From Polaromonas naphthalenivorans CJ2 (GTDB taxonomy: Bacteria > Pseudomonadota > Gammaproteobacteria > Burkholderiales > Burkholderiaceae_C), in contig NC_008759.1 in the NCBI RefSeq assembly GCF_000015505.1, forward strand, positions 62,001 through 126,000: a DNA stretch of 64,000 nucleotides, in the 5' to 3' direction. Under the pieces are notes generated by a model, which worked only from the letters and a program-made list of their open reading frames with translations, searched no databases and was not told where the DNA came from. Numbering within the stretch: the stretch's first letter is position 1; each line of letters opens with the position of its first letter. This document shows positions 1-64,000 of this stretch, piece after piece. The translations under genes and the position numbers were made by a program.

Positions 1-2
1 AG

Positions 3-161
3 CCGCAAGAGCTGTCGGGTCATTTCGAGTGGGCATCCGCGCTCATGGGCGCGCTGGCGGCGCTGGCGCTGTTCCGCTTCAAGGTGGGCGTCATTTCCGT
101 CGTGTTGGCCTCTGTCCTGGCTGGGCTAGCGCTGACGTTTTTGCGGCCGGTTTTCTCTTAG
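3..161 (+). CDS. C-terminal fragment of probable chromate transporter (ChrA-like), partial
   Basis: An open frame enters from the left edge and stops at TAG 159-161. Its 52 codons encode a hydrophobic end with alternating Leu/Ala/Val stretches and a basic Arg-Phe-Lys turn (ALFRFKVGVISVV), the pattern of the last membrane segments of ChrA-type chromate efflux proteins. The assignment is helped by the next start codon, 10 bases on, which opens with Met-Lys-Trp-Ile-Thr-Arg as ChrB-domain proteins do. Only the tail is visible, so another membrane transporter remains possible. Confidence 0.5.
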   Translation, partial: PQELSGHFEWASALMGALAALALFRFKVGVISVVLASVLAGLALTFLRPVFS

Positions 162-171
162 GAGGTTCATC

Positions 172-252
172 ATGAAGTGGATTACCCGTACAGGACTTCG
201 ACCATGCATTTGGACAGCACCATCACCGAAATTGGAATTTAAAGCGCTTTAA
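172..252 (+). pseudogene. Truncated ChrB-like gene start
   Basis: A GGAGG ribosome site (161-165) precedes ATG 172. The first six codons read MKWITR, the usual opening of ChrB-domain chromate-resistance proteins (normally followed by ERPKIDR). After that the frame is unrelated and ends at TAA 250-252 after 26 residues. I read this as the 5' stub of a chrB-like gene cut by a rearrangement; the breakpoint would lie near 190. It overlaps the end of the opposing XRE gene. The short match makes this tentative. Confidence 0.35.
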
Positions 253-258
253 ATTCCA
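233..258. repeat. Perfect 26-bp palindrome
   Basis: The half-site TGGAATTTAAAGC (233-245) is followed with no spacer by its exact reverse complement (246-258). It covers the stop codons of both the chrB-like stub and the XRE gene, so it sits at a convergent gene end and at the left edge of the island. It could act as a bidirectional terminator, a protein-binding dyad or a recombination scar. Confidence 0.9.
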
Positions 259-647
259 TTTCCTAATACTGCCCCGGAGTGCTTTGTGGGCACGGTATCG
301 TTCGCAGAAAAATCAAGTAGCTGCATGAAAATCGCATAAAGCCGGTCCCGTTGCTCAGGCGGCTCCTTTCGGTCAAGTTCGCGCGCTATATACAGCGCTC
401 GCGGGCTTAGCGTAGCTGGCTCCATCTCGCCATCGCCCGTAGCCAACCAGAACGCATCCACGCCGCACGCCCGCGCAAACTGCACCGTATAGGCACTGCC
501 CGTCCCGACTCGGCAGGCCTCCGAAATTGCTGCCTGGGACAGGCCCGCCGCACTGGCAAGCTGGACTTGCGTGAGCCCAGCATGCTTATAGGCTTGTTTC
601 AGCCGTAGTCCGTAGGTTGTTTCCATAACTTGATTAGGTTTGGCCAT
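249..647 (-). CDS. XRE/Cro-type helix-turn-helix regulator
   Basis: This 132-residue protein carries a Cro/C1-type helix-turn-helix at about residues 14-65 (GLTQVQLASAAGLSQAAIS) and an acidic C-terminal part without a visible protease or ligand domain. Such proteins bind operators as dimers, often near phage or defence genes. The open frame extends 25 codons further upstream, but that part is AT-rich non-coding DNA. The start at 647 (MAKPNQ) is chosen although no clear Shine-Dalgarno site is seen; 626 (METTYG) is an alternative. It is transcribed in the same direction as the three-gene system upstream (792-4152) and may regulate it, which is inference. Confidence 0.75.
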   Translation of the reverse strand: MAKPNQVMETTYGLRLKQAYKHAGLTQVQLASAAGLSQAAISEACRVGTGSAYTVQFARACGVDAFWLATGDGEMEPATLSPRALYIARELDRKEPPEQRDRLYAIFMQLLDFSANDTVPTKHSGAVLGNGI

Positions 648-791
648 AATAAAATGAAATCTATCAATATAAATAAGTTTTATTGTATTATTGAACGCAT
701 GTGGAAAACCTCGGTCATGCAACTCCTGGGATTAGGCCTAACCTAGCAGGCTAGTCAAGGTGTCATGCCGAGCCGCTTACTCCGCATCCCC

Positions 792-2600
792 TCAAGTACC
801 CTCAATTCCCTCCGGATAAAAGCCTGTGCGCCCGCTACCTCTTGTGCCTGTGAACTCAATAGGTTTGAGCACCTTCGCCGTCTCGGCGCGAATCTCCTCA
901 TTCTCTAGAATTACGACTTGCCCCGGCCCCTCCCACTTTGCAAGCCAGTCATAGAAGTTATCCGTAACCGTTGATAGCGCGACATCATTCGAGTCAGTGA
1001 GCGTAGGGTCGGCATAAGCTTTCAAAGGTGAATCGATGACCACTACTCCGAGATGTGGATAATTACTTTCAAGGCTGTTATGAAGCATAGCAACAGTCAT
1101 TGCCGTCAAAAATATGGCTCGTTTGCCCGCGCCATAGCTTAAACGTGCTCTTCCGTCAATGACTAAATCACAAGCGGCCGGGTCCAGGACGACGGTTTCA
1201 ACTGATGTAAAACCCCATTCCGTTAACAACGCTTTGGCAAGTTTTCCGACAGCAAGGGCTGCGGCTCCCGTTTCGCGGTTCACGCGGATATGTGGTCGAA
1301 TCTTTAACTTTCCTAAGCGGTCGACTTCAGCGTTCAGTCGCTCCATCTCATCGAAAATGGCCAACTGCGCTGAAAGTTCACTTCGACGAACCGCGAGCGT
1401 CTTCGGGTCTCCTGAAAATTCCAAGCGAATTGCGGTCAATTGCTGTATCTCGTGATTCTGCAGGGTGGCAAGTTCCTGGCTGTAGCTTGCTTCCGACAGT
1501 TTTAAAGCAGCTACGCGTCCTCGTTCGTTCTCAAGTGACACCAGAAGCCCGCACCTCAGTATCCTAATCTTCTCGGCCTCAGCCGCGATGGCCTCGCGAT
1601 AGCGCTGAGGGCGGCCCGGATTCAGTTCCTTTAGGTCAACTTGTTGCTCAATGGGTGTCCCACACAATGGACAAGGAGTTTCGGGGAGCGCTTGGAAGAA
1701 AGCGATGCCTTCACTACTTGCACCCAGCCTCTGAAGGTCACTCAAGTACTTCTTGTCGAGTAACTGAAACCGTTCAACCATCGACGCGGAATGACCATAC
1801 GCAGACGTAGTCTGGAATAGATTTTCTGATGCGGTGGTGATTTGCGAACGTAATTCTTTCAACTGTGAAGCACGCGCTTCATAATGGCTTGACATAGCGG
1901 ATAGTGCCGTATCTACATGTTCGAGTGCCTCAGCCACATCATCCCGAACTGCGTTACCGGGAAGTCCCACCTGAATTCGTTTGAGTCCGTCCTCGGCAGA
2001 GCTAAGTTGCCCCTTAATGCGTTCAACCTCTGCTGTCGTCTTCCGAAGTTCGATACCAGCGTCATCGTCGCCTGTAAGAAAAAGATTGAAAGAGCTTATA
2101 TGCTTTGTGGCCGAGAAGCCAGTGCCGCTCGTGCCGTCCTCACTGATAACTGTAGGCTGGGACAGCAAGAACCAGTGACGGAGGTCGTCACCAGTTATGT
2201 CACCCTTCTCACTGGTCGAGCGGAGTACCTTTTTTCCCTTTGCCCCCGATAGCTGAACCAATAACTCACCCGTATTGACATCTAACCTCTCCGCCGCGAC
2301 ATTGGCTACTGTATTAATCTCTCTGACGAAGACTGCATCTGCACCGCCAGCCAAGCCCCGGTGCACTACGAACTCACAGTTTCCGCTCAAGAAAGTCAGC
2401 GACAGCGACTGATAACCTTCAGATTCTGGAAATGTCTTAGGCAGCTTATCGCCACCGAGCATGTACCAAAGACAGTCTCGCAGATATGACTTGCCAGTAT
2501 CGCTAGGCCCGCGAATAAGATTTCGATTCGGCGCGAAAATAATCTCTGCAGTCGGTAGATTTGACCCAGTAGCGGCCAGTCGCGTTAGGACAATTGCCAT
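792..2600 (-). CDS. SMC/Rad50-like ATPase of an ABC-3C-type system (DUF3732-like)
   Basis: This 602-residue ATPase has a Walker A motif at residues 31-38 (GPSDTGKS), long helical coiled-coil stretches, a Rad50-type zinc hook CPLC at about residue 310, and a C-terminal ATPase half with the signature-like LSYGAGKRA (about 487) and the Walker B/D-loop VVVIDSPL (about 520). The SYGAGKRA...VIDSP pattern is that of DUF3732 ATPases. Such ATPases pair with a small middle component and a nuclease in ABC three-component defence systems. It is the last gene of the operon and its start lies 16 bases inside the preceding gene. It probably senses foreign DNA or its state and licenses the effector; that role is known only for the family. 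Confidence 0.8.
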   Translation of the reverse strand: MAIVLTRLAATGSNLPTAEIIFAPNRNLIRGPSDTGKSYLRDCLWYMLGGDKLPKTFPESEGYQSLSLTFLSGNCEFVVHRGLAGGADAVFVREINTVANVAAERLDVNTGELLVQLSGAKGKKVLRSTSEKGDITGDDLRHWFLLSQPTVISEDGTSGTGFSATKHISSFNLFLTGDDDAGIELRKTTAEVERIKGQLSSAEDGLKRIQVGLPGNAVRDDVAEALEHVDTALSAMSSHYEARASQLKELRSQITTASENLFQTTSAYGHSASMVERFQLLDKKYLSDLQRLGASSEGIAFFQALPETPCPLCGTPIEQQVDLKELNPGRPQRYREAIAAEAEKIRILRCGLLVSLENERGRVAALKLSEASYSQELATLQNHEIQQLTAIRLEFSGDPKTLAVRRSELSAQLAIFDEMERLNAEVDRLGKLKIRPHIRVNRETGAAALAVGKLAKALLTEWGFTSVETVVLDPAACDLVIDGRARLSYGAGKRAIFLTAMTVAMLHNSLESNYPHLGVVVIDSPLKAYADPTLTDSNDVALSTVTDNFYDWLAKWEGPGQVVILENEEIRAETAKVLKPIEFTGTRGSGRTGFYPEGIEGT

Positions 2601-3097
2601 TGGTTCCCTCTCTTAGCCATCGTCACTTCCAGTTCAGCACCCCATAGATGGCCGTTCGCTGCGAACCGGTCTGTAAGGTCTGTCGAGTCGAACTTCGAAA
2701 ACTCAGAAGCTGCCCAACGGCAGCGAGTCTCCAGCTCAAGGAAGTAGGCGGATGTTAGTGAGCCGACCATGGCTAGCGCGCTAGCACCAGCAACATATGT
2801 GATGCCCGTTTCGTCTAACGTCGCGTCAACCAGGCCCCGCGTACTCATGATGTAGAGACCTTGTTCTATCAACTCTCTTCTACTGAGCAATTCACTGCCT
2901 CGATAAGGCACCGGCGTATGCAAGCTGCTGGGTCCCGAAAGGTCGCCCGAGTAGACGATAGCGTAATCTAGCAAGACAAGCTTTTGCAAGTCTGCACCAA
3001 AGGGACGCAGCGAACAAAGCAGGTACACCATTCGAAGGCCGAGCTCGAACGGCGAGTTAAAGACCGCAATTGGAGAAGCCTTGCTCATTTGAGCCAT
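2585..3097 (-). CDS. ABC-3C system middle component-like protein
   Basis: A 170-residue protein lies between an REase-like effector gene (overlap 13 bases) and an SMC-like ATPase gene (overlap 16 bases). It is mostly alpha-helical with no catalytic motif that I can see. Size, position and features such as KLVLLDYAIVYSGD near residue 40 and a winged-helix-like LIEQGLYI/ARGL region fit the middle component of ABC three-component systems, which bridges ATPase and effector. The assignment depends mainly on context. The first ATG overlaps the end of the effector gene; a second Met at residue 4 is also possible. Confidence 0.65.
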   Translation of the reverse strand: MAQMSKASPIAVFNSPFELGLRMVYLLCSLRPFGADLQKLVLLDYAIVYSGDLSGPSSLHTPVPYRGSELLSRRELIEQGLYIMSTRGLVDATLDETGITYVAGASALAMVGSLTSAYFLELETRCRWAASEFSKFDSTDLTDRFAANGHLWGAELEVTMAKRGNQWQLS

Positions 3098-4152
3098 TTC
3101 ATTTTGTTTTCATTGACTAGGTGGTGGCACGTACCAGGCAAGTCGCCTCCGCGCAAGCGCGTCGACAACTTGCTATCCGTCACGCCGAGTTTAGAAACGG
3201 TGTTTAGCGCCACCGTTAGCCGGTCCATTCCGGTTTTGAGAGCAACGCTGTTTACGCTTGGCTTGATGCCACTCAGCACCATTGCCAGCAGTCGGTCAAA
3301 TTCATCTTCCGTGTATAGGTCTCGGCTAAAGCGTTTCAGGCCCTCAGCACAGTAGAACGCCGCACGTTGCGATTCAAAGTCGTCCGCGTACGCTAAAGCC
3401 GCTTCAACGTCAGCAAGGGTCATCGGTGTCGCGCTGTGCTCACTGTAAACCCGGATGAGCTGTTCAATGTAAACCTGCTCGTGGACCCCAGGCGCGCCAG
3501 GCATTGTTGGGTCAGCGCCCCGCTCCGTCTCAATGCCAAAGCGTTCGAAGTGCAAACCCTGGTCTAGTGCATGCCAGGCGAGTAGGTCTCTGACAAGACA
3601 CTCGCGTATCCTACTGAAGTCAAACGCCGATACAACAGCCGTGACGGCGGGTGTCAGTTCCGCTGCCTTCAATCCTTTGTCGCCCGCAGCCCACTCACGC
3701 AGAAATTGCTCTTTCATTCGCACAGGGGTAGCCAACAAATCATGTAGGGTTACCCCGGCGTTCTTCGGAGAGCAGAAGTAGTAATGCTTTGGTTGCGGGT
3801 ACGTGCCGAAAGAAAGATGCTTGAAGAACTTTGCCAGTTCAGGAAAGGCATCACCGGGAGTCAGCCCGTGGTCATAGTGCTTGGCCTGAAAGAGGTCCCA
3901 GCCATCCTGCTGAAGTGGCTGTATAAGACGGGCTTCAATGTCTCGACCTCCATCGCCAGCGCCCCCAAGTTGCTTGACTTGCACGTAATGTGTTTGGCCC
4001 CGCAGTGGCCTAAGGAAGCATGCTGCCTCAATGAATTTCTCCCATTCGTCGGGGGAGAAGTGCATGACCTGAGCGGCAGGCGGCATGGCGCCCTGCCTGA
4101 CAACAAGCTGGTTCTTCCGTGTTTTGCGAACTTTCGTCGTGCTCGTTGCCAT
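3085..4152 (-). CDS. Restriction-endonuclease-like effector of an ABC-3C-type system
   Basis: This 355-residue protein opens the three-gene operon. Residues 60-95 show a PD-(D/E)xK-type core of the Mrr-like kind: GDGGRDIEA with D71 and E73, then a beta-strand WDLFQAKHYD with the Q89-x-K91 pair. A serine/histidine-rich central region (about 100-140) and a helical C-terminal half follow. In ABC three-component systems such nuclease domains are fused to a shared C-terminal domain that binds the middle component. The predicted activity is cleavage of DNA when the ATPase is triggered. The gene is divergent from imuA, with about 190 bases between the operon start and the SOS box. Confidence 0.7.
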   Translation of the reverse strand: MATSTTKVRKTRKNQLVVRQGAMPPAAQVMHFSPDEWEKFIEAACFLRPLRGQTHYVQVKQLGGAGDGGRDIEARLIQPLQQDGWDLFQAKHYDHGLTPGDAFPELAKFFKHLSFGTYPQPKHYYFCSPKNAGVTLHDLLATPVRMKEQFLREWAAGDKGLKAAELTPAVTAVVSAFDFSRIRECLVRDLLAWHALDQGLHFERFGIETERGADPTMPGAPGVHEQVYIEQLIRVYSEHSATPMTLADVEAALAYADDFESQRAAFYCAEGLKRFSRDLYTEDEFDRLLAMVLSGIKPSVNSVALKTGMDRLTVALNTVSKLGVTDSKLSTRLRGGDLPGTCHHLVNENKMKWLK

Positions 4153-4343
4153 GTGCGCCCTGTTGAGAATGAATGTATTGTTGCATCTATCCGACGGAAA
4201 TTAGATTGGTTCAAAGGCTGGGAAAAACTCACTTGCAATGTATTGCCTACCGAAAGTATTGGCCTATTCAGAGTGTGGCTCTCGCGGAAAAATTTTAAGA
4301 ATGGGTTTCAATTCGACCCTTGAGCTTTGGTGAGTTCTGGCTA

Positions 4344-4363
4344 TACTGGTTATTCATACAGTA
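4344..4363 (+). promoter_or_regulatory. LexA (SOS) box upstream of imuA
   Basis: The sequence TACTGGTTATTCATACAGTA differs at few positions from the canonical TACTGT-N8-ACAGTA LexA operator; the core is CTGG-N8-ACAG. It ends 13 bases before the imuA start codon. ImuA-ImuB-DnaE2 cassettes are typically LexA-regulated, so DNA damage should induce the three genes. Confidence 0.85.
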
Positions 4364-4376
4364 TTGCTTGAGGCTT

Positions 4377-5198
4377 ATGTCAACCGTTCACCGTATCGAG
4401 AAAGCGCTTGCTGCTTCGCCGGCCGAATATACGTCCCGCAGAGCCGGCCTGGCGCGGCTTGCACCCGCTGTGGCCCGGGCGCTCTGGTGGGGCACAGAGA
4501 TGGGCACGGTAGCGCATGCCGTCGTGCCCACGGGCTTTGCGTCGCTCGACGCCGAGCTGCCCGGCGGCGGCTGGCCGTGCCAGTCGCTCACCGAGCTGCT
4601 GCAGCCGCAGCCGTCGCTGTGCGAGTGGCGCCTGCTGGCCCCCAGCCTGAAGGCACTGGTGCGCGACGGTGGCCATATCCTGCTGGTTGGGCCGCCCAAG
4701 CGTCCGCATGTGCCCGGGCTGGTCCAGCTGGGTTTGCCTGCGCAAAGCCTCATCTGGTTCGCGGCCGATACCCCGAGTGAGCGCCTGTGGACCACCGAGC
4801 AGCTCATCCAGGCTAATCCGCGCGGCGCCATCCTGGCCTGGCTGCCGCAGGTGCGGCCCGAGCAGCTGCGCCGGCTGCAGGTGCATGCCCAGTCGTGCGA
4901 CTGTCCGGTCTTTGTGTTTCGCCCCGAGCTGGCACGGCGAGATGCGTCGCCGGCGCCGCTGCGTCTGGTGGCGTCCTTTGGCGTGGACTGGGAGCTCCAT
5001 ATCCAGATTCTCAAGCGCCAAGGGAGCCCGCATGAGGGAAACCTGCGGCTGCCTTGTATCCCCGGCCTGCTGGCCGAGGTGCTCACGCCGCACCTGCTGC
5101 GGCCCAGCCAGCTCATGTCCCGGATGGAGGCCAGTCATGTCAATGCATTGGGCAGCGCTGCTGCTGCACCTGCCCCCCGGCACGTCGTCAGCCATTGA
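4377..5198 (+). CDS. imuA: Translesion synthesis protein ImuA
   Basis: This 273-residue RecA-related accessory protein works with ImuB and DnaE2 in SOS-induced mutagenic repair. Family features are the N-terminal opening (STVHRIEKAL), the segment PTGFASLDAELPGGGWPCQSLTELL (about 45-70; shared with the RecA fold), and the HILLVGPPKRPHVPGL stretch. The start at 4377 is chosen because it follows the LexA box and a GAGG site; the open frame runs further upstream through the operator. The 3' end overlaps imuB by 62 bases, so the genes are translationally coupled. A broken second copy of its 3' part lies on the other strand near 17.4-17.6 kb. Confidence 0.9.
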   Translation: MSTVHRIEKALAASPAEYTSRRAGLARLAPAVARALWWGTEMGTVAHAVVPTGFASLDAELPGGGWPCQSLTELLQPQPSLCEWRLLAPSLKALVRDGGHILLVGPPKRPHVPGLVQLGLPAQSLIWFAADTPSERLWTTEQLIQANPRGAILAWLPQVRPEQLRRLQVHAQSCDCPVFVFRPELARRDASPAPLRLVASFGVDWELHIQILKRQGSPHEGNLRLPCIPGLLAEVLTPHLLRPSQLMSRMEASHVNALGSAAAAPAPRHVVSH

Positions 5199-6468
5199 TG
5201 CTGGCTCCCTGGCCGTCTGGGCGCTGCAATTCACGCCTCGCGTGGCGCGCCTGGAAGAAGCCGTGGTCCTCGAAGCCGCGCAGAGCATTCGCTTGTTTGG
5301 CGGCGAGTTGCCTTTACACGAGCAGGTCGAGCAAGGCGCCAGGGCGCTGGGGGTTGCCTTTACCGCCTGGGCGCCGACCAGCCTGGCGGCGCTGGCGCTG
5401 GCCCGCGCCGGCGTGGCTGACGGCTTTGCCAGGCCGCTGACCCAGCTGCTCGACCCGCTGCCTTTTGCGGTTTTAAGCGCAGTCAATGTCCATGCCGCCA
5501 CGCTGGCGCGCCTGGGCTGCCGCACGCTGGCCGATGTGCGCCGGCTGCCCCGGGGCGGCATTGGCCGGCGCTTTGACGCCGCGCTGCTGGCGGCGCTCGA
5601 CCAGGCATATGGCCTGCGCCCAGAGGTGTACGACTGGGTCGCGTTGCCGGTGACCTTTGCCGCCCGGCTGGAGTTGCCCGGCCGCGTCGAGACCACTGCC
5701 GGCCTGCTGTTTGGCGCCAGGCGGCTGCTGCTGCAGCTGGGCGGATGGCTTGCCGCCCGGCATGCGGGGGTTACGGCATTTACTTTCCGCTGGCGCCACG
5801 ACACCCTGCGCGCGCAGTCGGCCGGCGAGGGCTGCGAGCTGCTTATCCGCACGGCCGAACCAACCCAGAGCGTTGAGCGCCTGGGCCGACTGCTGGCCGA
5901 GCACTTGGCGCATGTGCAGCTGCTCGCGCCGGCCCTGGAGCTTGAACTGCTGGCCACCGGGGTCTCGCCGATGGCCGAGAATAACCACTCCCTCTTGTTT
6001 GATGCGGCCCGGCAAGGCGAATCGCTGGGCCAGGCACTCGAGCGCGTTGAGGCGCGCCTGGGCAAAAGGCGGGTGCTGCGCCCTCGCCTGGTGGCCGACC
6101 ACCGGCTTGAATGGATGCAGCGCTGGCAGTCGCTCGATACCCCTGTGCTGGGCGCAGGCCTGTCCCCGGCCCAGGCGCCGCAGCCGACTTGGATGCTGCG
6201 CACGCCCTTGCGGCTGGCCACGAGCCAAGACCGGCCGCTCTACCAGGGGCCCTTGCTGCTGCTGCTGGGCCCGGAGCGCATCGAGGGCGGCTGGTGGCAC
6301 CGCGCCGAGGGCAAGAATGGCCAGGAAAGCGAGGAGGTCGCGAAGGACTTCAATGTCCAGCGCGACTACTGGGTCGCGCTCAGCGCCCATGCGGGCGTGC
6401 TGTGGATTTTCCAGCAGCGCCTGGGCAGGGAACAGACGGCGTGGTACCTGCACGGGCATTTCTCGTAA
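5137..6468 (+). CDS. imuB: Y-family polymerase-like protein ImuB
   Basis: This 443-residue protein is a catalytically inactive Y-family polymerase homologue that links DnaE2 to the sliding clamp. It begins MSMHWAALLLHLP, preceded by GGATGGAGG at 5122-5130. The finger/palm part (RLFGGELPLHEQV) lacks the paired acidic residues of active Y polymerases, and a helix-hairpin-helix-like region (LARLGCRTLADVRRLPRGGIGRRFD) follows, then the little-finger region. The end is QQRLGREQTAWYLHGHFS, typical of the family. The open frame extends upstream into imuA but the 5137 start has the ribosome site. dnaE2 follows 9 bases after the stop. Confidence 0.92.
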   Translation: MSMHWAALLLHLPPGTSSAIDAGSLAVWALQFTPRVARLEEAVVLEAAQSIRLFGGELPLHEQVEQGARALGVAFTAWAPTSLAALALARAGVADGFARPLTQLLDPLPFAVLSAVNVHAATLARLGCRTLADVRRLPRGGIGRRFDAALLAALDQAYGLRPEVYDWVALPVTFAARLELPGRVETTAGLLFGARRLLLQLGGWLAARHAGVTAFTFRWRHDTLRAQSAGEGCELLIRTAEPTQSVERLGRLLAEHLAHVQLLAPALELELLATGVSPMAENNHSLLFDAARQGESLGQALERVEARLGKRRVLRPRLVADHRLEWMQRWQSLDTPVLGAGLSPAQAPQPTWMLRTPLRLATSQDRPLYQGPLLLLLGPERIEGGWWHRAEGKNGQESEEVAKDFNVQRDYWVALSAHAGVLWIFQQRLGREQTAWYLHGHFS

Positions 6469-6477
6469 GGCGCGGCC

Positions 6478-9400
6478 ATGGCGACTGCCGCTGCCTTGCC
6501 TGCCCTATCGGCCTTGCCGGACTACGCCGAGCTGCGCTGTATCTCCAACTTCACGTTTCTCAATGGCGCCAGCCGGCCCGAGGAGCTGGTGCTGCGCGCC
6601 AGGGAACTTGGCTACCGTGCGCTGGCGTTGACCGACGAGTGCAGCCTGGCCGGCATCGTGCGTGCCCATGGGGCCGCCAGGGAGGCCGGGCTCGCGCTGC
6701 TGGTGGGCGCGCAGTTTTTAGTAGCGGACGATGCGCCGTTCACGCTGACCGTGCTCGTCTGCAACCTCAATGGCTACGGCAACCTGTGCCAATACATCAC
6801 GCGCCTGCGGCGTTCCTCCGAGAAAGGCCACTACCGCCTGGCGCGCGACAGCATCCAGGGCGCCGACCTGGTCGACTGCGTCGTGCTGGTGTCGCCCGGC
6901 CGGACTTCGAGCGCCGAGCAACTGTTGCAGCTGGGCCGCTGGAGCCTGCTGCACTTCACCGGGCGCTGCTGGTTCGGCGTTGAACTGCTGCGCCGGCTGG
7001 GCGACGCGATGTGGCTGCACCGGATGCGCGAGGTCAGCGCCGCGACGGCGATTGCCCTGGTCGCCGTAGGTGACGTCTGCATGCATGTGCGCTCGCGCAA
7101 GCCGCTGCAGGATGTCCTGACCGCCACGCGTCTGGGCAAGCGGCTGACCGACTGCGGCTTCGAACTGCAGTCCAATGCCGAGCGGCACCTTCGAAGCCGG
7201 CTTCGCCTGGCGCAGACCTATCCGGCCGCGCTGCTGGCCGAAACCCTCAAGGTGGCCAGTCACTGCAATTTTTCCCTCGATGAGCTGAAATACCAGTATC
7301 CGCAAGAAGTGGTGCCTCCAGATGAAACCCCGGCCGCCTACCTGCGCCGGATGACCTACGAAGGGGCCGGTCGGCGCTGGCCGCACGGCATCGAGGCCCA
7401 GGTCCAGCAGCAAATCGAGCATGAGCTTGCCTTGATTGGCGAGCTGCGCTATGAGCCGTATTTCCTCACCGTCTACGACATCGTCGCGTTTGCGCGCTCG
7501 CGCCACATCCTGTGCCAGGGGCGCGGCTCGGCGGCCAACAGCGTGGTCTGCTACTGCCTGGGCGTGACCGAGGTGGACCCGGCGCGCATGAGCGTGCTGT
7601 TCGAGCGCTTTATCAGCCGCGAGCGCAATGAGCCGCCCGACATCGACATCGATTTCGAGCATGAGCGGCGCGAAGAAGTCATCCAGTATCTGTACCAAAA
7701 GTACGGGCGGGACCGCGCGGCCCTGACCGCCACGGTCATGACCTACCGCCCCAGGTCGGCGATTCGCGATGTCGGCAAGGCGCTCGGCTTTGACCTCGCG
7801 ACGCTGGACCTGCTCGCCAAATCCCACCAGTGGTGGGACGGCGGCCAGGTCGATGCCGAGCGCCTGACCGCGCTCGGCTTGTTTCCGGACGACCTGGCGG
7901 TGCAGCAGCTGATGCTGCTCACCACCCAGCTGATGGGTTTCCCCCGGCACCTCTCGCAGCACACCGGCGGCTTTGTGCTCACGCGCGGGCTGCTGTCACG
8001 CATGGTGCCCATCGAGAACGCCTCGATGCCCGGGCGCACGGTGATTCAGTGGGACAAAGACGACCTGGACGCCACGGGTCTGCTCAAGGTCGATGTCCTG
8101 GCGCTGGGCATGCTCACGGCTCTTCGCAAGGCGCTTGAATTCGTCGGCGCGCGGCGCGGCCATTCGTTTGAAATGCAGGACATCCCGCCCGAGGACCCGG
8201 CCACCTACGAGATGATGTGCCAGGCCGACACGGTCGGGGTGTTCCAGATTGAATCCCGGGCGCAGCAGGGCATGCTGCCGCGCCTGCAGCCCAGGTGCTT
8301 TTACGACCTGGTCATCGAGGTGGCCATCGTGCGGCCCGGCCCCATCCAGGGCGGGATGGTGCATCCCTACCTCGCCCGCCGCCAGGGCAGGGAAGCGGTC
8401 AGCTACCCCAGCGAGGCGCTGCGCGAAGCGCTGGGACGAACGCTCGGGGTGCCGGTGTTCCAGGAGCAGGTGATGCAGCTTGCCATCCTGGCCGCCGGTT
8501 TCACGCCGGGCGAGGCCGATGGCTTGCGGCGGGCCATGGCGGCGTGGAAGCGCAAGGGCGGCCTGGCGCAGTACTACGACCGCATCGTCGGAGGCATGAC
8601 GGCGCGCGGCTATGAGAAGGAATTTGCCGTCGCGATATTCGAGCAAATCAAGGGCTTTTCGGAATACGGATTTCCCGAGTCGCATGCCGCCTCGTTTGCC
8701 CTGCTGGTCTATGCCAGCGCCTGGCTCAAGCGCGCCGAGCCGGCCGCTTTCCTGGCTGCGCTGCTCAATGCCCAGCCGCTGGGGTTCTACGCGCCCAGCC
8801 AACTGGTCCAGGATGCCAGGCGTCACGGGGTCGAAGTGCGCCCCATCGACGTGATGGCCAGCGACATCGATGCGACGCTGGAGGACCTGCCGCAGGTGCC
8901 GGCAGTCCGCCTGGGCTTGCGCTTGGTCGCCGGGCTGGGGCGGCTAGCAGCCGCGCGGATTGTCGCCGCGCGAATGGACTGCCCCTTCGAGAGTGCCGAG
9001 GACCTGTCGATGCGAGCGGATTTGGCGCTGCATGAGATGAAGCTGCTGGCCGCAAGCGACGCCCTGGCGAGCCTGTCGGGGCACCGCCGCCAGCAGGTCT
9101 GGGACGCCAGCGCGCTGCATGCAGCGCCTGCGCTGCTGCGCGCAGCGCCCGTGGACGAGGAGTTGTTGGAGTTGCCCGAGGCACCCGAAGGCGAGGCGAT
9201 TGGCTGGGACTATGCTGCCACCGGGCTCACGCTCAGGCGCCACCCGATGGCGTTATTGCGAGCGCGCCTCGTGAAGCACCGCTTCCTTTCATCGGGCGAA
9301 CTGCGAGAGCATCCGGATGGCCAGATGGTGCGGACCTGCGGCATGGTCACGCTCAGGCAGCAGCCCCCGGCGGCGAACGGGACGGTGTTTGTCTCGCTCG

Positions 9401-9603
9401 AGGACGAGGACGGCGCCATCCAGGTGATTGTCTTCAAGCGCCTGCGGGAAAAACAGCGCGAGGTGTTGCTGGACTCCCGGCTGCTGGGCGTGTACGGCCA
9501 GTGGCAGCGCGATGGCGGCGTGCGCAATCTGGTGGCGCACCGGCTGGTGGACCTGAGCCGCTGGCTGGGCATGCTTGAAGTCTCCAGCCGGGGCTTCAAG
9601 TAA
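6478..9603 (+). CDS. dnaE2: Error-prone DNA polymerase DnaE2 (ImuC)
   Basis: A 1041-residue C-family polymerase, the catalytic partner of ImuA and ImuB. It has an N-terminal PHP domain (SNFTFLNGASRPEELV, ALTDECSLAGIVRAH), in which the usual metal-binding His positions are partly changed, as is normal for DnaE2. The palm carries the catalytic acid motif PDIDIDFE (about residues 387-394), the fingers contain IVRPGPIQGGMVHPY, and a C-terminal OB fold (GTVFVSLEDEDGAIQVIVF) ends the protein. The length matches the family. It is expected to copy past lesions after SOS induction. No terminator is clear downstream. Confidence 0.96.
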   Translation: MATAAALPALSALPDYAELRCISNFTFLNGASRPEELVLRARELGYRALALTDECSLAGIVRAHGAAREAGLALLVGAQFLVADDAPFTLTVLVCNLNGYGNLCQYITRLRRSSEKGHYRLARDSIQGADLVDCVVLVSPGRTSSAEQLLQLGRWSLLHFTGRCWFGVELLRRLGDAMWLHRMREVSAATAIALVAVGDVCMHVRSRKPLQDVLTATRLGKRLTDCGFELQSNAERHLRSRLRLAQTYPAALLAETLKVASHCNFSLDELKYQYPQEVVPPDETPAAYLRRMTYEGAGRRWPHGIEAQVQQQIEHELALIGELRYEPYFLTVYDIVAFARSRHILCQGRGSAANSVVCYCLGVTEVDPARMSVLFERFISRERNEPPDIDIDFEHERREEVIQYLYQKYGRDRAALTATVMTYRPRSAIRDVGKALGFDLATLDLLAKSHQWWDGGQVDAERLTALGLFPDDLAVQQLMLLTTQLMGFPRHLSQHTGGFVLTRGLLSRMVPIENASMPGRTVIQWDKDDLDATGLLKVDVLALGMLTALRKALEFVGARRGHSFEMQDIPPEDPATYEMMCQADTVGVFQIESRAQQGMLPRLQPRCFYDLVIEVAIVRPGPIQGGMVHPYLARRQGREAVSYPSEALREALGRTLGVPVFQEQVMQLAILAAGFTPGEADGLRRAMAAWKRKGGLAQYYDRIVGGMTARGYEKEFAVAIFEQIKGFSEYGFPESHAASFALLVYASAWLKRAEPAAFLAALLNAQPLGFYAPSQLVQDARRHGVEVRPIDVMASDIDATLEDLPQVPAVRLGLRLVAGLGRLAAARIVAARMDCPFESAEDLSMRADLALHEMKLLAASDALASLSGHRRQQVWDASALHAAPALLRAAPVDEELLELPEAPEGEAIGWDYAATGLTLRRHPMALLRARLVKHRFLSSGELREHPDGQMVRTCGMVTLRQQPPAANGTVFVSLEDEDGAIQVIVFKRLREKQREVLLDSRLLGVYGQWQRDGGVRNLVAHRLVDLSRWLGMLEVSSRGFK

Positions 9604-9806
9604 AACCTTGTATGCCTGAGCGGGGCATGGAGGACATCGATGAAGTCAAGCCACACGGGCATGTCGCTCCCGTAAGCATGCCAAGGCCAGCGTGTTTGAA
9701 CATCGAGCGGTTCTGCAGCCCGCCTCTGGACGGTGTCAGTCCGAAAAACAACTGCAAATCCAAAGAGGCTCGGATGGGTGCCTGCGCAGCCAACACCTGA
9801 AATCTC

Positions 9807-10037
9807 TCAGCGTGAGAAAGCCGACGTCGATAGACGGTCCAAACGCACGTCCTGGGTTTCCTGGGGCAAGCGGTTCAACGAAATGGCTCGCACCTCGGTG
9901 CGCAACCCGCCATTCGGACTCACCAGGGTGAAGCGCTCAGTCAGAGGGCTTGCCAGAAACTGCGCAACTTCACTCTTCAACTCGTCAAGCAGAGCTTGGT
10001 TGGACGGGGTTGTCGAATTTTCACTGATGAGCATCAT
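9807..10037 (-). CDS. Small hypothetical protein (76 residues)
   Basis: A short acidic protein that begins MMLISENSTTPSNQALL, with a GAGAAGGTG ribosome-like site upstream of its start. It lies 29 bases downstream of the membrane/GAF-like gene (10067-11281) on the same strand and may form an operon with it. The C-terminal part (GGLRTEVRAISLNRLP) contains no motif I recognise. Its weak distinctiveness makes the call moderate. Confidence 0.45.
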   Translation of the reverse strand: MMLISENSTTPSNQALLDELKSEVAQFLASPLTERFTLVSPNGGLRTEVRAISLNRLPQETQDVRLDRLSTSAFSR

Positions 10038-10066
10038 GTTTCACCTTCTCAAGTCAACCATGCAAC

Positions 10067-11281
10067 TTAAGATAAGTATAGCGATTTGTACTTCAAGAGC
10101 AATCGGGCAAGTTGCTGTCGCATGGGTGCCAGCAAAGGCACCAAAAGCGCCATCCGGTCCTTGATTCTCGGATTGGCTGTATCACGATGAATATTGAGCA
10201 CGCCGACCAGCCCGGTGTCGCTTGCAATAAGCGGAACGCATAGAAAACTCTGCACACTGCTGCGAATATTGGGTTTTTCGAAGTAGCTCAGCATTTCTGC
10301 CTTGACGCCGTCATCGGCTTGAAGGTCTTCAAGCGCCTTACGAAACGCATCAATGCTCTCATAAGCCACATGGATGATGTTGACGCAGCAATGCGTGGCG
10401 CCGGGCAATGCCGGCCGTTCTTTTGATGCCTTGGATGCATAGACTGGAACATCAGCGATTGGAATGGCAAAGTGTTCCAATTCGCTATCAGGCATTTCCA
10501 TGCCATCAGCGATTGACACGGCTGGCAGCATGTCCAGCACGCCGGCCGCATTGTCCAGGGAGAGTCCCTTGTCGGCAAACCGAAGCCGAGTAGCCAAGGC
10601 AGCCTTTAACGGTCTGGCTTCATATTCTTGTTTGGTGACGAACAGCATGATGTTCAGTCCATAACGAACATTGGAACTGAGAAAATGCTCTCCATCAAAC
10701 GTTTGAATCACACGTCCAACCACCGACATGAACGTCCTCAACGCCGCCTCATGGTCGCTGAGGGCCGTCGATACCGCCGTGTTTAACTGCAGTGATTTGA
10801 TAGAGATGTTGTCGCAGAGGTTATAGGCTTGGTGGAAGTCCTCCAGTACGCCCAAGGGCGGCAAGGAGTGCAACTGGCTGACTGCAGCCGTATGCTGTTG
10901 GGACTGCTCCTGAAGCCTGGCTAACAGGGCTTTGACTTCGGCTGCCGAGCGGGCGCTATCTCGATTTTTGGCCCACGTGTTGCCGATGCCCAGAAGCAGC
11001 AGCAACAGGCATAAGAGCCAAAAAAAGGTTGACTTCACATCGAAGTTCGCATCGCCCGGCCTTGCCATGACCAGAAACGAGTCGGCTATTTGTTCCTTCC
11101 AGGAACTCCACGCGAAACCCACGCCAATTGAAAAAAAAGGGATGATGGCGCCCATCCAGGCTGTGGCAAAAACCCAGTTGATTGCGTCAACCAGCCTTCG
11201 CCAACCGGTCGCAAGCGTGTCACTCAGTTTGGTCATGGGTTGCTCCGACGCTACCAGCCGCGCCATCCTTTGCTCGGCCAT
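10067..11281 (-). CDS. Two-TM membrane protein with coiled coil and GAF-like C-terminal domain
   Basis: This 404-residue protein has two strongly hydrophobic segments at about residues 36-58 and 84-101, then a charged coiled-coil stretch (about 104-140: AAEVKALLARLQEQSQQ), then a soluble domain of about 230 residues. The end (SVQSFLCVPLIASDTGLVGVLNIHRD) looks like the last strands of a GAF sensor domain, where a ligand or partner would be bound. No enzymatic output domain is seen. A membrane anchor plus cytoplasmic GAF suggests a sensor or scaffold. It probably forms an operon with the 76-residue gene downstream. Function unknown. Confidence 0.7.
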   Translation of the reverse strand: MAEQRMARLVASEQPMTKLSDTLATGWRRLVDAINWVFATAWMGAIIPFFSIGVGFAWSSWKEQIADSFLVMARPGDANFDVKSTFFWLLCLLLLLLGIGNTWAKNRDSARSAAEVKALLARLQEQSQQHTAAVSQLHSLPPLGVLEDFHQAYNLCDNISIKSLQLNTAVSTALSDHEAALRTFMSVVGRVIQTFDGEHFLSSNVRYGLNIMLFVTKQEYEARPLKAALATRLRFADKGLSLDNAAGVLDMLPAVSIADGMEMPDSELEHFAIPIADVPVYASKASKERPALPGATHCCVNIIHVAYESIDAFRKALEDLQADDGVKAEMLSYFEKPNIRSSVQSFLCVPLIASDTGLVGVLNIHRDTANPRIKDRMALLVPLLAPMRQQLARLLLKYKSLYLS

Positions 11282-11645
11282 TCCTTTACGAGCCTGTCCC
11301 AGCTTGGGGATGCTGTGTCCATGCCACCAATTCTAGGGTCTGACATCTCCGAACAGGCGTAAATCTGCCGTATTTCCAGAACGGTCAAGTAACCGAATAA
11401 ACCAGGGTATTGGGAGAAAGGCTGGCTCTTTAATGCGATTACGACCGCTTTTGACTCATATGAGCGTGCATGCAAAAGAAATTATGTTGTGGTCAAGGGA
11501 TTGCCCAAGAAAGCGGCGGACCGAGGAGAAACTCCTCCGTCGCTTAAAAATGCTTGGCACAAAGGCCAAGTAACCGATTCCAACCAGCTTTCACTTTCAT
11601 TGCGACCTATGGGACCGAGGTGAGCCAGCACCCAAGTAGTAAATC
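11282..11645. other. Gap between membrane protein and umuC remnant
   Basis: I see no convincing gene in these 364 bases. The only structure is a short perfect hairpin, GAGGAG-AAA-CTCCTC at 11523-11537, without a T-tract. The left part probably contains the promoter of the 404-residue membrane protein. Confidence 0.5.
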
Positions 11646-12188
11646 ATGGTCAGCCGGTCGTTTGGCCGATGGGTCACGCAGGCAGTTGACTTGGCAACAT
11701 CGGTGGCGGAATTCACAAGCCGCGTAGCAGACGAACTGTGTTGCCAGCACAGCGCGGCCGGCGCCCTCATGGTGCTCATCCGCCCCAGCAGTGACACGGC
11801 GGTGGTGGTCAAAGCCGCGCTGGTCGGCCTTCGACTTATCTACCAGTTCGGCTTTCTGTACGCCAAGGCCGGCGTGATGCTGGTTGAGCTTCGGCCACAG
11901 GCGCTTCGACAGGACGAGCTGGACATCTCGGCGGGCTTCATGCCCATCAGTCAAATGGCTGGGGCAGGGCGTCTGGAAGAAGAACTTGTGGCGCAAAGTC
12001 CTCCACTGCGCGACCGCGCGAAGCTCATGGCCAAGCTCGATGCCCTGAACGGCCGGTATGGGCGCGGCACGCTCCGGTTTGCTGCTGCCGGCTTGGAAAA
12101 TGACCAGCAGGCCTGGGCCATGAAGCAGGTGCGCCGGTCGCCGGGCTACACGACCTGCTGGGCCGACATGCTTATCGTGCGGATGTAG
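11646..12188 (+). pseudogene. 3' fragment of umuC (DNA polymerase V subunit)
   Basis: The reading frame encodes about 180 residues matching the C-terminal part of UmuC: SRSFG near the start, AEFTSRVADELCCQHSAAGALMV, the segment DALNGRYGRGTLRFAAAGL, and the diagnostic end WAMKQVRRSPGYTTCWADM. The catalytic N-terminal two thirds are missing; upstream DNA does not continue the match. The middle (GLRLIYQFGFLYAKAGVMLVEL) retains the KAGVML...L clamp/little-finger element. It is a dead remnant of a second SOS mutagenesis operon, close to the intact imu cassette. Confidence 0.85.
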
Positions 12189-12382
12189 TCATTTTGATTT
12201 CAATGAATCGTCGAAGTTGGCCAAGGCCCTTGGCCGTTTATTGCGTCCAGGCCGATTCTTGATGTCGGCGTGATGAAGCCGGACATGGCTTTTCTCTCCT
12301 GCACAATGCCGCACCTCTTTGTTTTTTCCTTCCGCACTACGAGCGCATCGCTACGCTTAATCCCGTGCTTCCTGTCCAATTG

Positions 12383-13294
12383 ATGAAAAAAAGAAAACCG
12401 TCCGCGCGCTCCCGCCCCCGTCATAAATCTCATCTCTTCGCCATCTTTCTGGCGCTGGCGCTCGGCCTGTCCGCCCATTCCTGCACCAACATCCCGGCGG
12501 GCCGCGAACTGGTAGCGGCTGGTGTCAGCCTGGAGAAGCTGGTCAGGGAGTTAGGAAAGCCTGAAGCTGCCTCTAAAAAATTACCTCATAAGGCTGATGC
12601 ACCTGCCGGCTTGACCGCAAGCGACTTTTCAGCTTGCCCACAATTTTTCGCCAGCGGAAAGCCACCTTTGGTTGTGCCTCGCCCTACCCACCGTGCCCTT
12701 TGTTATGAAGCATTTGCCATCCTGCATTCTGGAGAGAGTAAGACTGCGGTGTACGTGGCGCAAAAGCTCAACCGTGCTTCGGTGAAGCAGGCCCATCAAA
12801 AACGCACCGACAACTTCTTTGCCGATGCCCGTCTGCGCCAGGCCGAACGGGCCACGCTTGAGGACTATCGTGGCAGCGACTTTGACCGTGGCCACATGGC
12901 CCCAGCCGGCCAGATGCCCACCCCGACAGCGATGGTTCAGAGTTTCTCGCTCGCCAACATGATGCCCCAGGCACCCCAGCACAATCAGGGGACTTGGCGG
13001 GTTTCGGTGGAAGATGCGACCAAAAAATATGCCGGTCGAGCTAGCGGCGATGTTTACGTCATCACCGGCCCGGTCTATGAGCCCAGCATCGCAAAAAGCC
13101 CAAGCATTGGTCCAGGCAAGGTGCGCGTGCCAAAATATTTGTTCAAATTGGTCTACGACGAGCAGGAAAACCGTGCGTGAGCACACTGGCACCTCAACGA
13201 CGATGCGACCCGGGCCTCCCGGCCGATTAGCTATGGCGAGCTGGTCAAGCGAACCGGGATTGAGTTTTTGCCTGGAATGCATCTCGCTCAATGA
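12383..13294 (+). pseudogene. DNA/RNA non-specific endonuclease (NUC1 family) with nonsense codon
   Basis: The start MKKRKPSARS is followed by a hydrophobic signal segment (FAIFLALALGLSAHSC), then a NUC1-type nuclease with the catalytic DRGH motif at about residue 167 (SDFDRGHMAPAGQM) and the NMMPQAPQHNQGTW metal-site region. Family members are exported or periplasmic Mg-dependent nucleases. The frame is interrupted by TGA at 13178-13180 where a Trp is expected, then continues in frame for 37 codons (AHWHLNDD...FLPGMHLAQ) to TGA 13292-13294. The catalytic part is intact, so the truncated product might still fold, but the gene looks inactivated. Its last 96 bases are duplicated at 14150-14245. 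Confidence 0.85.
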
Positions 13295-13336
13295 CGACAA
13301 AAGGCTTCACAATAGAAGTCCAAAATGGGTATTAGC
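13241..13336 (+). repeat. Direct repeat, copy A (3' end of nuclease gene)
   Basis: These 96 bases cover the last codons and downstream flank of the nuclease gene. A diverged copy of equal length is at 14150-14245, and the two enclose a pair of small membrane-protein genes. Both copies encode versions of R-T-G-x-E-F-L-x-G-M-H-L-A-Q followed by a stop. Confidence 0.8.
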
Positions 13337-13449
13337 GCGCAAACACTCTTGGACTCGCTGGGCAGCCCGTTCATCGGGGACAGAGGGATTTATAGAATAA
13401 CGCCGCACTTGCAGCTACGAGAAAAGCATTCAAATTGTGCAGACCTTCG

Positions 13450-13659
13450 TTAGGGATGAAATCGACCAGTCTTCAGTTTCGTGTCCCAAATCGCCCAAAT
13501 CGACGTCAGAATAAAACAGCTGATGAGAAGCAAAGGGGTCAGTAACACGAGCGAGTCTCGTGGACCCCGACATAGCTCATAGTCATACCAAAGTGCAAGA
13601 CCTGCACTTAAGTTAACAGCGGCTATAAGCCAGAAAAGCAAGCGGCTATATCCAAGCAT
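13450..13659 (-). CDS. Small two-TM membrane protein
   Basis: A 69-residue protein with two hydrophobic segments (about residues 6-26 and 38-59), separated by a short charged loop (YDYELCRGPRD), and a basic tail. It is divergent from the 130-residue membrane gene that starts at 13704, with only 44 bases between, so they share a promoter region. Both lie inside a 96-bp direct repeat. No family recognised. Confidence 0.5.
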   Translation of the reverse strand: MLGYSRLLFWLIAAVNLSAGLALWYDYELCRGPRDSLVLLTPLLLISCFILTSIWAIWDTKLKTGRFHP

Positions 13660-13703
13660 TTCTTTGTCCTAAAATTGAAGAAATACGTATAGGATGCTTG
13701 TTT

Positions 13704-14096
13704 ATGACTTTTTTAGTACCCTACGCTGTAGGTTTTGCGTTGGTACTTGGAGCCTGCATAGCTCGGCACCTCGGAAAGTCAAGCAGCATACTGTCTCCTG
13801 ATGACTTCAATTTTGGAATGACTGCTTCGCTTGCAGGCTTGCTTTTGGTCTTGGATGCCAAATTAACGGGTCAGACTTCACTAGCAGCCAGAACTGGAGG
13901 AGTCTATTTGGCTGGCGTTGCCTTGGTTCTCAGCTTGTTTTTTACCTTAGCAATGGCAAGGAAACTTGACGCGTTTGTAAAAGCTAACAGCACGAGTGAC
14001 AAACGACACGGCTTCGGATACTGGGGCCCTTGGTTTGCAAGTAACTTAGCTGGCAGTTTCTGTGTGGTATTAACTGTTTGGCTAAAGCTGCCCTAG
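13704..14096 (+). CDS. Small multi-pass membrane protein
   Basis: A 130-residue protein with about four hydrophobic segments: 2-18, 41-53, 66-84 and 110-127. A basic linker (KANSTSDKRHG) precedes the last one. The start ATG 13704 follows AGGA at 13691-13694; a TTG two codons upstream is possible. Base composition is lower in GC than the imu genes, suggesting separate acquisition together with the divergent 69-residue gene. Function unknown. Confidence 0.55.
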   Translation: MTFLVPYAVGFALVLGACIARHLGKSSSILSPDDFNFGMTASLAGLLLVLDAKLTGQTSLAARTGGVYLAGVALVLSLFFTLAMARKLDAFVKANSTSDKRHGFGYWGPWFASNLAGSFCVVLTVWLKLP

Positions 14097-14149
14097 ACGG
14101 ATGTCTTTACTTGTTCGCGCCTGCGGTAGGCTGAAGGCAGCATGTAGGA

Positions 14150-14245
14150 CTGGGCAACCGAACCGGGACTGAGTTCCTGTCTGGGATGCATCTTGCCCAA
14201 TGATGACAATTAGCTTTTCAGTAGAAATCTAACACGGGTCTTAGC
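14150..14245 (+). repeat. Direct repeat, copy B (nuclease 3' end)
   Basis: This aligns without gaps over 96 bases to 13241-13336, with roughly four of five bases identical. It includes the codons for the nuclease C-terminus and its stop. It marks the right border of the insert that carries the two small membrane proteins. Confidence 0.8.
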
Positions 14246-14343
14246 TGATTCTGCAGATGAGAGCAGTAGGCATTGAAGCCGGGCTTAGCAACTTGCCTTA
14301 TATCCTCACCTTGAAGAGCCGAAGGGTTACGACCCTGCTTTTT

Positions 14344-14440
14344 GTATGAACATACACTGAAGTTCTCAGCTAAGGCTCGGCACGCTCATCGGGGAAGAGC
14401 TTTCACCGGATTACAGGTCAATGAGTTCGTTCTTCGAGGC
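14344..14440 (-). pseudogene. Remnant of the 3' end of an NYN-domain gene
   Basis: About 97 bases match 26016-26113, the 3' end of the intact NYN/OST-HTH gene, at roughly three of four positions. On the minus strand it reads KNELIDL-stop-SGESSP, against KNEPVDLQPGESSP in the intact gene. An in-frame stop replaces the Gln codon and the rest of the gene is absent. Confidence 0.7.
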
Positions 14441-14771
14441 GACAAAGGGGCAGCGCAAGACCTTCTCGCCCTGCGAGTAACACTGAAAAATCACGGCGCA
14501 CCTCAACTTCATCTGACTGCAATGCTTGGCACCCACTCCATTCCCGTTCGTTGCGCCAACTCACCATAGCTCATTGGCCTCCCCGGACACGCGTCAGCAG
14601 AGTTCGAACAGCTTGAACTATAGATTCGGCCCTTTGAAGTCATAAGTTTTTTTGAGCTTCCTTCGAGGGAGGTACTTCACGAAATTTCAAACTTCATTAG
14701 GCTGGAGCAATAATCCTCAACAAGTTGTCTCCCTGCAGCGCGACCTCTGTTAGAGAGGCCGTGCCGCTTTG

Positions 14772-16175
14772 TCATGCATTACGCAACTCCGGTACGTGCT
14801 GCATGAGTGTGTTGTGCACCGTCAGCAGCTTGTCTACTTCCATCCGTTTGAACACCTTGAACACCATCTCTTGTCTGCGGGCGCGCTTGTAGCTCAGCGC
14901 ATCAACGTAGTCCTTGACCCTGTCTGCGCGCAGTTCCCATGCCGCGTTGGAGAACGCAATTTGCCCATATTGCCGCATCACCATGGTGAGCGCGTGAACG
15001 CCTAACTCCTCAGCCTTGGGGTCGAAAACTACGTATTTAGGAGTCCCTTCGCCTTTCTGCTCCTTATCAACACGTTGATTCATTTGGCGGTCTGCAATCA
15101 AGGCCAGCGCGAACATCAGGCGGTCGTTGGGCGTTTTAAACGCAGTCTCTGCCAAGGGGTCATCGGATGCGGGACGGAGGTAAACGTACTCGCGCTGCGC
15201 CTGGGCGGCTTGGCGGATGGCGGCTTCAACCTCACGGGGCGTGAGGCCTCGCTTCGAGTTGCCAGCTGTTGCCAGCGGGCCGTCGGACCCAAACCACTGT
15301 AGGAGCAGGTTTTTGATGTCTGTGTCATTGCTTACCTCAGGCGCCTCAAAAATGCCAACTTGGTTTATGGCATTCAAGAGGGCGATGATGGCGGAAGCGC
15401 CTTCTTGAGCAAGGGTCCCGGCTTTGGCGCTTTCCAGGAGCGCTCGGTTGGCTGCAATATTGCACAGCGTGCGCAAAACTATGTTGTCGCCAGAGCCGGC
15501 TGTGCTGACCCAGCGTTTGACCGTTACCAAGACGTCGTCGCGGGCTTCTTCCGCGAAAAAACGGACGAGTCTCAAGGGGGTTGGCTGGTCGACAGAAAAG
15601 TTGTGCTCTGCACGCGCCTCTCTTTCGTACGTCAAGTACCTTTTTTCGAACTGGTCCTCAAGAACATTAATGCTGTCCGCAATTTGGACGTCCTCCAGAC
15701 GCTCATGCCTTTTTGCGTCGGCAGTTCTGAGCTTGCCCCATTTCACGAGGGGTGCGTAGGTAAGCTGCTGCTTGCGGGTCAACTCTTCGAAGAGGTCTTG
15801 GCAGACATTCGCCCTGTTTTGGGCGTGGATGTGCGTGAAGACATCGTCTGCATCAGTACCGGCGGCCGTCTGGTACTTCAGGGTAGCTGTGGCAGGGGCG
15901 CGCATCGAAAATTCGACGTCTAACGTGACATGGTCAAGGGGCAGGCTGACCATTGCGGTGGATAGCCAGTTTCGCGTGCTGGACTGCCCCGCGCGGGGCT
16001 TGAAGCTGCGAATGAGGCTCGCTAGTTCAATGCGCTCACTGTTGGCCCAGGCTTTTGCCTCGGCAGGCGATACGGTGAGAATGTCTGCCAGTTTGCGGTG
16101 GACGAGGCGCTCGTCCATTTCGTCAGTGACGTCAGGCTCTAAGTCATCGGGGTCACGGGGGTTGGGGGTGGTCAT
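14772..16175 (-). CDS. Conserved-looking hypothetical protein (467 residues)
   Basis: A soluble, mixed-charge 467-residue protein. The N-terminus is very acidic (PRDPDDLEPDVTDEMDE), then comes a helical region with TRKQQLTYAPLVKWGKLR, and a long helical C-terminal half (NDRLMFALALIADRQMNQRV, ALSYKRARRQEMVFKVFKRM). There are no TM segments and no catalytic motif I recognise. It is isolated: the next minus-strand gene downstream is the broken nuclease region and the next upstream is a 110-residue gene 57 bases away. Codon use looks genuine over the full length. No function proposed. Confidence 0.75.
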   Translation of the reverse strand: MTTPNPRDPDDLEPDVTDEMDERLVHRKLADILTVSPAEAKAWANSERIELASLIRSFKPRAGQSSTRNWLSTAMVSLPLDHVTLDVEFSMRAPATATLKYQTAAGTDADDVFTHIHAQNRANVCQDLFEELTRKQQLTYAPLVKWGKLRTADAKRHERLEDVQIADSINVLEDQFEKRYLTYEREARAEHNFSVDQPTPLRLVRFFAEEARDDVLVTVKRWVSTAGSGDNIVLRTLCNIAANRALLESAKAGTLAQEGASAIIALLNAINQVGIFEAPEVSNDTDIKNLLLQWFGSDGPLATAGNSKRGLTPREVEAAIRQAAQAQREYVYLRPASDDPLAETAFKTPNDRLMFALALIADRQMNQRVDKEQKGEGTPKYVVFDPKAEELGVHALTMVMRQYGQIAFSNAAWELRADRVKDYVDALSYKRARRQEMVFKVFKRMEVDKLLTVHNTLMQHVPELRNA

Positions 16176-16231
16176 GTGCTATTGGTCAAGAATTGAATGG
16201 ATTGGCGGGCATGCCCGGCTCAGGGCTAGGC

Positions 16232-16564
16232 TCACGCCGGCAGCGAAGTTGCCGGCATCGCTGTGGCGTGCATGTGGTTGGTTCGTTTGAGCTGTTGGTC
16301 CTGCTCTGCCTGCAACTGTTGGTGCGCCAAGCGATTAACAAGGATACCCTGGTCGATGCGTTCTACGCGGGTGACCTCATCATTGGCCATGGCAACGGCT
16401 TCGGACTCGGAGTGCGCATGACCGGTAGCGAGAAGAGCATGAGCGACCGCGCTGGCGTGTTTGATTGCGCCGAACGTCCTAATGGACTGAACAGCGTGGT
16501 AGTGGTCGAGGGTGGCCGGCATCACCGAGGTGTGGGGGCGTTTCAAGGCAATTTTTTCTTTCAT
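16232..16564 (-). CDS. Small hypothetical protein (110 residues)
   Basis: The start MKEKIALKRPHTS is preceded by AGGAG six bases upstream, so it is preferred over the in-frame start eight codons earlier. The product is helical and rich in Ala, His and Gln (IKHASAVAHALLATGHAHSESEAVAMANDEVTRVERIDQGILVNRL). It lies 56 bases upstream of the 467-residue gene on the same strand and may be cotranscribed. No family recognised. Confidence 0.55.
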   Translation of the reverse strand: MKEKIALKRPHTSVMPATLDHYHAVQSIRTFGAIKHASAVAHALLATGHAHSESEAVAMANDEVTRVERIDQGILVNRLAHQQLQAEQDQQLKRTNHMHATAMPATSLPA

Positions 16565-16799
16565 GGGAACTCCTGGTTGGTGAGCCACGAGCTTATCGGT
16601 GAGTGGTATTTTTCCAGTTCACGGGATTCTTTTACGCCTTTGGGTTATTAAGAGGTCCGTCTTTAGTCTGGTTTCTGCCCAGTGCGAGCCATTCGGTAAT
16701 GGAACCCTGCAAAGCAGGCTGAGCAGTTAGTGCCGTTGCTCCATGAAGGCTTCGTGGACCAAGAACTATTCACTTTTTAGACAGTAAATAGATAGACCT

Positions 16800-17598
16800 A
16801 TCGTGACGCCAACGCAGGGTGAACACCGTGATGCCAGCTGCCCAGCTGCAGCAGCAGCCGTCTGGCGCCAAACAGCAGGCCGGCACTGGTCTCGACGCGG
16901 CCGGGCAACTCCAGCCGCGCGGTAAAGGTGGCTGGCAGCGCCACCCAGTCGTACACCTCCGGGCGCAGGCCATAGGCCTGGTCGAGCGCCGCCAGGAGCG
17001 CGGCGTCAAAGCGCCGGCCAATGCCGCTCCGGGGCAGGCGGCGTACATCGGCCAGCGTGCGGCAGCCCAGGCGCGCCAGCGTGGCGGCATGGACATTGAC
17101 CGCGCTTAAAACCGCAAAAGGCAGCGGGTCGAGCAGCTGGGCCAGCGGCCGGGCAAATCCGTCGGCCACGCCGGCAGCGGGCCAGCGCCGCAAGGCTGGT
17201 CGGCGCCCAGGCGGTAAAGGACACGCCCAGCGCCCTGGCGCCTTGCTCGACCTGCTCGTGTAAAGGCAACTCGCCGCCAAACAGGCGAATGCTTTGCTCG
17301 GCTTCGAGCACCACGGCTTCTTCCATTCGCGCCACGCGCGGCGTGAACTGCAGCGCCCAGACGGCCAGGGAGCCAGCATCAATGGCTGACGACGTGCCGG
17401 CAGGCAGGTGTAGCAGCAGCGCTGCCCAATGCATTGACATGGCTGGCCTCCATCCGGGACATGAGCTGGCTGGGCCGCAGTAGGCACGGCGTGAGGACCT
17501 CGGCCAGCATGCCGGGAATGGAGGGCAGCGTGAGGATGCCCTCATGCGAGCCGCCCCGGCGTTTGAGAATCTGCACCTGCAGCGCCCAGTCGAGGTTC
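16800..17598 (-). pseudogene. Broken second copy of imuA 3' end and imuB 5' half
   Basis: Read on the minus strand from 17598 to 16800, this matches about 4985-5804 of the intact cassette: the imuA end (DWALQVQILKRRGGSHEG ... MSRMEASHVNALGS), the overlap, the imuB start MSMHWAALLLHLPAG and its product through RWRHD. It carries a frameshift near 17170 (SLAAL then ARCRRG) and a deletion of several codons after the LLLQLG segment. It stops abruptly at RWRHD. Substitutions such as L to M in VARMEEAVVLEAEQ show that it is a diverged relative and not a recent copy. Confidence 0.92.
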
Positions 17599-17637
17599 TG
17601 TTTATCAGTCAATGACGCGGGCGTATCCAACGAGCAT
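17591..17637 (-). pseudogene. Possible N-terminal stub of a serine resolvase fused to imuA'
   Basis: From ATG at 17637 the minus strand reads MLVGYARV, the hallmark opening of resolvase/invertase-type serine recombinases, and, one base out of frame, TDKQNLD, which is also found there (ARVST-DxQNLD). At NLD the sequence passes directly into the imuA fragment. I infer that a recombination event joined a resolvase start to the imuA remnant. The match is short. Confidence 0.45.
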
Positions 17638-17640
17638 GGG

Positions 17641-18123
17641 TTACCTTTTGGTATGTGTAGCTGCGGCTTTGCGAAGCATTTTGACAACAGAGGGGTTTGC
17701 GTTCTGCAAGCGCTCGAACTCGACGGTGTACCCGTAGAGCTCGTTCAGCACGTAGGCGACCGCACAGGAACGGGAGTAGCCGCCCTCGCAATGGGCCACG
17801 ATTGACAAAATGCCGGGTGGAAGCCCGGTCACAAATGACAAAACCTGCTCTGCCTGGTCAACGGTGAATGCCTTGGACACCTTTTCACGAGCTCTTGCAG
17901 ACAACTCGATACCCAAATGGTCCACGTCCGCGAAGCTCAACCGCAGCAAATGTTCGAACCCGTCCAGGTTTGCAGGGGGTCGCTCGGGGGCCGTGATGGA
18001 GATGACCGCAGTGGTCGGCAATCTGGGGAGGCTCTCGGCTTCTGCACGCGATAACGCAAAAACCTTCCGGCGCTGAGCGGGTCGGTAGAGCTCGTCGATG
18101 ACGGCTTTAAGTCTTGAGGTCAT
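17641..18123 (-). CDS. Dual-specificity/tyrosine phosphatase-like protein
   Basis: This 160-residue protein carries the cysteine phosphatase loop HC-X5-R at residues 111-118 (VAHCEGGYSRSCAVA), with C112 as nucleophile and R118 for phosphate binding. An upstream acid loop (FADVDH, D66/D68) may supply the general acid. Small proteins of this kind occur on plasmids and phages and hydrolyse phosphoprotein or other phosphoesters; the substrate is unknown. It ends directly at the resolvase-like stub, and the intergenic region before its start is long, so it is probably expressed alone. Confidence 0.75.
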   Translation of the reverse strand: MTSRLKAVIDELYRPAQRRKVFALSRAEAESLPRLPTTAVISITAPERPPANLDGFEHLLRLSFADVDHLGIELSARAREKVSKAFTVDQAEQVLSFVTGLPPGILSIVAHCEGGYSRSCAVAYVLNELYGYTVEFERLQNANPSVVKMLRKAAATHTKR

Positions 18124-18663
18124 TTGGAAGGCTGTTCTATCTCATAACTCATGGAATCGTATGGTACTGAGACTATGAATTTAATACTGAGTTTTGCGAC
18201 AAGAATACGAGTTCATTGGACTAATTTCCGAAGCGCTCGTAATTTGTCTCAAAAATGACCGTTTTTGAGACACTCCGGGCTGTTGACTGCGTAGCGAAGA
18301 TGCCCTGAATGGCAACGTTTTAATTTCGCAAAAACTTGTCACTGCGTCGTTAGGGTCGCTGGCGCCCCTGATTCCCATTTCTGTTGCCGTCGGCTTCTCC
18401 TTTTAGCAGTTGCCACTGTATTCCTTAGAGGTTCGCTTGTGGCTCCATATTTCGGTCTAGTTGACCATCTGTGCCGATAATTGTTGACCAGTAATCCCAA
18501 AAATTATGGTCTTGACCATGTGGAATGGTGACGTATACGGCTCGAGCACGGCAGAGCGAATTTGTGCCATCAGCCAAAAGCGGCCGCTACGGACTAGCGA
18601 ATACGACATTTCCCTTGCTCCCTATGAGTTGCATCTGTAAGCTCCGGCTGAAGGGAGAAAAAG
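18124..18663. other. 540-bp intergenic region with TGGTCA/TTGACC sites
   Basis: No gene is convincing here. It separates divergent genes (phosphatase on minus, SGNH hydrolase on plus), so it must hold both promoters. The TTGACC-type sites at 18454-18519 are its most evident structure. An AGGGAG ribosome site lies just before the hydrolase start. Confidence 0.6.
18454..18519. promoter_or_regulatory. Cluster of GGTC/GACC dyads
   Basis: GGTC-N5-GACC (18454-18466), a single TTGACCA (18484-18490) and the perfect dyad ATGGTC-TT-GACCAT (18506-18519) are grouped within 66 bases. A similar cluster is at 25515-25560. They could be operator sites, or the repeated transposase-binding sites found at ends of IS21-type elements. 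Confidence 0.45.
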
Positions 18664-20586
18664 ATGAAAAAGATTGTTGCCGCACTTGTCAGCGGGTTGC
18701 TGTGTGCCTGTGCGCACGCTCAGATTCAGTGGGAGGTCGAGAACCGATTTCCGTTCTTCACTAAGGAGGCCTTCAGGTCTCTCGAAGATGCGGTGGGTGA
18801 CAACCCTATTAACCTAGAGACCCGGATAACCCAGCTTAAGCTGCGCGACCAAGTCAATCACCTCAAAGAGTCAGCATGGAATCCCGAGACCGGAAAGCAC
18901 GATGCCGCTCGTATCCTTTCACCCTCCGTCAGGATTAGTGGCAGAACTGCCTGGCTCGACCCCGCGTGTGAATGGAGTCTGACCAACAGCGCCGGCCAAT
19001 CAGTCCAAAAGGTCAGCGGGCCTTGCCAAGTAGGACCCTGGCTTGAAGCGACCATCGGAGAACCCACCACACTGTCGGTGCGCAAGCCCACAGGCGAGCA
19101 GTTCGAACAAGCCGTTCTGGTAAAAAAACGCTTGGTCGTAGCGATAGGTGACTCCTTCGCATCGGGAGAGGGCAACCCCGACTATTCCGCGAAGTTCGAA
19201 TGGTCACCTGACAGTAGCCTTTTGAAGCGACCTGCACACACCTGGATGCTGAATCCAAACGACATCAGGAAGCTGAAAATTGTAAATGCGCAGTGGTTGG
19301 ACACCAAGTGCCATCGGTCCATCATGGCCTGGCCTTCGCTTTATGCCTTGCAGCAGGCCCTCACCAACAAGGATACCGTTGTCCAGTTCGCGTCGTTTGC
19401 TTGCTCCGGGGCCGAAATCATGGATGGCTTCTACCTTCCGCAGAAAAACACTCCGGGAACCGCCGGGACGAAACTCAGCCCAAGCCGCGAGGACAAATTC
19501 TTAAAATTCTCCCAGCAGGAAGCGCTAGCCCGCTTCCTTTGTCCTACAAACCCCGTTCCGACAGACCTCGAAGTATCGAGAAAAATCGCGCAAACCTATC
19601 TCAACCCCTACTACAACAACAATGAAAATGATGCCAAGAAGGTGACGATGTGGAAGTGCGCTGCGCCGCTGAAACCCGATGAACTTCTCGTCCTCTTCGG
19701 TGGCAACGACACCAAGTTCAGCGGTATTGTGAAGTACGTGTTCCACCCGGCCAAACTCGCTTACAACTTGCCTGTAGTTGGCTTCTTGATGGACAAAGCC
19801 ATCAAATTGGCGCTTACACCAGTGCCCCCGGAGGATGCGAAGAAATACCTCCAGCTCTTGCCAGAAAACTACGGATATCTTCGAGCAGGTCTTGAAGGAT
19901 TCGTAGAGCAAGGAAAAACAAAGGTCCGGATGCTGCAGTACCCCGACCCGGCGTCGAACGACCTGGCACACAATGAAGCGGCCAAGGAGCTACGCGCCTG
20001 CCAGCTCCGGACTGGCGACGCAAACCGCCCAATACAGCAAATGATTGCGTCGCAGCTGCCCGGCCCCTTCAAGAACGAAGGCGCCTGGTACGGCATCAGC
20101 CCGAAGAAGCTCACGCAAATTCGAGAACAGTACGTCGACCCGCTGCGAAAGCTTCAGTTGAGCAGCACCAGTGAATTCGGCTGGGAGCTTGTGGACTCTT
20201 TGCCCGCATTCCATAACCACGGGATTTGCGGCGGTACGCTTGAGTGCGAATCTGCGGGGGAGAACTGCAGGAACTCTGACCGTGTCCGTTGGGCATATTT
20301 CACCGACATCCAGTATGTGCGGGCACCAAACAGTTGCCCCATGAAAAATCTTCTTGTGTTCAACCCCTATGACGACCAGCAAGGGCGCGGGTTGCGCCTT
20401 GCGAATGACGCGGCGCTTGTCGCCGCCCGCGTAGCCCCCAACGGTAGCCTGTACTTGGACTGGGTAAATAACATGGCCCATCCGACTGCCGCTGCCCATG
20501 CGCGTGTTGCAAGCCTTGTTGCCGGCAAGCCCTTGGTTCCTGCTGCGCCCGAGCCAGCTCAGCCATGGCTGGCCTGCGCCAATTGA
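18664..20586 (+). CDS. Exported SGNH/GDSL-family hydrolase
   Basis: A 640-residue protein with a signal peptide (MKKIVAALVSGLLCACAHAQ, cleavage probably after Ala-His-Ala). The SGNH nucleophile motif GDSFASGEGN is at about residues 161-170, the oxyanion Asn motif GGNDTKF at about 346, and the catalytic His block HPTAAAH near 605. A 150-residue beta-rich N-terminal part precedes the hydrolase domain. It is likely a periplasmic or secreted esterase or lipase acting on an ester-linked substrate that cannot be named. The gene is monocistronic with AGGGAG before the ATG. Confidence 0.82.
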   Translation: MKKIVAALVSGLLCACAHAQIQWEVENRFPFFTKEAFRSLEDAVGDNPINLETRITQLKLRDQVNHLKESAWNPETGKHDAARILSPSVRISGRTAWLDPACEWSLTNSAGQSVQKVSGPCQVGPWLEATIGEPTTLSVRKPTGEQFEQAVLVKKRLVVAIGDSFASGEGNPDYSAKFEWSPDSSLLKRPAHTWMLNPNDIRKLKIVNAQWLDTKCHRSIMAWPSLYALQQALTNKDTVVQFASFACSGAEIMDGFYLPQKNTPGTAGTKLSPSREDKFLKFSQQEALARFLCPTNPVPTDLEVSRKIAQTYLNPYYNNNENDAKKVTMWKCAAPLKPDELLVLFGGNDTKFSGIVKYVFHPAKLAYNLPVVGFLMDKAIKLALTPVPPEDAKKYLQLLPENYGYLRAGLEGFVEQGKTKVRMLQYPDPASNDLAHNEAAKELRACQLRTGDANRPIQQMIASQLPGPFKNEGAWYGISPKKLTQIREQYVDPLRKLQLSSTSEFGWELVDSLPAFHNHGICGGTLECESAGENCRNSDRVRWAYFTDIQYVRAPNSCPMKNLLVFNPYDDQQGRGLRLANDAALVAARVAPNGSLYLDWVNNMAHPTAAAHARVASLVAGKPLVPAAPEPAQPWLACAN

Positions 20587-20891
20587 CCTGATTCAAGGCA
20601 ACAGCCACCAGCGCGCGTACGGCTTTTGTCCATGTTTGGCGATTGTGTAGGTCGTCAACCAGCTGAATATCGACAGTGGCATCGCACTGCGAACGTACCA
20701 GCGATGCGTCGGAGTGGCCGAGTCCGGCCACAAGCGGACACCGGGATATCCGTTGCTGTCCCGGCTTGAGGGCTTCCGAGGCCGATTCCGCCGGGTCCCG
20801 CAGTGGTTGGTCTACCAAGACTATGCAGCACAGTGCGCCAAGGGCGGCGCCGAAGGTAAACAGGTCTTTTATGCAAAAGACGCGTGGTTAT
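20587..20891. other. Intergenic region between convergent genes
   Basis: These 305 bases separate the convergent SGNH hydrolase and UvrD-like genes. The only structure is the inverted repeat GTCTTTT-ATGC-AAAAGAC at 20864-20881, ten bases past the helicase stop; it is A/T-rich and may be a weak bidirectional terminator. Open frames here look non-coding. Confidence 0.5.
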
Positions 20892-22841
20892 CTACTGGAT
20901 TGCTTGAAACTCGTCGTCGGTAAACCAGCCGCTTTCCTTGATTCGAGTCAGCGCAGCTTCTTGGTCGGAGGACCAGAGTACGAGAGCCAGCGACTCCTGA
21001 GCGCGGCTGCAGGTGACATACAGCAGGCGCAAGGTGCGGTCGATAGTCGTCTCCTTTCCCTTATCCACATTTTCCCTGTCCCCCTTGCTGAGCTGAGTAC
21101 CCCCAAAAATCTTGTCGTAGGAAATCTGGTTGCCGCCGGCGACGGCGTCGTCCATCACTACCATGACATGCATGAACTCCGAACCTTTCACGACCTGATG
21201 CGTGGCGAGCACAGAATTTCCGGCAAGGTAGGTACGGTATCGCTTCAGTTGGTTCCAGGGAGCATCAAACAGAGCGCACCAGCCGCGACGCATTCTTGCC
21301 TGCTTTGACTCTTCCTCACCTCGGCCAGGAGCTGCAGGAGGAGGCGACTTGTCGGCATACGCCGCCGAGAGGCGATGGTCAAACTCAAACAGATTGGCGC
21401 TCAAGACCGGGAAAAGCACATCCTCAGCGGTGGACTTCTCATCGGTACAGGCGGCGACAAATGCCGCCATCGCCTTGAGCATCTCATCCACACGGGCAGC
21501 TCTCGTCGCTGGGTCTTCTGGGATGTTGTCGAGGCTTCCGTGCCGCCGAAACACCTCTGTGGCCAAAAACTCGTTCAGTGCGCCATCAGCGCCAACGCAT
21601 GCCTCGAGATGAGCAAGCTCGTTCAACATCACCTGTACTGCAGCGGGTCCCTTGTTATCGCCGCTACCAGCAGGCGCTGCTGCGTTCGGGTCAAGCAGGA
21701 CCATTGCCTGGTACACGTCGAGAAACGAGCCGCGAGTCGCGACGAGCTTGTGTTCCAGAGCAAGCAACTGGTATTGTCCCGTGCCCCAGGCGGCCGCTCC
21801 GCTAGCCTCCCGCATTTGGTCTGCGCACCAGCGTTCACGACGAACTTTGTCCTCCGGAGAAAGCGATGTGTCGCCTACATAGAGCCTGACCACTCCTCCA
21901 GTCTTCTCAATTCGAGGGTGCTGCTCTACTCCGGTAGTAGGTTGAGTCCGGCCATCCAACTCCGCTTTCCAGATTCTGTTGATGAGCGTGACAATTCGGC
22001 CTTGGCTGCGGTGGTTCATTTGCAGCTCCGGCGTTGCCCAACTCTGCGGGACCAAGTTGGGCAAGTCAGAGTGTCCGTCGGTGTAGATGCGTTGGCGGTG
22101 GTCGCCAAGCAATCCAAGGGTTAAGCCGCTACCCCTCGGCTCCGCCAGTCCCATCAATGCGTCCAACATGCCCTTTATCGTGTCTTGAGACTCATCGATG
22201 AGCACGATGGGGTGACGGTCCCTGAGGATAGTCTGGAGCGTGGGTTTGTTGCAGAGGAGCCAAGCCGCCGCGTCGAGGACGTTTTTATGCGCAAGTGCTC
22301 CCGGCCCGTACGTGTTGCGGTCAGGGTGATACATGAACACATCGGTTGTTCTAAACCCCTCGATGTCAGCCTTGATTTCGTCCAGGTCCCGCTGTTTCGC
22401 AGCCGTGATACCTCTTGGCTTCGCTTGCGCCTTGGCAGTCTCCTTCTCGAGCTGAGCTTCCTTCACCGCTATGAGTGCCTCGCGGATGTCATCGTTGAAC
22501 CCGCTGATGAGTTCCCAACAGAACGAGTGGATAGTGGATACGCCGACCAAGTCGTTGTCCCCGAGGCGCCCATTAATGACCGCGACCGCATTCTTGGTGT
22601 ACGTGACCACCCGTATCGAACGCCCGTACGTCCGCAAGCGTCGTGCAAGCTGTTCACCTTTCTCATGCTTCAGGACACCGGTCAGCCGACGCAGCACTTC
22701 AACAAGAGTCCTTGTCTTGCCTGAGCCTGCACCCGCGAAAAGGAAGTAGCTGCGGGGAGGCTCCTCAGTGAGATAGCCGCAGATTTCTTCGACTACCCCA
22801 GCGTCGCGGTCGTTGTTGGCAAGGATTGGTACCGCGCTCAT
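20892..22841 (-). CDS. gajB: UvrD/Rep-type helicase, GajB-like
   Basis: A 649-residue superfamily 1 helicase. Walker A GAGSGKT is at residues 37-43, motif Ia/Ib includes VVTYTKNAVAVING, Walker B is PIVLIDESQDT (about 212), motif III GLLGDHRQRIY, motif IV MNHRSQGRI and motif VI YVTCSRAQESL near the C-terminus. Its start overlaps the end of the OLD nuclease gene by 4 bases. An OLD nuclease followed by a UvrD-like helicase is the Gabija arrangement, in which GajB supports the GajA complex. It is longer than usual GajB (about 500 residues), with an acidic insertion rich in Ala before motif IV-VI. Confidence in helicase is high, in Gabija moderate. Confidence 0.75.
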   Translation of the reverse strand: MSAVPILANNDRDAGVVEEICGYLTEEPPRSYFLFAGAGSGKTRTLVEVLRRLTGVLKHEKGEQLARRLRTYGRSIRVVTYTKNAVAVINGRLGDNDLVGVSTIHSFCWELISGFNDDIREALIAVKEAQLEKETAKAQAKPRGITAAKQRDLDEIKADIEGFRTTDVFMYHPDRNTYGPGALAHKNVLDAAAWLLCNKPTLQTILRDRHPIVLIDESQDTIKGMLDALMGLAEPRGSGLTLGLLGDHRQRIYTDGHSDLPNLVPQSWATPELQMNHRSQGRIVTLINRIWKAELDGRTQPTTGVEQHPRIEKTGGVVRLYVGDTSLSPEDKVRRERWCADQMREASGAAAWGTGQYQLLALEHKLVATRGSFLDVYQAMVLLDPNAAAPAGSGDNKGPAAVQVMLNELAHLEACVGADGALNEFLATEVFRRHGSLDNIPEDPATRAARVDEMLKAMAAFVAACTDEKSTAEDVLFPVLSANLFEFDHRLSAAYADKSPPPAAPGRGEEESKQARMRRGWCALFDAPWNQLKRYRTYLAGNSVLATHQVVKGSEFMHVMVVMDDAVAGGNQISYDKIFGGTQLSKGDRENVDKGKETTIDRTLRLLYVTCSRAQESLALVLWSSDQEAALTRIKESGWFTDDEFQAIQ

Positions 22842-25147
22842 GCCATCACGTCCTGGTTCGGCTCAAGCTGCTTCTGCAGCCAGTCCAGGGCATCTGCGAT
22901 GTACTTTGGACAGACAACCGGCTCTTCCGTCGAGACCATTTCGAAGATGCTTGCGGCGAAGTCTCCTTTGTTGAACGAGTCGTGCATGAGCTTGTGGAGT
23001 GCGCCGACCAGGTCTGGAACGCTCGGCGCGTCAGCAACCTGTGTTGCGACAGAGCCAAGTGCACCCTTCGGTGGCTTAATCTTCACGCCATCATCATCGA
23101 CTTTCTCATCCAGCAGGCCCTTGAACCAGACCATGTTCGTGAGAACGAGTGAATCTTCAAATGTGCTGGGCCAATTGCCTTCAGCTTCGGCGACCGGAAG
23201 CTGCCAGCAAAACCGCACAAGGCACTCTGCAGTCTCATTCCAGACCAACTGAGCCTCGGTCGGGTTCTTGAAATCGTTGAGCTTCTGCAGTTTCGGGTGC
23301 CAGCCGCGGAGAGTTGGGTTGCCGCAGTGCAGCCCTGCTTGACCGGTATTGGCCACTGCGACCAGTGTCGTAGTCGGCTCTCCATTCTTCTTTGGCTTGC
23401 CAGCCTTTTCTTCGGTAGGGTCGATGTCAGTGATGATGACCGTGGGAATCCGTAGCTTCTCTACCAACGGCTTTAGTCGATGGGCGTGGCTACCGCCGAT
23501 ATCAAGGAAGGACACATATCGACTGTTCAGCGTCTTGAAGTCCCGCTCAATGAAGAGCGGAACTAGCATGCGCTCTGCAAGACCCTCAACGAAGATGGCG
23601 GCATTAGCGAACAGGAGGTCAGTATGCTGAACGCGGAAGTAGCGTTCCGCGAACTGGCGGGTCTTCTTGTCTTCGCCAAAAACTTTCCCAAGATTGACCA
23701 CCTCTGTCGTCGGCATGGGATTCGCCGCGCTCTTTGCGATGCGGCGGACGTACCGGAGCCGGTCAAAATTCTCCGCATGGGCAAGATGGCTGGAGTGGGT
23801 ACTGATGAGTAATTGGCTTTTGAGAGCTGATGCCTCCTTCTCAGTCGGGCTGATGAGCTTGTGCGCCTTGTCTGGAAAGATTCGTTGCACCTGGACATGG
23901 AGGTGCGCCTCGGGCTCCTCAATCATCACCAGGTGAACCGGTGCAGGAGACCCCTTCTCGGGCTTGAGCCGGGCCGCTTTGAATGAGACCAGTTGATAAC
24001 TGAGTGACTGGAGGTTCTGGTAGCCCAGTCCGATGGAGTATTCCGGCAGGAGCTCTTCGAGCGAATCCTTCTGCATGCTGTACTGAACAGCCGTTCCATG
24101 GTCGAGCAAGTCAGCTGTCTGAATGCGCGTGCGGAAGCGAATCTCTTGGGGGTCGTGCAGACCTGGGTATCCGAGTTCTTTCACCTCTTCGACCGACGGA
24201 GCGATAGCCTCGTGTATTTTCTTGTCCAGTTCCTGCTGCGCCTCGGCGACCGCCTTTATGAGGTCTGCGCGATGGCCGTGACCCGTGCTTGCAATGTTCA
24301 AGTGCTGTCGCGCAAACTTGAGGAGTTGGTTGGAGAACATGCCGACCCGATGCGCTCCTGAGGCAGACCGCGAATCAGCTTCCTCGCTGCCAAGACCACG
24401 CTGGGCTGCGACGAAGTCAACGCGTATCAGCTTCGACAGATGCTTACGCTCAATTGGGCTGGCGTCTGCAGGCAGCGTCTGAGTAGCGTAGGCCTTCAAA
24501 CCTTCCAGCGGATTGTTATCGACGTTCAGCTTATAAGCGCGCACTTGGCCCAGCTTGGATGGCTCGCGCAGCCAAAAGTCGAGAAGGTCAATGGGCCAGG
24601 CCAGCGAATCCGCACCCATGTCCTTCACTGGTAGCCGCGCCGTGTGATATGTCCAGGCCAGCTGCTTCAGCTCGTCAATGCTCACGGCCGGTTCCAGACG
24701 CAGTCGAACACCGACTGCTCCACCTTTCCAGCTGAACTTTGAGAGGAACGGTGCGACGTAGTGGTACATGCCAGCCCCTGCATCGAACCAGAGGTCCAAC
24801 GTCGGCATGGCAGAAAGGATGGTCTCGAGCTGCTCCTTCCATTGGTCTTCGGACCCTGTCATTGTTGAAGGGTCTTCCGTCAGAGCCTCCCACGCTTTGC
24901 CAAGCGCTCGCAGCTTTGGCCACTGCGAGAGGCTGATATCGAACGCACCGAAGGCTGAGCCATCCGCAAGGAAGTGGCGTAGAGCAGCAAGGACCGAGGT
25001 CTTCCCGCTGTTATTCGCGCCGACAAGGATAGTGGTCTTCTTGTCGATATCCAGTTGGACCTTGCCGAGTCGACGAAACTGACAGAACTCTAGGAATCGA
25101 AGCGTGATGTCTCCGGATACCGGCGTTGCGGCGGACGCTGCTGGCAT
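22838..25147 (-). CDS. gajA: OLD-family ATPase-nuclease, GajA-like
   Basis: A 769-residue overcoming-lysogenization-defect nuclease. The ATPase has Walker A GANNSGKT (residues 43-50) and the Walker B/D-loop MIEEPEAHLH (about residue 408). The C-terminal TOPRIM domain shows the glutamate in FVEGLAERML and the acidic TDIDPTEEK. A C-terminal region of about 150 residues follows. The start at 25147 is chosen for its GAGAGG site eight bases upstream; the frame is open 15 codons further. In Gabija, GajA nicks DNA when nucleotide levels fall during phage replication. This protein is longer than typical GajA, so a class 2 OLD-UvrD relative is an equal description. Confidence 0.75.
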   Translation of the reverse strand: MPAASAATPVSGDITLRFLEFCQFRRLGKVQLDIDKKTTILVGANNSGKTSVLAALRHFLADGSAFGAFDISLSQWPKLRALGKAWEALTEDPSTMTGSEDQWKEQLETILSAMPTLDLWFDAGAGMYHYVAPFLSKFSWKGGAVGVRLRLEPAVSIDELKQLAWTYHTARLPVKDMGADSLAWPIDLLDFWLREPSKLGQVRAYKLNVDNNPLEGLKAYATQTLPADASPIERKHLSKLIRVDFVAAQRGLGSEEADSRSASGAHRVGMFSNQLLKFARQHLNIASTGHGHRADLIKAVAEAQQELDKKIHEAIAPSVEEVKELGYPGLHDPQEIRFRTRIQTADLLDHGTAVQYSMQKDSLEELLPEYSIGLGYQNLQSLSYQLVSFKAARLKPEKGSPAPVHLVMIEEPEAHLHVQVQRIFPDKAHKLISPTEKEASALKSQLLISTHSSHLAHAENFDRLRYVRRIAKSAANPMPTTEVVNLGKVFGEDKKTRQFAERYFRVQHTDLLFANAAIFVEGLAERMLVPLFIERDFKTLNSRYVSFLDIGGSHAHRLKPLVEKLRIPTVIITDIDPTEEKAGKPKKNGEPTTTLVAVANTGQAGLHCGNPTLRGWHPKLQKLNDFKNPTEAQLVWNETAECLVRFCWQLPVAEAEGNWPSTFEDSLVLTNMVWFKGLLDEKVDDDGVKIKPPKGALGSVATQVADAPSVPDLVGALHKLMHDSFNKGDFAASIFEMVSTEEPVVCPKYIADALDWLQKQLEPNQDVMA

Positions 25148-25666
25148 TGATGCACCTCTCAATCGAAATGTAGGGGGTGCGCCGCTCCACAAACGGTACA
25201 GGCGCCGGGTAGTAAGCTTACACGATGTAAATGGCGTAAGTTTTTACAGTGAGAATACGACCGTCTGCTCGGACCGTAAGGTTGGCCCTCTGTTCAAAGC
25301 AGCTGATTTCTTGCACGCGCTCTACATACAGGCCGAACAACGGACGCAGGCGGGTGCCGAAGACGTCGCCTGCGAACGCACATCAGGATGTCGCCGCAGC
25401 GGGTAAACACCAGCTTGTCGTCTTTGAACGCGATATTCTTCAGCGAGTTGTAGATTGGCGAGTAGTTGACCAGGGGCGTGAAGGGCTGCTTTGAGCCCGA
25501 AGCCGACATTCAGTGGTCAACACCAGCGAAGTGGTCAGCATTGACCGCAATGATGGTCAATGATTAACAGCATCTGAAGTAACGTTACGCAAGAAAATAC
25601 TGCCTTGCCTGCGCTGGACAATTTGACGGTTCTCACCCCTCTAGTGGGCACCGGAGGACGAATGAC
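25148..25666. other. Promoter-containing gap between gajA and the cold-shock-like gene
   Basis: Divergent genes flank this 519-base region. It includes the ribosome site of gajA, a degraded-looking minus-strand open frame (25294-25509; YSPIYNSLKNIAFKDDKL) that I do not accept as a gene, and the TGGTCA cluster at 25515-25560. A GGAGG ribosome site for the cold-shock-like gene ends the region. Confidence 0.55.
25515..25560. promoter_or_regulatory. Cluster of TGGTCA sites
   Basis: GGTCAA (25515-25520), the dyad GGTCA-GCAT-TGACC (25533-25546) and GGTCAA (25555-25560) lie within 46 bases upstream of the cold-shock-like gene. The same motif is clustered at 18454-18519, about 7 kb away. Operator function or the end of an IS21-like element are both possible. 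Confidence 0.45.
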
Positions 25667-25915
25667 ATGACCACCTTGAATTTGAGCGCAGTACCTCTGC
25701 AAGAGGGTACCGTAGCCCGGCTCAATCCCAAGGCCGGGTTTGGCTACGTTCGTGACCAGTCGGGGGCGAACGAGTACATTTTTGTTTTTGGTTTCGCGCT
25801 TAAACACTCACAGGCCAAAAATCTGTCCGTTGGAAAGGCTGTGCACTTCCGGGTCAGCGGCCAAGGCAGAGTGGATAAACTGCTCTTTGACGAGCGCGTG
25901 CAGACTGAGCGCTAA
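25667..25915 (+). CDS. Cold-shock-domain-like small protein
   Basis: An 82-residue protein whose core GTVARLNPKAGFGYVRDQSG-type segment resembles the first strands of the CspA fold (GTVKWFN..KGFGFI). The next strands (YIFVFGFALKHS, LSVGKAVHFRVSGQGRVDKL) also fit. The aromatic RNP1-like FGY is present; RNP2 is weaker. It would bind single-stranded RNA or DNA. GGAGG precedes the ATG. The gene appears monocistronic and converges on the NYN gene. Confidence 0.7.
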   Translation: MTTLNLSAVPLQEGTVARLNPKAGFGYVRDQSGANEYIFVFGFALKHSQAKNLSVGKAVHFRVSGQGRVDKLLFDERVQTER

Positions 25916-26037
25916 GCTGCGGGCTGGCCATGCCCGCCTGGCTTGACCGTGCGCAAACCGCAGAGGCTGGTACGCACCCCGACCCGCCTAGCGAGCTTCC
26001 TCCAGGGGTCCGAAAGTATGAACAGACCCTCAAATTT

Positions 26038-26877
26038 TCAGCTAATGGTTGTCAACCTCTTCGTGGGAGAGCTTTCACCGGGTTGCAGGTCAACGGGTTC
26101 GTTTTTCGGCGCCAAACTTACTGACCAGTGACCCCCCACTTCCTGTTCAGACTTCAGCAAATCGTAGGTCTTGACCATGTCCAGCAAGCCTGAATGTCCA
26201 TAGAGTTTCGGCGAGAAAGCCGGGTCGGTGCGTTTGAGATACTGCCCCAAAAGTCCCATGCCTATTTTTCCTTCCGAGGTATCGCTGGCGAGCAAAGTGA
26301 CCGCATCAACGATGAACCGGGGGCGGCGTTTGATTGAAGGTTTTGGCAATTCAAGCTTTGCAGGCTCCGGCTTCATGGCTATGCACTTTGCCTGCGCTTT
26401 TTCCCAGGGGTCGACTGCAAGCGCTGTTGTCAGTTCGGGTCGTACCCACTCAAAAAACTGGTCGCTCGCGTTGCGTAGCGCGTCAGGAGTCTTCGCCTCT
26501 CCAACGATGCAAACCGTTGCCCCGCGCTCGCGTAGTTTCCGGCACAGGTAAGCGAAGTCAGAATCGCTCGTGACCAGACAAAAGGTGTCGGCCCGGTTAT
26601 CGAACATGGCTTCTAGGGCGTCCAAGGCCAGCGCAATGTCGGCAGTGTTTTTGCCTGAGGCGTACTGGTATTGCAAGCAAGGGGTGAAAGCCAGGCGGAC
26701 CAGCGCTTCTTGCCACTTGTTGGCCAGGGTGGTGTGGTTCCCGTAGCCCCGGCGCAGCACCACGCGCCCGAACTGGGCAATCACGCGCAGGGCGTACTCC
26801 AGAATTTCCGGAGTCACGTTGTCGCAGTCCACGAGAACCGCCACACGCGTTTCGCCAATTGCCACCGCACCGTTCAT
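26038..26877 (-). CDS. NYN-domain (LabA/DUF88-like) protein with OST-HTH/LOTUS-like domain
   Basis: A 279-residue protein. The N-terminal NYN (PIN-like) nuclease fold has the acidic VDCDN at residues 16-20, NTADIALALDA (about 75), TSDSDFAYLCRKLRERG (about 102-118) with the conserved metal-binding Asp residues, and GEAKTPDALRNASDQF. The C-terminal region (about 195-265: SEGKIGMGLLGQYLKRTDPAFSPKLYGHSG) resembles the OST-HTH/LOTUS RNA-binding domain. It is probably an RNA-processing or degrading enzyme. A decayed piece of a related gene is at 14344-14440. Confidence 0.85.
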   Translation of the reverse strand: MNGAVAIGETRVAVLVDCDNVTPEILEYALRVIAQFGRVVLRRGYGNHTTLANKWQEALVRLAFTPCLQYQYASGKNTADIALALDALEAMFDNRADTFCLVTSDSDFAYLCRKLRERGATVCIVGEAKTPDALRNASDQFFEWVRPELTTALAVDPWEKAQAKCIAMKPEPAKLELPKPSIKRRPRFIVDAVTLLASDTSEGKIGMGLLGQYLKRTDPAFSPKLYGHSGLLDMVKTYDLLKSEQEVGGHWSVSLAPKNEPVDLQPGESSPTKRLTTIS

Positions 26878-27035
26878 TTGACAGGCTCCAAAGTTGAGCT
26901 TCCATCATATTCGGCGGCAATGGTTCAACGCCAAGAAAATCCAAACTCCACATTCAGAAAATATCCGCACCAGCACTGCTCGGCTCGCAAAGAAAAGCAA
27001 TGAAATATCGTGCTGTACTTTTTGTTGCATGTGCT

Positions 27036-27183
27036 ATAACGTATATCTATTAGGAATATAAAACGGATACGCTAAATAGCTCATCACGGCACGACCGAAA
27101 AGCAAAACCGAAGCGACATCGCTCAAGATGACCCCCGAGGTCCGGGACTTGTGAGAGCGCTACGCCGCGGCCGAGCACCGCAG
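27036..27183 (+). repeat. 148-bp direct repeat, left copy, flanking DISARM
   Basis: This aligns without gaps to 39353-39500 with about 19 mismatches counted by eye. The coding-like part is almost identical (from the AAAAGCAAAAC segment to GAGCACCGCAG), the upstream part is less so. Both copies contain a TATAT-N9-ATATA dyad (GTATATCTATTAGGAATATA here). Confidence 0.92.
27086..27183 (+). pseudogene. Degenerate 5' end of the small RHH-like gene
   Basis: Compared with the intact gene at 39403, the start codon ATG is ACG (27086-27088) and the Trp codon TGG is TGA (27152-27154). The match stops after the codons for AEHRS, leaving about half a gene. It precedes the DISARM methylase as the intact copy precedes hsdM. 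Confidence 0.85.
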
Positions 27184-27446
27184 TTTTCTACACCGCCGAA
27201 TGCACCCACAGAAATACCGAACAAAACTGATTAAGGCATTTGTGACTCAAGACATATCAAAATTTTTAGATTTGGCCGCGCTATTAATGAAGAGTGCGTT
27301 GGCAAAATTTGGATGGCATGAAAGCTGTGTAAAAACCTCGAATTACCTCAAAAAGTCACCTGGGTGATACGCGAAAGGCTGAAGCTTTAACCTGGAGCCT
27401 CGACAAGAAGAAGTGCTCCCATTCTGGTCAGAAAGAAAAATAATAA

Positions 27447-29201
27447 ATGGTTATTCCAGAGTCAAAAATACGTTTTAACTCGTTAGTTAAATCACTCGAT
27501 ACGATAGCTAAGGATAGTGAAAATGGACCTCAAAGACTTGTAGAAGCTGTTCTTCATGCTTGGCAACTACAGTCCTACCCTTTGCTCGCAAAGCGTGTCT
27601 CCCGCCAGCTTGGTGAATTACCGCTCAAGGATGACGTCAATAAATTTTCCCTGTGGCTTTCGCAGCAAAGCTTTAACGATGCTGCGTTTTGGCTGGCTTC
27701 TGCGTATGCCACATGGGTGGGAGAAAAACGCCGCACGGAGCAAGCCCTCTATTTCACGCCTCCTAAGCTTGCGGACCGGGTCATCGATGACCTGGTTCAG
27801 CGAGGCGCGTCCCTGACCACGGTCCACTGGCATGACCCCGCCTGCGGAGGAGCGGCATTTCTGGTCCCCACGGCGCAGCGCATGGCCCAGGCGCTGGCGG
27901 GCCTCGGGCTTGCCTCGGGGGAGGTCTTGAAAAGGATTGAACGCCAGCTCAGCGGCAATGACCTGGACAAGGCACTCTTGTCGCTATCCCGTCAATTTCT
28001 GCTGATGGCGCTGTACCCGCACATCAAGGCTGCACAGCGGTTTCCCGACTTTGACCTGCGCAACGAGGACGGGCTGTTACCTCCCCCCTCGAAGTACCAA
28101 GCCCCGGACGTTGTCATCTGCAATCCGCCCTACCGAAAGCTCAACGCAGCTGAAACCCAGCGCTACGCCTCGAAGTTTAAAGATGTCATCCGCAGCCAAC
28201 CCAATATCTACGGGCTGTTTATTCGCGAGGCGCTCAACGTGGTCAAGCCCGGGGGCTTGATTGGCTTGCTCACGCCGACCAGTTTTTTATCGGGAGCGTC
28301 TTTTTCCAAGCTGCGCTCACGCATTGTGGATTTATCGCATATTTTGCAGATTGACATGCTGAGCGACCGCACCTCCATGTTCATTGCGGTGGAGCAAGAA
28401 ACGGTCATTTCCGTTTTGAGAGCGCTGCCGACCCTCACGCACGAGGCTATGCCGACGGATATTCATATCCTGACTCCAGGCGGCACCTACGAAAACGTTG
28501 GCAAGCATCGCCTCTGCAATAACGGCGCACCCTGGGCCATCCCCCGGTCTACCGCGGACTCCGCGTTGCTCGACTGCGCCGAGCGGTCAACCGCCCGCTT
28601 GGGTGACTTTGGCTATAGCGCAAGAATTGGCCACCTAGTTGCCTTTCGGGACAAACGACGACGGTTTCCGCAAAAGCCAATGGACGATGCACCCCGCTGT
28701 GTCGTTCCAATTCTTTGGGCTGGCGATATCACCAAGGAGGGGCTGGACCACGGCCGTGTTCAGAAGAAAAACCGCACGGATTATTTCATCGAAGTCTCCA
28801 GCCTAGGCCACACGAGTGTCATCAGCTTGCCTTCGGTTGTTCTGCAGCGGCTGACCTCGAACGACCAGCACCACCGGTTAATTGCGGCCCCGGTGCCCCG
28901 GTGCTGGCAAACCGCACACGGAGGATTCGTGGCAGAAAACCATGTGGTCGTTTTGCAGACACAGCCGGGCAACCGGTGGACTCCGGCGCTCATGGCCAAG
29001 GTGCTCAACTCTGCGGGAATCAATCGCTTGTATCGCTCGATTTCAGGCGCCTCAAATGTTGCCACGTCGGAGCTGCTGGCGCTACCCCTGCCACCGCCCC
29101 GCGAACTGGATGAGGCTTTGTCCAGAACCGAAGACATTGATGAAGCCATACGGATTGCTTTCGGATTGGCCACCCCCGTGACCTTAAGGAAAAAAGCTTA
29201 A
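27447..29201 (+). CDS. drmMI: N6-adenine DNA methyltransferase of DISARM
   Basis: A 584-residue gamma-class-like N6-adenine methylase. The SAM-binding motif DPACGGAAFLV is at about residues 130-140, the catalytic motif CNPPYRKL at about 224-231, and a target-recognition region fills the C-terminal half (CERSTARLGDFGYSARIGHLVAF). It is the first gene of a tight operon with drmA-drmB-drmC. In DISARM the methylase marks host DNA so that the other proteins restrict unmarked DNA. An adenine methylase is the class 1 type. The following gene starts 2 bases after its stop. AT-rich first 30 codons contrast with the GC-rich remainder. Confidence 0.82.
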   Translation: MVIPESKIRFNSLVKSLDTIAKDSENGPQRLVEAVLHAWQLQSYPLLAKRVSRQLGELPLKDDVNKFSLWLSQQSFNDAAFWLASAYATWVGEKRRTEQALYFTPPKLADRVIDDLVQRGASLTTVHWHDPACGGAAFLVPTAQRMAQALAGLGLASGEVLKRIERQLSGNDLDKALLSLSRQFLLMALYPHIKAAQRFPDFDLRNEDGLLPPPSKYQAPDVVICNPPYRKLNAAETQRYASKFKDVIRSQPNIYGLFIREALNVVKPGGLIGLLTPTSFLSGASFSKLRSRIVDLSHILQIDMLSDRTSMFIAVEQETVISVLRALPTLTHEAMPTDIHILTPGGTYENVGKHRLCNNGAPWAIPRSTADSALLDCAERSTARLGDFGYSARIGHLVAFRDKRRRFPQKPMDDAPRCVVPILWAGDITKEGLDHGRVQKKNRTDYFIEVSSLGHTSVISLPSVVLQRLTSNDQHHRLIAAPVPRCWQTAHGGFVAENHVVVLQTQPGNRWTPALMAKVLNSAGINRLYRSISGASNVATSELLALPLPPPRELDEALSRTEDIDEAIRIAFGLATPVTLRKKA

Positions 29202-29203
29202 CC

Positions 29204-32035
29204 ATGTCATATCCCCTCAATCGTATGCAGAACCAGGTTGCTCTTGAAAAAGAAAGACTGATGCAAACGCAGGCCGTCCTCCTGAAAAAGAAGGAGAACA
29301 TCGCCAGGCTCTTGCGCATTGGCGCCAAGCCGTCCTCGGGAGCTCCGGGGGAGCTGCCGGCCAAGGCCCGCGCCGAGAAGCCAAGCCCCGGGCTGTCGGC
29401 AGTCCTGCCGCAGGAGTCCCCCGGCGAGCCCGCACGCGTGGGGGTTGGCTTTGACCTTTACCGGGACATCGACAATGCCCCAATAACGGTGAGCAAGACC
29501 GTTGAGCAGCTGGCCGGCCATCTCCTGCAAATTCCCGCCGACAAGGTGGAGGTCGCCCTGCTCTGGCCCGGTACGCTGCGCAGCCTGGCGTGCCTTCACG
29601 CTGTCTCCACCATTTCAAGGTGGCACAAGGGAGACAAACGGGGAATCCGCACGCTGATATATCCCGCCAGAGCCAACGTGTTTCAGGACCTGAACCACGC
29701 CCAAATCGACCGCCTCGCGCTGGCCAAGCTGTACGCCGAGCTCTACGAGCCCCCGCGCGAGGTGAATCCCAAAGTTTTGGTGCCGTGCCGTGAAAAAGAC
29801 ACCTTTTTTACCTCCCTCAGAAGCGTTCGTTGCGGCGCAGGCATAGCACTGCAGCCCACTATCGGGGAGATACTGCCGCACTATTATTCCGACCAGGAAT
29901 TCAAGGGATGGGCCTCCTGCGCGGGCGACTTGCTCAAAAACTTGAAAACCCGGCTGGGAGACCTGCACCATACCCGGGCGCTCAACATGGACGCCATCCC
30001 GGCCCTCTCCGCCCCGGATTACGCACCTGATGCCCTGTTCGCCCTGGGCTGGCGCAGCGGCGCCGAGGACCTTGAAAAAGCACTGCGAAGCCTTAAAAAG
30101 CTGGGCTCGCCCCATGCCATCTTGGTCGATGTCACCCGGGCTGCGCGCAAGAACAATCCGAAGTGGTTGCGCTCAACGGTGAGGTTTCTCCAAGTGGTTG
30201 CTGACGTGTGGCCCAAGCAGCGGCCCGGCATCTGCATCGTTGCCGACGAGCCGCACTTGCGCAATCAGCTAGTCCAGGAAATGGCTCGACTCGGCGCAAA
30301 AAACGGCGGCGCGACCCTGCCGGCTGGCAGCACCGGGATGGCGCTGCATGGGTTTCCCTGCGCCACTACAAAGGACGGGTTTCTCCCCGCCGGCGCAGCT
30401 GAGGCGCTGACGCCCCAGGCCCGGGACATACAGGTGGCCTTTACCGACACAGAGGCTGCCAAGCTCATTGGCCAGGTGGACAGGCTGAAAAAGGCAACTT
30501 CGAACCCGGGCAGCCAGGAGTTGCTGGGCAAGGTGTCGCGTTACCTGTCCCAGCTCTCTGCGCTTCCCTCCAGCACGCGGGTGCTCTCGGAGTGGCTCAA
30601 TCAAACCGGCATGCCCATGGCAGTGCGGGAGCAGTACGCCTGGCCCAGCTATCGGTCCAAGTTGCGCGTGCTCCTCCAGGACCCGGGGTATGCGGACAAG
30701 ACGCGGCTTGAAGGCGTGATTAAAAAGTGCGACGCGATGTGGCTCGCGTATGAAAAGGGCACTCCGTTTGCCCGGCAATTGGCCAATCTCCTGGACAAGC
30801 ACACAGGCGGCACGGAGCGCTGTTGCGTGGTGTTTACCCGGCCCACGGCCAAGCGTCTGGCCGAGCGCTATTTCGAAACGTACGACGGTTATCCGCAAGG
30901 CGCAGGTTTTGAGGTTTTGAAGGACCGCGTGCGCATGGTGGTGTCTGGCTCGCCTTCAGCAGAGCTGGGACTGCGCGAGAACGAGACTGTCGTTTTCGCC
31001 GGGCTTGATGAGAATTCGCTGCGCAGCCTGATGCTGGAGGACGGGATTTCGGCGCGTACGCACTTGCTGCTCACCACGAGGAACGCGGCTTACCTCAAAG
31101 CCACGCTGGCGGTCATCGACGCGATGCCCGCCTTCAAGGACCTGGGCCCACGCGTCACGGGCCTGCTCAAGCAGCTGCCGGAGTTTCCCGAGCCAAGTGA
31201 CCGCCAATTCCTTGCCCGCGAAGACTTTGTGCTTCCCGCCTTTTCCTTTGAGCAGGCACTGGCCACGCAAAGCCAGGACGAGGAGAGCAAGGACCCAGAC
31301 GCGTGGGAGCTGGTCCTGGAAAACGGGCGGTCCGTGCGGCGCAGCCCGGGCGCGAAGGTCTATATTTTCGACCCCCTCTACGGATACACGCAAACCCGGG
31401 GATTTCGAGGCGTGGGCGTGCAGGACCTGCAGGCCGGTCAGCGCCTTTTCGTCATGTCCGGTGAACTGCGCGAAGCGACCGAGGCAGCTCTGCGGGATGC
31501 GGGGGTGGACGTTAGCCACGACAAGCAGTTTGAAGCGTCCCTGCATCACTACCATAACCGGGTGCTTCGCGGTATTGCTGAGACCTTGAAAAAGGCAACG
31601 CTCCTCGAACAGGCGCGTGAGCTGCGCGAGCGGCTCATCGCTGCGCCAGACGCACCCCAAGGGTTTCCCGCCGAGGGTTCCATCCGGCACTGGCTGGACG
31701 TAGCGGGCCATATGAGCGCAAATTTTCAGGAGCAGACCAGCCAGGCGCCCCGGCAGGCCGCGCACTTCAGTGCCTTCGCAAAGGTCATCGGGTTTAGTGC
31801 CTTGGAAACTGTCTATTTCTGGAAAGCTGTCATCCAGCCCCTTCGGGGCGCAAGGCGGGCAGACGGGCGCCGCGTCTCAGACGCCTACTCCGACATGCTG
31901 ATGGAGCCCGAGTCGGTCGTCGTCCATAAAAAAATGAAGCCCGAAGTCGTTTCGTACCTTTTCTCTCGTGCCGAGGAAAACGTGTATTCCATCGAAGCCA
32001 TCAAAAAACCTCACTCAAGGGAACTAAATGCCTGA
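29204..32035 (+). CDS. Large DISARM-associated protein of unknown function (943 residues)
   Basis: I do not recognise a domain here. It lies between the methylase and drmA, overlapping drmA by 8 bases. The N-terminus has a coiled-coil-like QVALEKERLMQTQAVLLKKKENIARLL, then a Pro/Ala-rich linker to about residue 75. The body contains alternating strand/helix segments resembling a decayed or remote helicase/P-loop fold (RGIRTLIYPAR, PGICIVADEPHL, CCVVFTRPTAKRLAERYFE, ETVVFAGLDENSLRSLML), but no Walker A and no DEAD/DEAH box. There is no SNF2 motif set, so it is not class 1 DrmD. By position and size it could be a DrmE-like protein, known otherwise from class 2 DISARM with a cytosine methylase. 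Real gene: certain; function: unknown. Confidence 0.8.
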   Translation: MSYPLNRMQNQVALEKERLMQTQAVLLKKKENIARLLRIGAKPSSGAPGELPAKARAEKPSPGLSAVLPQESPGEPARVGVGFDLYRDIDNAPITVSKTVEQLAGHLLQIPADKVEVALLWPGTLRSLACLHAVSTISRWHKGDKRGIRTLIYPARANVFQDLNHAQIDRLALAKLYAELYEPPREVNPKVLVPCREKDTFFTSLRSVRCGAGIALQPTIGEILPHYYSDQEFKGWASCAGDLLKNLKTRLGDLHHTRALNMDAIPALSAPDYAPDALFALGWRSGAEDLEKALRSLKKLGSPHAILVDVTRAARKNNPKWLRSTVRFLQVVADVWPKQRPGICIVADEPHLRNQLVQEMARLGAKNGGATLPAGSTGMALHGFPCATTKDGFLPAGAAEALTPQARDIQVAFTDTEAAKLIGQVDRLKKATSNPGSQELLGKVSRYLSQLSALPSSTRVLSEWLNQTGMPMAVREQYAWPSYRSKLRVLLQDPGYADKTRLEGVIKKCDAMWLAYEKGTPFARQLANLLDKHTGGTERCCVVFTRPTAKRLAERYFETYDGYPQGAGFEVLKDRVRMVVSGSPSAELGLRENETVVFAGLDENSLRSLMLEDGISARTHLLLTTRNAAYLKATLAVIDAMPAFKDLGPRVTGLLKQLPEFPEPSDRQFLAREDFVLPAFSFEQALATQSQDEESKDPDAWELVLENGRSVRRSPGAKVYIFDPLYGYTQTRGFRGVGVQDLQAGQRLFVMSGELREATEAALRDAGVDVSHDKQFEASLHHYHNRVLRGIAETLKKATLLEQARELRERLIAAPDAPQGFPAEGSIRHWLDVAGHMSANFQEQTSQAPRQAAHFSAFAKVIGFSALETVYFWKAVIQPLRGARRADGRRVSDAYSDMLMEPESVVVHKKMKPEVVSYLFSRAEENVYSIEAIKKPHSRELNA

Positions 32036-35000
32036 CTTGTTAATGCGTGCCGACCCGCTGACGATTTCAACAGCGCTGAAAGAAGCCGTTGTGGACGCTT
32101 TGGTGAACCTGACGTTTCAGCGCATCAGCGGGCACGGCCCCGAAGGCAGCATCCTTTTCGGGGCCCGGCCTCGCGCTTTGCTGAGCTCGGCCTTTTTACT
32201 GCCTGTGCCCGCCGGCGCGGCGGGAGGTGACGAGGTCACCCAGCCCATTCAAATCTGTGCCCATGGCTTGGACTTTCAGGTTAGCACGTCCAGGCAGGGG
32301 CCTGTCGTTGTCCAGCCCCGCCTACAGGTTTACGTGCGGGTCTTGCCTTCGGTGGAGGACATGGCCCGGCCCGACTGCGTCCTGCGCTTTCGCCTGAACG
32401 ATGTCACGCGCCGGGACCTTCAGGCCAAGGTGTCTGCCGCGTTGAAAGCAAAGTGGGCTGAGATGATGGGCACGTACAAGCGCCGGGTGGACCACCCCGG
32501 CTGGAAGACGGCCGAGGACGAAATCCGCACGCGGATTCACGCGGATTTAGGCTTGCCACGGGACCTGAAAACGCTTTTCAGCGAAGAACCGGAGGATGCG
32601 TCTGATGAAGAAGGGGCCAGCGCAAATGTGGCGGAAGATGGCGCGGCGGAAGAAGGGTTCACGGTGCCGGGGGCCTCAGCCCCAGAGCTTACCCTCAAGG
32701 ATTCCCAGTTCCAGCCCATGGACATTCCGCACAAGTGGCTCCGGCTGCCTTTGCCGCAGGATGCCCTGCCGACTTTCATCCTGGACCCCCAGCAGGACAA
32801 GAGCGGGTTGCGCGAAGCTTGTGAACTGGCGGCCAGCGCGCTCAACGGCGCCATCGGTACGGCTCTGCTGGCGTGGGCGACGAGTCCAGAGGGGCTGGCC
32901 TGGGGCTTTCGCACGGGCATCAAAGTCTATCCGTCTGAATACAAGGGATGGGCAGCATTCTTGGAAAAAGTACGTGCGTCGGGCAAACCCGTCGCCTTGC
33001 CTGCGATTAAGCTAGGGTGGGACGCCCGTGTCTCGCCAGATTGGCTGGACCCCGCGCGCGCCAGCGTCCATGTGTCGCTGGAGAATCGTTCGGAGCCTCC
33101 GAAGAAGAATCGCGACGAGACGGACGATGCGGTGTTTCAGGTGGACGTTACCGCGACCTTGCCACGCGCGCTGCACCGACCGCTCAAACTCGGGCGGGTC
33201 GAGGCGTCCTACCGCTACAACAAGTACCTGGACTACCCCGCCACCGGCTTTAACGGCGGCGTTGAGGTTCTGCACAGTGAGAACCCCCAGGTGCTGACGC
33301 TGCGCACGACCTGGTCGCCTCGCTACACCCAGCCGCGGATTGTTCCCAAGTCATACACCGCGGTGAACCCGCACATCCGGGCTTTGAGCGAACCGCAAGG
33401 CCTGGCCGGCTTGCTTCTCTTGGGCGAGGAGCTCGATGCCTGGCTGGCGACACTGCCCAGCAAGGTGCATCTCCAGGAGGGCCTCTCGGCAGATGACGTC
33501 CCCGGCCTGCTGCGCGAGCAAGGCGGCTTTGCCGCAGACACAGAGTCCTGGAAGAAGGAAATCCAAGCCATTCATGCAGGCCTTCGAATCCTGAAGGAGT
33601 CCAAGGCCGAGTGGGACAAGACCAAGAAGCGGGGGCCGCAGTCGAGCGACAAGGCCGCGGTCTATGAGGCCTGGCTCGCCATGAACGAAACCATGGCCGA
33701 GCTGATGAAGGAGAAGCTTCCCGATGACAGCGGCGCCTGGCGTTTGTTTCAGATTGCCTTTATCGTGGCCAACGTGCCAGCCATTGCGAGCCGAATGAAG
33801 TGTTTTGGTCATGAGTTCGACAGGGAGCGGGACGACACGGTGACCTTGCTGTACTTCGCAACGGGCGGGGGCAAATCCGAGGCGTTTTTCGGACTCCTGG
33901 TGCTCAACCTGTTCTTTGACCGCTTGAGGGGGAAAAAGACGGGCGTGACCGCCATGCTGCGCTATCCGCTGCGCTTGCTCACCATCCAGCAAGCCCAGCG
34001 CTGCGCCCGGGTCCTGGCCAAGGCCGAGCTGGTCCGCCGCAAGCACGGGCATGGCGGCGACGCGTTTGCCCTTGGCTTTTGGGTCGGCAGCGGCGGCTCT
34101 CCCAATCACCCCGGCGCACCCGGCATGGACCTCATCCCCCCCGTGGAGAAGGAGCCCCCTACCGCCAAAGGTGAAGCTGCGCTGCTGCAGACCGACGTGA
34201 ACTACGAGCTGCAAAAAGCTGCCTGGAACAAAATTCCGAACTGCCCCTTTTGCAAGGCTGACACCGCCCTGCGCCTGTTCCCGGCGCTCGGAGGCACGCT
34301 GGCGCATGTCTGTACCAGCGCCAGCTGCGCTTCAAACATTGGAGGCTGGCAACCCCTTCCCTTTTATATCTGTGACAGTGACATCTACGACCTGGCCCCG
34401 TCCGTTTTGCTCGGCACCGTTGACAAGCTGGCGCTCATTGGCCAGTCCGCAAAAACCCTTCGCCGTATTTACGGCATGCTAGGTGCGGCCCCCTGGCGTC
34501 ACAAGGCAACGGGCCGGCTGAGGGTGCCGCAGCAACCCAAGGAATTCGCAGGAGGCCCCGCAGCCCACGGATGCGAGGGCCTGTTTCCCGCCTATCCCGA
34601 TGGCATCAAGCTGTTTCACGACCCCTTTCCCAGCCTGCTGATTCAGGACGAGGCGCACTTGCTGGACGAGTCGCTGGGCACCTTCGCGGGCCTGTTTGAG
34701 TCGGCGCTGGACGCTATTTTGGCCGAGATGAGCAAGCCGCTGCACGCGCTGGTGACGTTCGAGCCAGACGGGCAGACACGCCGGCGGGCCAAGGTCATTG
34801 CAGCTTCTGCGACGGTCTCCGAGCCCCAGCGCCAGATGGAGCACCTATACCAGCGCCCCGTGCCTGCGATGCAGTTCCCGTTTCCGGGGCAAAGTCTGTA
34901 CGAATCGTTCTATGCCGGGCCGAAGGCGCCATCGCCTCAAGACACGGGGCGGGCTGCTTTTGCCACCCGTGACATTGAAAAATGGGCAAGCTGGAGCCGT

Positions 35001-36260
35001 GTGTATGTGGCGTTCATGACCAACGGGCGGCCTCATACCGCGACCACGGTGTCGGTGCTGTCTAACTTTCACACGCTTATTTCTGAGTTCTTGATGGGGA
35101 TGGCGTCCGGGGACACGCCGCGAATTGAGGCCTTGCGCGCTCGGCTGACAGCAGGTGTTTCAGAAGGCCCCCTCTGCGCGATGTACGTCGCCCAGCTTGA
35201 AGCGGCCACAGACTCCGAATTGGCTACGCTCATCGATTTGCACCGCATCGCGCTGACCTACGTCACCAACAAAAAGGGCGGTGACCAAATCATGGCGGCT
35301 GAGTTTGAGGAGACGCGAAAGCGGCATGCCGACCGGGGCCTTGCCATGGGCGACTTGAAAACCAAGTTGATTTCGGGCTCGGTGTCCCAAGGGGACATCC
35401 AGCACACTATCGAAGACGCGCAACGCCGGCCCGCGCCAGGGCACCCCATGGGCGAGCTGGGCGACGTGCTGCGCTCGGTCATTGCCACCTCCTCCATCTC
35501 CCACGGCGTGGACGTCGATGAGTTCAACGCCATGTTCTTTGCGGGCATGCCTTCGGACATCGCCGAATACATCCAGGCGTCTTCTCGGGTCGGACGCACG
35601 CATGTGGGCTTCATTGTGCTCATTCCCACCCCGCAGCGCCGGCGGGACCGCTACATCGTGGAAGTGTTCGACAGCTTTCATCGATTCCTGGAGCGCATGG
35701 TTCAGCCGGCGGCCATCGACCGCTGGGCCGGCAAGGCCATCGAACGCGTACTTCCCAGTTTCATCCAGACGTATCTCACCGGCGTGCGGTACATGTCAGA
35801 TATCACCTGGGCGGAGCCTGAGGACAAGGAAAACGTCGCGAGCCTGGACTGGATTCCCAGCATCATCCGGGAACTCAAGCAGGAGGCGTCAAAGAAAAAG
35901 CTTGTCGACGGCCTGTGCCGGTTTATTGAGCGAGCCATTGGCCTGAATAACGGAGATTTTGCACCGGGGGGCAAGGAGCACTACAGCGCACTGGTGCGGG
36001 ACAAAGTTTATGACTTGCTAAACGGCTGGGCCAGCAACGACCTGCAGGCAGAGCAGAGCCTGTTCGAGTACTTCCGGGAGCAAACCAGCGTGATGAACCG
36101 GCCCATGACCTCCCTGCGCGACGTCGATGAGATGGCCAATATCCATTTCGGCGGAAAGGACCTCAACGGCAGGAGGCTGGAGACCGAGCTCGCTCGCAAA
36201 GTGATGATATTTATCCGGCATGGGGTTGCGCAAAGTGACGTAAGGGGAGAAGGACAATGA
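32028..36260 (+). CDS. drmA: DISARM helicase DrmA
   Basis: A 1410-residue superfamily 2 helicase. About 600 N-terminal residues precede Walker A ATGGGKSEA (about 610-618); then come the Ia motif MLRYPLRLLTIQQAQR, a Cys-rich insertion CPFCKADTALRLF (about 742), the DEAH box IQDEAHLLDE (about 871), motif III AASATVSEPQRQ (about 925), motif V ATSSISHGVDVDEFNAMFF and motif VI QASSRVGRTHVGF (about 1183). The long N-terminal extension and this motif set are typical of DrmA, which with DrmB forms the core complex that loads on unmodified DNA ends. It ends in an ATGA overlap with drmB. Confidence 0.93.
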   Translation: MPDLLMRADPLTISTALKEAVVDALVNLTFQRISGHGPEGSILFGARPRALLSSAFLLPVPAGAAGGDEVTQPIQICAHGLDFQVSTSRQGPVVVQPRLQVYVRVLPSVEDMARPDCVLRFRLNDVTRRDLQAKVSAALKAKWAEMMGTYKRRVDHPGWKTAEDEIRTRIHADLGLPRDLKTLFSEEPEDASDEEGASANVAEDGAAEEGFTVPGASAPELTLKDSQFQPMDIPHKWLRLPLPQDALPTFILDPQQDKSGLREACELAASALNGAIGTALLAWATSPEGLAWGFRTGIKVYPSEYKGWAAFLEKVRASGKPVALPAIKLGWDARVSPDWLDPARASVHVSLENRSEPPKKNRDETDDAVFQVDVTATLPRALHRPLKLGRVEASYRYNKYLDYPATGFNGGVEVLHSENPQVLTLRTTWSPRYTQPRIVPKSYTAVNPHIRALSEPQGLAGLLLLGEELDAWLATLPSKVHLQEGLSADDVPGLLREQGGFAADTESWKKEIQAIHAGLRILKESKAEWDKTKKRGPQSSDKAAVYEAWLAMNETMAELMKEKLPDDSGAWRLFQIAFIVANVPAIASRMKCFGHEFDRERDDTVTLLYFATGGGKSEAFFGLLVLNLFFDRLRGKKTGVTAMLRYPLRLLTIQQAQRCARVLAKAELVRRKHGHGGDAFALGFWVGSGGSPNHPGAPGMDLIPPVEKEPPTAKGEAALLQTDVNYELQKAAWNKIPNCPFCKADTALRLFPALGGTLAHVCTSASCASNIGGWQPLPFYICDSDIYDLAPSVLLGTVDKLALIGQSAKTLRRIYGMLGAAPWRHKATGRLRVPQQPKEFAGGPAAHGCEGLFPAYPDGIKLFHDPFPSLLIQDEAHLLDESLGTFAGLFESALDAILAEMSKPLHALVTFEPDGQTRRRAKVIAASATVSEPQRQMEHLYQRPVPAMQFPFPGQSLYESFYAGPKAPSPQDTGRAAFATRDIEKWASWSRVYVAFMTNGRPHTATTVSVLSNFHTLISEFLMGMASGDTPRIEALRARLTAGVSEGPLCAMYVAQLEAATDSELATLIDLHRIALTYVTNKKGGDQIMAAEFEETRKRHADRGLAMGDLKTKLISGSVSQGDIQHTIEDAQRRPAPGHPMGELGDVLRSVIATSSISHGVDVDEFNAMFFAGMPSDIAEYIQASSRVGRTHVGFIVLIPTPQRRRDRYIVEVFDSFHRFLERMVQPAAIDRWAGKAIERVLPSFIQTYLTGVRYMSDITWAEPEDKENVASLDWIPSIIRELKQEASKKKLVDGLCRFIERAIGLNNGDFAPGGKEHYSALVRDKVYDLLNGWASNDLQAEQSLFEYFREQTSVMNRPMTSLRDVDEMANIHFGGKDLNGRRLETELARKVMIFIRHGVAQSDVRGEGQ

Positions 36261-38521
36261 GCTATTCACACAAGGCCAAGACTGCGGCGGGCGCGGAGAT
36301 TCAGCCGCCCAAGGCACCTCCGATGACCCGGTCTCGAAGCCAGGTTGCCACGGCCTATGCGCCCGGTGCTCTTTTCACCTTCGAGGGCGGCTTAGGCGCC
36401 TGCTTGGCCATCCCGGACCAGCAAGAGCGGCAAACGCCTGCGGATATCTCCAAGGAGACGGCCGAGCAGATTCATCTGCGGGTGCGTGAGGTCTGGCAGA
36501 ACTGGTTCAACCGGGCCAGCACTGGAGGCACCGACAAGCACGCTGCATTGCCCGGGCAGTGCCTTGACCTCATGCTGCTGCGCGAAGGCCGGTACCACGC
36601 CCCGTCCCCGTCCCGCTTCGAGCTGGTGGACCCGCTGCAGATGGGCTACGTTCCCGCGCCGCTGGCCTTTGTCTGCAACGTTTGCCAGCGATTCAGGAGT
36701 TTTACTTCGGTCAAGGCCGCGGCTGACGGGCTCTCTGGCCTGGCGGGCGAGCCCTGCGGTGCAACGGGCCCCGAGCACACGGGAAAGTGCCGCTGGCGCC
36801 AGCTGGACGTGGTGTTCATCCACTGGTCTGGAGCTTGGGAGCCGCCGAGCCCCGGCAGGTGGGAATGGCGTGCCAGCACGGAAAAGCGTCCCGGTCAACT
36901 CCACGAACCGATGGGCCGATGCTGGTGTGGCAGCGAAAAATTTTATCTGCGGGACAACTCGCCACGCATCGGCCAGTGGTTCTTCCAGTGCGACGCAGGT
37001 CACAAAGACGGCGACAGCTGGATTCAAAACGACCCGGTCACCACCGAACTCCTGGGTGACCAGGGCACGGCCAGGCCGCCGCGGTGGCGGCGAATGGAGC
37101 CCATCTCCTACCGGGCGTCTGCTGTGTTCTATCCGCACACCGAGCAGTTCGTCGTGTTCTCAAAAGAGCAGAGCAGCCTGCTGCGGCTGCTACAGGAGGG
37201 CAAGCACCAGGAACTGGCCGCTTTCGTTGCGGAGCGCTACGGGATGGGGGCCGTCGTGCCGACGGCGCAGAGCATGCTCGAGACGCTTCGCGCGGGCGGA
37301 GAGCAGCACAGGCACAAGGTCCAGGACTATGAAAGTATTGCGCTGATGCTGAGCAACCCGCTGATGCAGGCTAACCCCGACATGGCCCGGATGCTGGAAA
37401 AAAGCCTGGAGGACAAGGCTCAGGACTGGCGAAATACCCCGGGGCTCATTCCCGTGGACCGCGAAATACCGCCATTGCTCTTGAGCCAGGCGCAGCTCAG
37501 GGCCGAGTTCGGCAGCCGCTACGACCCCTTCACCCTGGCCGTGGAGCACGAAGCGCTGAACCGAAGCAAGCTGTCTGCAACCGCGGGGCTGGAGGGGCGC
37601 GCGCCCTTTGTGCGGTTCAACCACTTGGACAAGGACTTGTCGCCCAGCACCGAGGCCCTGCGCACGGAGCAGCAGCAGGCCACGACGCGCCTGATGGGAC
37701 TGCTGGGGATGGCAGAAATCGGCCTGATTCGGGAGTTCGACCTATGCCGATTCACGCATGGCTTTACCCGGATGTCCAGCGAGCCCCTGATTGAAAAGAA
37801 CGACAGCGGTCAGGCGGTTCACTATCCGGTGCGGCTCAATTTGTTCCCCACCTTGGGTAACGGCAAGCGGCCCGTCTATGTGGTCACGCAGGCCAACGAA
37901 GCTATCTATGTGCGGCTGCGCCCGGAACTGGTCTATGCCTGGCTCAAGGGAGTCGGCGTTGGCGACCTGCCCGAATGGGACCCGGCGGGCCCGCTGAAGT
38001 TCGGCGCCCACCTGCTTCAGCTGGCACGTCCCTTCGGAAAGTATTTTTCTGAGCTTCACCCCGGGCCCGCTTCGACGTACCGCTACGTCTACACGCTGCT
38101 GCACACCTATGCGCATGTGTTCATGAAGTCCATTTCGGAGTATTCGGGCCTGGACCTGGGCTCGCTCAGCGAGTACCTGTTCCCGGCCGATATGGCCTTC
38201 GTGGTGTACCGCAACGGCACGACGATGGACCTGGGCAACCTGTCTGCCCTGTGGCGCAACTTTAACAACATCTTCCTGGAGCACCTGCTGGCATCGAAGA
38301 CGCTCATGTGCGGCTCCGGCAGTCTGTGTGACACCAATCCCCACAAGCCGGGGGCATGCCCTGACTGCGTGATGGTTCCCGAGACGTCGTGCCTGGCGAG
38401 CAACCAGCTGCTGTCCCGCGCAGTACTGCGTGGCGGCCCGGCCCCTCGGGAAGACAAGGACCACCAAGGGCAGGAAATCCCTGGCTTCCTGGACATGGCG
38501 CACGCACATGCCGCAGCTTGA
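36257..38521 (+). CDS. drmB: DISARM protein DrmB (DUF1998)
   Basis: A 754-residue protein that partners DrmA. Cysteine clusters that probably bind zinc occur at about 135-180 (CNVCQRF, then C-x-G-P-E-H-T-G-K-C) and 218-250 (RCWCGSEKF, FQCDAGH). The C-terminal DUF1998 region (about 610-720) has HTYAHVFMKSISEYSGLDLGSLSEYLF and the cysteine-rich block GSLCDTNPHKPGACPDC. DrmB contacts the DrmA helicase and gates DNA entry in the known complex. The start overlaps the drmA stop and the end overlaps drmC by 14 bases. Confidence 0.93.
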   Translation: MSYSHKAKTAAGAEIQPPKAPPMTRSRSQVATAYAPGALFTFEGGLGACLAIPDQQERQTPADISKETAEQIHLRVREVWQNWFNRASTGGTDKHAALPGQCLDLMLLREGRYHAPSPSRFELVDPLQMGYVPAPLAFVCNVCQRFRSFTSVKAAADGLSGLAGEPCGATGPEHTGKCRWRQLDVVFIHWSGAWEPPSPGRWEWRASTEKRPGQLHEPMGRCWCGSEKFYLRDNSPRIGQWFFQCDAGHKDGDSWIQNDPVTTELLGDQGTARPPRWRRMEPISYRASAVFYPHTEQFVVFSKEQSSLLRLLQEGKHQELAAFVAERYGMGAVVPTAQSMLETLRAGGEQHRHKVQDYESIALMLSNPLMQANPDMARMLEKSLEDKAQDWRNTPGLIPVDREIPPLLLSQAQLRAEFGSRYDPFTLAVEHEALNRSKLSATAGLEGRAPFVRFNHLDKDLSPSTEALRTEQQQATTRLMGLLGMAEIGLIREFDLCRFTHGFTRMSSEPLIEKNDSGQAVHYPVRLNLFPTLGNGKRPVYVVTQANEAIYVRLRPELVYAWLKGVGVGDLPEWDPAGPLKFGAHLLQLARPFGKYFSELHPGPASTYRYVYTLLHTYAHVFMKSISEYSGLDLGSLSEYLFPADMAFVVYRNGTTMDLGNLSALWRNFNNIFLEHLLASKTLMCGSGSLCDTNPHKPGACPDCVMVPETSCLASNQLLSRAVLRGGPAPREDKDHQGQEIPGFLDMAHAHAAA

Positions 38522-39356
38522 CTCGACCTTTGCAGTGCTGGCCAAGCATTCTGAGCTGCTAGAGCCCGTGCTGGGACTGGCGAGCAAAGGACTGCTCCGG
38601 GGCCCAACATCCCTGGGCAGCCTTGCGGGAAGGGCAGGCATCTCCCTGGCCAAGCTTCCGGAACTCGCGCGCGCCCTGCGGGCCGGCGCTGGCGCAGCGG
38701 TCTTCAGTGAAGCATCCATGGGTCAGTGGCATCTGTCGTGCTCGCCGGCTGTAGCGGCGGACCTTGCGCTCATGCTTCGGGGGCTGAACGTTTACCGCCA
38801 GCGCGTTCACGAAGACCGGGACCGAGTGACGGCCGTCATCTCGAAGCCGGCCGAGCCGAGCCAGTTCACGGGCACCCTGGAGAAAACGCTCGAGGGCTTT
38901 CGGGGGCTCGAAACCACGGCCGAGGCGCTGATAGACCTGGCGCATCGTGCTCAGCGCCGGTTTACGGTGATGTCGCCCTTCGTGGACAGCTCTGGGCTGG
39001 ACCGGCTGGTGGTGCTGTTCGGTGAGACAGGACCTGCCGTACGGCGCGAGCTGATTACTCGCCGGCCCTTCGACGTGGCGGTAGCGCCTCGCCTGCCTGA
39101 GCTCCAAGCGCTGGGCGTGCAAGTCTATGACTTCAGAATTGCACAAGAAAGGGCGGGCAGGAACGAGACGTTTCATGCCAAAGCGGTGCGCGTTGACGAG
39201 GACGAGTGCTACGTCGGCTCCTCCAACATGAACGAATGGTCCTTTCACTACTCCCTGGAGCTAGGCTTCAATGTAAAGGGCCGGGCCGCAAATCGGATAT
39301 CGCAGGTGCTGGACGCCGTTATCGAAGTTTCTGCGGTTGTTCATCTGGCAACATAA
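38508..39356 (+). CDS. drmC: DISARM phospholipase-D-like protein DrmC
   Basis: A 282-residue PLD-family protein with the HxK half-site FHAKAVRVDEDECYVGSSNMNEWSF (from about residue 221), where His and Lys, with the following Ser/Asn/Glu residues, form the active site. Upstream LAHRAQRRFTVMSPFVDSSGLD (about 140-165) is the first half of the PLD fold. DrmC is a presumed nuclease, often dispensable. The start MPQLDSTF at 38508 is preferred because the upstream part of the open frame translates drmB out of frame. Its stop codon lies inside the 148-bp repeat that borders the locus. Confidence 0.88.
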   Translation: MPQLDSTFAVLAKHSELLEPVLGLASKGLLRGPTSLGSLAGRAGISLAKLPELARALRAGAGAAVFSEASMGQWHLSCSPAVAADLALMLRGLNVYRQRVHEDRDRVTAVISKPAEPSQFTGTLEKTLEGFRGLETTAEALIDLAHRAQRRFTVMSPFVDSSGLDRLVVLFGETGPAVRRELITRRPFDVAVAPRLPELQALGVQVYDFRIAQERAGRNETFHAKAVRVDEDECYVGSSNMNEWSFHYSLELGFNVKGRAANRISQVLDAVIEVSAVVHLAT

Positions 39357-39500
39357 CGTATATCCATTAGCAATATAAAAGCACCATGCTAAATAACTCA
39401 CTATGGCCCGTCCCAAAAGCAAAACAGAAGCGACATCGCTCAAGATGACCCCCGAGGTCCGGGACCTGTGGGAGCGCTGCGCCGCGGCCGAGCACCGCAG
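39353..39500 (+). repeat. 148-bp direct repeat, right copy
   Basis: This is the intact counterpart of 27036-27183. It starts at the drmC stop codon and includes the promoter region and first 33 codons of the small RHH-like gene before hsdM. The dyad-containing segment here is GTATATCCATTAGCAATATA. Confidence 0.92.
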
Positions 39501-39609
39501 CCTCACCAACATGTTTGAGGTCATGGTGCGCGAGCACGCCAAGAAGCTCAAGCTCAAGCCGGCCCCCGTGCCTGCGGTCCCACCCACCCAACCAACAGAT
39601 AACAAGTAA
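39403..39609 (+). CDS. Small ribbon-helix-helix-like protein upstream of hsdM
   Basis: A 68-residue protein that starts MARPKSKTEATSLKMTPEVRDLWERCA. A short basic N-terminal strand followed by two helices (PEVRDLWERCAAAEHRSLTNMFEVMVREHAKKL) is the pattern of CopG/Arc-type RHH DNA-binding proteins; a Lys/Pro-rich tail follows. Nine bases separate it from hsdM. It could repress the hsd operon through the TATAT-N9-ATATA dyad just upstream, which is inference. The same 5' segment is present, broken, before the DISARM operon. Confidence 0.7.
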   Translation: MARPKSKTEATSLKMTPEVRDLWERCAAAEHRSLTNMFEVMVREHAKKLKLKPAPVPAVPPTQPTDNK

Positions 39610-39618
39610 TCCTAGGAT

Positions 39619-41442
39619 ATGGCTCAAAATTTCTCAGAACTCGCAAATTTCGTCTGGTCCGTCGCCGACCTCCTGCGCGGTGACTACAAAGCCGCCGATT
39701 ACGGCAAGGTCATCCTTCCGCTGACTCTCCTGCGCCGCCTGGACTGCGTGCTCGAAGGCACCAAAGAACAGGTTCTTGAGGAGCATGCCAAGCACAAGGG
39801 CGAAGGCGACGCCCCTACCAGCCTTGACCGCATCCTCAAACGCAAAAGCAAGCAGGCCTTTTACAACACCAGCCCCTTCACGCTGCAGACCCTGCTCGAT
39901 GACCAGAAGCACATTCGCCAGAACCTGACGGCCTATATCGGCGAGTTTTCGGCCGACGCCCGTGACGTGTTCGAGCGTTTCAAATTCCTCGAACGCTTAG
40001 TGGAGCTCGATGACAAGGACCTGCTGTTCCTGCTCATGCAGAAATTCGCCAGCATTGACCTGCACCCGGATGCCGTGCCCAATGAAACCATGGGCCTGGT
40101 GTTCGAGGAGCTCATCCGCAAGTTTGCCGAGGCGTCCAACGAAACAGCCGGCGAACATTTCACCCCGCGTGAGGTTATCCAACTCATCGTGCATTGCCTG
40201 TTTTCCGGGGACAGCGAAGCGCTATCCAAGCCGGGCGTGGTGCGCTCGATGTACGACCCCACCGCCGGCACGGGCGGCATCTTGTCCGTGGGCGAGGCGG
40301 TGGCCCGCTCCATCAACAAATCGGCCAAAATGGTGCTGTTCGGCCAGGAGCTTAACGATGAGTCGTATGCCATCTGCAAGGCCGACATGCTCATCAAGGG
40401 TCAGGACCCCAAGAACATCGTGCGCGGAAACACCCTGTCGGCAGACGGCTTCCCTGACGAGAAGTTCGACTACGGCGCGGCCAATCCTCCGTTCGGCGTC
40501 GACTGGAAGAAAGTACTTGACCCTATCAAGACTGAGCACGAGACAAAAGGCTTTGCCGGTCGCTTCGGCCCGGGCCTTCCACGCGTATCAGACGGCTCCC
40601 TGCTTTTCCTGATGCACCTGATTTCCAAGATGCGCCCTGCTGCCGAAGGCGGCGGCCGTATTGGCATCGTTCTGAACGGCTCACCCCTCTTCACAGGGGA
40701 CGCCGGTTCCGGGGAATCGGAAATCAGGCGTTGGCTGCTCGAAAACGACATGTTGGAGGCCATCATTGCGCTGCCCAACGACATCTTTTTCAATACCGGA
40801 ATCGCCACCTACATTTTTATCTTGGATAACGACAAGAAAGCTGACCGTAAGGGAAAGGTCCAGCTCATCGACGCCACGCGCATGTACACCAAGATGAAAA
40901 AGAGCCTTGGCAACAAACGCGTGCGCATCACGGACGAGCAGATTTCCGAAATCGTGGGCGTCTACTCCGCGGGTGCCAAAGATGCCAACTTCGAGCTGGA
41001 GTTCAAAGAGCCGGTGAAATCGACTGGCGGCAACCCGGCCGAGGCACCGGCCCTCCGGATTGTGTCCAAGGTCTTTGAAAACAAATTCTTCGGCTACCGC
41101 AAGGTGACGGTGGACCGCCCCCTGGCAGAAGGCAAGACTGGCAAATTCAAAAAGGGCGAGAAGGCCTTCGATAAGGACCTGCGCGATACGGAGAGCGTGC
41201 CGCTCACCGAGTCGATTGACGCGTACTTCAAGCGAGAGGTGCTGCCGCATGTGCCCGACGCCTGGGTGAACAAGGACGTCAAGGACGAAAAGGACGGTCT
41301 TCCGGGCAAGGTTGGCTATGAAATCAATTTCAACCGGTACTTCTACGTCTACAAGGCGCCGCGCAAGCCGGCGGTGATTGCAGAAGAAATTCTGGAGATG
41401 GAGAAGCGGTTTGTGGAGCTGATGAAGGGGGTGGTGGCGTGA
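39619..41442 (+). CDS. hsdM: Type I restriction-modification methylase subunit HsdM
   Basis: A 607-residue N6-adenine methylase subunit. The helical N-terminal domain (ADLLRGDYKAADYGKVILPLTLLRRLD) is typical of HsdM. GEHFTPREV is at about 178, the SAM motif DPTAGTGGIL at about 213-222 and the catalytic NPPFGVDW at about 290. It pairs with HsdS to methylate the recognition site and with HsdR to restrict. The stop overlaps the GTG start of hsdS by 4 bases. Its GC content and codon use match hsdR, from which it is now separated by 7 kb. Confidence 0.95.
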   Translation: MAQNFSELANFVWSVADLLRGDYKAADYGKVILPLTLLRRLDCVLEGTKEQVLEEHAKHKGEGDAPTSLDRILKRKSKQAFYNTSPFTLQTLLDDQKHIRQNLTAYIGEFSADARDVFERFKFLERLVELDDKDLLFLLMQKFASIDLHPDAVPNETMGLVFEELIRKFAEASNETAGEHFTPREVIQLIVHCLFSGDSEALSKPGVVRSMYDPTAGTGGILSVGEAVARSINKSAKMVLFGQELNDESYAICKADMLIKGQDPKNIVRGNTLSADGFPDEKFDYGAANPPFGVDWKKVLDPIKTEHETKGFAGRFGPGLPRVSDGSLLFLMHLISKMRPAAEGGGRIGIVLNGSPLFTGDAGSGESEIRRWLLENDMLEAIIALPNDIFFNTGIATYIFILDNDKKADRKGKVQLIDATRMYTKMKKSLGNKRVRITDEQISEIVGVYSAGAKDANFELEFKEPVKSTGGNPAEAPALRIVSKVFENKFFGYRKVTVDRPLAEGKTGKFKKGEKAFDKDLRDTESVPLTESIDAYFKREVLPHVPDAWVNKDVKDEKDGLPGKVGYEINFNRYFYVYKAPRKPAVIAEEILEMEKRFVELMKGVVA

Positions 41443-42677
41443 GCGGGTGGGCGCAGACGCGACTTCGCTATGTGACCGACCTCAATCCTCCGGTTCGTGC
41501 TGACTTACTTGCGGCGCTTGACACGGAACTTTCTTTCCTGCCAATGGACTCCATTGGCGAAAACGGTTCGTTGAATCTTGCGCGAACCCGTCCCATCGCA
41601 GAAGTTCGAAACGGGTATTCATACTTCGAAGACGGAGATGTTGCGTTTGCCAAAGTAACGCCGTGTTTTGAAAACGGTAAGGGTGCGCTCATGCAGGGCT
41701 TGGAAAAGGGCGCTGGCTTTGGAACAACTGAAATAACTGTACTTCGTCCAAAGACCGGGACAAACGCAAGGTACCTACGTTATATCGTTCAAAGTGAAAT
41801 GTTTCGGCAACTTGGTGTCGGCGCAATGACGGGTGCTGGCGGCCTAAAACGAGTGCCTGACGACTTCACACGAGACTTTAAGACTGTCTGGCCCGAGGCA
41901 GTAGCCCAAGAGCGCATCGCCAACTTCCTTGACGACAAAACAGCGCGGATTGATGCTTTGATTGCGGAGAAGGAGCGGCTTTTAGCGCTGCTTAATGAGC
42001 ATCGGCTGTCAGTTTCGGCGCAAGTCCTGGCCGAAGCATCCAGCGGACTTCGGGCGAAGTTAGGCTTTTGTGTTGACCTTCTTCCGGGCTATGCGTTTCC
42101 CAGCGATGAATTCAGTCGCGATGCGGGAAACATTCCGCTTCTGCGAGGTATAAACGTCGCTCCAGCCAGCATTCGCTGGGATGAAACCGTCTATTGGTCC
42201 CGTGAATACGATAGTTCGCTCGAGCGATTCAGGCTGCAACAGGGTGACGTCGTACTTGGCATGGACCGCCCCTGGATTTCTTCCGGTGCTCGTGTCGCCA
42301 TGATTGACGAAGCTTCAGCCGGTTCCTTTCTCCTTCAGCGGGTATGCCGACTTCGTGGGGGAGTGAGGCTGACCCAGCGATTTTTGTTCTTCGCCCTCTT
42401 AAGCGATGAGTTTCGGCAGTCTGTTGAAGTGGACTTAACGGGAGTCAGCGTCCCGCACCTAAGCCCGGAGCAAATTCTGCGCTTCAAGGTGCCTGTATTG
42501 ACAGTTGATGAGCAGAGGGTACGCTGTGACGTAGCTGACCGGCAACTCTTAAAAATTGAGCAGTTGGAAGCGCATACCCTTCAAATGCTTGACCGCCTCC
42601 GCGAGTACCGCTCCTCTTTGATTTCAGCGGCGGTGACGGGGCAGTTGGACTTTGACGCGCTTGAGGTGGCCGCATGA
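41439..42677 (+). CDS. hsdS: Type I specificity subunit HsdS
   Basis: A 412-residue specificity subunit starting with GTG inside the hsdM stop (GTGA). It has two target-recognition halves, each followed by a helical conserved region: ERIANFLDDKTARIDALIAEKERLLALLNEHR (about 160-192) and the C-terminal QLEAHTLQMLDRLREYRSSLISAAVTGQLD. The TRD parts define the DNA sequence, which cannot be read from the protein. The lower GC of the TRD segments (for example 41520-41850) compared with hsdM is usual for exchangeable specificity domains. Confidence 0.94.
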   Translation: MSGWAQTRLRYVTDLNPPVRADLLAALDTELSFLPMDSIGENGSLNLARTRPIAEVRNGYSYFEDGDVAFAKVTPCFENGKGALMQGLEKGAGFGTTEITVLRPKTGTNARYLRYIVQSEMFRQLGVGAMTGAGGLKRVPDDFTRDFKTVWPEAVAQERIANFLDDKTARIDALIAEKERLLALLNEHRLSVSAQVLAEASSGLRAKLGFCVDLLPGYAFPSDEFSRDAGNIPLLRGINVAPASIRWDETVYWSREYDSSLERFRLQQGDVVLGMDRPWISSGARVAMIDEASAGSFLLQRVCRLRGGVRLTQRFLFFALLSDEFRQSVEVDLTGVSVPHLSPEQILRFKVPVLTVDEQRVRCDVADRQLLKIEQLEAHTLQMLDRLREYRSSLISAAVTGQLDFDALEVAA

Positions 42678-42823
42678 CTGAAGAACAGGCCAGTCCCCCT
42701 GAGGGGGTAGTGCCGCCTTCTCGCATTGCCAAGGGTGTTACGACGCGGGTGGCCCAACTGTGACGTGCTTGCACGAGCATGTTTAAGACTTCGCCTTACT
42801 CACGCAGACCTCGTTCAGCCGCC
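42678..42823. other. Junction between hsdS and convergent hipA
   Basis: This short region has a CCCCCTGAGGGGG stem (around 42700) without a T-tract and no gene. It marks where the hipBA block joins the hsd operon. Confidence 0.4.
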
Positions 42824-44113
42824 TCAACCGAGGTCTAATATTGAGTATCCGGGGATGCGCGCAATGGTGCGTGCGGCTGCGGCTTCCGCGCTACCGTTGG
42901 CTACGATGGTTTCAAGGAGGCGGCTGGAAAGGGTCTTCCATTGCTCATCAATGATTTCGCGCGCTTGCGCCGGTGTGTATCCAAAGACCGCACAGTCAGA
43001 AAGAAGATTTTCCAGCGAAATTTCGCCGCCTTTCGTCCCGAAACTCAGCGCCAGGTAATTGCGCTTGCTAAGTTTTTCCGAAATAGTCAGGTCGAACGCC
43101 GGCGCGAGAACGAACTCGCGGTCAGCACCTGCCACGACACCGTGGTTCTTATCATGGTCGTCGGTGTTGCCTACGAGTGCGTTGAAGACGACACGACGAT
43201 ATAGCTCACGCACACTTCGCGTTGGCGAGCGCTCCCAGACGCGAAGCTGCCGCGCGAGGTTCGTGTATGAGCCCTGAAACGAGTATTTGGCGACCTCCGG
43301 ATTACTCCAGAAGATACTCCGCGCGCTGGCGTAACGCCAGCGCCCGAAGCCTCCCCCGCTCAACGGGCTGCGGTCGAATCGCTCAACAAGCAACACCGGT
43401 TTACCGTCGAGTTGACGAACGCTGTGACGCGGCACCGTGATATCGCAGGCGTCTGCGAGTGTGAGCAGCGCAGCCTCGACGCACGGCACCGGTGCAAGCT
43501 CGACACTGTCCTTCACGCTTATGCCCTTAACCAGCCAGAGCGCGCCGCCGTCTTCGAGAGTCAGCTTGGGGCGGACACCGCCTGAGCCTGCTTCGCCCAG
43601 CAGATACACGCTTTCCTCCGGAGATAGCGACTCGCCTGCTTCGACGCGCGCGTGCAAGGCAAGCGTGTACTCGAGGGTTTGAGGCGTCGTCGAGTGCGCG
43701 CGTGCTGGCGGGGTTTCGCGGCTGTCGCTAAAGGCGAGTGCGCCAACCGTTTGGCCACGCGCATGCAGTAGGTAACCCCGCTCATCCTGCACACCGATGG
43801 CGCGGTCAATGAGGCGCCGCCCCCAAGCATCGGGGCCGGCATCGAGTAAAACAGAAAACCACCCGTCTAGGGCAGCTGTTTCATACCGCTTTGTTTGGAG
43901 AGGCAGAATAATTGGGTCAAGAGGCACCCCGTCCTCCCGTTCCAGGTAACTGCGGCCGTATGTGAACGCACCAACAATTCCGACCTCGTTTCTTGTCCGG
44001 TCATAACGACCGCACAAGACCGGCTCGGCCTGGCCAGGCAAGTAGACCCATACCCATAGCGGTTCGTTTTCACGTTCCGGGGAATTCAATGGGGACGTCT
44101 TGTTAGAAATCAT
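42824..44113 (-). CDS. hipA: HipA-like serine/threonine kinase toxin
   Basis: A 429-residue HipA-family kinase. The N-terminal HipA couple domain (LWVWVYLPGQAEPVLCGRYDR) is followed by the kinase core: GSGGVRPKLTL near 165 (glycine-rich loop), KPVLLVERFDR, and the catalytic loop NALVGNTDDHDKNHG (about 312-326) with metal-binding APAFDLT. HipA kinases phosphorylate tRNA synthetases and cause dormancy. The start MISNKTS at 44113 overlaps the hipB end; the open frame goes further upstream inside hipB and is not used. The pair is inserted between hsdS and hsdR in the opposite orientation. Confidence 0.9.
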   Translation of the reverse strand: MISNKTSPLNSPERENEPLWVWVYLPGQAEPVLCGRYDRTRNEVGIVGAFTYGRSYLEREDGVPLDPIILPLQTKRYETAALDGWFSVLLDAGPDAWGRRLIDRAIGVQDERGYLLHARGQTVGALAFSDSRETPPARAHSTTPQTLEYTLALHARVEAGESLSPEESVYLLGEAGSGGVRPKLTLEDGGALWLVKGISVKDSVELAPVPCVEAALLTLADACDITVPRHSVRQLDGKPVLLVERFDRSPLSGGGFGRWRYASARSIFWSNPEVAKYSFQGSYTNLARQLRVWERSPTRSVRELYRRVVFNALVGNTDDHDKNHGVVAGADREFVLAPAFDLTISEKLSKRNYLALSFGTKGGEISLENLLSDCAVFGYTPAQAREIIDEQWKTLSSRLLETIVANGSAEAAAARTIARIPGYSILDLG

Positions 44114-44450
44114 TGTCAACCTTCTGGGAAAGCCGTACACGCTTTTCCGCGACCGAGAAGCGCAGGGCGAGCCCGTCACGGTCGAGCCCCGGGTCCGCAA
44201 TGAGGTCAAGCTCTTGCCCCAGGCTCATGCACCCTAGAACGGCGACGTATGCCCCCAGCGATGTTGAAAGTTCACCCCGCTCAACCGCTTCCACCGTCTT
44301 GCGCGATAAACCCGTTTTGTCGGCTATATCTTCTAGGCGGAGCCGGCGTGCTTGTCGCGCACTACGAATTCGCCGACCCAGCGATGTGACCTGGTTAGTC
44401 AGCTCAATGGGCAACAGGGAGAGGTTGGCGGCACGCGTCATAAGGACCAT
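44103..44450 (-). CDS. hipB: HipB-like antitoxin/repressor
   Basis: A 115-residue Cro/C1-type helix-turn-helix protein (RRLRLEDIADKTGLSRKTVEAVERGE, about 35-60). The gene directly precedes and overlaps hipA, the standard antitoxin-toxin order. HipB binds HipA and represses the operon. The dyad at 44451-44473 next to its start is a candidate operator. A second Met (residue 4) could be the start. Confidence 0.85.
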   Translation of the reverse strand: MVLMTRAANLSLLPIELTNQVTSLGRRIRSARQARRLRLEDIADKTGLSRKTVEAVERGELSTSLGAYVAVLGCMSLGQELDLIADPGLDRDGLALRFSVAEKRVRLSQKVDNDF

Positions 44451-44473
44451 TATAGTGTTTAACGGTAACTATA
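44451..44473. promoter_or_regulatory. Candidate HipB operator
   Basis: TATAGT (44451-44456) and ACTATA (44468-44473) form a 6-bp dyad with an 11-base spacer directly upstream of hipB. Autorepression through such palindromes is usual for hipBA operons. Confidence 0.5.
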
Positions 44474-45028
44474 GCAACCACAGATTCGCGAGGATTCTTC
44501 CTTGATGCCTGAACCCCTACAGAATTCACTTCTCCGCACAAACGGCGGCGCCCCATTGGAAACCCATAATTGCGCTGCGGCGTATCGTTGGGCCACCAGC
44601 GGAGTAAAACCTTTTGCCAAGGATTGAGGCTAAGCCGGGCTTTGCATGACAAACCTGTTCGCCTTTCGCGCACCGCAACCCTCCGACATGGTGGCCACAG
44701 CCGACCCTACCGGGCCAGAGAACGACCAGACATTGCTGCGCATAGCGCAGGGGCTGGCGTCGTCGTGGCAGCCTGGGGTGTTGGTGGTGCATACCAAAGC
44801 CGGGGTGATGTCGTACCGGCATGCTGCCAAACCTGCATTTTTTGAAGCTCACCCAAGCGGGCCACCCGTCCCCTCCGCTTTACCTGCTGAAGACTTTGAC
44901 GCCGCAGCCTCTACACACGGGTGTTGCCCGTCTTTAGCGGAAAGAACATAGAGCCCCGACTCGGGGGAGGCACAGGGTGCATAACTTGAGCGCGAGCCAA
45001 GCCGCGCCTTAGCAGCATCACATCACCC
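44474..45028. other. Region with a decayed gene upstream of hipB
   Basis: The region contains only the DUF1643-like remnant (44646-44951). The left 170 bases may include more of it in other frames (around 44570-44645). No intact gene is seen. Confidence 0.6.
44646..44951 (+). pseudogene. 3' part of a DUF1643-family gene
   Basis: The frame MTNLFAFRAPQPSDM...ADPTGPENDQTLL matches the C-terminal half of DUF1643 proteins (VNLFAFRAT-P..L...DPIGPEND). The family's N-terminal half, with its NPSTAD motif, is absent in frame, and a stop (TAA 44631-44633) lies just upstream. DUF1643 proteins are small, of unknown role and common on mobile DNA. I treat this as a remnant; a 101-residue product is possible but unlikely to work. 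Confidence 0.65.
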
Positions 45029-46429
45029 CTACAAGGCTTCGTTCGGCGAAGCCGGCAACGGCAAAAGTTCTGGAAACAGATATTCGAAAAGACGCTGGTG
45101 CTTCTGGTCCGCAGTGTACTTCTCCGGGTCGGCATGCATGTCTGGCAAATAAGCCTTAACTCGTTTTGCCCAGTTGCCCGTCTTGTCCTGCTGCTTCAGC
45201 AATGGAGCCCTGTCGTACACCGCAAGGGCCCGGCGGAACCACATCAGATATCGAGGGTAAGACTCAGCCAGGTAGTGCGCCACTTCGATGAAGTGCTTGC
45301 GGTTCAGGCCCACAGGCCTACCGTGCTTTGCCGAGTAGAAGCAGTTCAGCATGGCCACTGGCAGGCGCATGTCCTTGCCGTAAAAGCGAAGCGGGGTCAG
45401 AGAAATCAGTCCCCAGTCGTTCCAGTCCTTCGGTACGCACTGCGGAAACTGATGGACTTCATGCTCCTGGTCGTAGAGGGACGAATAGCTGCCCGCAACT
45501 TGAAGCCACCAGGCTTCAAATCGCGTTGGCCAGCTGGCGCGCTCCGCAGCTTCGTCAGCAACTCGCCGGGCTTGAGCCCCGGCGTAGTCAAAAAAGTAGA
45601 CCTGCTGCTTTTCCTGGTCAAGCGTCAGTTCATCGAAAGATACCCGTTGCCGGCGCAGAACGGGCTCCGCATTCCCATGGCCCGGCTCGGACCACACGCA
45701 GTCGAGCAGAAATTTCCCAGCCGCTCGTGATGCATCGCGGGTAGCTTGCGACACGATGAAGGCGTTCTGGTTATTGTTGTAGAAAACGTCATCTTGGGTG
45801 AGCCGGCGGCCGTCGTCCTCAAAATGAGCGAAGACCCAAAACAGGAGGCCCCCTTCCAGGGTGTAAAAGCGCCGGCGCTCGGCGATGACGTCGAGAAACG
45901 TGGTCGAGAGCTGAACCTCAAACGCGAACTTCAGGTTTTCGAGTTGTGCGCTCACATCGGGCTTGCGCCAGGCACCGGTGACAGAACCGGTCCAGCGCTG
46001 TTCGGAGGCAATATCCGCAAACCGACCATTCGCGTACAGCGACTCCACCAGCCATTGCTTCATCTGTCGATGAAGGAAGCTCTCCTTCGCCCCGTTGTAC
46101 TTCCTGGCATTGATTTCCTCCTGAGTGAGCTCCCCCCGCGTGACCGCGCTGCAGCGCCCATCTTCCAGGGTGTGCTTGAACCAGAATCGGCGGCGCTCTT
46201 TCCGAGAAAGCAGCGCGAGCGGGACGAAGCACTCCGGGCACAGGTACAGGGCACGGTCCTCTTGGTTGCTGGTCGCAACCGCCATTCTCAGCTGCATCAG
46301 GTGCGCAAGGTCGTCCCCGATGACCTCGCGCACAGGAAGCTCCCGCCCGGTGGACGCCTCCAGGACGACCGGAATTTCGGGGTCTGTGACGGCAAGCCCC
46401 TCTGGCGTATTGAACTCGGTTATTTGCAT
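45029..46429 (-). CDS. CoiA/DUF6035-like putative nuclease
   Basis: A 466-residue protein. A Cys/His-containing region (LYLCPECFVPLALLSRKERRRFWFKH, about 63-88) resembles the N-terminal zinc-like part of CoiA proteins. It is followed by helical ESFLHRQMKQWLVESL and then RKPDVSAQLENLKFAFEVQLST (about 165-190), which has the D-x(n)-E-x-Q pattern of a PD-(D/E)xK nuclease core with Q in place of K. GGLLFWVFAHFEDD continues the fold. CoiA-type proteins act on DNA in competence, and DUF6035 proteins are found in mobile DNA. The role here is unknown; location inside the hsd locus suggests defence or DNA processing. Confidence 0.7.
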   Translation of the reverse strand: MQITEFNTPEGLAVTDPEIPVVLEASTGRELPVREVIGDDLAHLMQLRMAVATSNQEDRALYLCPECFVPLALLSRKERRRFWFKHTLEDGRCSAVTRGELTQEEINARKYNGAKESFLHRQMKQWLVESLYANGRFADIASEQRWTGSVTGAWRKPDVSAQLENLKFAFEVQLSTTFLDVIAERRRFYTLEGGLLFWVFAHFEDDGRRLTQDDVFYNNNQNAFIVSQATRDASRAAGKFLLDCVWSEPGHGNAEPVLRRQRVSFDELTLDQEKQQVYFFDYAGAQARRVADEAAERASWPTRFEAWWLQVAGSYSSLYDQEHEVHQFPQCVPKDWNDWGLISLTPLRFYGKDMRLPVAMLNCFYSAKHGRPVGLNRKHFIEVAHYLAESYPRYLMWFRRALAVYDRAPLLKQQDKTGNWAKRVKAYLPDMHADPEKYTADQKHQRLFEYLFPELLPLPASPNEAL

Positions 46430-46521
46430 AGCCCGACATTAGCCGGGCTTCGCGAAAATAACAAGTTCGCCGCACGCCGAATGCCACCGACCTCAGCTAT
46501 CCAGCACCAACCTCGGAGGGC

Positions 46522-46677
46522 AACACGCGCCGCATAGGCGACCTCCGCGCGCGCTGGCTGCCCCTCAGCCGCTTGGCCCTTGGGCAACCGGCCACTGTCT
46601 GGCTGGACAGCCTCGTGGAAGGTACCCGTACGGTTGCTGAGAAAATCTATCGCATGCCGCCAGTACCGCTCCAGTGA
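46522..46677 (+). pseudogene. Possible coding remnant
   Basis: A 51-codon frame without its own good start reads RRIGDLRARWLPLSRLALGQ...VEGTRTVAEKIYRMP and ends at TGA 46675-46677. The amphipathic, codon-like composition suggests the tail of a lost gene. No family recognised. Confidence 0.3.
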
Positions 46678-46748
46678 GTGGCTAGAGTCGCGGTATCGCC
46701 TTCCTTGAACACAAGCATATCCACGTCTTGGACGAAAAAAAAATAGCG

Positions 46749-46774
46749 CAAATGCCCATTCAAGGGGGCATTTG
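46749..46774. repeat. 9-bp inverted repeat
   Basis: CAAATGCCC (46749-46757) and GGGCATTTG (46766-46774) form a perfect stem with an 8-base loop. No clean T-tract follows, so it is either a weak terminator or a regulatory element in the leader of the ATPase gene. Confidence 0.6.
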
Positions 46775-46813
46775 AAGACTTTTCCTATGCAACAACCACT
46801 GGCTTTATTAACA

Positions 46814-46831
46814 AGTATTTGAGAAAATACT
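46814..46831. promoter_or_regulatory. 7-bp dyad upstream of the ATPase gene
   Basis: AGTATTT-GAGA-AAATACT is a perfect dyad that ends 39 bases before the ATPase start codon, in the promoter position. It is a candidate operator. Confidence 0.45.
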
Positions 46832-46870
46832 ACTCATTAAAAATTTAAGAAATGCTGATACTTGCCGCCA

Positions 46871-48001
46871 ATGACCAAGCCCACCCTCGCCCCTGACCCC
46901 TGGCACTTCCCCCGCCCCGAGTTGGCTCAGAAATACCTGCTGTCCTTCGGCCTGGGCTTGTCTTCTGCACGGGGGTTGTTCGCAAAACGCCGGATGGGCA
47001 AGTCTGAGTTTCTTGAGCAAGACCTTATCCCCGCGGCGCAGGCCGAGGGCTATCTTACGGCTTATCTGAACATGTGGGACGCCCGCACTCACCCAACGCC
47101 CTCGCTGGTGGCCGCGCTCAGCCGCGCCGTGGAGCCCAAGGGCCTTTCAAAGCTGGTCCAGCGGCTGAACGCACCGCTCAAGAAGGTCAAGGCTTCTGGA
47201 AAGCTGCCTGGGTTGGTAGAAGGGTCGCTCGAAGCCGAGTTGGTTGACGGCCCCGCTATTGCCGGACCGTTGCTCAGTGAGCTGCTGCGCGGATTTGACA
47301 AGCCCGGAAAACGCCTGCTGCTGGTGCTCGACGAGGCGCAGGTGCTGGCGGACCCGCTTCATACCGAGCTGGCCCACTCCCTGCGGGCGGGGCTGGACAG
47401 CAGGAAGCAAAACATCAAGGTGGTGTTTGCCGGCAGTTCCGAGCCCACGCTGCGGCGCATGTTCGGGCGCTCGACGGAGCCGTTCTACAACTGGGCGCCG
47501 CTCGAGCCTTTCGAGCTCCTTGACGCCGAGTTCGTCAAGGCCATGGTCGCCAAGGTGAACAATCTGTCCCGGTTTCCTCTGGCCGAAAAAGACGCCATGG
47601 CCGCCTTTGAGACGCTGAAAAAAACCCCCGAGTTCTTTCGGCGCTACCTGAACCGGTACCTGACCTATGCAGAGCTTGGTCCGCAGGCAGCGCTGGAAGA
47701 CACCCAGGCGCACGTATTTAGCGGCGCCAATTTCAAGGACTTGTGGAACAAGCTATTGCCCGCAGACCGGGAGGTGCTCAAGCTGCTGGTGAAGGGGGTG
47801 ACCGACCTGTATTCAGAGGCCAACCGACTGCGCCTGGGCCTCTCGCTCGGGCTGGACAAGGCGGTTAGCAAGAACACGCCCCAGAATTCTTTGCGCCGGC
47901 TTCAGGACGAGGGCCTGGTGGCCCGTTTCGACCACGGTGAGTACCAAGTGCAGGATGATGCCATGGCCGAATGGCTGCGAAACCTAGAGCTCGATATCTG
48001 A
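46871..48001 (+). CDS. AAA/STAND-like ATPase
   Basis: A 376-residue ATP-binding protein. The P-loop is FAKRRMGKSEF (about 37-47), a variant of the GxRRMGKS form of archaeal-type/AAA ATPases. Walker B is LLLVLDEAQVL (about 150-160) and sensor-1-like KVVFAGSSEPTLRRMFG follows (about 185). The C-terminal half has a winged-helix-like SLRRLQDEGLVARFDHGEYQVQDDAM, used by this group to bind DNA or partners. The start ATG 46871 (MTKPTLAP) is preferred over the TTG three codons earlier. It is alone in its transcription unit, within the block that splits the hsd genes. Role unknown. Confidence 0.75.
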   Translation: MTKPTLAPDPWHFPRPELAQKYLLSFGLGLSSARGLFAKRRMGKSEFLEQDLIPAAQAEGYLTAYLNMWDARTHPTPSLVAALSRAVEPKGLSKLVQRLNAPLKKVKASGKLPGLVEGSLEAELVDGPAIAGPLLSELLRGFDKPGKRLLLVLDEAQVLADPLHTELAHSLRAGLDSRKQNIKVVFAGSSEPTLRRMFGRSTEPFYNWAPLEPFELLDAEFVKAMVAKVNNLSRFPLAEKDAMAAFETLKKTPEFFRRYLNRYLTYAELGPQAALEDTQAHVFSGANFKDLWNKLLPADREVLKLLVKGVTDLYSEANRLRLGLSLGLDKAVSKNTPQNSLRRLQDEGLVARFDHGEYQVQDDAMAEWLRNLELDI

Positions 48002-48187
48002 CAACGCGGGCTCTTGCCGACCAGCCTGAAACACTTAAAACTCCTAAAAACTCAATCAAATCAAATACTTATCAAATGCTACCGCATAGCATACAAATTT
48101 GTTTACTAGCGAATACGGGGCCGTCCAGGGCGTAACGCCCAGCCTTTTCCAACAGGTTATCCCTTCAACTACGCATCCTTGCGGGAC

Positions 48188-48793
48188 ATGTTCATGACTA
48201 CGAAAACGATAAAAATCGCCGTGATTGCCGCCGCTGTAGCCGTTGCCGGTTACTGGTACTGGTCCCCGTTTCTGGCAATTCGCCAGATGCAGTCCGCAGC
48301 TCAGGAGAAGGACGCCGAAGCCTTCAACGAGCGCGTGGATTACCCGAAACTGCGCGAGAGCCTCAAAGGCCAGCTCTCGGCCGTCATGGGCGAACAAATG
48401 GCCAAGACCCAGGATGCGGGCAATCCTTTTGCTGCACTGGGCTCGATGCTGGGCCTGGCCATGGTAGACCGGTTCGTGGACGCCATGGTCCGCCCCGAGA
48501 CGGTGATGCGGGCCATGCAGGACGGCCAAATGTCTCCAGCTGCCGCCAAGACGAGCGATGCCCCGGCGCCGACCACCAGTAATCCGGACAGCCCGGCCCC
48601 CGCCGCAGCCCGGGAGGACAACAAACCAAAGTGGACCTATGACCGAAAAGGTGTGGACAGGCTCATCGCCTATGCAACCGACCCACAAAAACCCGGCGCA
48701 CCGAACTCGGAAAAGCTGGGCGTCGTATTTGAGCGAAGTGGCTTTGCGAACTGGAAGCTGACGGAAGTCAGGCTGCCAGTGCTTGGCAGATAA
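48188..48793 (+). CDS. DUF2939-family membrane-anchored protein
   Basis: About 200 residues with a single N-terminal membrane anchor (IKIAVIAAAVAVAGYWYWSPF). Then LAIRQMQSAAQEKDAEAFNERVDYPKLRESLKGQL follows, the standard DUF2939 opening, in which the Y-P-x-L-R-x-S motif is conserved. A Pro/Ala-rich linker leads to a C-terminal WTYDRKGVDRLIAYATD...LGVVFERSGFANWKLTEVRLP domain. ATG 48188 or 48194 (MTTKT) may be the start. The family is a periplasmic protein of unknown function, not usually a defence gene. Confidence 0.75.
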   Translation: MFMTTKTIKIAVIAAAVAVAGYWYWSPFLAIRQMQSAAQEKDAEAFNERVDYPKLRESLKGQLSAVMGEQMAKTQDAGNPFAALGSMLGLAMVDRFVDAMVRPETVMRAMQDGQMSPAAAKTSDAPAPTTSNPDSPAPAAAREDNKPKWTYDRKGVDRLIAYATDPQKPGAPNSEKLGVVFERSGFANWKLTEVRLPVLGR

Positions 48794-48825
48794 ATCGAAG
48801 TATTCCGTAGCCGAGCAAAAAAACC

Positions 48826-49443
48826 GTGAAACTTCCGAACGAAGCCGATATCGTCATTGCGAAAGCCTTGAATGAGATTTCCCCAAAATTAAAAACAGCA
48901 TTTGTTATCGGCCCCCTGCAATCAAAAAGAGGTCTTGACGAATTTTTTGAGTCAAGGGTACTGTGGGAGGACGCGCTTGACTGGCCCTATGACAAAGATA
49001 TCGTGCTATGGTTTTTGTCTAAGCGGGCCAACGCTGCCATAAATCGCTGGCTCCAAAATTCCAAATTGTCTGTTCTGGCCGGGGTGTCTCCCCTGCTTAC
49101 CGGGAGTGTGCTGGTTTCCCGTGAACGTATTGACCATATTCGGGAACATCGAGACAACCAAGCAGTTGGCACTCTGGCTGTGGTGGAGTTGCTGCGCCAG
49201 CTCTTTGTTGAAGGAGCTCCCACTTTTTGTGCGAATAAAAGCACAGGAGACAGAAAACAGGGTTATGACCAACAGCTTGTAATGTTCAACAGCACTTACA
49301 AGTCAAAAAACAAAGAAGTGTCTGGGCAGTTCCCTGCTGCAATACTCAGTTTTAGCGCAGAGCCCGTACCGCACCTGAAAATAGAGACTGCTTACTGGAT
49401 GCATTCCCGTAAAGCAGAAACGCTCCGAAAGGGAGCGCTCTAG
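48826..49443 (+). CDS. Hypothetical protein, possible BECR-fold nuclease (205 residues)
   Basis: The gene starts with GTG at 48826. The helical N-terminus leads into the segment VLVSRERIDHIREHRDNQAVGTLAVVELLRQLF (about 100-135), similar to the S-x-E-x-I-x-H-I segments of barnase/EndoU/colicin E5/RelE-type (BECR) nucleases. A later QGYDQQLVMFNSTYKSKN and YWMHSRKAETLR would form the remaining strands. The next gene starts inside its stop (TAGTG), so the pair is translationally coupled, as in toxin-antitoxin modules. GC is lower than in neighbours. The functional suggestion is weak. Confidence 0.6.
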   Translation: MKLPNEADIVIAKALNEISPKLKTAFVIGPLQSKRGLDEFFESRVLWEDALDWPYDKDIVLWFLSKRANAAINRWLQNSKLSVLAGVSPLLTGSVLVSRERIDHIREHRDNQAVGTLAVVELLRQLFVEGAPTFCANKSTGDRKQGYDQQLVMFNSTYKSKNKEVSGQFPAAILSFSAEPVPHLKIETAYWMHSRKAETLRKGAL

Positions 49444-49697
49444 TGATAAAAAAATCTGTCTCGGATGGAAGAACGGCTGAAAGTCCAACTTCTGACACCT
49501 TGGTCAGTCGTCTCGTCCAGGCAATTAGCCTGCAAGAACCTCCATTTTCTTCATCGGCCGAGAATCTAGCGCAATTTTCGGCTACCGGAACGCCTTGCCG
49601 GGTCTCACCGCAAGACAGATTTGTTCAGTATAGCACCTGCTTTTCGCGGGGGTTAGACCCTGCAAGAGCTTTTGACCAAGTTGGATACGTTGGCTAA
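49443..49697 (+). CDS. Small hypothetical protein coupled to the upstream gene
   Basis: An 84-residue product beginning at GTG 49443, overlapping the upstream TAG stop by one base. It is Ser/Thr/Gln-rich (SDTLVSRLVQAISLQEPPFSSSAENLAQFSATGTP) with no motif I recognise; the end is RFVQYSTCFSRGLDPARAFDQVGY. The overlap and size make it a candidate antitoxin or immunity partner. hsdR starts 24 bases after it. Confidence 0.5.
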   Translation: MIKKSVSDGRTAESPTSDTLVSRLVQAISLQEPPFSSSAENLAQFSATGTPCRVSPQDRFVQYSTCFSRGLDPARAFDQVGYVG

Positions 49698-49721
49698 ATC
49701 GCCACCCTACACGAATAAAAC

Positions 49722-52700
49722 ATGACAACAATAGCCAACGTCCACACCGAACGCGTCTTCGAAAACGAGCTTTGCGAGCACCTGGCCGCCAACGGCTGGT
49801 CCGTGCGCACCCACCTGCAGGATGCCAAGTCCTACAGCCGTGAGCTGGCCCTCTTCCCCGAAGACCTGATTGCCTTCGTCCAGGAGACGCAGCCCAAGGA
49901 GTGGGCCAAGTTCAAGCAGTGGCACAACGGCCAGTCCGAGGCGATGTTCACCAAGCGTGTGGCCGACCAGCTCAACAGGCACGGCACCCTGCACCTGCTG
50001 CGCCACGGGTTCAAGGACTCGGGCAGCAACGGAACCACCAAGTTCTTCCTGTGCCAGTTCCGCCCGGCGCACAAGAAAAACATGCAGCTGTGGGAGATGT
50101 ATGAGAAGAACCGCCTGACGGCCATCCGCCAGTTGCACTACTCGCTGCACAACGAAAAAAGCTTTGACATGGTGCTCTTCGTCAACGGCTTGCCGGTGGC
50201 CACCACAGAGCTCAAGACCGACATGACGCAGTCCATCAAGGACGCCATCGACCAGTACAAGAAGGACCGCCTGCCCCGCGACCTCAAGTCCAAGGAGCTC
50301 GAACCCCTACTGCAGTTCAAGACCCGGGCCCTGGTGCACTTTGCGGTGTCGACCGACGAGGTTTTCATGGCCACCAAGCTCGAGGGCGACAAAACATATT
50401 TCCTGCCGTTCAACCTGGGCCGTCCGGACGGCTTTGGCGGCGCTGGCGCTGGCAATCCCCCTGCGACCAAGGAACATGGCTACCCGACTTGGTACCTGTG
50501 GAAGCTGGTCTGGTCGCGCGATGTCTGGCTCGACATCCTGGGGAACTTCCTGCACATCGAGGTGAAGGAGGCGCAGGACAAGGCCGGCAAGAAAGTCACC
50601 AAGGAATCCTTGATTTTCCCGCGCTTTCACCAGCTCGACGCCGTGCTGCACCTGGTTCGCGGCGCCGGCGACGAAGGGGTTGGACAGGTCTACCTGATTC
50701 AGCACTCTGCCGGCTCGGGCAAGTCCAACACCATCGCCTGGACGGCGCACCGGCTCGCCAACCTGCACAGCGCCCAAGATGACAAGGTATTTGACACGGT
50801 CATCGTCATCACGGACCGCCGGGTCCTGGACCGCCAGCTGCAGGAAACGATTTCGCAGTTCGAGCACAAGGCCGGCGCCGTTCAAAAAATTGACCAGAAC
50901 TCCGAGCAGCTGGCCAAGGCCCTCAATGACGGCGTGCCGGTCATCATCACCACGCTGCAAAAATTCCAGTTCATCCTGCAAAAGGTCCAGGGCCTGAAGG
51001 ACAAGAAGTTCGCGCTCATCGTAGACGAGGCCCACTCCAGCCAATCCGGGTCAGCCGCCCAGAAGCTACGCCGGGCTCTGACGACGGACACCAAGAAGGT
51101 AGTGACCGTTGAGCTGGACGGCGCTCCGGCGGACGTCGATGTGGATGTGGAAATCGACCCGGAAGACGTGACCTCCGAGGACATCATCAACCAGGTGATG
51201 CTCTCGCGCCAGCGCCCGCCCAATGTGAGCTACTTCGCGTTCACGGCCACCCCCAAGTCCAAAACGCTTGAGCTGTTCGGCCGGCCGGGCACCGACGGGC
51301 TGCCCGTGCCGTTTCACGTTTACTCGATGCGCCAGGCCATCGAGGAAGGCTTCATCCTGGACGTGCTCAAGCGGTACATGTCGTACAAGACGTTCTACAA
51401 GCTGGGCTCGACGGCGGCCGAGAAGATGGTGCCGCAGATGAAGGCCAAGAAGACCCTGGGCCGTTTTGCCGTCCTGCATGCCTATAACATTGCCCAAAAG
51501 ATTGTGGTCATCGTGGAGCACTTTCGCGAGTTCATCGCGCCCAAGCTGGGGGGCCACGCCAAGGCCATGGTGGTGACTGACAGCCGGTTAGCCGCGGTGC
51601 GCTACAAGCTGGCCATGGACAAGTACCTCAAGGAGATGGGCTACGACAAGGAGATGAAAGCGCTGGTGGCTTTTTCCGGAGAGGTGCAGGACCCCGAGTC
51701 GGGGCCGGATGATTTCAGCGAACGCAGTATGAATGCCGGCATCAAGGGCCAGGAGCCATCCGACGCCTTCAAGGAAGAAGTTTACCGCGTGCTGCTGGTG
51801 GCCAACAAATACCAGACCGGGTTCGACCAGCCGCTGCTGCAGGCGATGTATGTCGACAAGCGCTTGTCTGGCGTGATGGCGGTGCAGACGCTGTCCCGGC
51901 TCAACCGCATGGCGCCAGGCAAGGAAGACCCGTTCGTGCTGGACTTCGTGAACAAGCCTGAAGAAATTCTGGCCAGCTTCAAGCCTTACTTTCGCACGGC
52001 CGAGGTGGAGGCCGTCACGGACCCCAACATCGTTCACGAGCTCCAGGTTAAGTTGGACAAGGCGAAGGTGTACGTCCCCAACGAGATTGAGCAATACGCC
52101 AAAGCCTTTTTCGACCCCAAGTGCAAGCAGGCGAGCCTGATGTATATCCTGAAACCTGCCAAGGACCGCTTCTACGACCTCGAGGACGAAGACGCCGAGC
52201 AGTTTCGCAAGGACCTGGGCACCTTCTTGCGGCTGTACGACTTCCTGTCGCAAATCATTCCCTATGGGGATGCGGACCTGGAAAAGCTCTACAGCTTTGG
52301 CAAAGGCTTGATGCCCATGGTGGCGGCCAGGAATTCAGGCTCCAGCATCCTGGAGCTGGACTCGGACGTGCAGCTCACGCACTATCGCATCCAGAAGCTG
52401 GGCGAGCAAACGCTCAACCTCGCCACGGGCGAGCTGGTCAAGCTCAAGCCGGCTTCCGACGCCGGCAGCGGCACCACCCAGACCGACGAAGAAAAGAAGC
52501 TGGCCGAAATCGTCGACAAGATGAACGATTTGTTCTCCGGCGAGCTGACCGAGGCCGACCTGGTGGGCTACGTCACGACCATCAAGGGCAAGCTGCTCGA
52601 GAGCGAAACGCTGGCCGAGCAGGCCGTGAGCAACACCGAGCAGCAGTTCGGCATGGGCGACTTCAAGGACATCATGATGGACATCATCATTGATGGCCAG

Positions 52701-52829
52701 GAGAGCCACAACAAGATTGCCGGGCAGTTGCTCCAGGACGACCGGACTTTTGCCATCATGCAGGGAATGCTGGCAAAAATGGTGTTTGATGGTTTTAAGC
52801 GGGCAGCCGCGCAGGCTCAGGCCTCTTGA
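49722..52829 (+). CDS. hsdR: Type I restriction endonuclease subunit HsdR
   Basis: A 1035-residue restriction subunit. The N-terminal nuclease domain includes MVLFVNGLPVATTELKTD (about 148-167), with the E-x-K of the PD-(D/E)xK site. The translocase has Walker A HSAGSGKSNT (about 327-336), VIVITDRRVLDRQL, the DEAH box IVDEAHSSQSG (about 434) and FAFTATPKSKTLELFG (about 506), then VANKYQTGFDQPLL and VQTLSRLNRM (motifs V and VI). It cleaves unmodified DNA after ATP-driven translocation with HsdM and HsdS. It belongs to the hsdM-hsdS operon at 39.6-42.7 kb but is separated by later insertions. jetA starts 61 bases downstream. Confidence 0.95.
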   Translation: MTTIANVHTERVFENELCEHLAANGWSVRTHLQDAKSYSRELALFPEDLIAFVQETQPKEWAKFKQWHNGQSEAMFTKRVADQLNRHGTLHLLRHGFKDSGSNGTTKFFLCQFRPAHKKNMQLWEMYEKNRLTAIRQLHYSLHNEKSFDMVLFVNGLPVATTELKTDMTQSIKDAIDQYKKDRLPRDLKSKELEPLLQFKTRALVHFAVSTDEVFMATKLEGDKTYFLPFNLGRPDGFGGAGAGNPPATKEHGYPTWYLWKLVWSRDVWLDILGNFLHIEVKEAQDKAGKKVTKESLIFPRFHQLDAVLHLVRGAGDEGVGQVYLIQHSAGSGKSNTIAWTAHRLANLHSAQDDKVFDTVIVITDRRVLDRQLQETISQFEHKAGAVQKIDQNSEQLAKALNDGVPVIITTLQKFQFILQKVQGLKDKKFALIVDEAHSSQSGSAAQKLRRALTTDTKKVVTVELDGAPADVDVDVEIDPEDVTSEDIINQVMLSRQRPPNVSYFAFTATPKSKTLELFGRPGTDGLPVPFHVYSMRQAIEEGFILDVLKRYMSYKTFYKLGSTAAEKMVPQMKAKKTLGRFAVLHAYNIAQKIVVIVEHFREFIAPKLGGHAKAMVVTDSRLAAVRYKLAMDKYLKEMGYDKEMKALVAFSGEVQDPESGPDDFSERSMNAGIKGQEPSDAFKEEVYRVLLVANKYQTGFDQPLLQAMYVDKRLSGVMAVQTLSRLNRMAPGKEDPFVLDFVNKPEEILASFKPYFRTAEVEAVTDPNIVHELQVKLDKAKVYVPNEIEQYAKAFFDPKCKQASLMYILKPAKDRFYDLEDEDAEQFRKDLGTFLRLYDFLSQIIPYGDADLEKLYSFGKGLMPMVAARNSGSSILELDSDVQLTHYRIQKLGEQTLNLATGELVKLKPASDAGSGTTQTDEEKKLAEIVDKMNDLFSGELTEADLVGYVTTIKGKLLESETLAEQAVSNTEQQFGMGDFKDIMMDIIIDGQESHNKIAGQLLQDDRTFAIMQGMLAKMVFDGFKRAAAQAQAS

Positions 52830-52890
52830 TGATGACCTCCGCGCCCCTTGAAGCGGCGGTGGTCCTGCTTCCCAATACAAAGCGCAGGCC

Positions 52891-54378
52891 ATGAACGACC
52901 GCGCTTTGCCCTTGGCAAATGAGGCCTTGCAGCAAATGCTGCCCGCCTGTGAATTGCTTGACCTGGGTCGGCAGCAGCGGAATCTGCTGCTTTTACGTCC
53001 CCTCTTTCAGCTCGAACTCAACAAACTTCGGATTGGTGACGAGGCAACCGGCGACAAAGGACTTTTCCAGGCCGTTGACACGCACTATTTGGTGCTCTCT
53101 GCGCTTGATTTCATGATGGAGGGGACGACCGTCAACATGGGAAGCACCCAGCAAGAAGTGCTCAGCCATTTGTCAGCGGTGGCGCAGGTCATGAAGCCTG
53201 AGTTGACTGCACAGCAAGCCACCCGGGTCGCTGAGGTGGTCCTGGATACCTTGGATAACAAGGCTCAGTCTTATCGTGAGTTCATTTTTGACCACTTCGA
53301 CGCCATGCAGCGCAAGCACCGAACCTTGCGTTTTCGGCTGGTGGCCTACCAGCCTGACCTGGAAGACATTTACCGCTACAAGCCGACGTCCGAGGGCTAC
53401 CTGGTTTACCTCGGCATGCTCGACTTGGCGCCGGAAGATTCGCAGGAACTGATGGAAAAAATGCTGGACCTTCTGGTCAAGCGGGGACGCTTCGAGGCGG
53501 CCCTAGAGATTGCACGGCGTGCGCGCAAGCTCTCCCTCGAATACCGGCAACTCATCCGGGACCGCTTGATGCAGGCTTACCGCGCGCCTGGCTCCGTGAA
53601 CTGGACCAAGGACATGGCAGGAAAACTGACCGCAGCCCGTGGCCATGTTGCAGGGCGCCAGGCTGAGGACCAGCGGATGGAAGAGGCCGTGCGGGAGGCG
53701 CTCCAGTCCTCCGATGAGCTGAAAACCCGCCAGGATTTGTCTCAACTGCTGAAGACGCTGCAAAGCGCGAGTCTTATCCGCTCAAACTTGGTCAATGACA
53801 TCACTGTCGCGCCTGACAAGTTCCTCGTATCCCAAAGGTCGTTGTTTCGGGCCCGGCGGCCCTCTAGCCTGCCTGATTTGGAAGACAGGCTGTTTCCCCA
53901 ACTCATCAGCCTGCCTGCCAACGTGCTGGTGGCGAATGCCGACAACTGTATTAGCGGCCTTTATCCGGCTTCATGGCCAAAGGTCTACGACCTCAACAAC
54001 GTATTTGCGCTGCTTTTGGAACGCAGGGCAGATGAGCCCGTCCTAGACGAGGATGACGGAGAAATTACGCCCTTCGAGTCCCAAAAGGACCAGTTCGCAC
54101 CGGAGGTTATCAGCCAGGTCGAGCAGTGGCTCAAGCGGCAGTTCGCCACAGGCTCCACGTTCCGTATCGACCAACTCTTGGGCATGGCCGAGGCGCAGGG
54201 GATGGACAGCCAGTTGCGCCGCTGCATGGTGCTGATGCTGTTTCGAAGCTATGCACAGTCCGAGACTCTCTTCCCGGGCATGAAGTCAGACGCTGCAGGC
54301 CGGTTCCAGATGGATATCGCGCAGGGAACGAACCTCGAGTTCTCGCCGCTTCAAGAAAACAAGGCAGACAAACCATGA
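52891..54378 (+). CDS. jetA: Wadjet protein JetA (MukF-like kleisin)
   Basis: A 495-residue, mainly helical protein at the head of a four-gene Wadjet operon. Winged-helix-like N-terminal (LLRPLFQLELNKLRIGDEA) and C-terminal parts flank a helical middle (LEIARRARKLSLEYRQLIRDRL), consistent with a kleisin that bridges the SMC heads. JetABC forms an SMC-type complex that extrudes DNA loops on small plasmids and JetD cuts them. The stop overlaps the jetB start as ATGA. The gene is 61 bases after hsdR and could be cotranscribed with it. Confidence 0.8.
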   Translation: MNDRALPLANEALQQMLPACELLDLGRQQRNLLLLRPLFQLELNKLRIGDEATGDKGLFQAVDTHYLVLSALDFMMEGTTVNMGSTQQEVLSHLSAVAQVMKPELTAQQATRVAEVVLDTLDNKAQSYREFIFDHFDAMQRKHRTLRFRLVAYQPDLEDIYRYKPTSEGYLVYLGMLDLAPEDSQELMEKMLDLLVKRGRFEAALEIARRARKLSLEYRQLIRDRLMQAYRAPGSVNWTKDMAGKLTAARGHVAGRQAEDQRMEEAVREALQSSDELKTRQDLSQLLKTLQSASLIRSNLVNDITVAPDKFLVSQRSLFRARRPSSLPDLEDRLFPQLISLPANVLVANADNCISGLYPASWPKVYDLNNVFALLLERRADEPVLDEDDGEITPFESQKDQFAPEVISQVEQWLKRQFATGSTFRIDQLLGMAEAQGMDSQLRRCMVLMLFRSYAQSETLFPGMKSDAAGRFQMDIAQGTNLEFSPLQENKADKP

Positions 54379-55106
54379 CAACCCTACAAGCCTCCACGCG
54401 CAACGCCGCACGCCTGGTCTACAAAGCCCTCCAAACCACCCTGTCGCCCGTCAATGACCTTCAGTACCGGGAGCTCCTGGACCTGTATCGGGCCGACCCC
54501 AAGTTTGCCGGCGCCGTGCAGGAAATAGCCGAAGGGCTCGAGCTCATCGTCCTCGACTTCAGCGAGCGAGGGCTCATCGTCGTACCCACCTCGCGAGAGA
54601 GCAAATTTTCCGTACGGATGGCTGATATTCGCACGAACCTCAAGGCGGACCAGAAAGCGGGCCTGCTCCTGGCCCACATTGCCATCACCGCGGTTTTTTA
54701 CCCCACCACGGACGGGCTGGACGATGACAACTACATTCCGCCCCCGGCCAACCTCGCTCAATTCCGAGACGTGCTGTTCGCGCTTGCCCGCCGGCTTAAA
54801 GACGCGGGCGGCAACATGCAGGACGTGCCGCTCGAACTGGCGCCGGGTTGGGAGTTGATTTGCGCCATGCCAACCGTACTGCCGGCAAGCCAGCGAGCAT
54901 CCGCCAACTCGTTGACCGGCCTGATTGGTCTGGCCTTGACGCATATGGTGTCGGGAGGGTTGGTTCGCATCGACCGTGAATCGTCCGACGAAGAACTTAT
55001 CACCTATACCGCGACGCACCGGCTTCGGGTGCAGTTGCGCGAACTCACGCTGCGCCGCCTTTTTGAACTTGCCCAGACAAGCAGCACCACCGCTGGGAGC
55101 GCCTGA
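54375..55106 (+). CDS. jetB: Wadjet protein JetB (MukE-like)
   Basis: A 243-residue protein starting MTTLQASTRNAARLVYKAL in an ATGA overlap with jetA. Winged-helix segments (QEIAEGLELIVLDFSERGLIVVPTS, LLLAHIAITAVFYPTTDGLDDD, LTHMVSGGLVRI) fit the MukE-like KITE subunit of Wadjet, which binds JetA. The longer open frame that begins inside jetA is not used. jetC starts one base after the stop. Confidence 0.85.
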   Translation: MTTLQASTRNAARLVYKALQTTLSPVNDLQYRELLDLYRADPKFAGAVQEIAEGLELIVLDFSERGLIVVPTSRESKFSVRMADIRTNLKADQKAGLLLAHIAITAVFYPTTDGLDDDNYIPPPANLAQFRDVLFALARRLKDAGGNMQDVPLELAPGWELICAMPTVLPASQRASANSLTGLIGLALTHMVSGGLVRIDRESSDEELITYTATHRLRVQLRELTLRRLFELAQTSSTTAGSA

Positions 55107-55107
55107 C

Positions 55108-58100
55108 ATGCAAAAAATCACTCGAATCTACGTTGGCAATTACGGCATCGACATGGCGTGGTACGACGGCATCACTTTTGACCTCACCGACCCGGATGAC
55201 GGTTACCCGACGGACACCATCATTAATCTGGAAAACGGAGGCGGCAAGACGACGTTGCTGAGCTTCATCTTTTCCTGCTTTGAGACCAGTCAGGAACGAT
55301 TCCTCAAGCATATCCAGAACAAGAACCACCGATTCAGCCAGTACTTCGCCAAGGATGGACTACCGGGAATCGTGCTCATCGAGTGGCTCATGCCTGCGCG
55401 GGTGGCGGGAGGCGCGCCTTATCGCCTCGTGACGGGTCAAGCCGTGGCGGTCAGGACAAATGCCGAGCGGGACGAGGTCGACCGCGTGTTTTTCTCCTTT
55501 GAAGCAAGCCAGGGCCTTACTTTCGAGACGGTCCCGGCGCCCAAGCTTTGCTTCGCCCCGGTCACCAACATGAACGAGTTCAGCCGGTGGATGCATGAGT
55601 CGAACAAAACGTCGCCTGATTTCTTTTATACCCGTACCCAGAGCGACTGGCAAAAGCACCTCCGCGACGAGCGCCTCATTGATGTCGAAATGCTGCAGCT
55701 GCAGGTGAACTTTTCAGCGCAGGAAGGCGGCATCGACACCGGCTTTTTGACCTTCACCTCGGAGCCGGAGTTCATCCGCAAGTTCTTCGACCTGACCCTG
55801 GACCCGGAACGCTCGGCGGCCGTCCGGCTGGCAGTCGTCAACACCTGCGACAAGCTCAGCCGCAGGCCACACTTCCAGCAGTGCCTGACGGAGCTGACCA
55901 AGCTGCGCGACAACCTGACCCACTTCGACGAGGCGGCGGGTGCCTTCGCCACCACTCGCGCGTCCCAGGGCGAGGCTGTCCGCCGAGGCTCCGGGCTGGC
56001 CTTAAGCCTCGACACGATGAACCGTGACCGAACGCAGCTAGCTGCCGACGAAGCGGCTCGGGCGACAGACCAGGAACTCCTGGCCAACAAGTCAGGCCAA
56101 ATGGCAAGCAGCCGTGCCGATGACGTCCTGGTTCTTACGGCCCTGCAATACCTTCGGCGCAAGGAGCAAGCCGAGGCGGCAAAGAAACAAGCCGATGACC
56201 TCTTGAGCAACGCGCGCAACAAGCTCGTCCACGTGAGGGCCGCCCAAGCCCGCGGCGAGCTCGATGCCCTGGACGCGCAACTGGCGCAGCTTGAATCTTT
56301 GTCCGCAGTAGCCCAGGAACAGCTCGAGCCTTGGCGCGACAACGCTGAAAAGCAAGGTGCTCTGCTACGCCGCGCGCTGTACGCAGGAGAGCAAAAACTG
56401 CAAAAAGCCGCAGCGGGAGAAGCCTCGCTAGAGGTGGCCGCCCATCAAAACCAAATTGCCCTCAGCAAGGACCTGGCTACGCTGACCAAGGAGGAACAGT
56501 ACCTCTTTCAAGTGCAGGCGAACCTGAAAGCAATGGAAAATGCGTACACCGCAACAAAGGCGCAACTCATCCGCGAGGGGCAGCTGGAGCCAGAAGAAGA
56601 GTCCACCGTGGCAGCCGCCCGGTATGCCAGCACGGTCACTGCCAAGCGTGCCCGCGAACAGGAACTCATAGCGCAGGCCCAGGGATTTCGCGCCTTGGAA
56701 TCGGCGTCCAGAGCCAAAAGCAAAAATGAGACAGCAGAAGCCGCACGCCTCAAAGCGGAAATTGGGCCGCTCCAGCGGTTCATCGCCGACGCAGAAGTTG
56801 AGCGCGAGCAGCTGTCCCAGCTTCCCATCCTTCGACAGGCGGCTGAAGCAGAGACGGCCGACCCGGACTCCGCCGCACTGGTACCCGCCCTGGACCGGCT
56901 GATTCATGGAAGCGAAAGCGAGGTGGCCCAGTGCGAGGTGCATCTTGCTGCGCTGCGGTCGAGCAAGGCTGCCATCGTTGAGACCGGGGTTTCCGGGGCG
57001 TCGCGAGACGTCAACGAGGTGGTGTCTCGCCTGCGAGAGCTTGGGGTCAAGTCCGCAGCCCCCTTCAATACCTACCTTGCCCGGGCTCTGCCCGACGCTG
57101 ACAAGGCGCGCGCCCTCGTGGCGAGCAACCCTGCCCGATTTCTGGGCGTGTGCGTGGCATCTGCCGAGCTTGACAAAGCACGAAGCGTCTTCAGCCCGTC
57201 CCTTCAACTGGTAGCGCCAGTCATGGTGTCGAGTACGGCGCTGGAGTCTGACCCGGTGGAAGAAAACCGGTTCGTCCTGCCAGCCGCCGATGACGCGGCA
57301 TTCAACTATGCAGCCGCCACAGAGCACCTGACCCACCTCGACGTACGCATCAACACGGAAGAGCAGCGGCGCGAGGTGTATGCCGGGCGTCAGCGCGCAG
57401 CGCTGGCCGCCAAGCAGCGCCTGCAGGCCTACGGTGCTCGTTTCGGGGGCGGCGCTGTCAGTCGTGCGGGAATTGACGCGGCTCGTTTGGCAGCGGAGGG
57501 CCTAGCGGCTTCAGAGCGTGCTCAAGAGGCCGAGGGACTCGCCAGTGCCTCCCAAGAAAAAGCGGAGGCCGCAAGAAAGGAGGCAGACGAGTGCTCCAAG
57601 GCAGCCGACCGTGCGCATAGCGACGGGCGTGCCATTGAGCGGTTTGCCCGGGACCACGAAGCTGGCCGCGCGGCGTGTCTGGCTCGCCTGGACTCCCTGC
57701 TGGTAGAACTTGCCGCCAAGGGCGACCTGCGAGACCGCATATCCACTGAACTGGGCGACAGCGCCGGAGCGGAAAAAGCCGCATACCGCCGCAAGCTTGA
57801 GCACCAGACCGAAGCAGCTCACCTTGGCGCTGAGCGCGGAGCCCTAAAACACTACAGCAAGAGCTTTGCGGCCGAGCAGCACCTTGCAGAGCATCCGCAG
57901 GAGTTGGCGGTCCTGCGAGTCTTGTACAGCGACGCGGAGAAAACCTACGACGCCGAGGCCGAGACCCGCCTGGGCATCGTGCATGAAAAGCAAGACTCAG
58001 CCAGGAAAGACCGAGCCAGCAAGGGCCAGGCGTTCACGAACGCGTTCCCCGGCGTTAAGGCTAGCGACATCAGCCCCTACCTCAACGCGAACTTCGCCGT

Positions 58101-59433
58101 TTTGCTGCCCGCGACCCAGCAGGAGGTTGAAGAAACCGATAACGCGTCCCGCTCGGCTGACAGCAAGTGTGCTGTTGCAGCCAACGAACATTCCCGCTAT
58201 CTCAAGGCCAACAAAACCAACTCTGCCGCCAGTGCTGAGATGCTGGCGCTGAACGATGACGCGCTCCATGAAGCTATCCAGACGTCAACGCAGGACCAAA
58301 TCCAGGCTGCGGCGACAGCCCTGGCAGCAAAATTAGAAGCAGGCCGTTGCCGAGACCGTGCCCGCCAAGCTCGGGTAGACGCAACGCAGGCCCTGAACAC
58401 AACCAGCGCGCTGCGTGCGTCGCTCTCGCTGCCTGAGCTGCTGGATGCTGAGCCAGAATTACTGCTCGAGGACATCGCCGCCCAGGCAAACCAAGTCATT
58501 GCCGACTTCCAGTCAAAAGCCAAGTCGGTTGAAAGTGCCCGAAAGAAGGCCTATAAAGCGTTCGAGGACCTCAAGAGCACAGCCTCGACGCCAGCACTTC
58601 AAAAAGTTGAACCCGATATCGCCAGCCAGCTTTTGCGCAACGACTTCGAAGCGGCCTGCGCAGACAGCACCCGGCTGCTGGAGGGCATTGAAGACCGCAT
58701 CGGCACGACCCAGTCCAGCCTGGATGGAATGACCTCCGACTTCGAGAATTGTGTGGGCGAGCTGTCCAACCTCACCAATGGTGCCATCACCTTGCTCAAC
58801 TCGGCGACGACCAACAAGAAGGTGCCCGTGGGTGCCCCCTACGTTGGCGGCAAGGCGATTCTCAAGATGCGCGCCCGCTTTCACGAACTCGGCCAGGACG
58901 TTCGCCGGCAACACCTGCGCAGCTACCTCGACTCCTTGATTGGCAACAACACCGTTCCTGCCAAAGGCCCCGAGCTGGTGGCAGAAGCGCTGCTGCGCAT
59001 CCACGGCAAGCCTCTGGGCATGCAGATGCTGAAGATGGTTCCGGACGAAAACCTTCAGTACGTTGCGGTTGACAAGATTCAGAACTCGGGCGGTGAAGGG
59101 GTGGTGATGGCCATGTTCCTGTACATGGTCATCAACCAGCTGCGCTCCGAGACCCAGGCCAAGCTCAAGAAGGCCGGTGGCGGCCCGCTCATCCTGGACA
59201 ACCCGTTTGCCAAGGCCACCACCCCGACGCTCTGGAAGGCCCAGCGCATGCTGGCCCAGGCCATGGACGTCCAGCTCATCTTCGCCACCGCCCTGCCAGA
59301 CTACAACACCGTGGGCGAGTTTGGCCGATTTGTTCGGTTGCGCAAAGCGGGCAAAAACACCAAGACCGGGCGCTGGCACCTGGAGGCCGTTGACTTCAAA
59401 CTCAGCCCGCAGGCCGAGGCGTTGGCAGCATGA
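55108..59433 (+). CDS. jetC: Wadjet SMC-like ATPase JetC
   Basis: A 1441-residue MukB/SbcC-type ATPase. The Walker A motif ENGGGKTTLLSF is at about residues 38-49 and the C-terminal head has LILDNPFAKATTPTLWKAQRM (about 1360-1380), where the Walker B Asp is followed by Asn-Pro, as in several Wadjet and MukB-like ATPases. Very long Ala/Glu/Arg-rich coiled coils with a hinge in the middle (about 600-780) join them. The start MQKITRIYVGNYGID at 55108 is preferred; an in-frame extension into jetB is not used. The N-terminal style differs from COG4913-type (type I) JetC, so a type II/III-like Wadjet is likelier. ATGA overlap with jetD. Confidence 0.9.
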   Translation: MQKITRIYVGNYGIDMAWYDGITFDLTDPDDGYPTDTIINLENGGGKTTLLSFIFSCFETSQERFLKHIQNKNHRFSQYFAKDGLPGIVLIEWLMPARVAGGAPYRLVTGQAVAVRTNAERDEVDRVFFSFEASQGLTFETVPAPKLCFAPVTNMNEFSRWMHESNKTSPDFFYTRTQSDWQKHLRDERLIDVEMLQLQVNFSAQEGGIDTGFLTFTSEPEFIRKFFDLTLDPERSAAVRLAVVNTCDKLSRRPHFQQCLTELTKLRDNLTHFDEAAGAFATTRASQGEAVRRGSGLALSLDTMNRDRTQLAADEAARATDQELLANKSGQMASSRADDVLVLTALQYLRRKEQAEAAKKQADDLLSNARNKLVHVRAAQARGELDALDAQLAQLESLSAVAQEQLEPWRDNAEKQGALLRRALYAGEQKLQKAAAGEASLEVAAHQNQIALSKDLATLTKEEQYLFQVQANLKAMENAYTATKAQLIREGQLEPEEESTVAAARYASTVTAKRAREQELIAQAQGFRALESASRAKSKNETAEAARLKAEIGPLQRFIADAEVEREQLSQLPILRQAAEAETADPDSAALVPALDRLIHGSESEVAQCEVHLAALRSSKAAIVETGVSGASRDVNEVVSRLRELGVKSAAPFNTYLARALPDADKARALVASNPARFLGVCVASAELDKARSVFSPSLQLVAPVMVSSTALESDPVEENRFVLPAADDAAFNYAAATEHLTHLDVRINTEEQRREVYAGRQRAALAAKQRLQAYGARFGGGAVSRAGIDAARLAAEGLAASERAQEAEGLASASQEKAEAARKEADECSKAADRAHSDGRAIERFARDHEAGRAACLARLDSLLVELAAKGDLRDRISTELGDSAGAEKAAYRRKLEHQTEAAHLGAERGALKHYSKSFAAEQHLAEHPQELAVLRVLYSDAEKTYDAEAETRLGIVHEKQDSARKDRASKGQAFTNAFPGVKASDISPYLNANFAVLLPATQQEVEETDNASRSADSKCAVAANEHSRYLKANKTNSAASAEMLALNDDALHEAIQTSTQDQIQAAATALAAKLEAGRCRDRARQARVDATQALNTTSALRASLSLPELLDAEPELLLEDIAAQANQVIADFQSKAKSVESARKKAYKAFEDLKSTASTPALQKVEPDIASQLLRNDFEAACADSTRLLEGIEDRIGTTQSSLDGMTSDFENCVGELSNLTNGAITLLNSATTNKKVPVGAPYVGGKAILKMRARFHELGQDVRRQHLRSYLDSLIGNNTVPAKGPELVAEALLRIHGKPLGMQMLKMVPDENLQYVAVDKIQNSGGEGVVMAMFLYMVINQLRSETQAKLKKAGGGPLILDNPFAKATTPTLWKAQRMLAQAMDVQLIFATALPDYNTVGEFGRFVRLRKAGKNTKTGRWHLEAVDFKLSPQAEALAA

Positions 59434-60431
59434 GCGAAGCATTTCTTCATCTCCTTCGCGGGTCCTCCCGCAAAAGGGTGCCCCTGCTGGACGTCAAACG
59501 GGCATTCTTTGAGGCCCACCCCGAGACATTGACCAGCCCATCGCGACACGAGCATCTGCTATCAGCGCTGCGCGGACTGGAGTCATCCTGCGCGGTTCAA
59601 CTACCCGCCCCTGGAAGTTGGGAAAGGGTGGGAAATCCGCCACTGCCAAACTGGGTCCAGCTTGTCCGGAGCGAACCGGCCCAACCCAGCCCGGATTACT
59701 CACAAGTTCCCTGGGTTCCGGAACTCGGGTTCTGGCCTGACCTAAAACCCTCTGCACTTGAAGCTGCCAAGGCAGTCAATGATTTCTTGCTGCGCCGAAG
59801 GAAAAGTCTGTTGATGGTGCCTCTTAAAGAAAGGTCACTCGAAATCTTTGGTGATGAAAAACGCCTTGATACGCTCAAATCAGGCAACACACTTTTCGGC
59901 GGTCGGCTACCGCTTTCTGCCCTTGGTGCTTTTCAGGTCCCACCCCCGATTCCCTATCGCAAAGCTGATGCTCCCGGGATGCCCGTTCTTGTGGTGGAGA
60001 ACCACAACAGTTACTGGAGCTTTGGCGAATGGAATCAGGCCGCCAAACGCTACTCCGCAGTGGTCTACGGCTGCGGAGAAGCTTTTCGCAGTACTGGTGC
60101 CGCGCTGGGTCAGGTTCTTCGCGAAGTGCAAGCGGTGGGCGCGGAGTACCTGGGAGACCTGGACCCCAAGGGCATGCGCATTCCTCATGAGTTCAATGGT
60201 GCGTCTGCGATAACCGACCCCAAGGTTCGGCCCGCTGTTGACTGGTACCGATGGCTGCTGCAGCACGGCCGCAAACGTGAAAAACCGGAATTCGCGACTG
60301 TTGACAAGGCGCACGCGTTAGCTTGGCTGGGTGACGGCCTAGGCGAAGAAGTCGCTGCCGTCTGGATAGTTGGGTTGTGGATTCCGCAAGAGGGATTAGG
60401 GTATGAGCAACTGGCGGCTTTTGACTCATGA
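59430..60431 (+). CDS. jetD: Wadjet nuclease JetD (DUF3322/DUF2220-like, TOPRIM)
   Basis: A 333-residue nuclease related to topoisomerase VI subunit A. A winged-helix region with ERSLEIFGDEKRLDTL (about 132-147) precedes the TOPRIM domain, whose acidic residues are in LVVENHNSYW (Glu near 188) and YLGDLDPKGMRIP (about 242-250). JetD cuts DNA that JetABC has looped. The operon ends here; no clear terminator follows. Length is slightly shorter than in other Wadjet types. Confidence 0.88.
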   Translation: MSEAFLHLLRGSSRKRVPLLDVKRAFFEAHPETLTSPSRHEHLLSALRGLESSCAVQLPAPGSWERVGNPPLPNWVQLVRSEPAQPSPDYSQVPWVPELGFWPDLKPSALEAAKAVNDFLLRRRKSLLMVPLKERSLEIFGDEKRLDTLKSGNTLFGGRLPLSALGAFQVPPPIPYRKADAPGMPVLVVENHNSYWSFGEWNQAAKRYSAVVYGCGEAFRSTGAALGQVLREVQAVGAEYLGDLDPKGMRIPHEFNGASAITDPKVRPAVDWYRWLLQHGRKREKPEFATVDKAHALAWLGDGLGEEVAAVWIVGLWIPQEGLGYEQLAAFDS

Positions 60432-60619
60432 CAGACCTTATTGTCGGGGGTGCCTGCTCGCTCAAGCCTGTACTGTCCACCGGCAGATGCAGCGCCTCGC
60501 AAACATTACAAAGTACCGACAAGCTCACCCGCAGTGCCTTGGCCCTTCGGCTCAACGTGCTGTCAAAGCGGGCACGCCCAGGCGGCGCAGGCTCGTGGCA
60601 AACCCTTGCAATGCCCGCA

Positions 60620-60712
60620 GCCCCGCTCAATCAGGCCCGCGTTGTACTCGGGCCAGTTCTTGACCCGGTAGACGCCTTTGGGCTGGCTGGGCAGACGCTT
60701 GTCTTTACGCAT
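60620..60712 (-). pseudogene. N-terminal stub of an IS5-family transposase
   Basis: On the minus strand the 31 codons from ATG 60712 read MRKDKRLPSQPKGVYRVKN, then WPEYNAGLIERG, matching the Y-R-V-x-N-W-x-x-Y-x-x-x-L-I-x-R-G start of IS5-type transposases. The rest of the element is missing. Confidence 0.65.
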
Positions 60713-60736
60713 GTTCGGAGCAAAGGCCGGTAGCCT

Positions 60737-60784
60737 GCCAGCAGGCCAGCAGGCCAGCATGCCAGCATGCCAGCATGCCAGCCA
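60737..60784 (+). repeat. 8-bp tandem repeat (GCCAGCAG/GCCAGCAT)
   Basis: Two GCCAGCAG units are followed by three GCCAGCAT units and a final GCCAGCCA, 48 bases in all with an 8-base period. It lies directly upstream of the IS5-like stub and next to the composition change. Its function is unknown. Confidence 0.9.
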
Positions 60785-60910
60785 GTTCATCGGGACGCAG
60801 GCGAGGATTTATGCAACAACGTCGCTTTGGGTGAGTACGCTCTCTTGCATTCAGTTTTTCCGAATGGAGGTTCGAACAAAATTGATAGATAGGAGTTATA
60901 TAAGTTAGGT

Positions 60911-61273
60911 TCAGGCAATAGTCAGATTCGCGTGGGCTAAAAGAGCTTCAGTCAGAATCGACTCATAATCATAGTTTTCACTCATCCGAAAGTTCCCCGA
61001 TTTGATATGGAGAGAGAGGTCAGCCATATCAAAATAAACTTTCAAAGTTCCCACGTCACTCAAAATTCGACGAGCAAGGCCGTTGCTGATGACGTCACCG
61101 TCAAGAGTAGCGCTAAAGACGTTACCAGTTTTGTAGTAGCTACATTTGAGTCCGAAAAGCGAGTCAAGGTCATTGAAATAAAAGCGCTGTGCTCTGGCAT
61201 TATTTGTCCAAAAATTCCCACCAGCAGCAACTAATTGTTCAGTCGTGACTCCGGTAGTTAATGTTGTTTTCAT
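60911..61273 (-). CDS. AT-rich hypothetical protein (120 residues)
   Basis: The frame encodes 120 residues starting MKTTLTTGVTTEQLVAAGG. It is a soluble alpha/beta-like protein (RFYFNDLDSLFGLKCSYYKTGN, VYFDMADLSLHI) with a small helical end (ESILTEALLAHANL). No family recognised. Composition is AT-rich, unlike the defence genes. The start is preceded by an A-rich leader. Confidence 0.5.
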   Translation of the reverse strand: MKTTLTTGVTTEQLVAAGGNFWTNNARAQRFYFNDLDSLFGLKCSYYKTGNVFSATLDGDVISNGLARRILSDVGTLKVYFDMADLSLHIKSGNFRMSENYDYESILTEALLAHANLTIA

Positions 61274-61485
61274 GTTTGAAAAATTCTGATTACTTTATGT
61301 ATGTACAGTGAAATAAAGTTCATGTTGCGCATTTTATGCAGCGAACAGCCTGAAAAATGCCAAAATAAAACATCTATTCGAAGTTTTATTAATGATTATT
61401 ACTCTATTTTTATAGTTACTCCGCAAGTCAGCATTAATTTTCCAGATAATACTTTCGCGGAACTGCGCTTGGCAAGAAATAGTGT

Positions 61486-62082
61486 TTAATATAATTCTTC
61501 TCTAGCTATCCATTCATTATTCCTACGTACTTTAGTCCAACCGTGCTGCCACCAAATTGGAACGTCTCCACCATCTTCAATAATGTCAAGTAGAGTATCA
61601 ACAGTCAGCCATGTGCCATCCATGTTGAATTCCAAATACTCCCTACCTCCTTTCAGATAGACCGTAATGCCACCAATTTCCCCATTTGAACCATAATCGT
61701 CACCGAGTGATGCCAGATGCTCGGCCATTTGTGCCAAAGTCGGCTCTTTGATACTGCTAAATTCTTCAAAGGTTTGCCACAGTGTCCCCAAGAGAAAATC
61801 AATTGCTCGGCGGTGAGCTCGTCCTGGACGGGTCGAAGCTTTGCATGCAGCAAGAATTCGCTTGCAAAAATTTTGGATTTTGACTACTGCCTCTTCAAAT
61901 ATTAAAAGCGCCATAAATTCTAAATCATCCTCTTTGGCAGATTCGAGCCTTGAATATTGCTCGGATGTAATCCGAACATTAGTTTCTTCTAGTCCTACCT
62001 TTTTCGTCATGCAATAACGAGTGTACAGGTATATAGCTGAATTGGATGCCTCGGAAAAGTTTTGATTAGAAAGTGTTTTCAT
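61486..62082 (-). CDS. AT-rich hypothetical protein (198 residues)
   Basis: A mostly helical N-terminal half (YTRYCMTKKVGLEETNVRITSEQYSRLESAKEDDLEFMALLIFEEAVVKIQNFCKRIL) and an acidic end that contains GGITVYLKGGREYLEFNMDGTWLTVDTLLDII, a plausible small beta domain. The start MKTLSNQ at 62082 is a choice; the frame is open 12 codons further upstream. Base composition resembles the neighbouring 120-residue gene, both possibly of phage or plasmid origin. No family recognised. Confidence 0.55.
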   Translation of the reverse strand: MKTLSNQNFSEASNSAIYLYTRYCMTKKVGLEETNVRITSEQYSRLESAKEDDLEFMALLIFEEAVVKIQNFCKRILAACKASTRPGRAHRRAIDFLLGTLWQTFEEFSSIKEPTLAQMAEHLASLGDDYGSNGEIGGITVYLKGGREYLEFNMDGTWLTVDTLLDIIEDGGDVPIWWQHGWTKVRRNNEWIAREELY

Positions 62083-63875
62083 ATATTTTTTAGATTGATG
62101 TTTGAATAAAATTATCAATTTGAATGCTTTTCATCTATATCGCTAGATGTGGAGTGGATAGACTTCAAACACCTGCACCTCGCTCGCGTCCATTTCGCTT
62201 AGTAGTTATCGAGCTATCGATGTAATGTAGCTTTTCAAAAAATTTTTGTTGTGCTGGTTTTTTAAACATTTGTTTGACATCAGGAATTGTCAATTTTTAA
62301 AAATTAAAAATCAAGAAATAAATAAAAGTTTTCGCAAGTTTCTGTCACTTATTTTTTTCGATTTATGGACGAGATATCCGTGATACTCCCGCTCGCGGGA
62401 GACGCAGGGCACCTCTGCAATCCATGCTGAGGAGACCTTCGCGCAAAACACCACAGGCGGCTGTAGCTCTAAAGTCAATGCCTTGTTTAGACTCTTTGAA
62501 TCCACTGTGTTTTAGGATAAATAATCTACTATGTTCATAGTAAGGCTTCGCTCTTAAACTTCAGGTCTACAAGGTTAATGATGCTGACGACTTGTTGTTT
62601 TCTAAAGAAATCTTTGCTATAGATTTTATTGTTTAGATATGCACCTTCGAGTTAAAAATATATAGTTTAAGATTTAATGTCTATGTAAATCAATGACTTG
62701 CAAGCTGCATTTGCATTAATTTTAATAATTGTTATATGATGACTTTAGTTTGATTTTGAAACTCACGTCACGCGATTCAAAGTACCAAAATTTTGGTCAA
62801 TTCCGATAAATTTTTTAGCCATGATTTTCTAAAACTGTCTGAATTTTTATTCAAAAATTTATTTAAACGCTTGTAATTCAATGAAAAAATCGACCTGGAA
62901 AATGACGCATCTCATTCGAAATACCGCGGTTTTAGTGCCGATACGGGTTTGAGTGGCGCACCGTAAAATCCGTACTGCCTGTAGGCAACAGACTTTTTTC
63001 AGACTTGGATGCTTGACGTTTTTTGCATAAAACGCCTGCCCCAACGGGCGAGCTGATGTGCTGGAACGGCTTGTATTTTTTTTCCAGACATGCGAAAAAA
63101 CAACAAATTTCTCAGCGAGCCCAGCTGAGTCGAAGGGTCAAGACGCAGCGGGTGACTATGCCGGTGCTGCGCAACGCCAGCACGGTGGTGCCTTTGATAG
63201 TGGGCAGCACGGGATTGAAACTGCTGGGCAAAGGCTCATGGAAGGGTCGCCAGGCACGGCTGCGCTGGTGCAAAAAGTGCAGCTTTGCCTGCACGCCAAA
63301 ACGGGGCAGATGTACGCCGCCTTGCGTGCGCCGTGCAGATGGGGCGCAAGGGAAAGTGATGATGCACGCGTGCTCCCGGAGTTGCAGGTGCACATTTCGC
63401 CGAAAATAAAAGTTCAGGCGGTCGGCGGCAATGGTTCTTTCAACAAAGCGGCCCCCTGCAGCTAGGGTCATATGCGACGCGCTGACGGACGACTCGTCAT
63501 GTGTGTATCGATGTGCACAAGTCGTTTTTACGTGTGCCTGTATCGGTCTCTGTCCATCAATCCGAATGGCCCGAATGCGCCCTGCCGGCTACGGTGCGCA
63601 GGCGACTCCTTTTTGACGCCAAAGGGGACCGTGCGTTACTGCGCCGCGTGATGCTGCCGCCAGTTCGCTACGCAACTCATTCGGGCACCGCCGCGCCAAC
63701 CCTAAGCTAACCGTGCATGGGACATGCCAGCATGTTTCCGAAAATAACGCCATGTGCGCTGGCCCTGGCAGGGACCGGACGTTGGACATCAAGTGGTGCT
63801 CAAAACGCGGCAGCAAGACCCGATGGCGGTGGGCAGGTAGCGGTCACAAAACTGGGATTTCCTGCCCGATGTAAC

Positions 63876-63898
63876 GCAGCCGTACATTTAGCGGCTGC
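63876..63898 (+). terminator. Probable rho-independent terminator
   Basis: A 7-bp GC-rich stem (GCAGCCG, 63876-63882, with CGGCTGC, 63892-63898) and a 9-base loop are followed by TTTTCTTT. The gene it terminates is not obvious, which fits a decayed gene upstream. Confidence 0.7.
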
Positions 63899-63908
63899 TT
63901 TTCTTTGG

Positions 63909-63926
63909 TGATAATCCCCATTATCA
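63909..63926. promoter_or_regulatory. Dyad upstream of the right-edge gene
   Basis: TGATAAT-CCCC-ATTATCA is a perfect 7-bp inverted repeat ending 11 bases before ATG 63938. It could be an operator or sit at an element end. Confidence 0.45.
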
Positions 63927-63937
63927 ACAAAGGATTA

Positions 63938-64000
63938 ATGTCTCAATTGGGCCGTTTGGCTATTGTCCGAGGGGTTTTTCGGGACTTTTTAGCACTTCTG
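63938..64000 (+). CDS. Start of a possible gene running off the right edge
   Basis: ATG 63938 follows AAAGGA and opens a frame of 21 codons (MSQLGRLAIVRGVFRDFLALL) that is still open at the window end. It is preceded by a terminator and a dyad, as expected for a new transcription unit. Too short to identify. Confidence 0.35.
   Translation, partial: MSQLGRLAIVRGVFRDFLALL

Follow-up and report, generated by a model that had tools for sequence, protein, structure and literature searches.

The closest known kinds of regulator to the one described here are BrxR and RptR, small repressors encoded by the first gene of defence operons and belonging to other protein families. In the accessible text of their report, the BrxR/WYL regulators are one family found near many defence systems, which lie within 50 kb downstream in 164 of 347 cases (PMC9122601). 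RptR, as far as the accessible account goes, is an all-helical dimer that binds TAGCTA and sits most often beside type I restriction–modification (R-M) systems (54 of 117), and genes lodged between hsdS and hsdR are described as well (PMC12255303). The accessible part of the DefensePredictor paper places ribbon-helix-helix (RHH) proteins among the three commonest domain families of uncharacterised predicted defence clusters (PMC13092281). Among the matches listed in a search of the open literature, as distinct from subscription papers, no RHH family heading Wadjet, Zorya and DISARM as well as R-M operons was described. The way in which defence islands come together, and the means by which their systems are silenced until needed, are open questions.

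The locus described here lies in a stretch of 64,000 nucleotides from Polaromonas naphthalenivorans CJ2 (contig NC_008759.1), which we call the window and whose host genome measures 5.37 Mb. A gapless direct repeat of 148 bp brackets a DISARM operon (Table 1), its copies differing by 19 mismatches (87.2% identity, E 9e-46, in a comparison of the window with itself), much as a sequence-only reading of the window had estimated. No other direct repeat reported in 26900-39700 comes near this pair in length (the runner-up has 32 nt at 78% identity); shuffling the right-hand region 200 times yielded no score above 25.6 bits, versus 182 for the real repeat. The repeated segment is the leader of a 68-aa RHH-like regulator gene, consisting of an operator-like element and the first 33 codons. 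The same reading had the right copy begin at the drmC stop codon and contain the start of an RHH-like gene. Both points stand, with the refinements that the TAA stop (39354-39356) doubles as the first TAA of the operator-like element and that the copy ends well within the gene, which continues to 39609. The two lesions that it had named in the left copy are present, ACG in place of ATG at 27086-27088 and TGA in place of TGG at 27152-27154. Alignments with two homologues reach within a few residues of the end of DrmC; the protein is thus full length, and the right leader abuts the native end of the DISARM operon.

Table 1. Features of the DISARM–hsd region (window coordinates)
Feature	Position	Strand	Remarks
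Left flank	26623..27035	.	5′ part of NYN gene and intergenic DNA; common to the empty site
Left leader copy	27036..27183	+	Operator-like element 27037-27058, then broken RHH start
Spacer, 263 bp	27184..27446	+	Left leader to drmMI
drmMI-like adenine methyltransferase, 584 aa	27447..29201	+	Name based on position and on gene order shared with L024 and L139
943-aa protein without known domain	29204..32035	+	Conserved between drmMI and drmA in L103 (= L024) and L139
drmA helicase	32028..36260	+	PADLOC E 1e-74
drmB	36257..38521	+	PADLOC E 7e-13
drmC (PLD)	38430..39356	+	PADLOC E 2e-9; ORF as listed
Right leader copy	39353..39500	+	Operator-like element 39354-39375, then first 33 RHH codons
Intact RHH-like regulator gene, 68 aa	39403..39609	+	
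hsdM	39619..41442	+	
hsdS	41439..42677	+	
hsdR	49722..52829	+	

PADLOC recognised drmA, drmB and drmC together between the repeats; the true start of drmC is probably later than that of the listed ORF. The NCBIfam DrmA and DrmB models also match (E 3e-91 and 7e-12), yet below their cut-offs. The DNA methyltransferase of the operon is supplied by a product that matches Eco57I / N6_Mtase. Because PADLOC ranks type II methylase models first for this product, with no DrmMI model among the matches listed (25 of 34 families), the gene is called drmMI by its position and the order shared with L024 and L139. DISARM class 1 consists of a methylase, drmA, drmB, drmC and drmD. The operon resembles it in having the methylase, drmA, drmB and drmC in the same order, and differs from it in the conserved 943-aa protein between methylase and drmA and in drmD: no drmD-like SNF2 gene was found, none of the five genes matching a DrmD model (for the methylase, among the 25 of 34 families listed).

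A search of 249 genomes with drmMI at E 1e-3 gave matches in 25, where besides the genome of the window only G131 was strong (39%, E 3e-116) and the remaining 23 stood at E 5e-14 or weaker. A Stutzerimonas plasmid (H6), considered as a DISARM relative by its methylase, was rejected, being annotated as type II R-M. The 263-bp spacer has, besides itself, a single weak match of 40 bp, in one genome among the 121 searched. To the right of DISARM follow hsdM, hsdS, hipA and hsdR, with hsdM, hsdS and hsdR together making up a type I R-M system, and the whole DISARM–hsd region is flanked by Gabija (20892-25192) and Wadjet III (52891-60431).

By its sequence pattern we take the 68-aa protein to be a ribbon-helix-helix-like regulator. 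At E 1e-3 the protein collection contains 305 relatives, for which one source uses the name 'DUF1778 family'. Its best Pfam match is TacA1 (E 0.004-0.01), seen weakly in 31 of 48 members (best E 0.0043) and below the cut-off; for P0001 the score is 16.2 bits where 21 are needed, so no match to an RHH (MetJ/Arc) profile rises above the curated threshold. Of two profile searches against the PDB, one found nothing and the other a single match, at E 0.72, to a TrpR-like protein. Weak, sub-threshold profile similarity likens the protein to the TacA/DUF1778 RHH antitoxins, from which it differs in that a defence operon follows its gene; hsdM starts 9 bp after the gene, leaving no toxin gene directly behind it. 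As with BrxR, as described in the accessible text, a small regulator is encoded as first gene, inverted repeats lie in its own promoter and many system types are involved; unlike BrxR, an HTH-WYL protein, it is a 68-aa RHH-like protein with the defence operon mostly directly downstream (PMC9122601). The 48 members between them match 15 Pfam families, none of which is a WYL family. With RptR, in what is accessible of that report, it shares the position of a small first-gene regulator at type I R-M operons and conserved promoter sites, and the RHH-like family, taken as RHH, heads at least five kinds of system; the two are set apart here on the published description of RptR (PMC12255303).

A DISARM-free counterpart of the locus exists in Polaromonas sp. 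Bin2_6 (L013, on the same contig as L141), which has one leader, an intact RHH gene, hsdM and hsdS, and in which both DISARM and the 263-bp spacer are absent. Its matches to window positions 26623-27180 and 39353-41980, at 91% each, overlap by 145 bp, and this overlap is the leader (4642-4786). This exact empty site, known from one genome, makes DISARM most likely the newcomer in an older RHH–hsd operon, in agreement with the earlier suggestion that DISARM entered the promoter region of an existing operon and that relatives with RHH–hsdM, no DISARM and one repeat copy should exist. Five further loci (L015, L018, L019, L020 and plasmid L076) have RHH–hsdM without DISARM and a single RHH copy in the DNA examined, next to other left flanks. 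Among the relatives with the locus, the nearest belongs to Polaromonas, within the same genus group, and the others to Comamonadaceae and their kin. The opposite pattern, many DISARM loci with an intact RHH gene and no empty sites, was not encountered.

Comparison of the two window copies with the L013 leader as a third sequence revealed a mosaic. The left copy agrees with the empty site against the right at 10 sites, all at leader positions 13-56, and with the right copy against the empty site at 13 sites, 12 of them at positions 84-148; only 2 of 100000 permutations were as extreme. The first 39 bp of the left copy are identical to the empty site, from which the right copy differs at 8 of these positions. 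Seven changes are private to the left copy, all within 49-148 and none in the operator part (1-48), a pattern consistent with the gene decaying while the operator part was preserved, although it is suggestive only. Recombination between leader alleles fits the mosaic best. We favour, with moderate confidence, a history in which DISARM came in by recombination at a common leader and the intact RHH protein may now repress both operons through the retained elements. DISARM and its spacer (27184-39352) would have been inserted at the leader of an older RHH–hsdMSR operon by homologous recombination between two alleles of the shared leader, the simplest course being a single crossover of the native leader with a donor molecule, circular or tandem, that carried leader-flanked DISARM. 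Such a crossover would produce a left copy with native 5′ and donor 3′ parts and a right copy with donor 5′ and native 3′ parts, and the leader would mark where a 12-kb system was joined on. In their 3′ halves the left and right copies are 95% identical, while the right copy and the empty site are about 15% apart there. This excess over 5% speaks against a simple history and calls for gene conversion or a further exchange of leaders: the explanation may be a donor very similar to the recipient, later gene conversion, or overwriting of the empty-site leader.

Other histories can be set against these data. Two RHH-headed operons may once have lain side by side (leader–X–leader–hsd), with DISARM later replacing X at breakpoints outside the leaders and no crossover within them; the left copy would then be what is left of the leader of X. 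Adjoining RHH-headed operons do exist, namely AlbA_2 and Zorya at L014 and Wadjet and a helicase back to back on plasmid L077, and such an arrangement explains the allelic difference between the 5′ parts of the two leaders. We nevertheless consider it unlikely, because the join between drmC and the right leader falls exactly at the operon end, and because the 5′ part of the left copy and the preceding 155 bp match the hsd empty site, which puts the left copy in the native position of the hsd leader. Less likely still is that the empty site is the derived state, L013 having lost DISARM from a leader–DISARM–leader–hsd ancestor by recombination between the leaders. The single leader has the 5′ part of the left copy, as excision would leave, but its 3′ part matches neither window copy, and the five further RHH–hsdM loci also lack DISARM before the leader, with left flanks that differ. 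These loci indirectly make a single gain simpler than a loss.

Duplication of a target site by a transposon or an integrase-borne element would likewise bracket foreign DNA with a direct repeat, and we think it highly improbable here. A repeat of 148 bp far exceeds usual target duplications, it is a leader common to many loci, and the five main ORFs of the insert include no recognised recombinase. In the accessible text of the YprA paper, integrase-bearing elements are flanked by direct repeats of 16-20 nt, unlike the 148-bp leader repeat (PMC12458937). Two copies made together and drifting evenly would hardly give the mosaic; a simple target duplication is disfavoured because the 5′ part of the left copy matches the empty site, that of the right copy does not, and the 3′ parts match each other.

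That both cassettes once carried the same leader had been offered as another reading of the repeats, and the data support it in part. In Polaromonas sp. C04, DISARM is immediately preceded by a decayed copy of this RHH gene, and the 5′ allele of the right copy is non-native; the L139 DISARM operon (drmMI 39%), on the other hand, has no RHH gene. At L024 the RHH gene before DISARM is broken, and the best operator-like match there, 11 of 21 positions, is at chance level.

The element upstream of the RHH gene resembles TAACGTATATCCGTTNGGNATAT, with inverted half-sites TAACG and CGTTA (TAACG-N6-CGTTA). In the window the half-sites are imperfect, CGTTA reading CATTA in the right copy and TATTA in the left. 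Of 19 leaders compared, 14 match at 17 or more of 21 positions, while L021 and L077 score 13 and L099, L111 and L024 score 10-11; shuffles of the upstream DNA gave a mean of 10.9 and no score above 15, with 14 reached in 1.1%. These scores are partly circular, as the consensus was read off the same leaders, and a scan of the genome is less so. With up to 2 mismatches allowed, the pattern occurs just three times in the 5.37-Mb genome, always without a mismatch and always at a leader: before DISARM, where the RHH gene is broken, before hsd and before Zorya. A reversed control pattern gave one match in the same genome. No plus-strand sigma-70-like promoter was found in either leader region, where such sites were no commoner than in shuffles. 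Folded as single-stranded DNA, the element gave no hairpin in the right copy and a weak one in the left, no better than shuffles. Transport of the leader by phages was rejected: viral contigs contained 27 stretches with the pattern, and none of them was a relative.

Repression by a 68-aa RHH-like protein common to several operons is a plausible hypothesis. The protein would be an autorepressor that binds the TAACG-N6-CGTTA element upstream of its own gene. Since the left copy has kept the element and lost the gene, joint control of DISARM and hsd would fall to the intact RHH protein encoded at 39403, possibly together with the paralogue linked to Zorya in another part of the genome. One small regulator thus seems to link several defence types of one genome under one operator, and the leader may serve both as a shared switch and as the homologous segment through which defence operons come to be stacked.

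The leader is confined neither to hsd nor to DISARM. In Comamonadaceae and their kin the same RHH gene heads type I R-M, type III R-M, Wadjet, Zorya and DISARM operons, and more distant homologues head further defence genes; the suggested search for other cassettes behind the same leader thus turned up hsd, Wadjet, Zorya, AlbA_2 and type III R-M. For a census we assembled 41 loci: 18 close (the window, 13 loci of one search, the Zorya leader of the same genome, two of five plasmid records and L099), 15 more distant (13 among the best matches of one search and two from another) and 8 matches outside the family. L109, which ends at a contig end, was left out, so that 40 were assessable. A locus was counted when a defence gene was the next gene or lay within the operon following RHH. 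This was the case in 36 of 40 loci (close, 17/18; more distant, 12/14; outside the family, 7/8), the kinds being type I R-M, type III R-M, Wadjet, Zorya, DISARM, S37-type helicase, HKD-SNF2, DrmD-like, DUF499, DpdE and Dam-type or orphan methylase. The matches include some weak or mixed cases: L025 (a 69-bp hsdM remnant), L104 (a lone-looking methylase), L024 (decayed RHH), L105 (a helicase by Pfam next, DpdE second) and L106 (hsdS and hsdR after unidentified ORFs). The misses were L014 (AlbA_2 next, then Zorya), L160, L102, whose next two genes are unmatched and whose third matches PRTase_III-A, and L114, judged from ORFs alone. Outside the count stand seven short DNA matches of 24-51 bp (L006-L012), second RHH copies in G871, W01 and W02, a number of weaker matches, and L097, L098 and L103, whose contigs are already represented by L020, L022 and L024.

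The control comprised 15 RHH_1 genes, 7 of them in the genome of the window, with 10 proteins from 8 loci scanned. It yielded one R-M methylase (L168) and TnpB-like matches to Cas12f models (L174 and L176, with L175 resembling L174); at the other six control loci no downstream ORF stood out, and they were scored as misses. The control total is therefore 1 of 15, or 4 of 15 if TnpB-like genes are counted (Fisher p against 36/40, 1e-8 and 1e-5), and against the 8 scanned control loci p is 3e-5 (1/8) or 0.003 (3/8), values to be read with a control flank of only 1.5 kb and test-set calls made on mixed evidence and not blind.

A second stacked pair is found in Rhodoferax (L014), in the order intact RHH, AlbA_2 gene, decayed RHH fragment and Zorya ABCD. 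The fragment (11669-11743, E 1e-4 on searching that locus) lies where the RHH gene of Zorya itself sits in L096 and L115; the two heads show no match at the DNA level, the second being seen as a protein fragment only. On plasmid L077 two RHH heads stand back to back, one with Wadjet and the other with a helicase, and in the RHH tree this Wadjet head groups with the helicase heads (99/99), apart from the other Wadjet heads. Of the 25 inner branches only 5 are starred; these require a minimum of two label changes each for the hsd, Wadjet, S37 and HKD heads. Labels nevertheless cluster more than when shuffled (14 changes, where shuffles averaged 17.2 and none of 200 went that low), and heads thus show a tendency to remain with their systems.

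More tentatively, and with rather less confidence than in the history proposed for the window, we suggest that the RHH-like regulator and its operator form a portable head of many unrelated defence operons of Burkholderiales and, at a greater distance, of other members of the class, and that the regulator also acts as a docking site in the building of defence islands. Conservation of the head would let operons recombine with one another there, stack behind it and end in a single regulon governed by whichever RHH copy has stayed intact. If true, the leader could serve as bait for finding new defence systems. Some RHH-headed operons contain large genes without assigned function.

Gabija, Wadjet III, DISARM, a type I restriction–modification system and a HipA gene together make the window a dense defence island. 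Two further repeats, one direct and one inverted, lie in the same stretch; the direct repeat encloses a block that contains Gabija, and its right copy lies where the NYN gene has its 3′ end.

Coordinates of features in the window and, where named, at other loci
Feature	Coordinates	Remarks
Inverted repeat	4986-5749 / 16833-17591	765 bp at 91%
Direct repeat	14344-14446 / 26016-26116	103 bp, 79%
Gabija (GajB, GajA)	20892-25192	PADLOC
943-aa protein	29204-32035	Between methylase and drmA
Wadjet III	52891-60431	PADLOC; search covered JetA, JetC and JetD, all matched
RHH–AlbA_2 cassette and Zorya operon, L014 (Rhodoferax)	9951-20053	Zorya's own RHH decayed
RHH homologue and operon, L102	4057-9976

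The 943-aa protein of the DISARM operon has counterparts in two other DISARM loci, L103 and L139, at 34–35% identity. Searches of Pfam, PADLOC, NCBIfam and the PDB with this protein returned nothing significant; two of the three family members gave a HAD match short of significance (E 0.014). The protein perhaps forms part of a drmD-less DISARM subtype.

At the Rhodoferax locus, an RHH–AlbA_2 cassette lies upstream of the Zorya operon, and its AlbA_2 gene may represent an addition with a defence or regulatory role. The operon behind the RHH homologue of L102, most of whose genes are without assignment, includes HAD-like, PRTase_III-A-like and ORC-CDC6-like genes, and is a candidate for an unknown defence system. 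Elsewhere in the class, restriction–modification genes also follow more distant RHH genes at seven of eight loci (L156–L163), several of which have, as judged by eye, a different, CAGTACATT-like promoter repeat.

A 754/542-aa gene pair adjoins the empty site (left end of L141) and resembles, by eye, the pair that follows Zorya in the window's own genome (right end of L096), of which the 833-aa member matches ZacB (E 2e-14).
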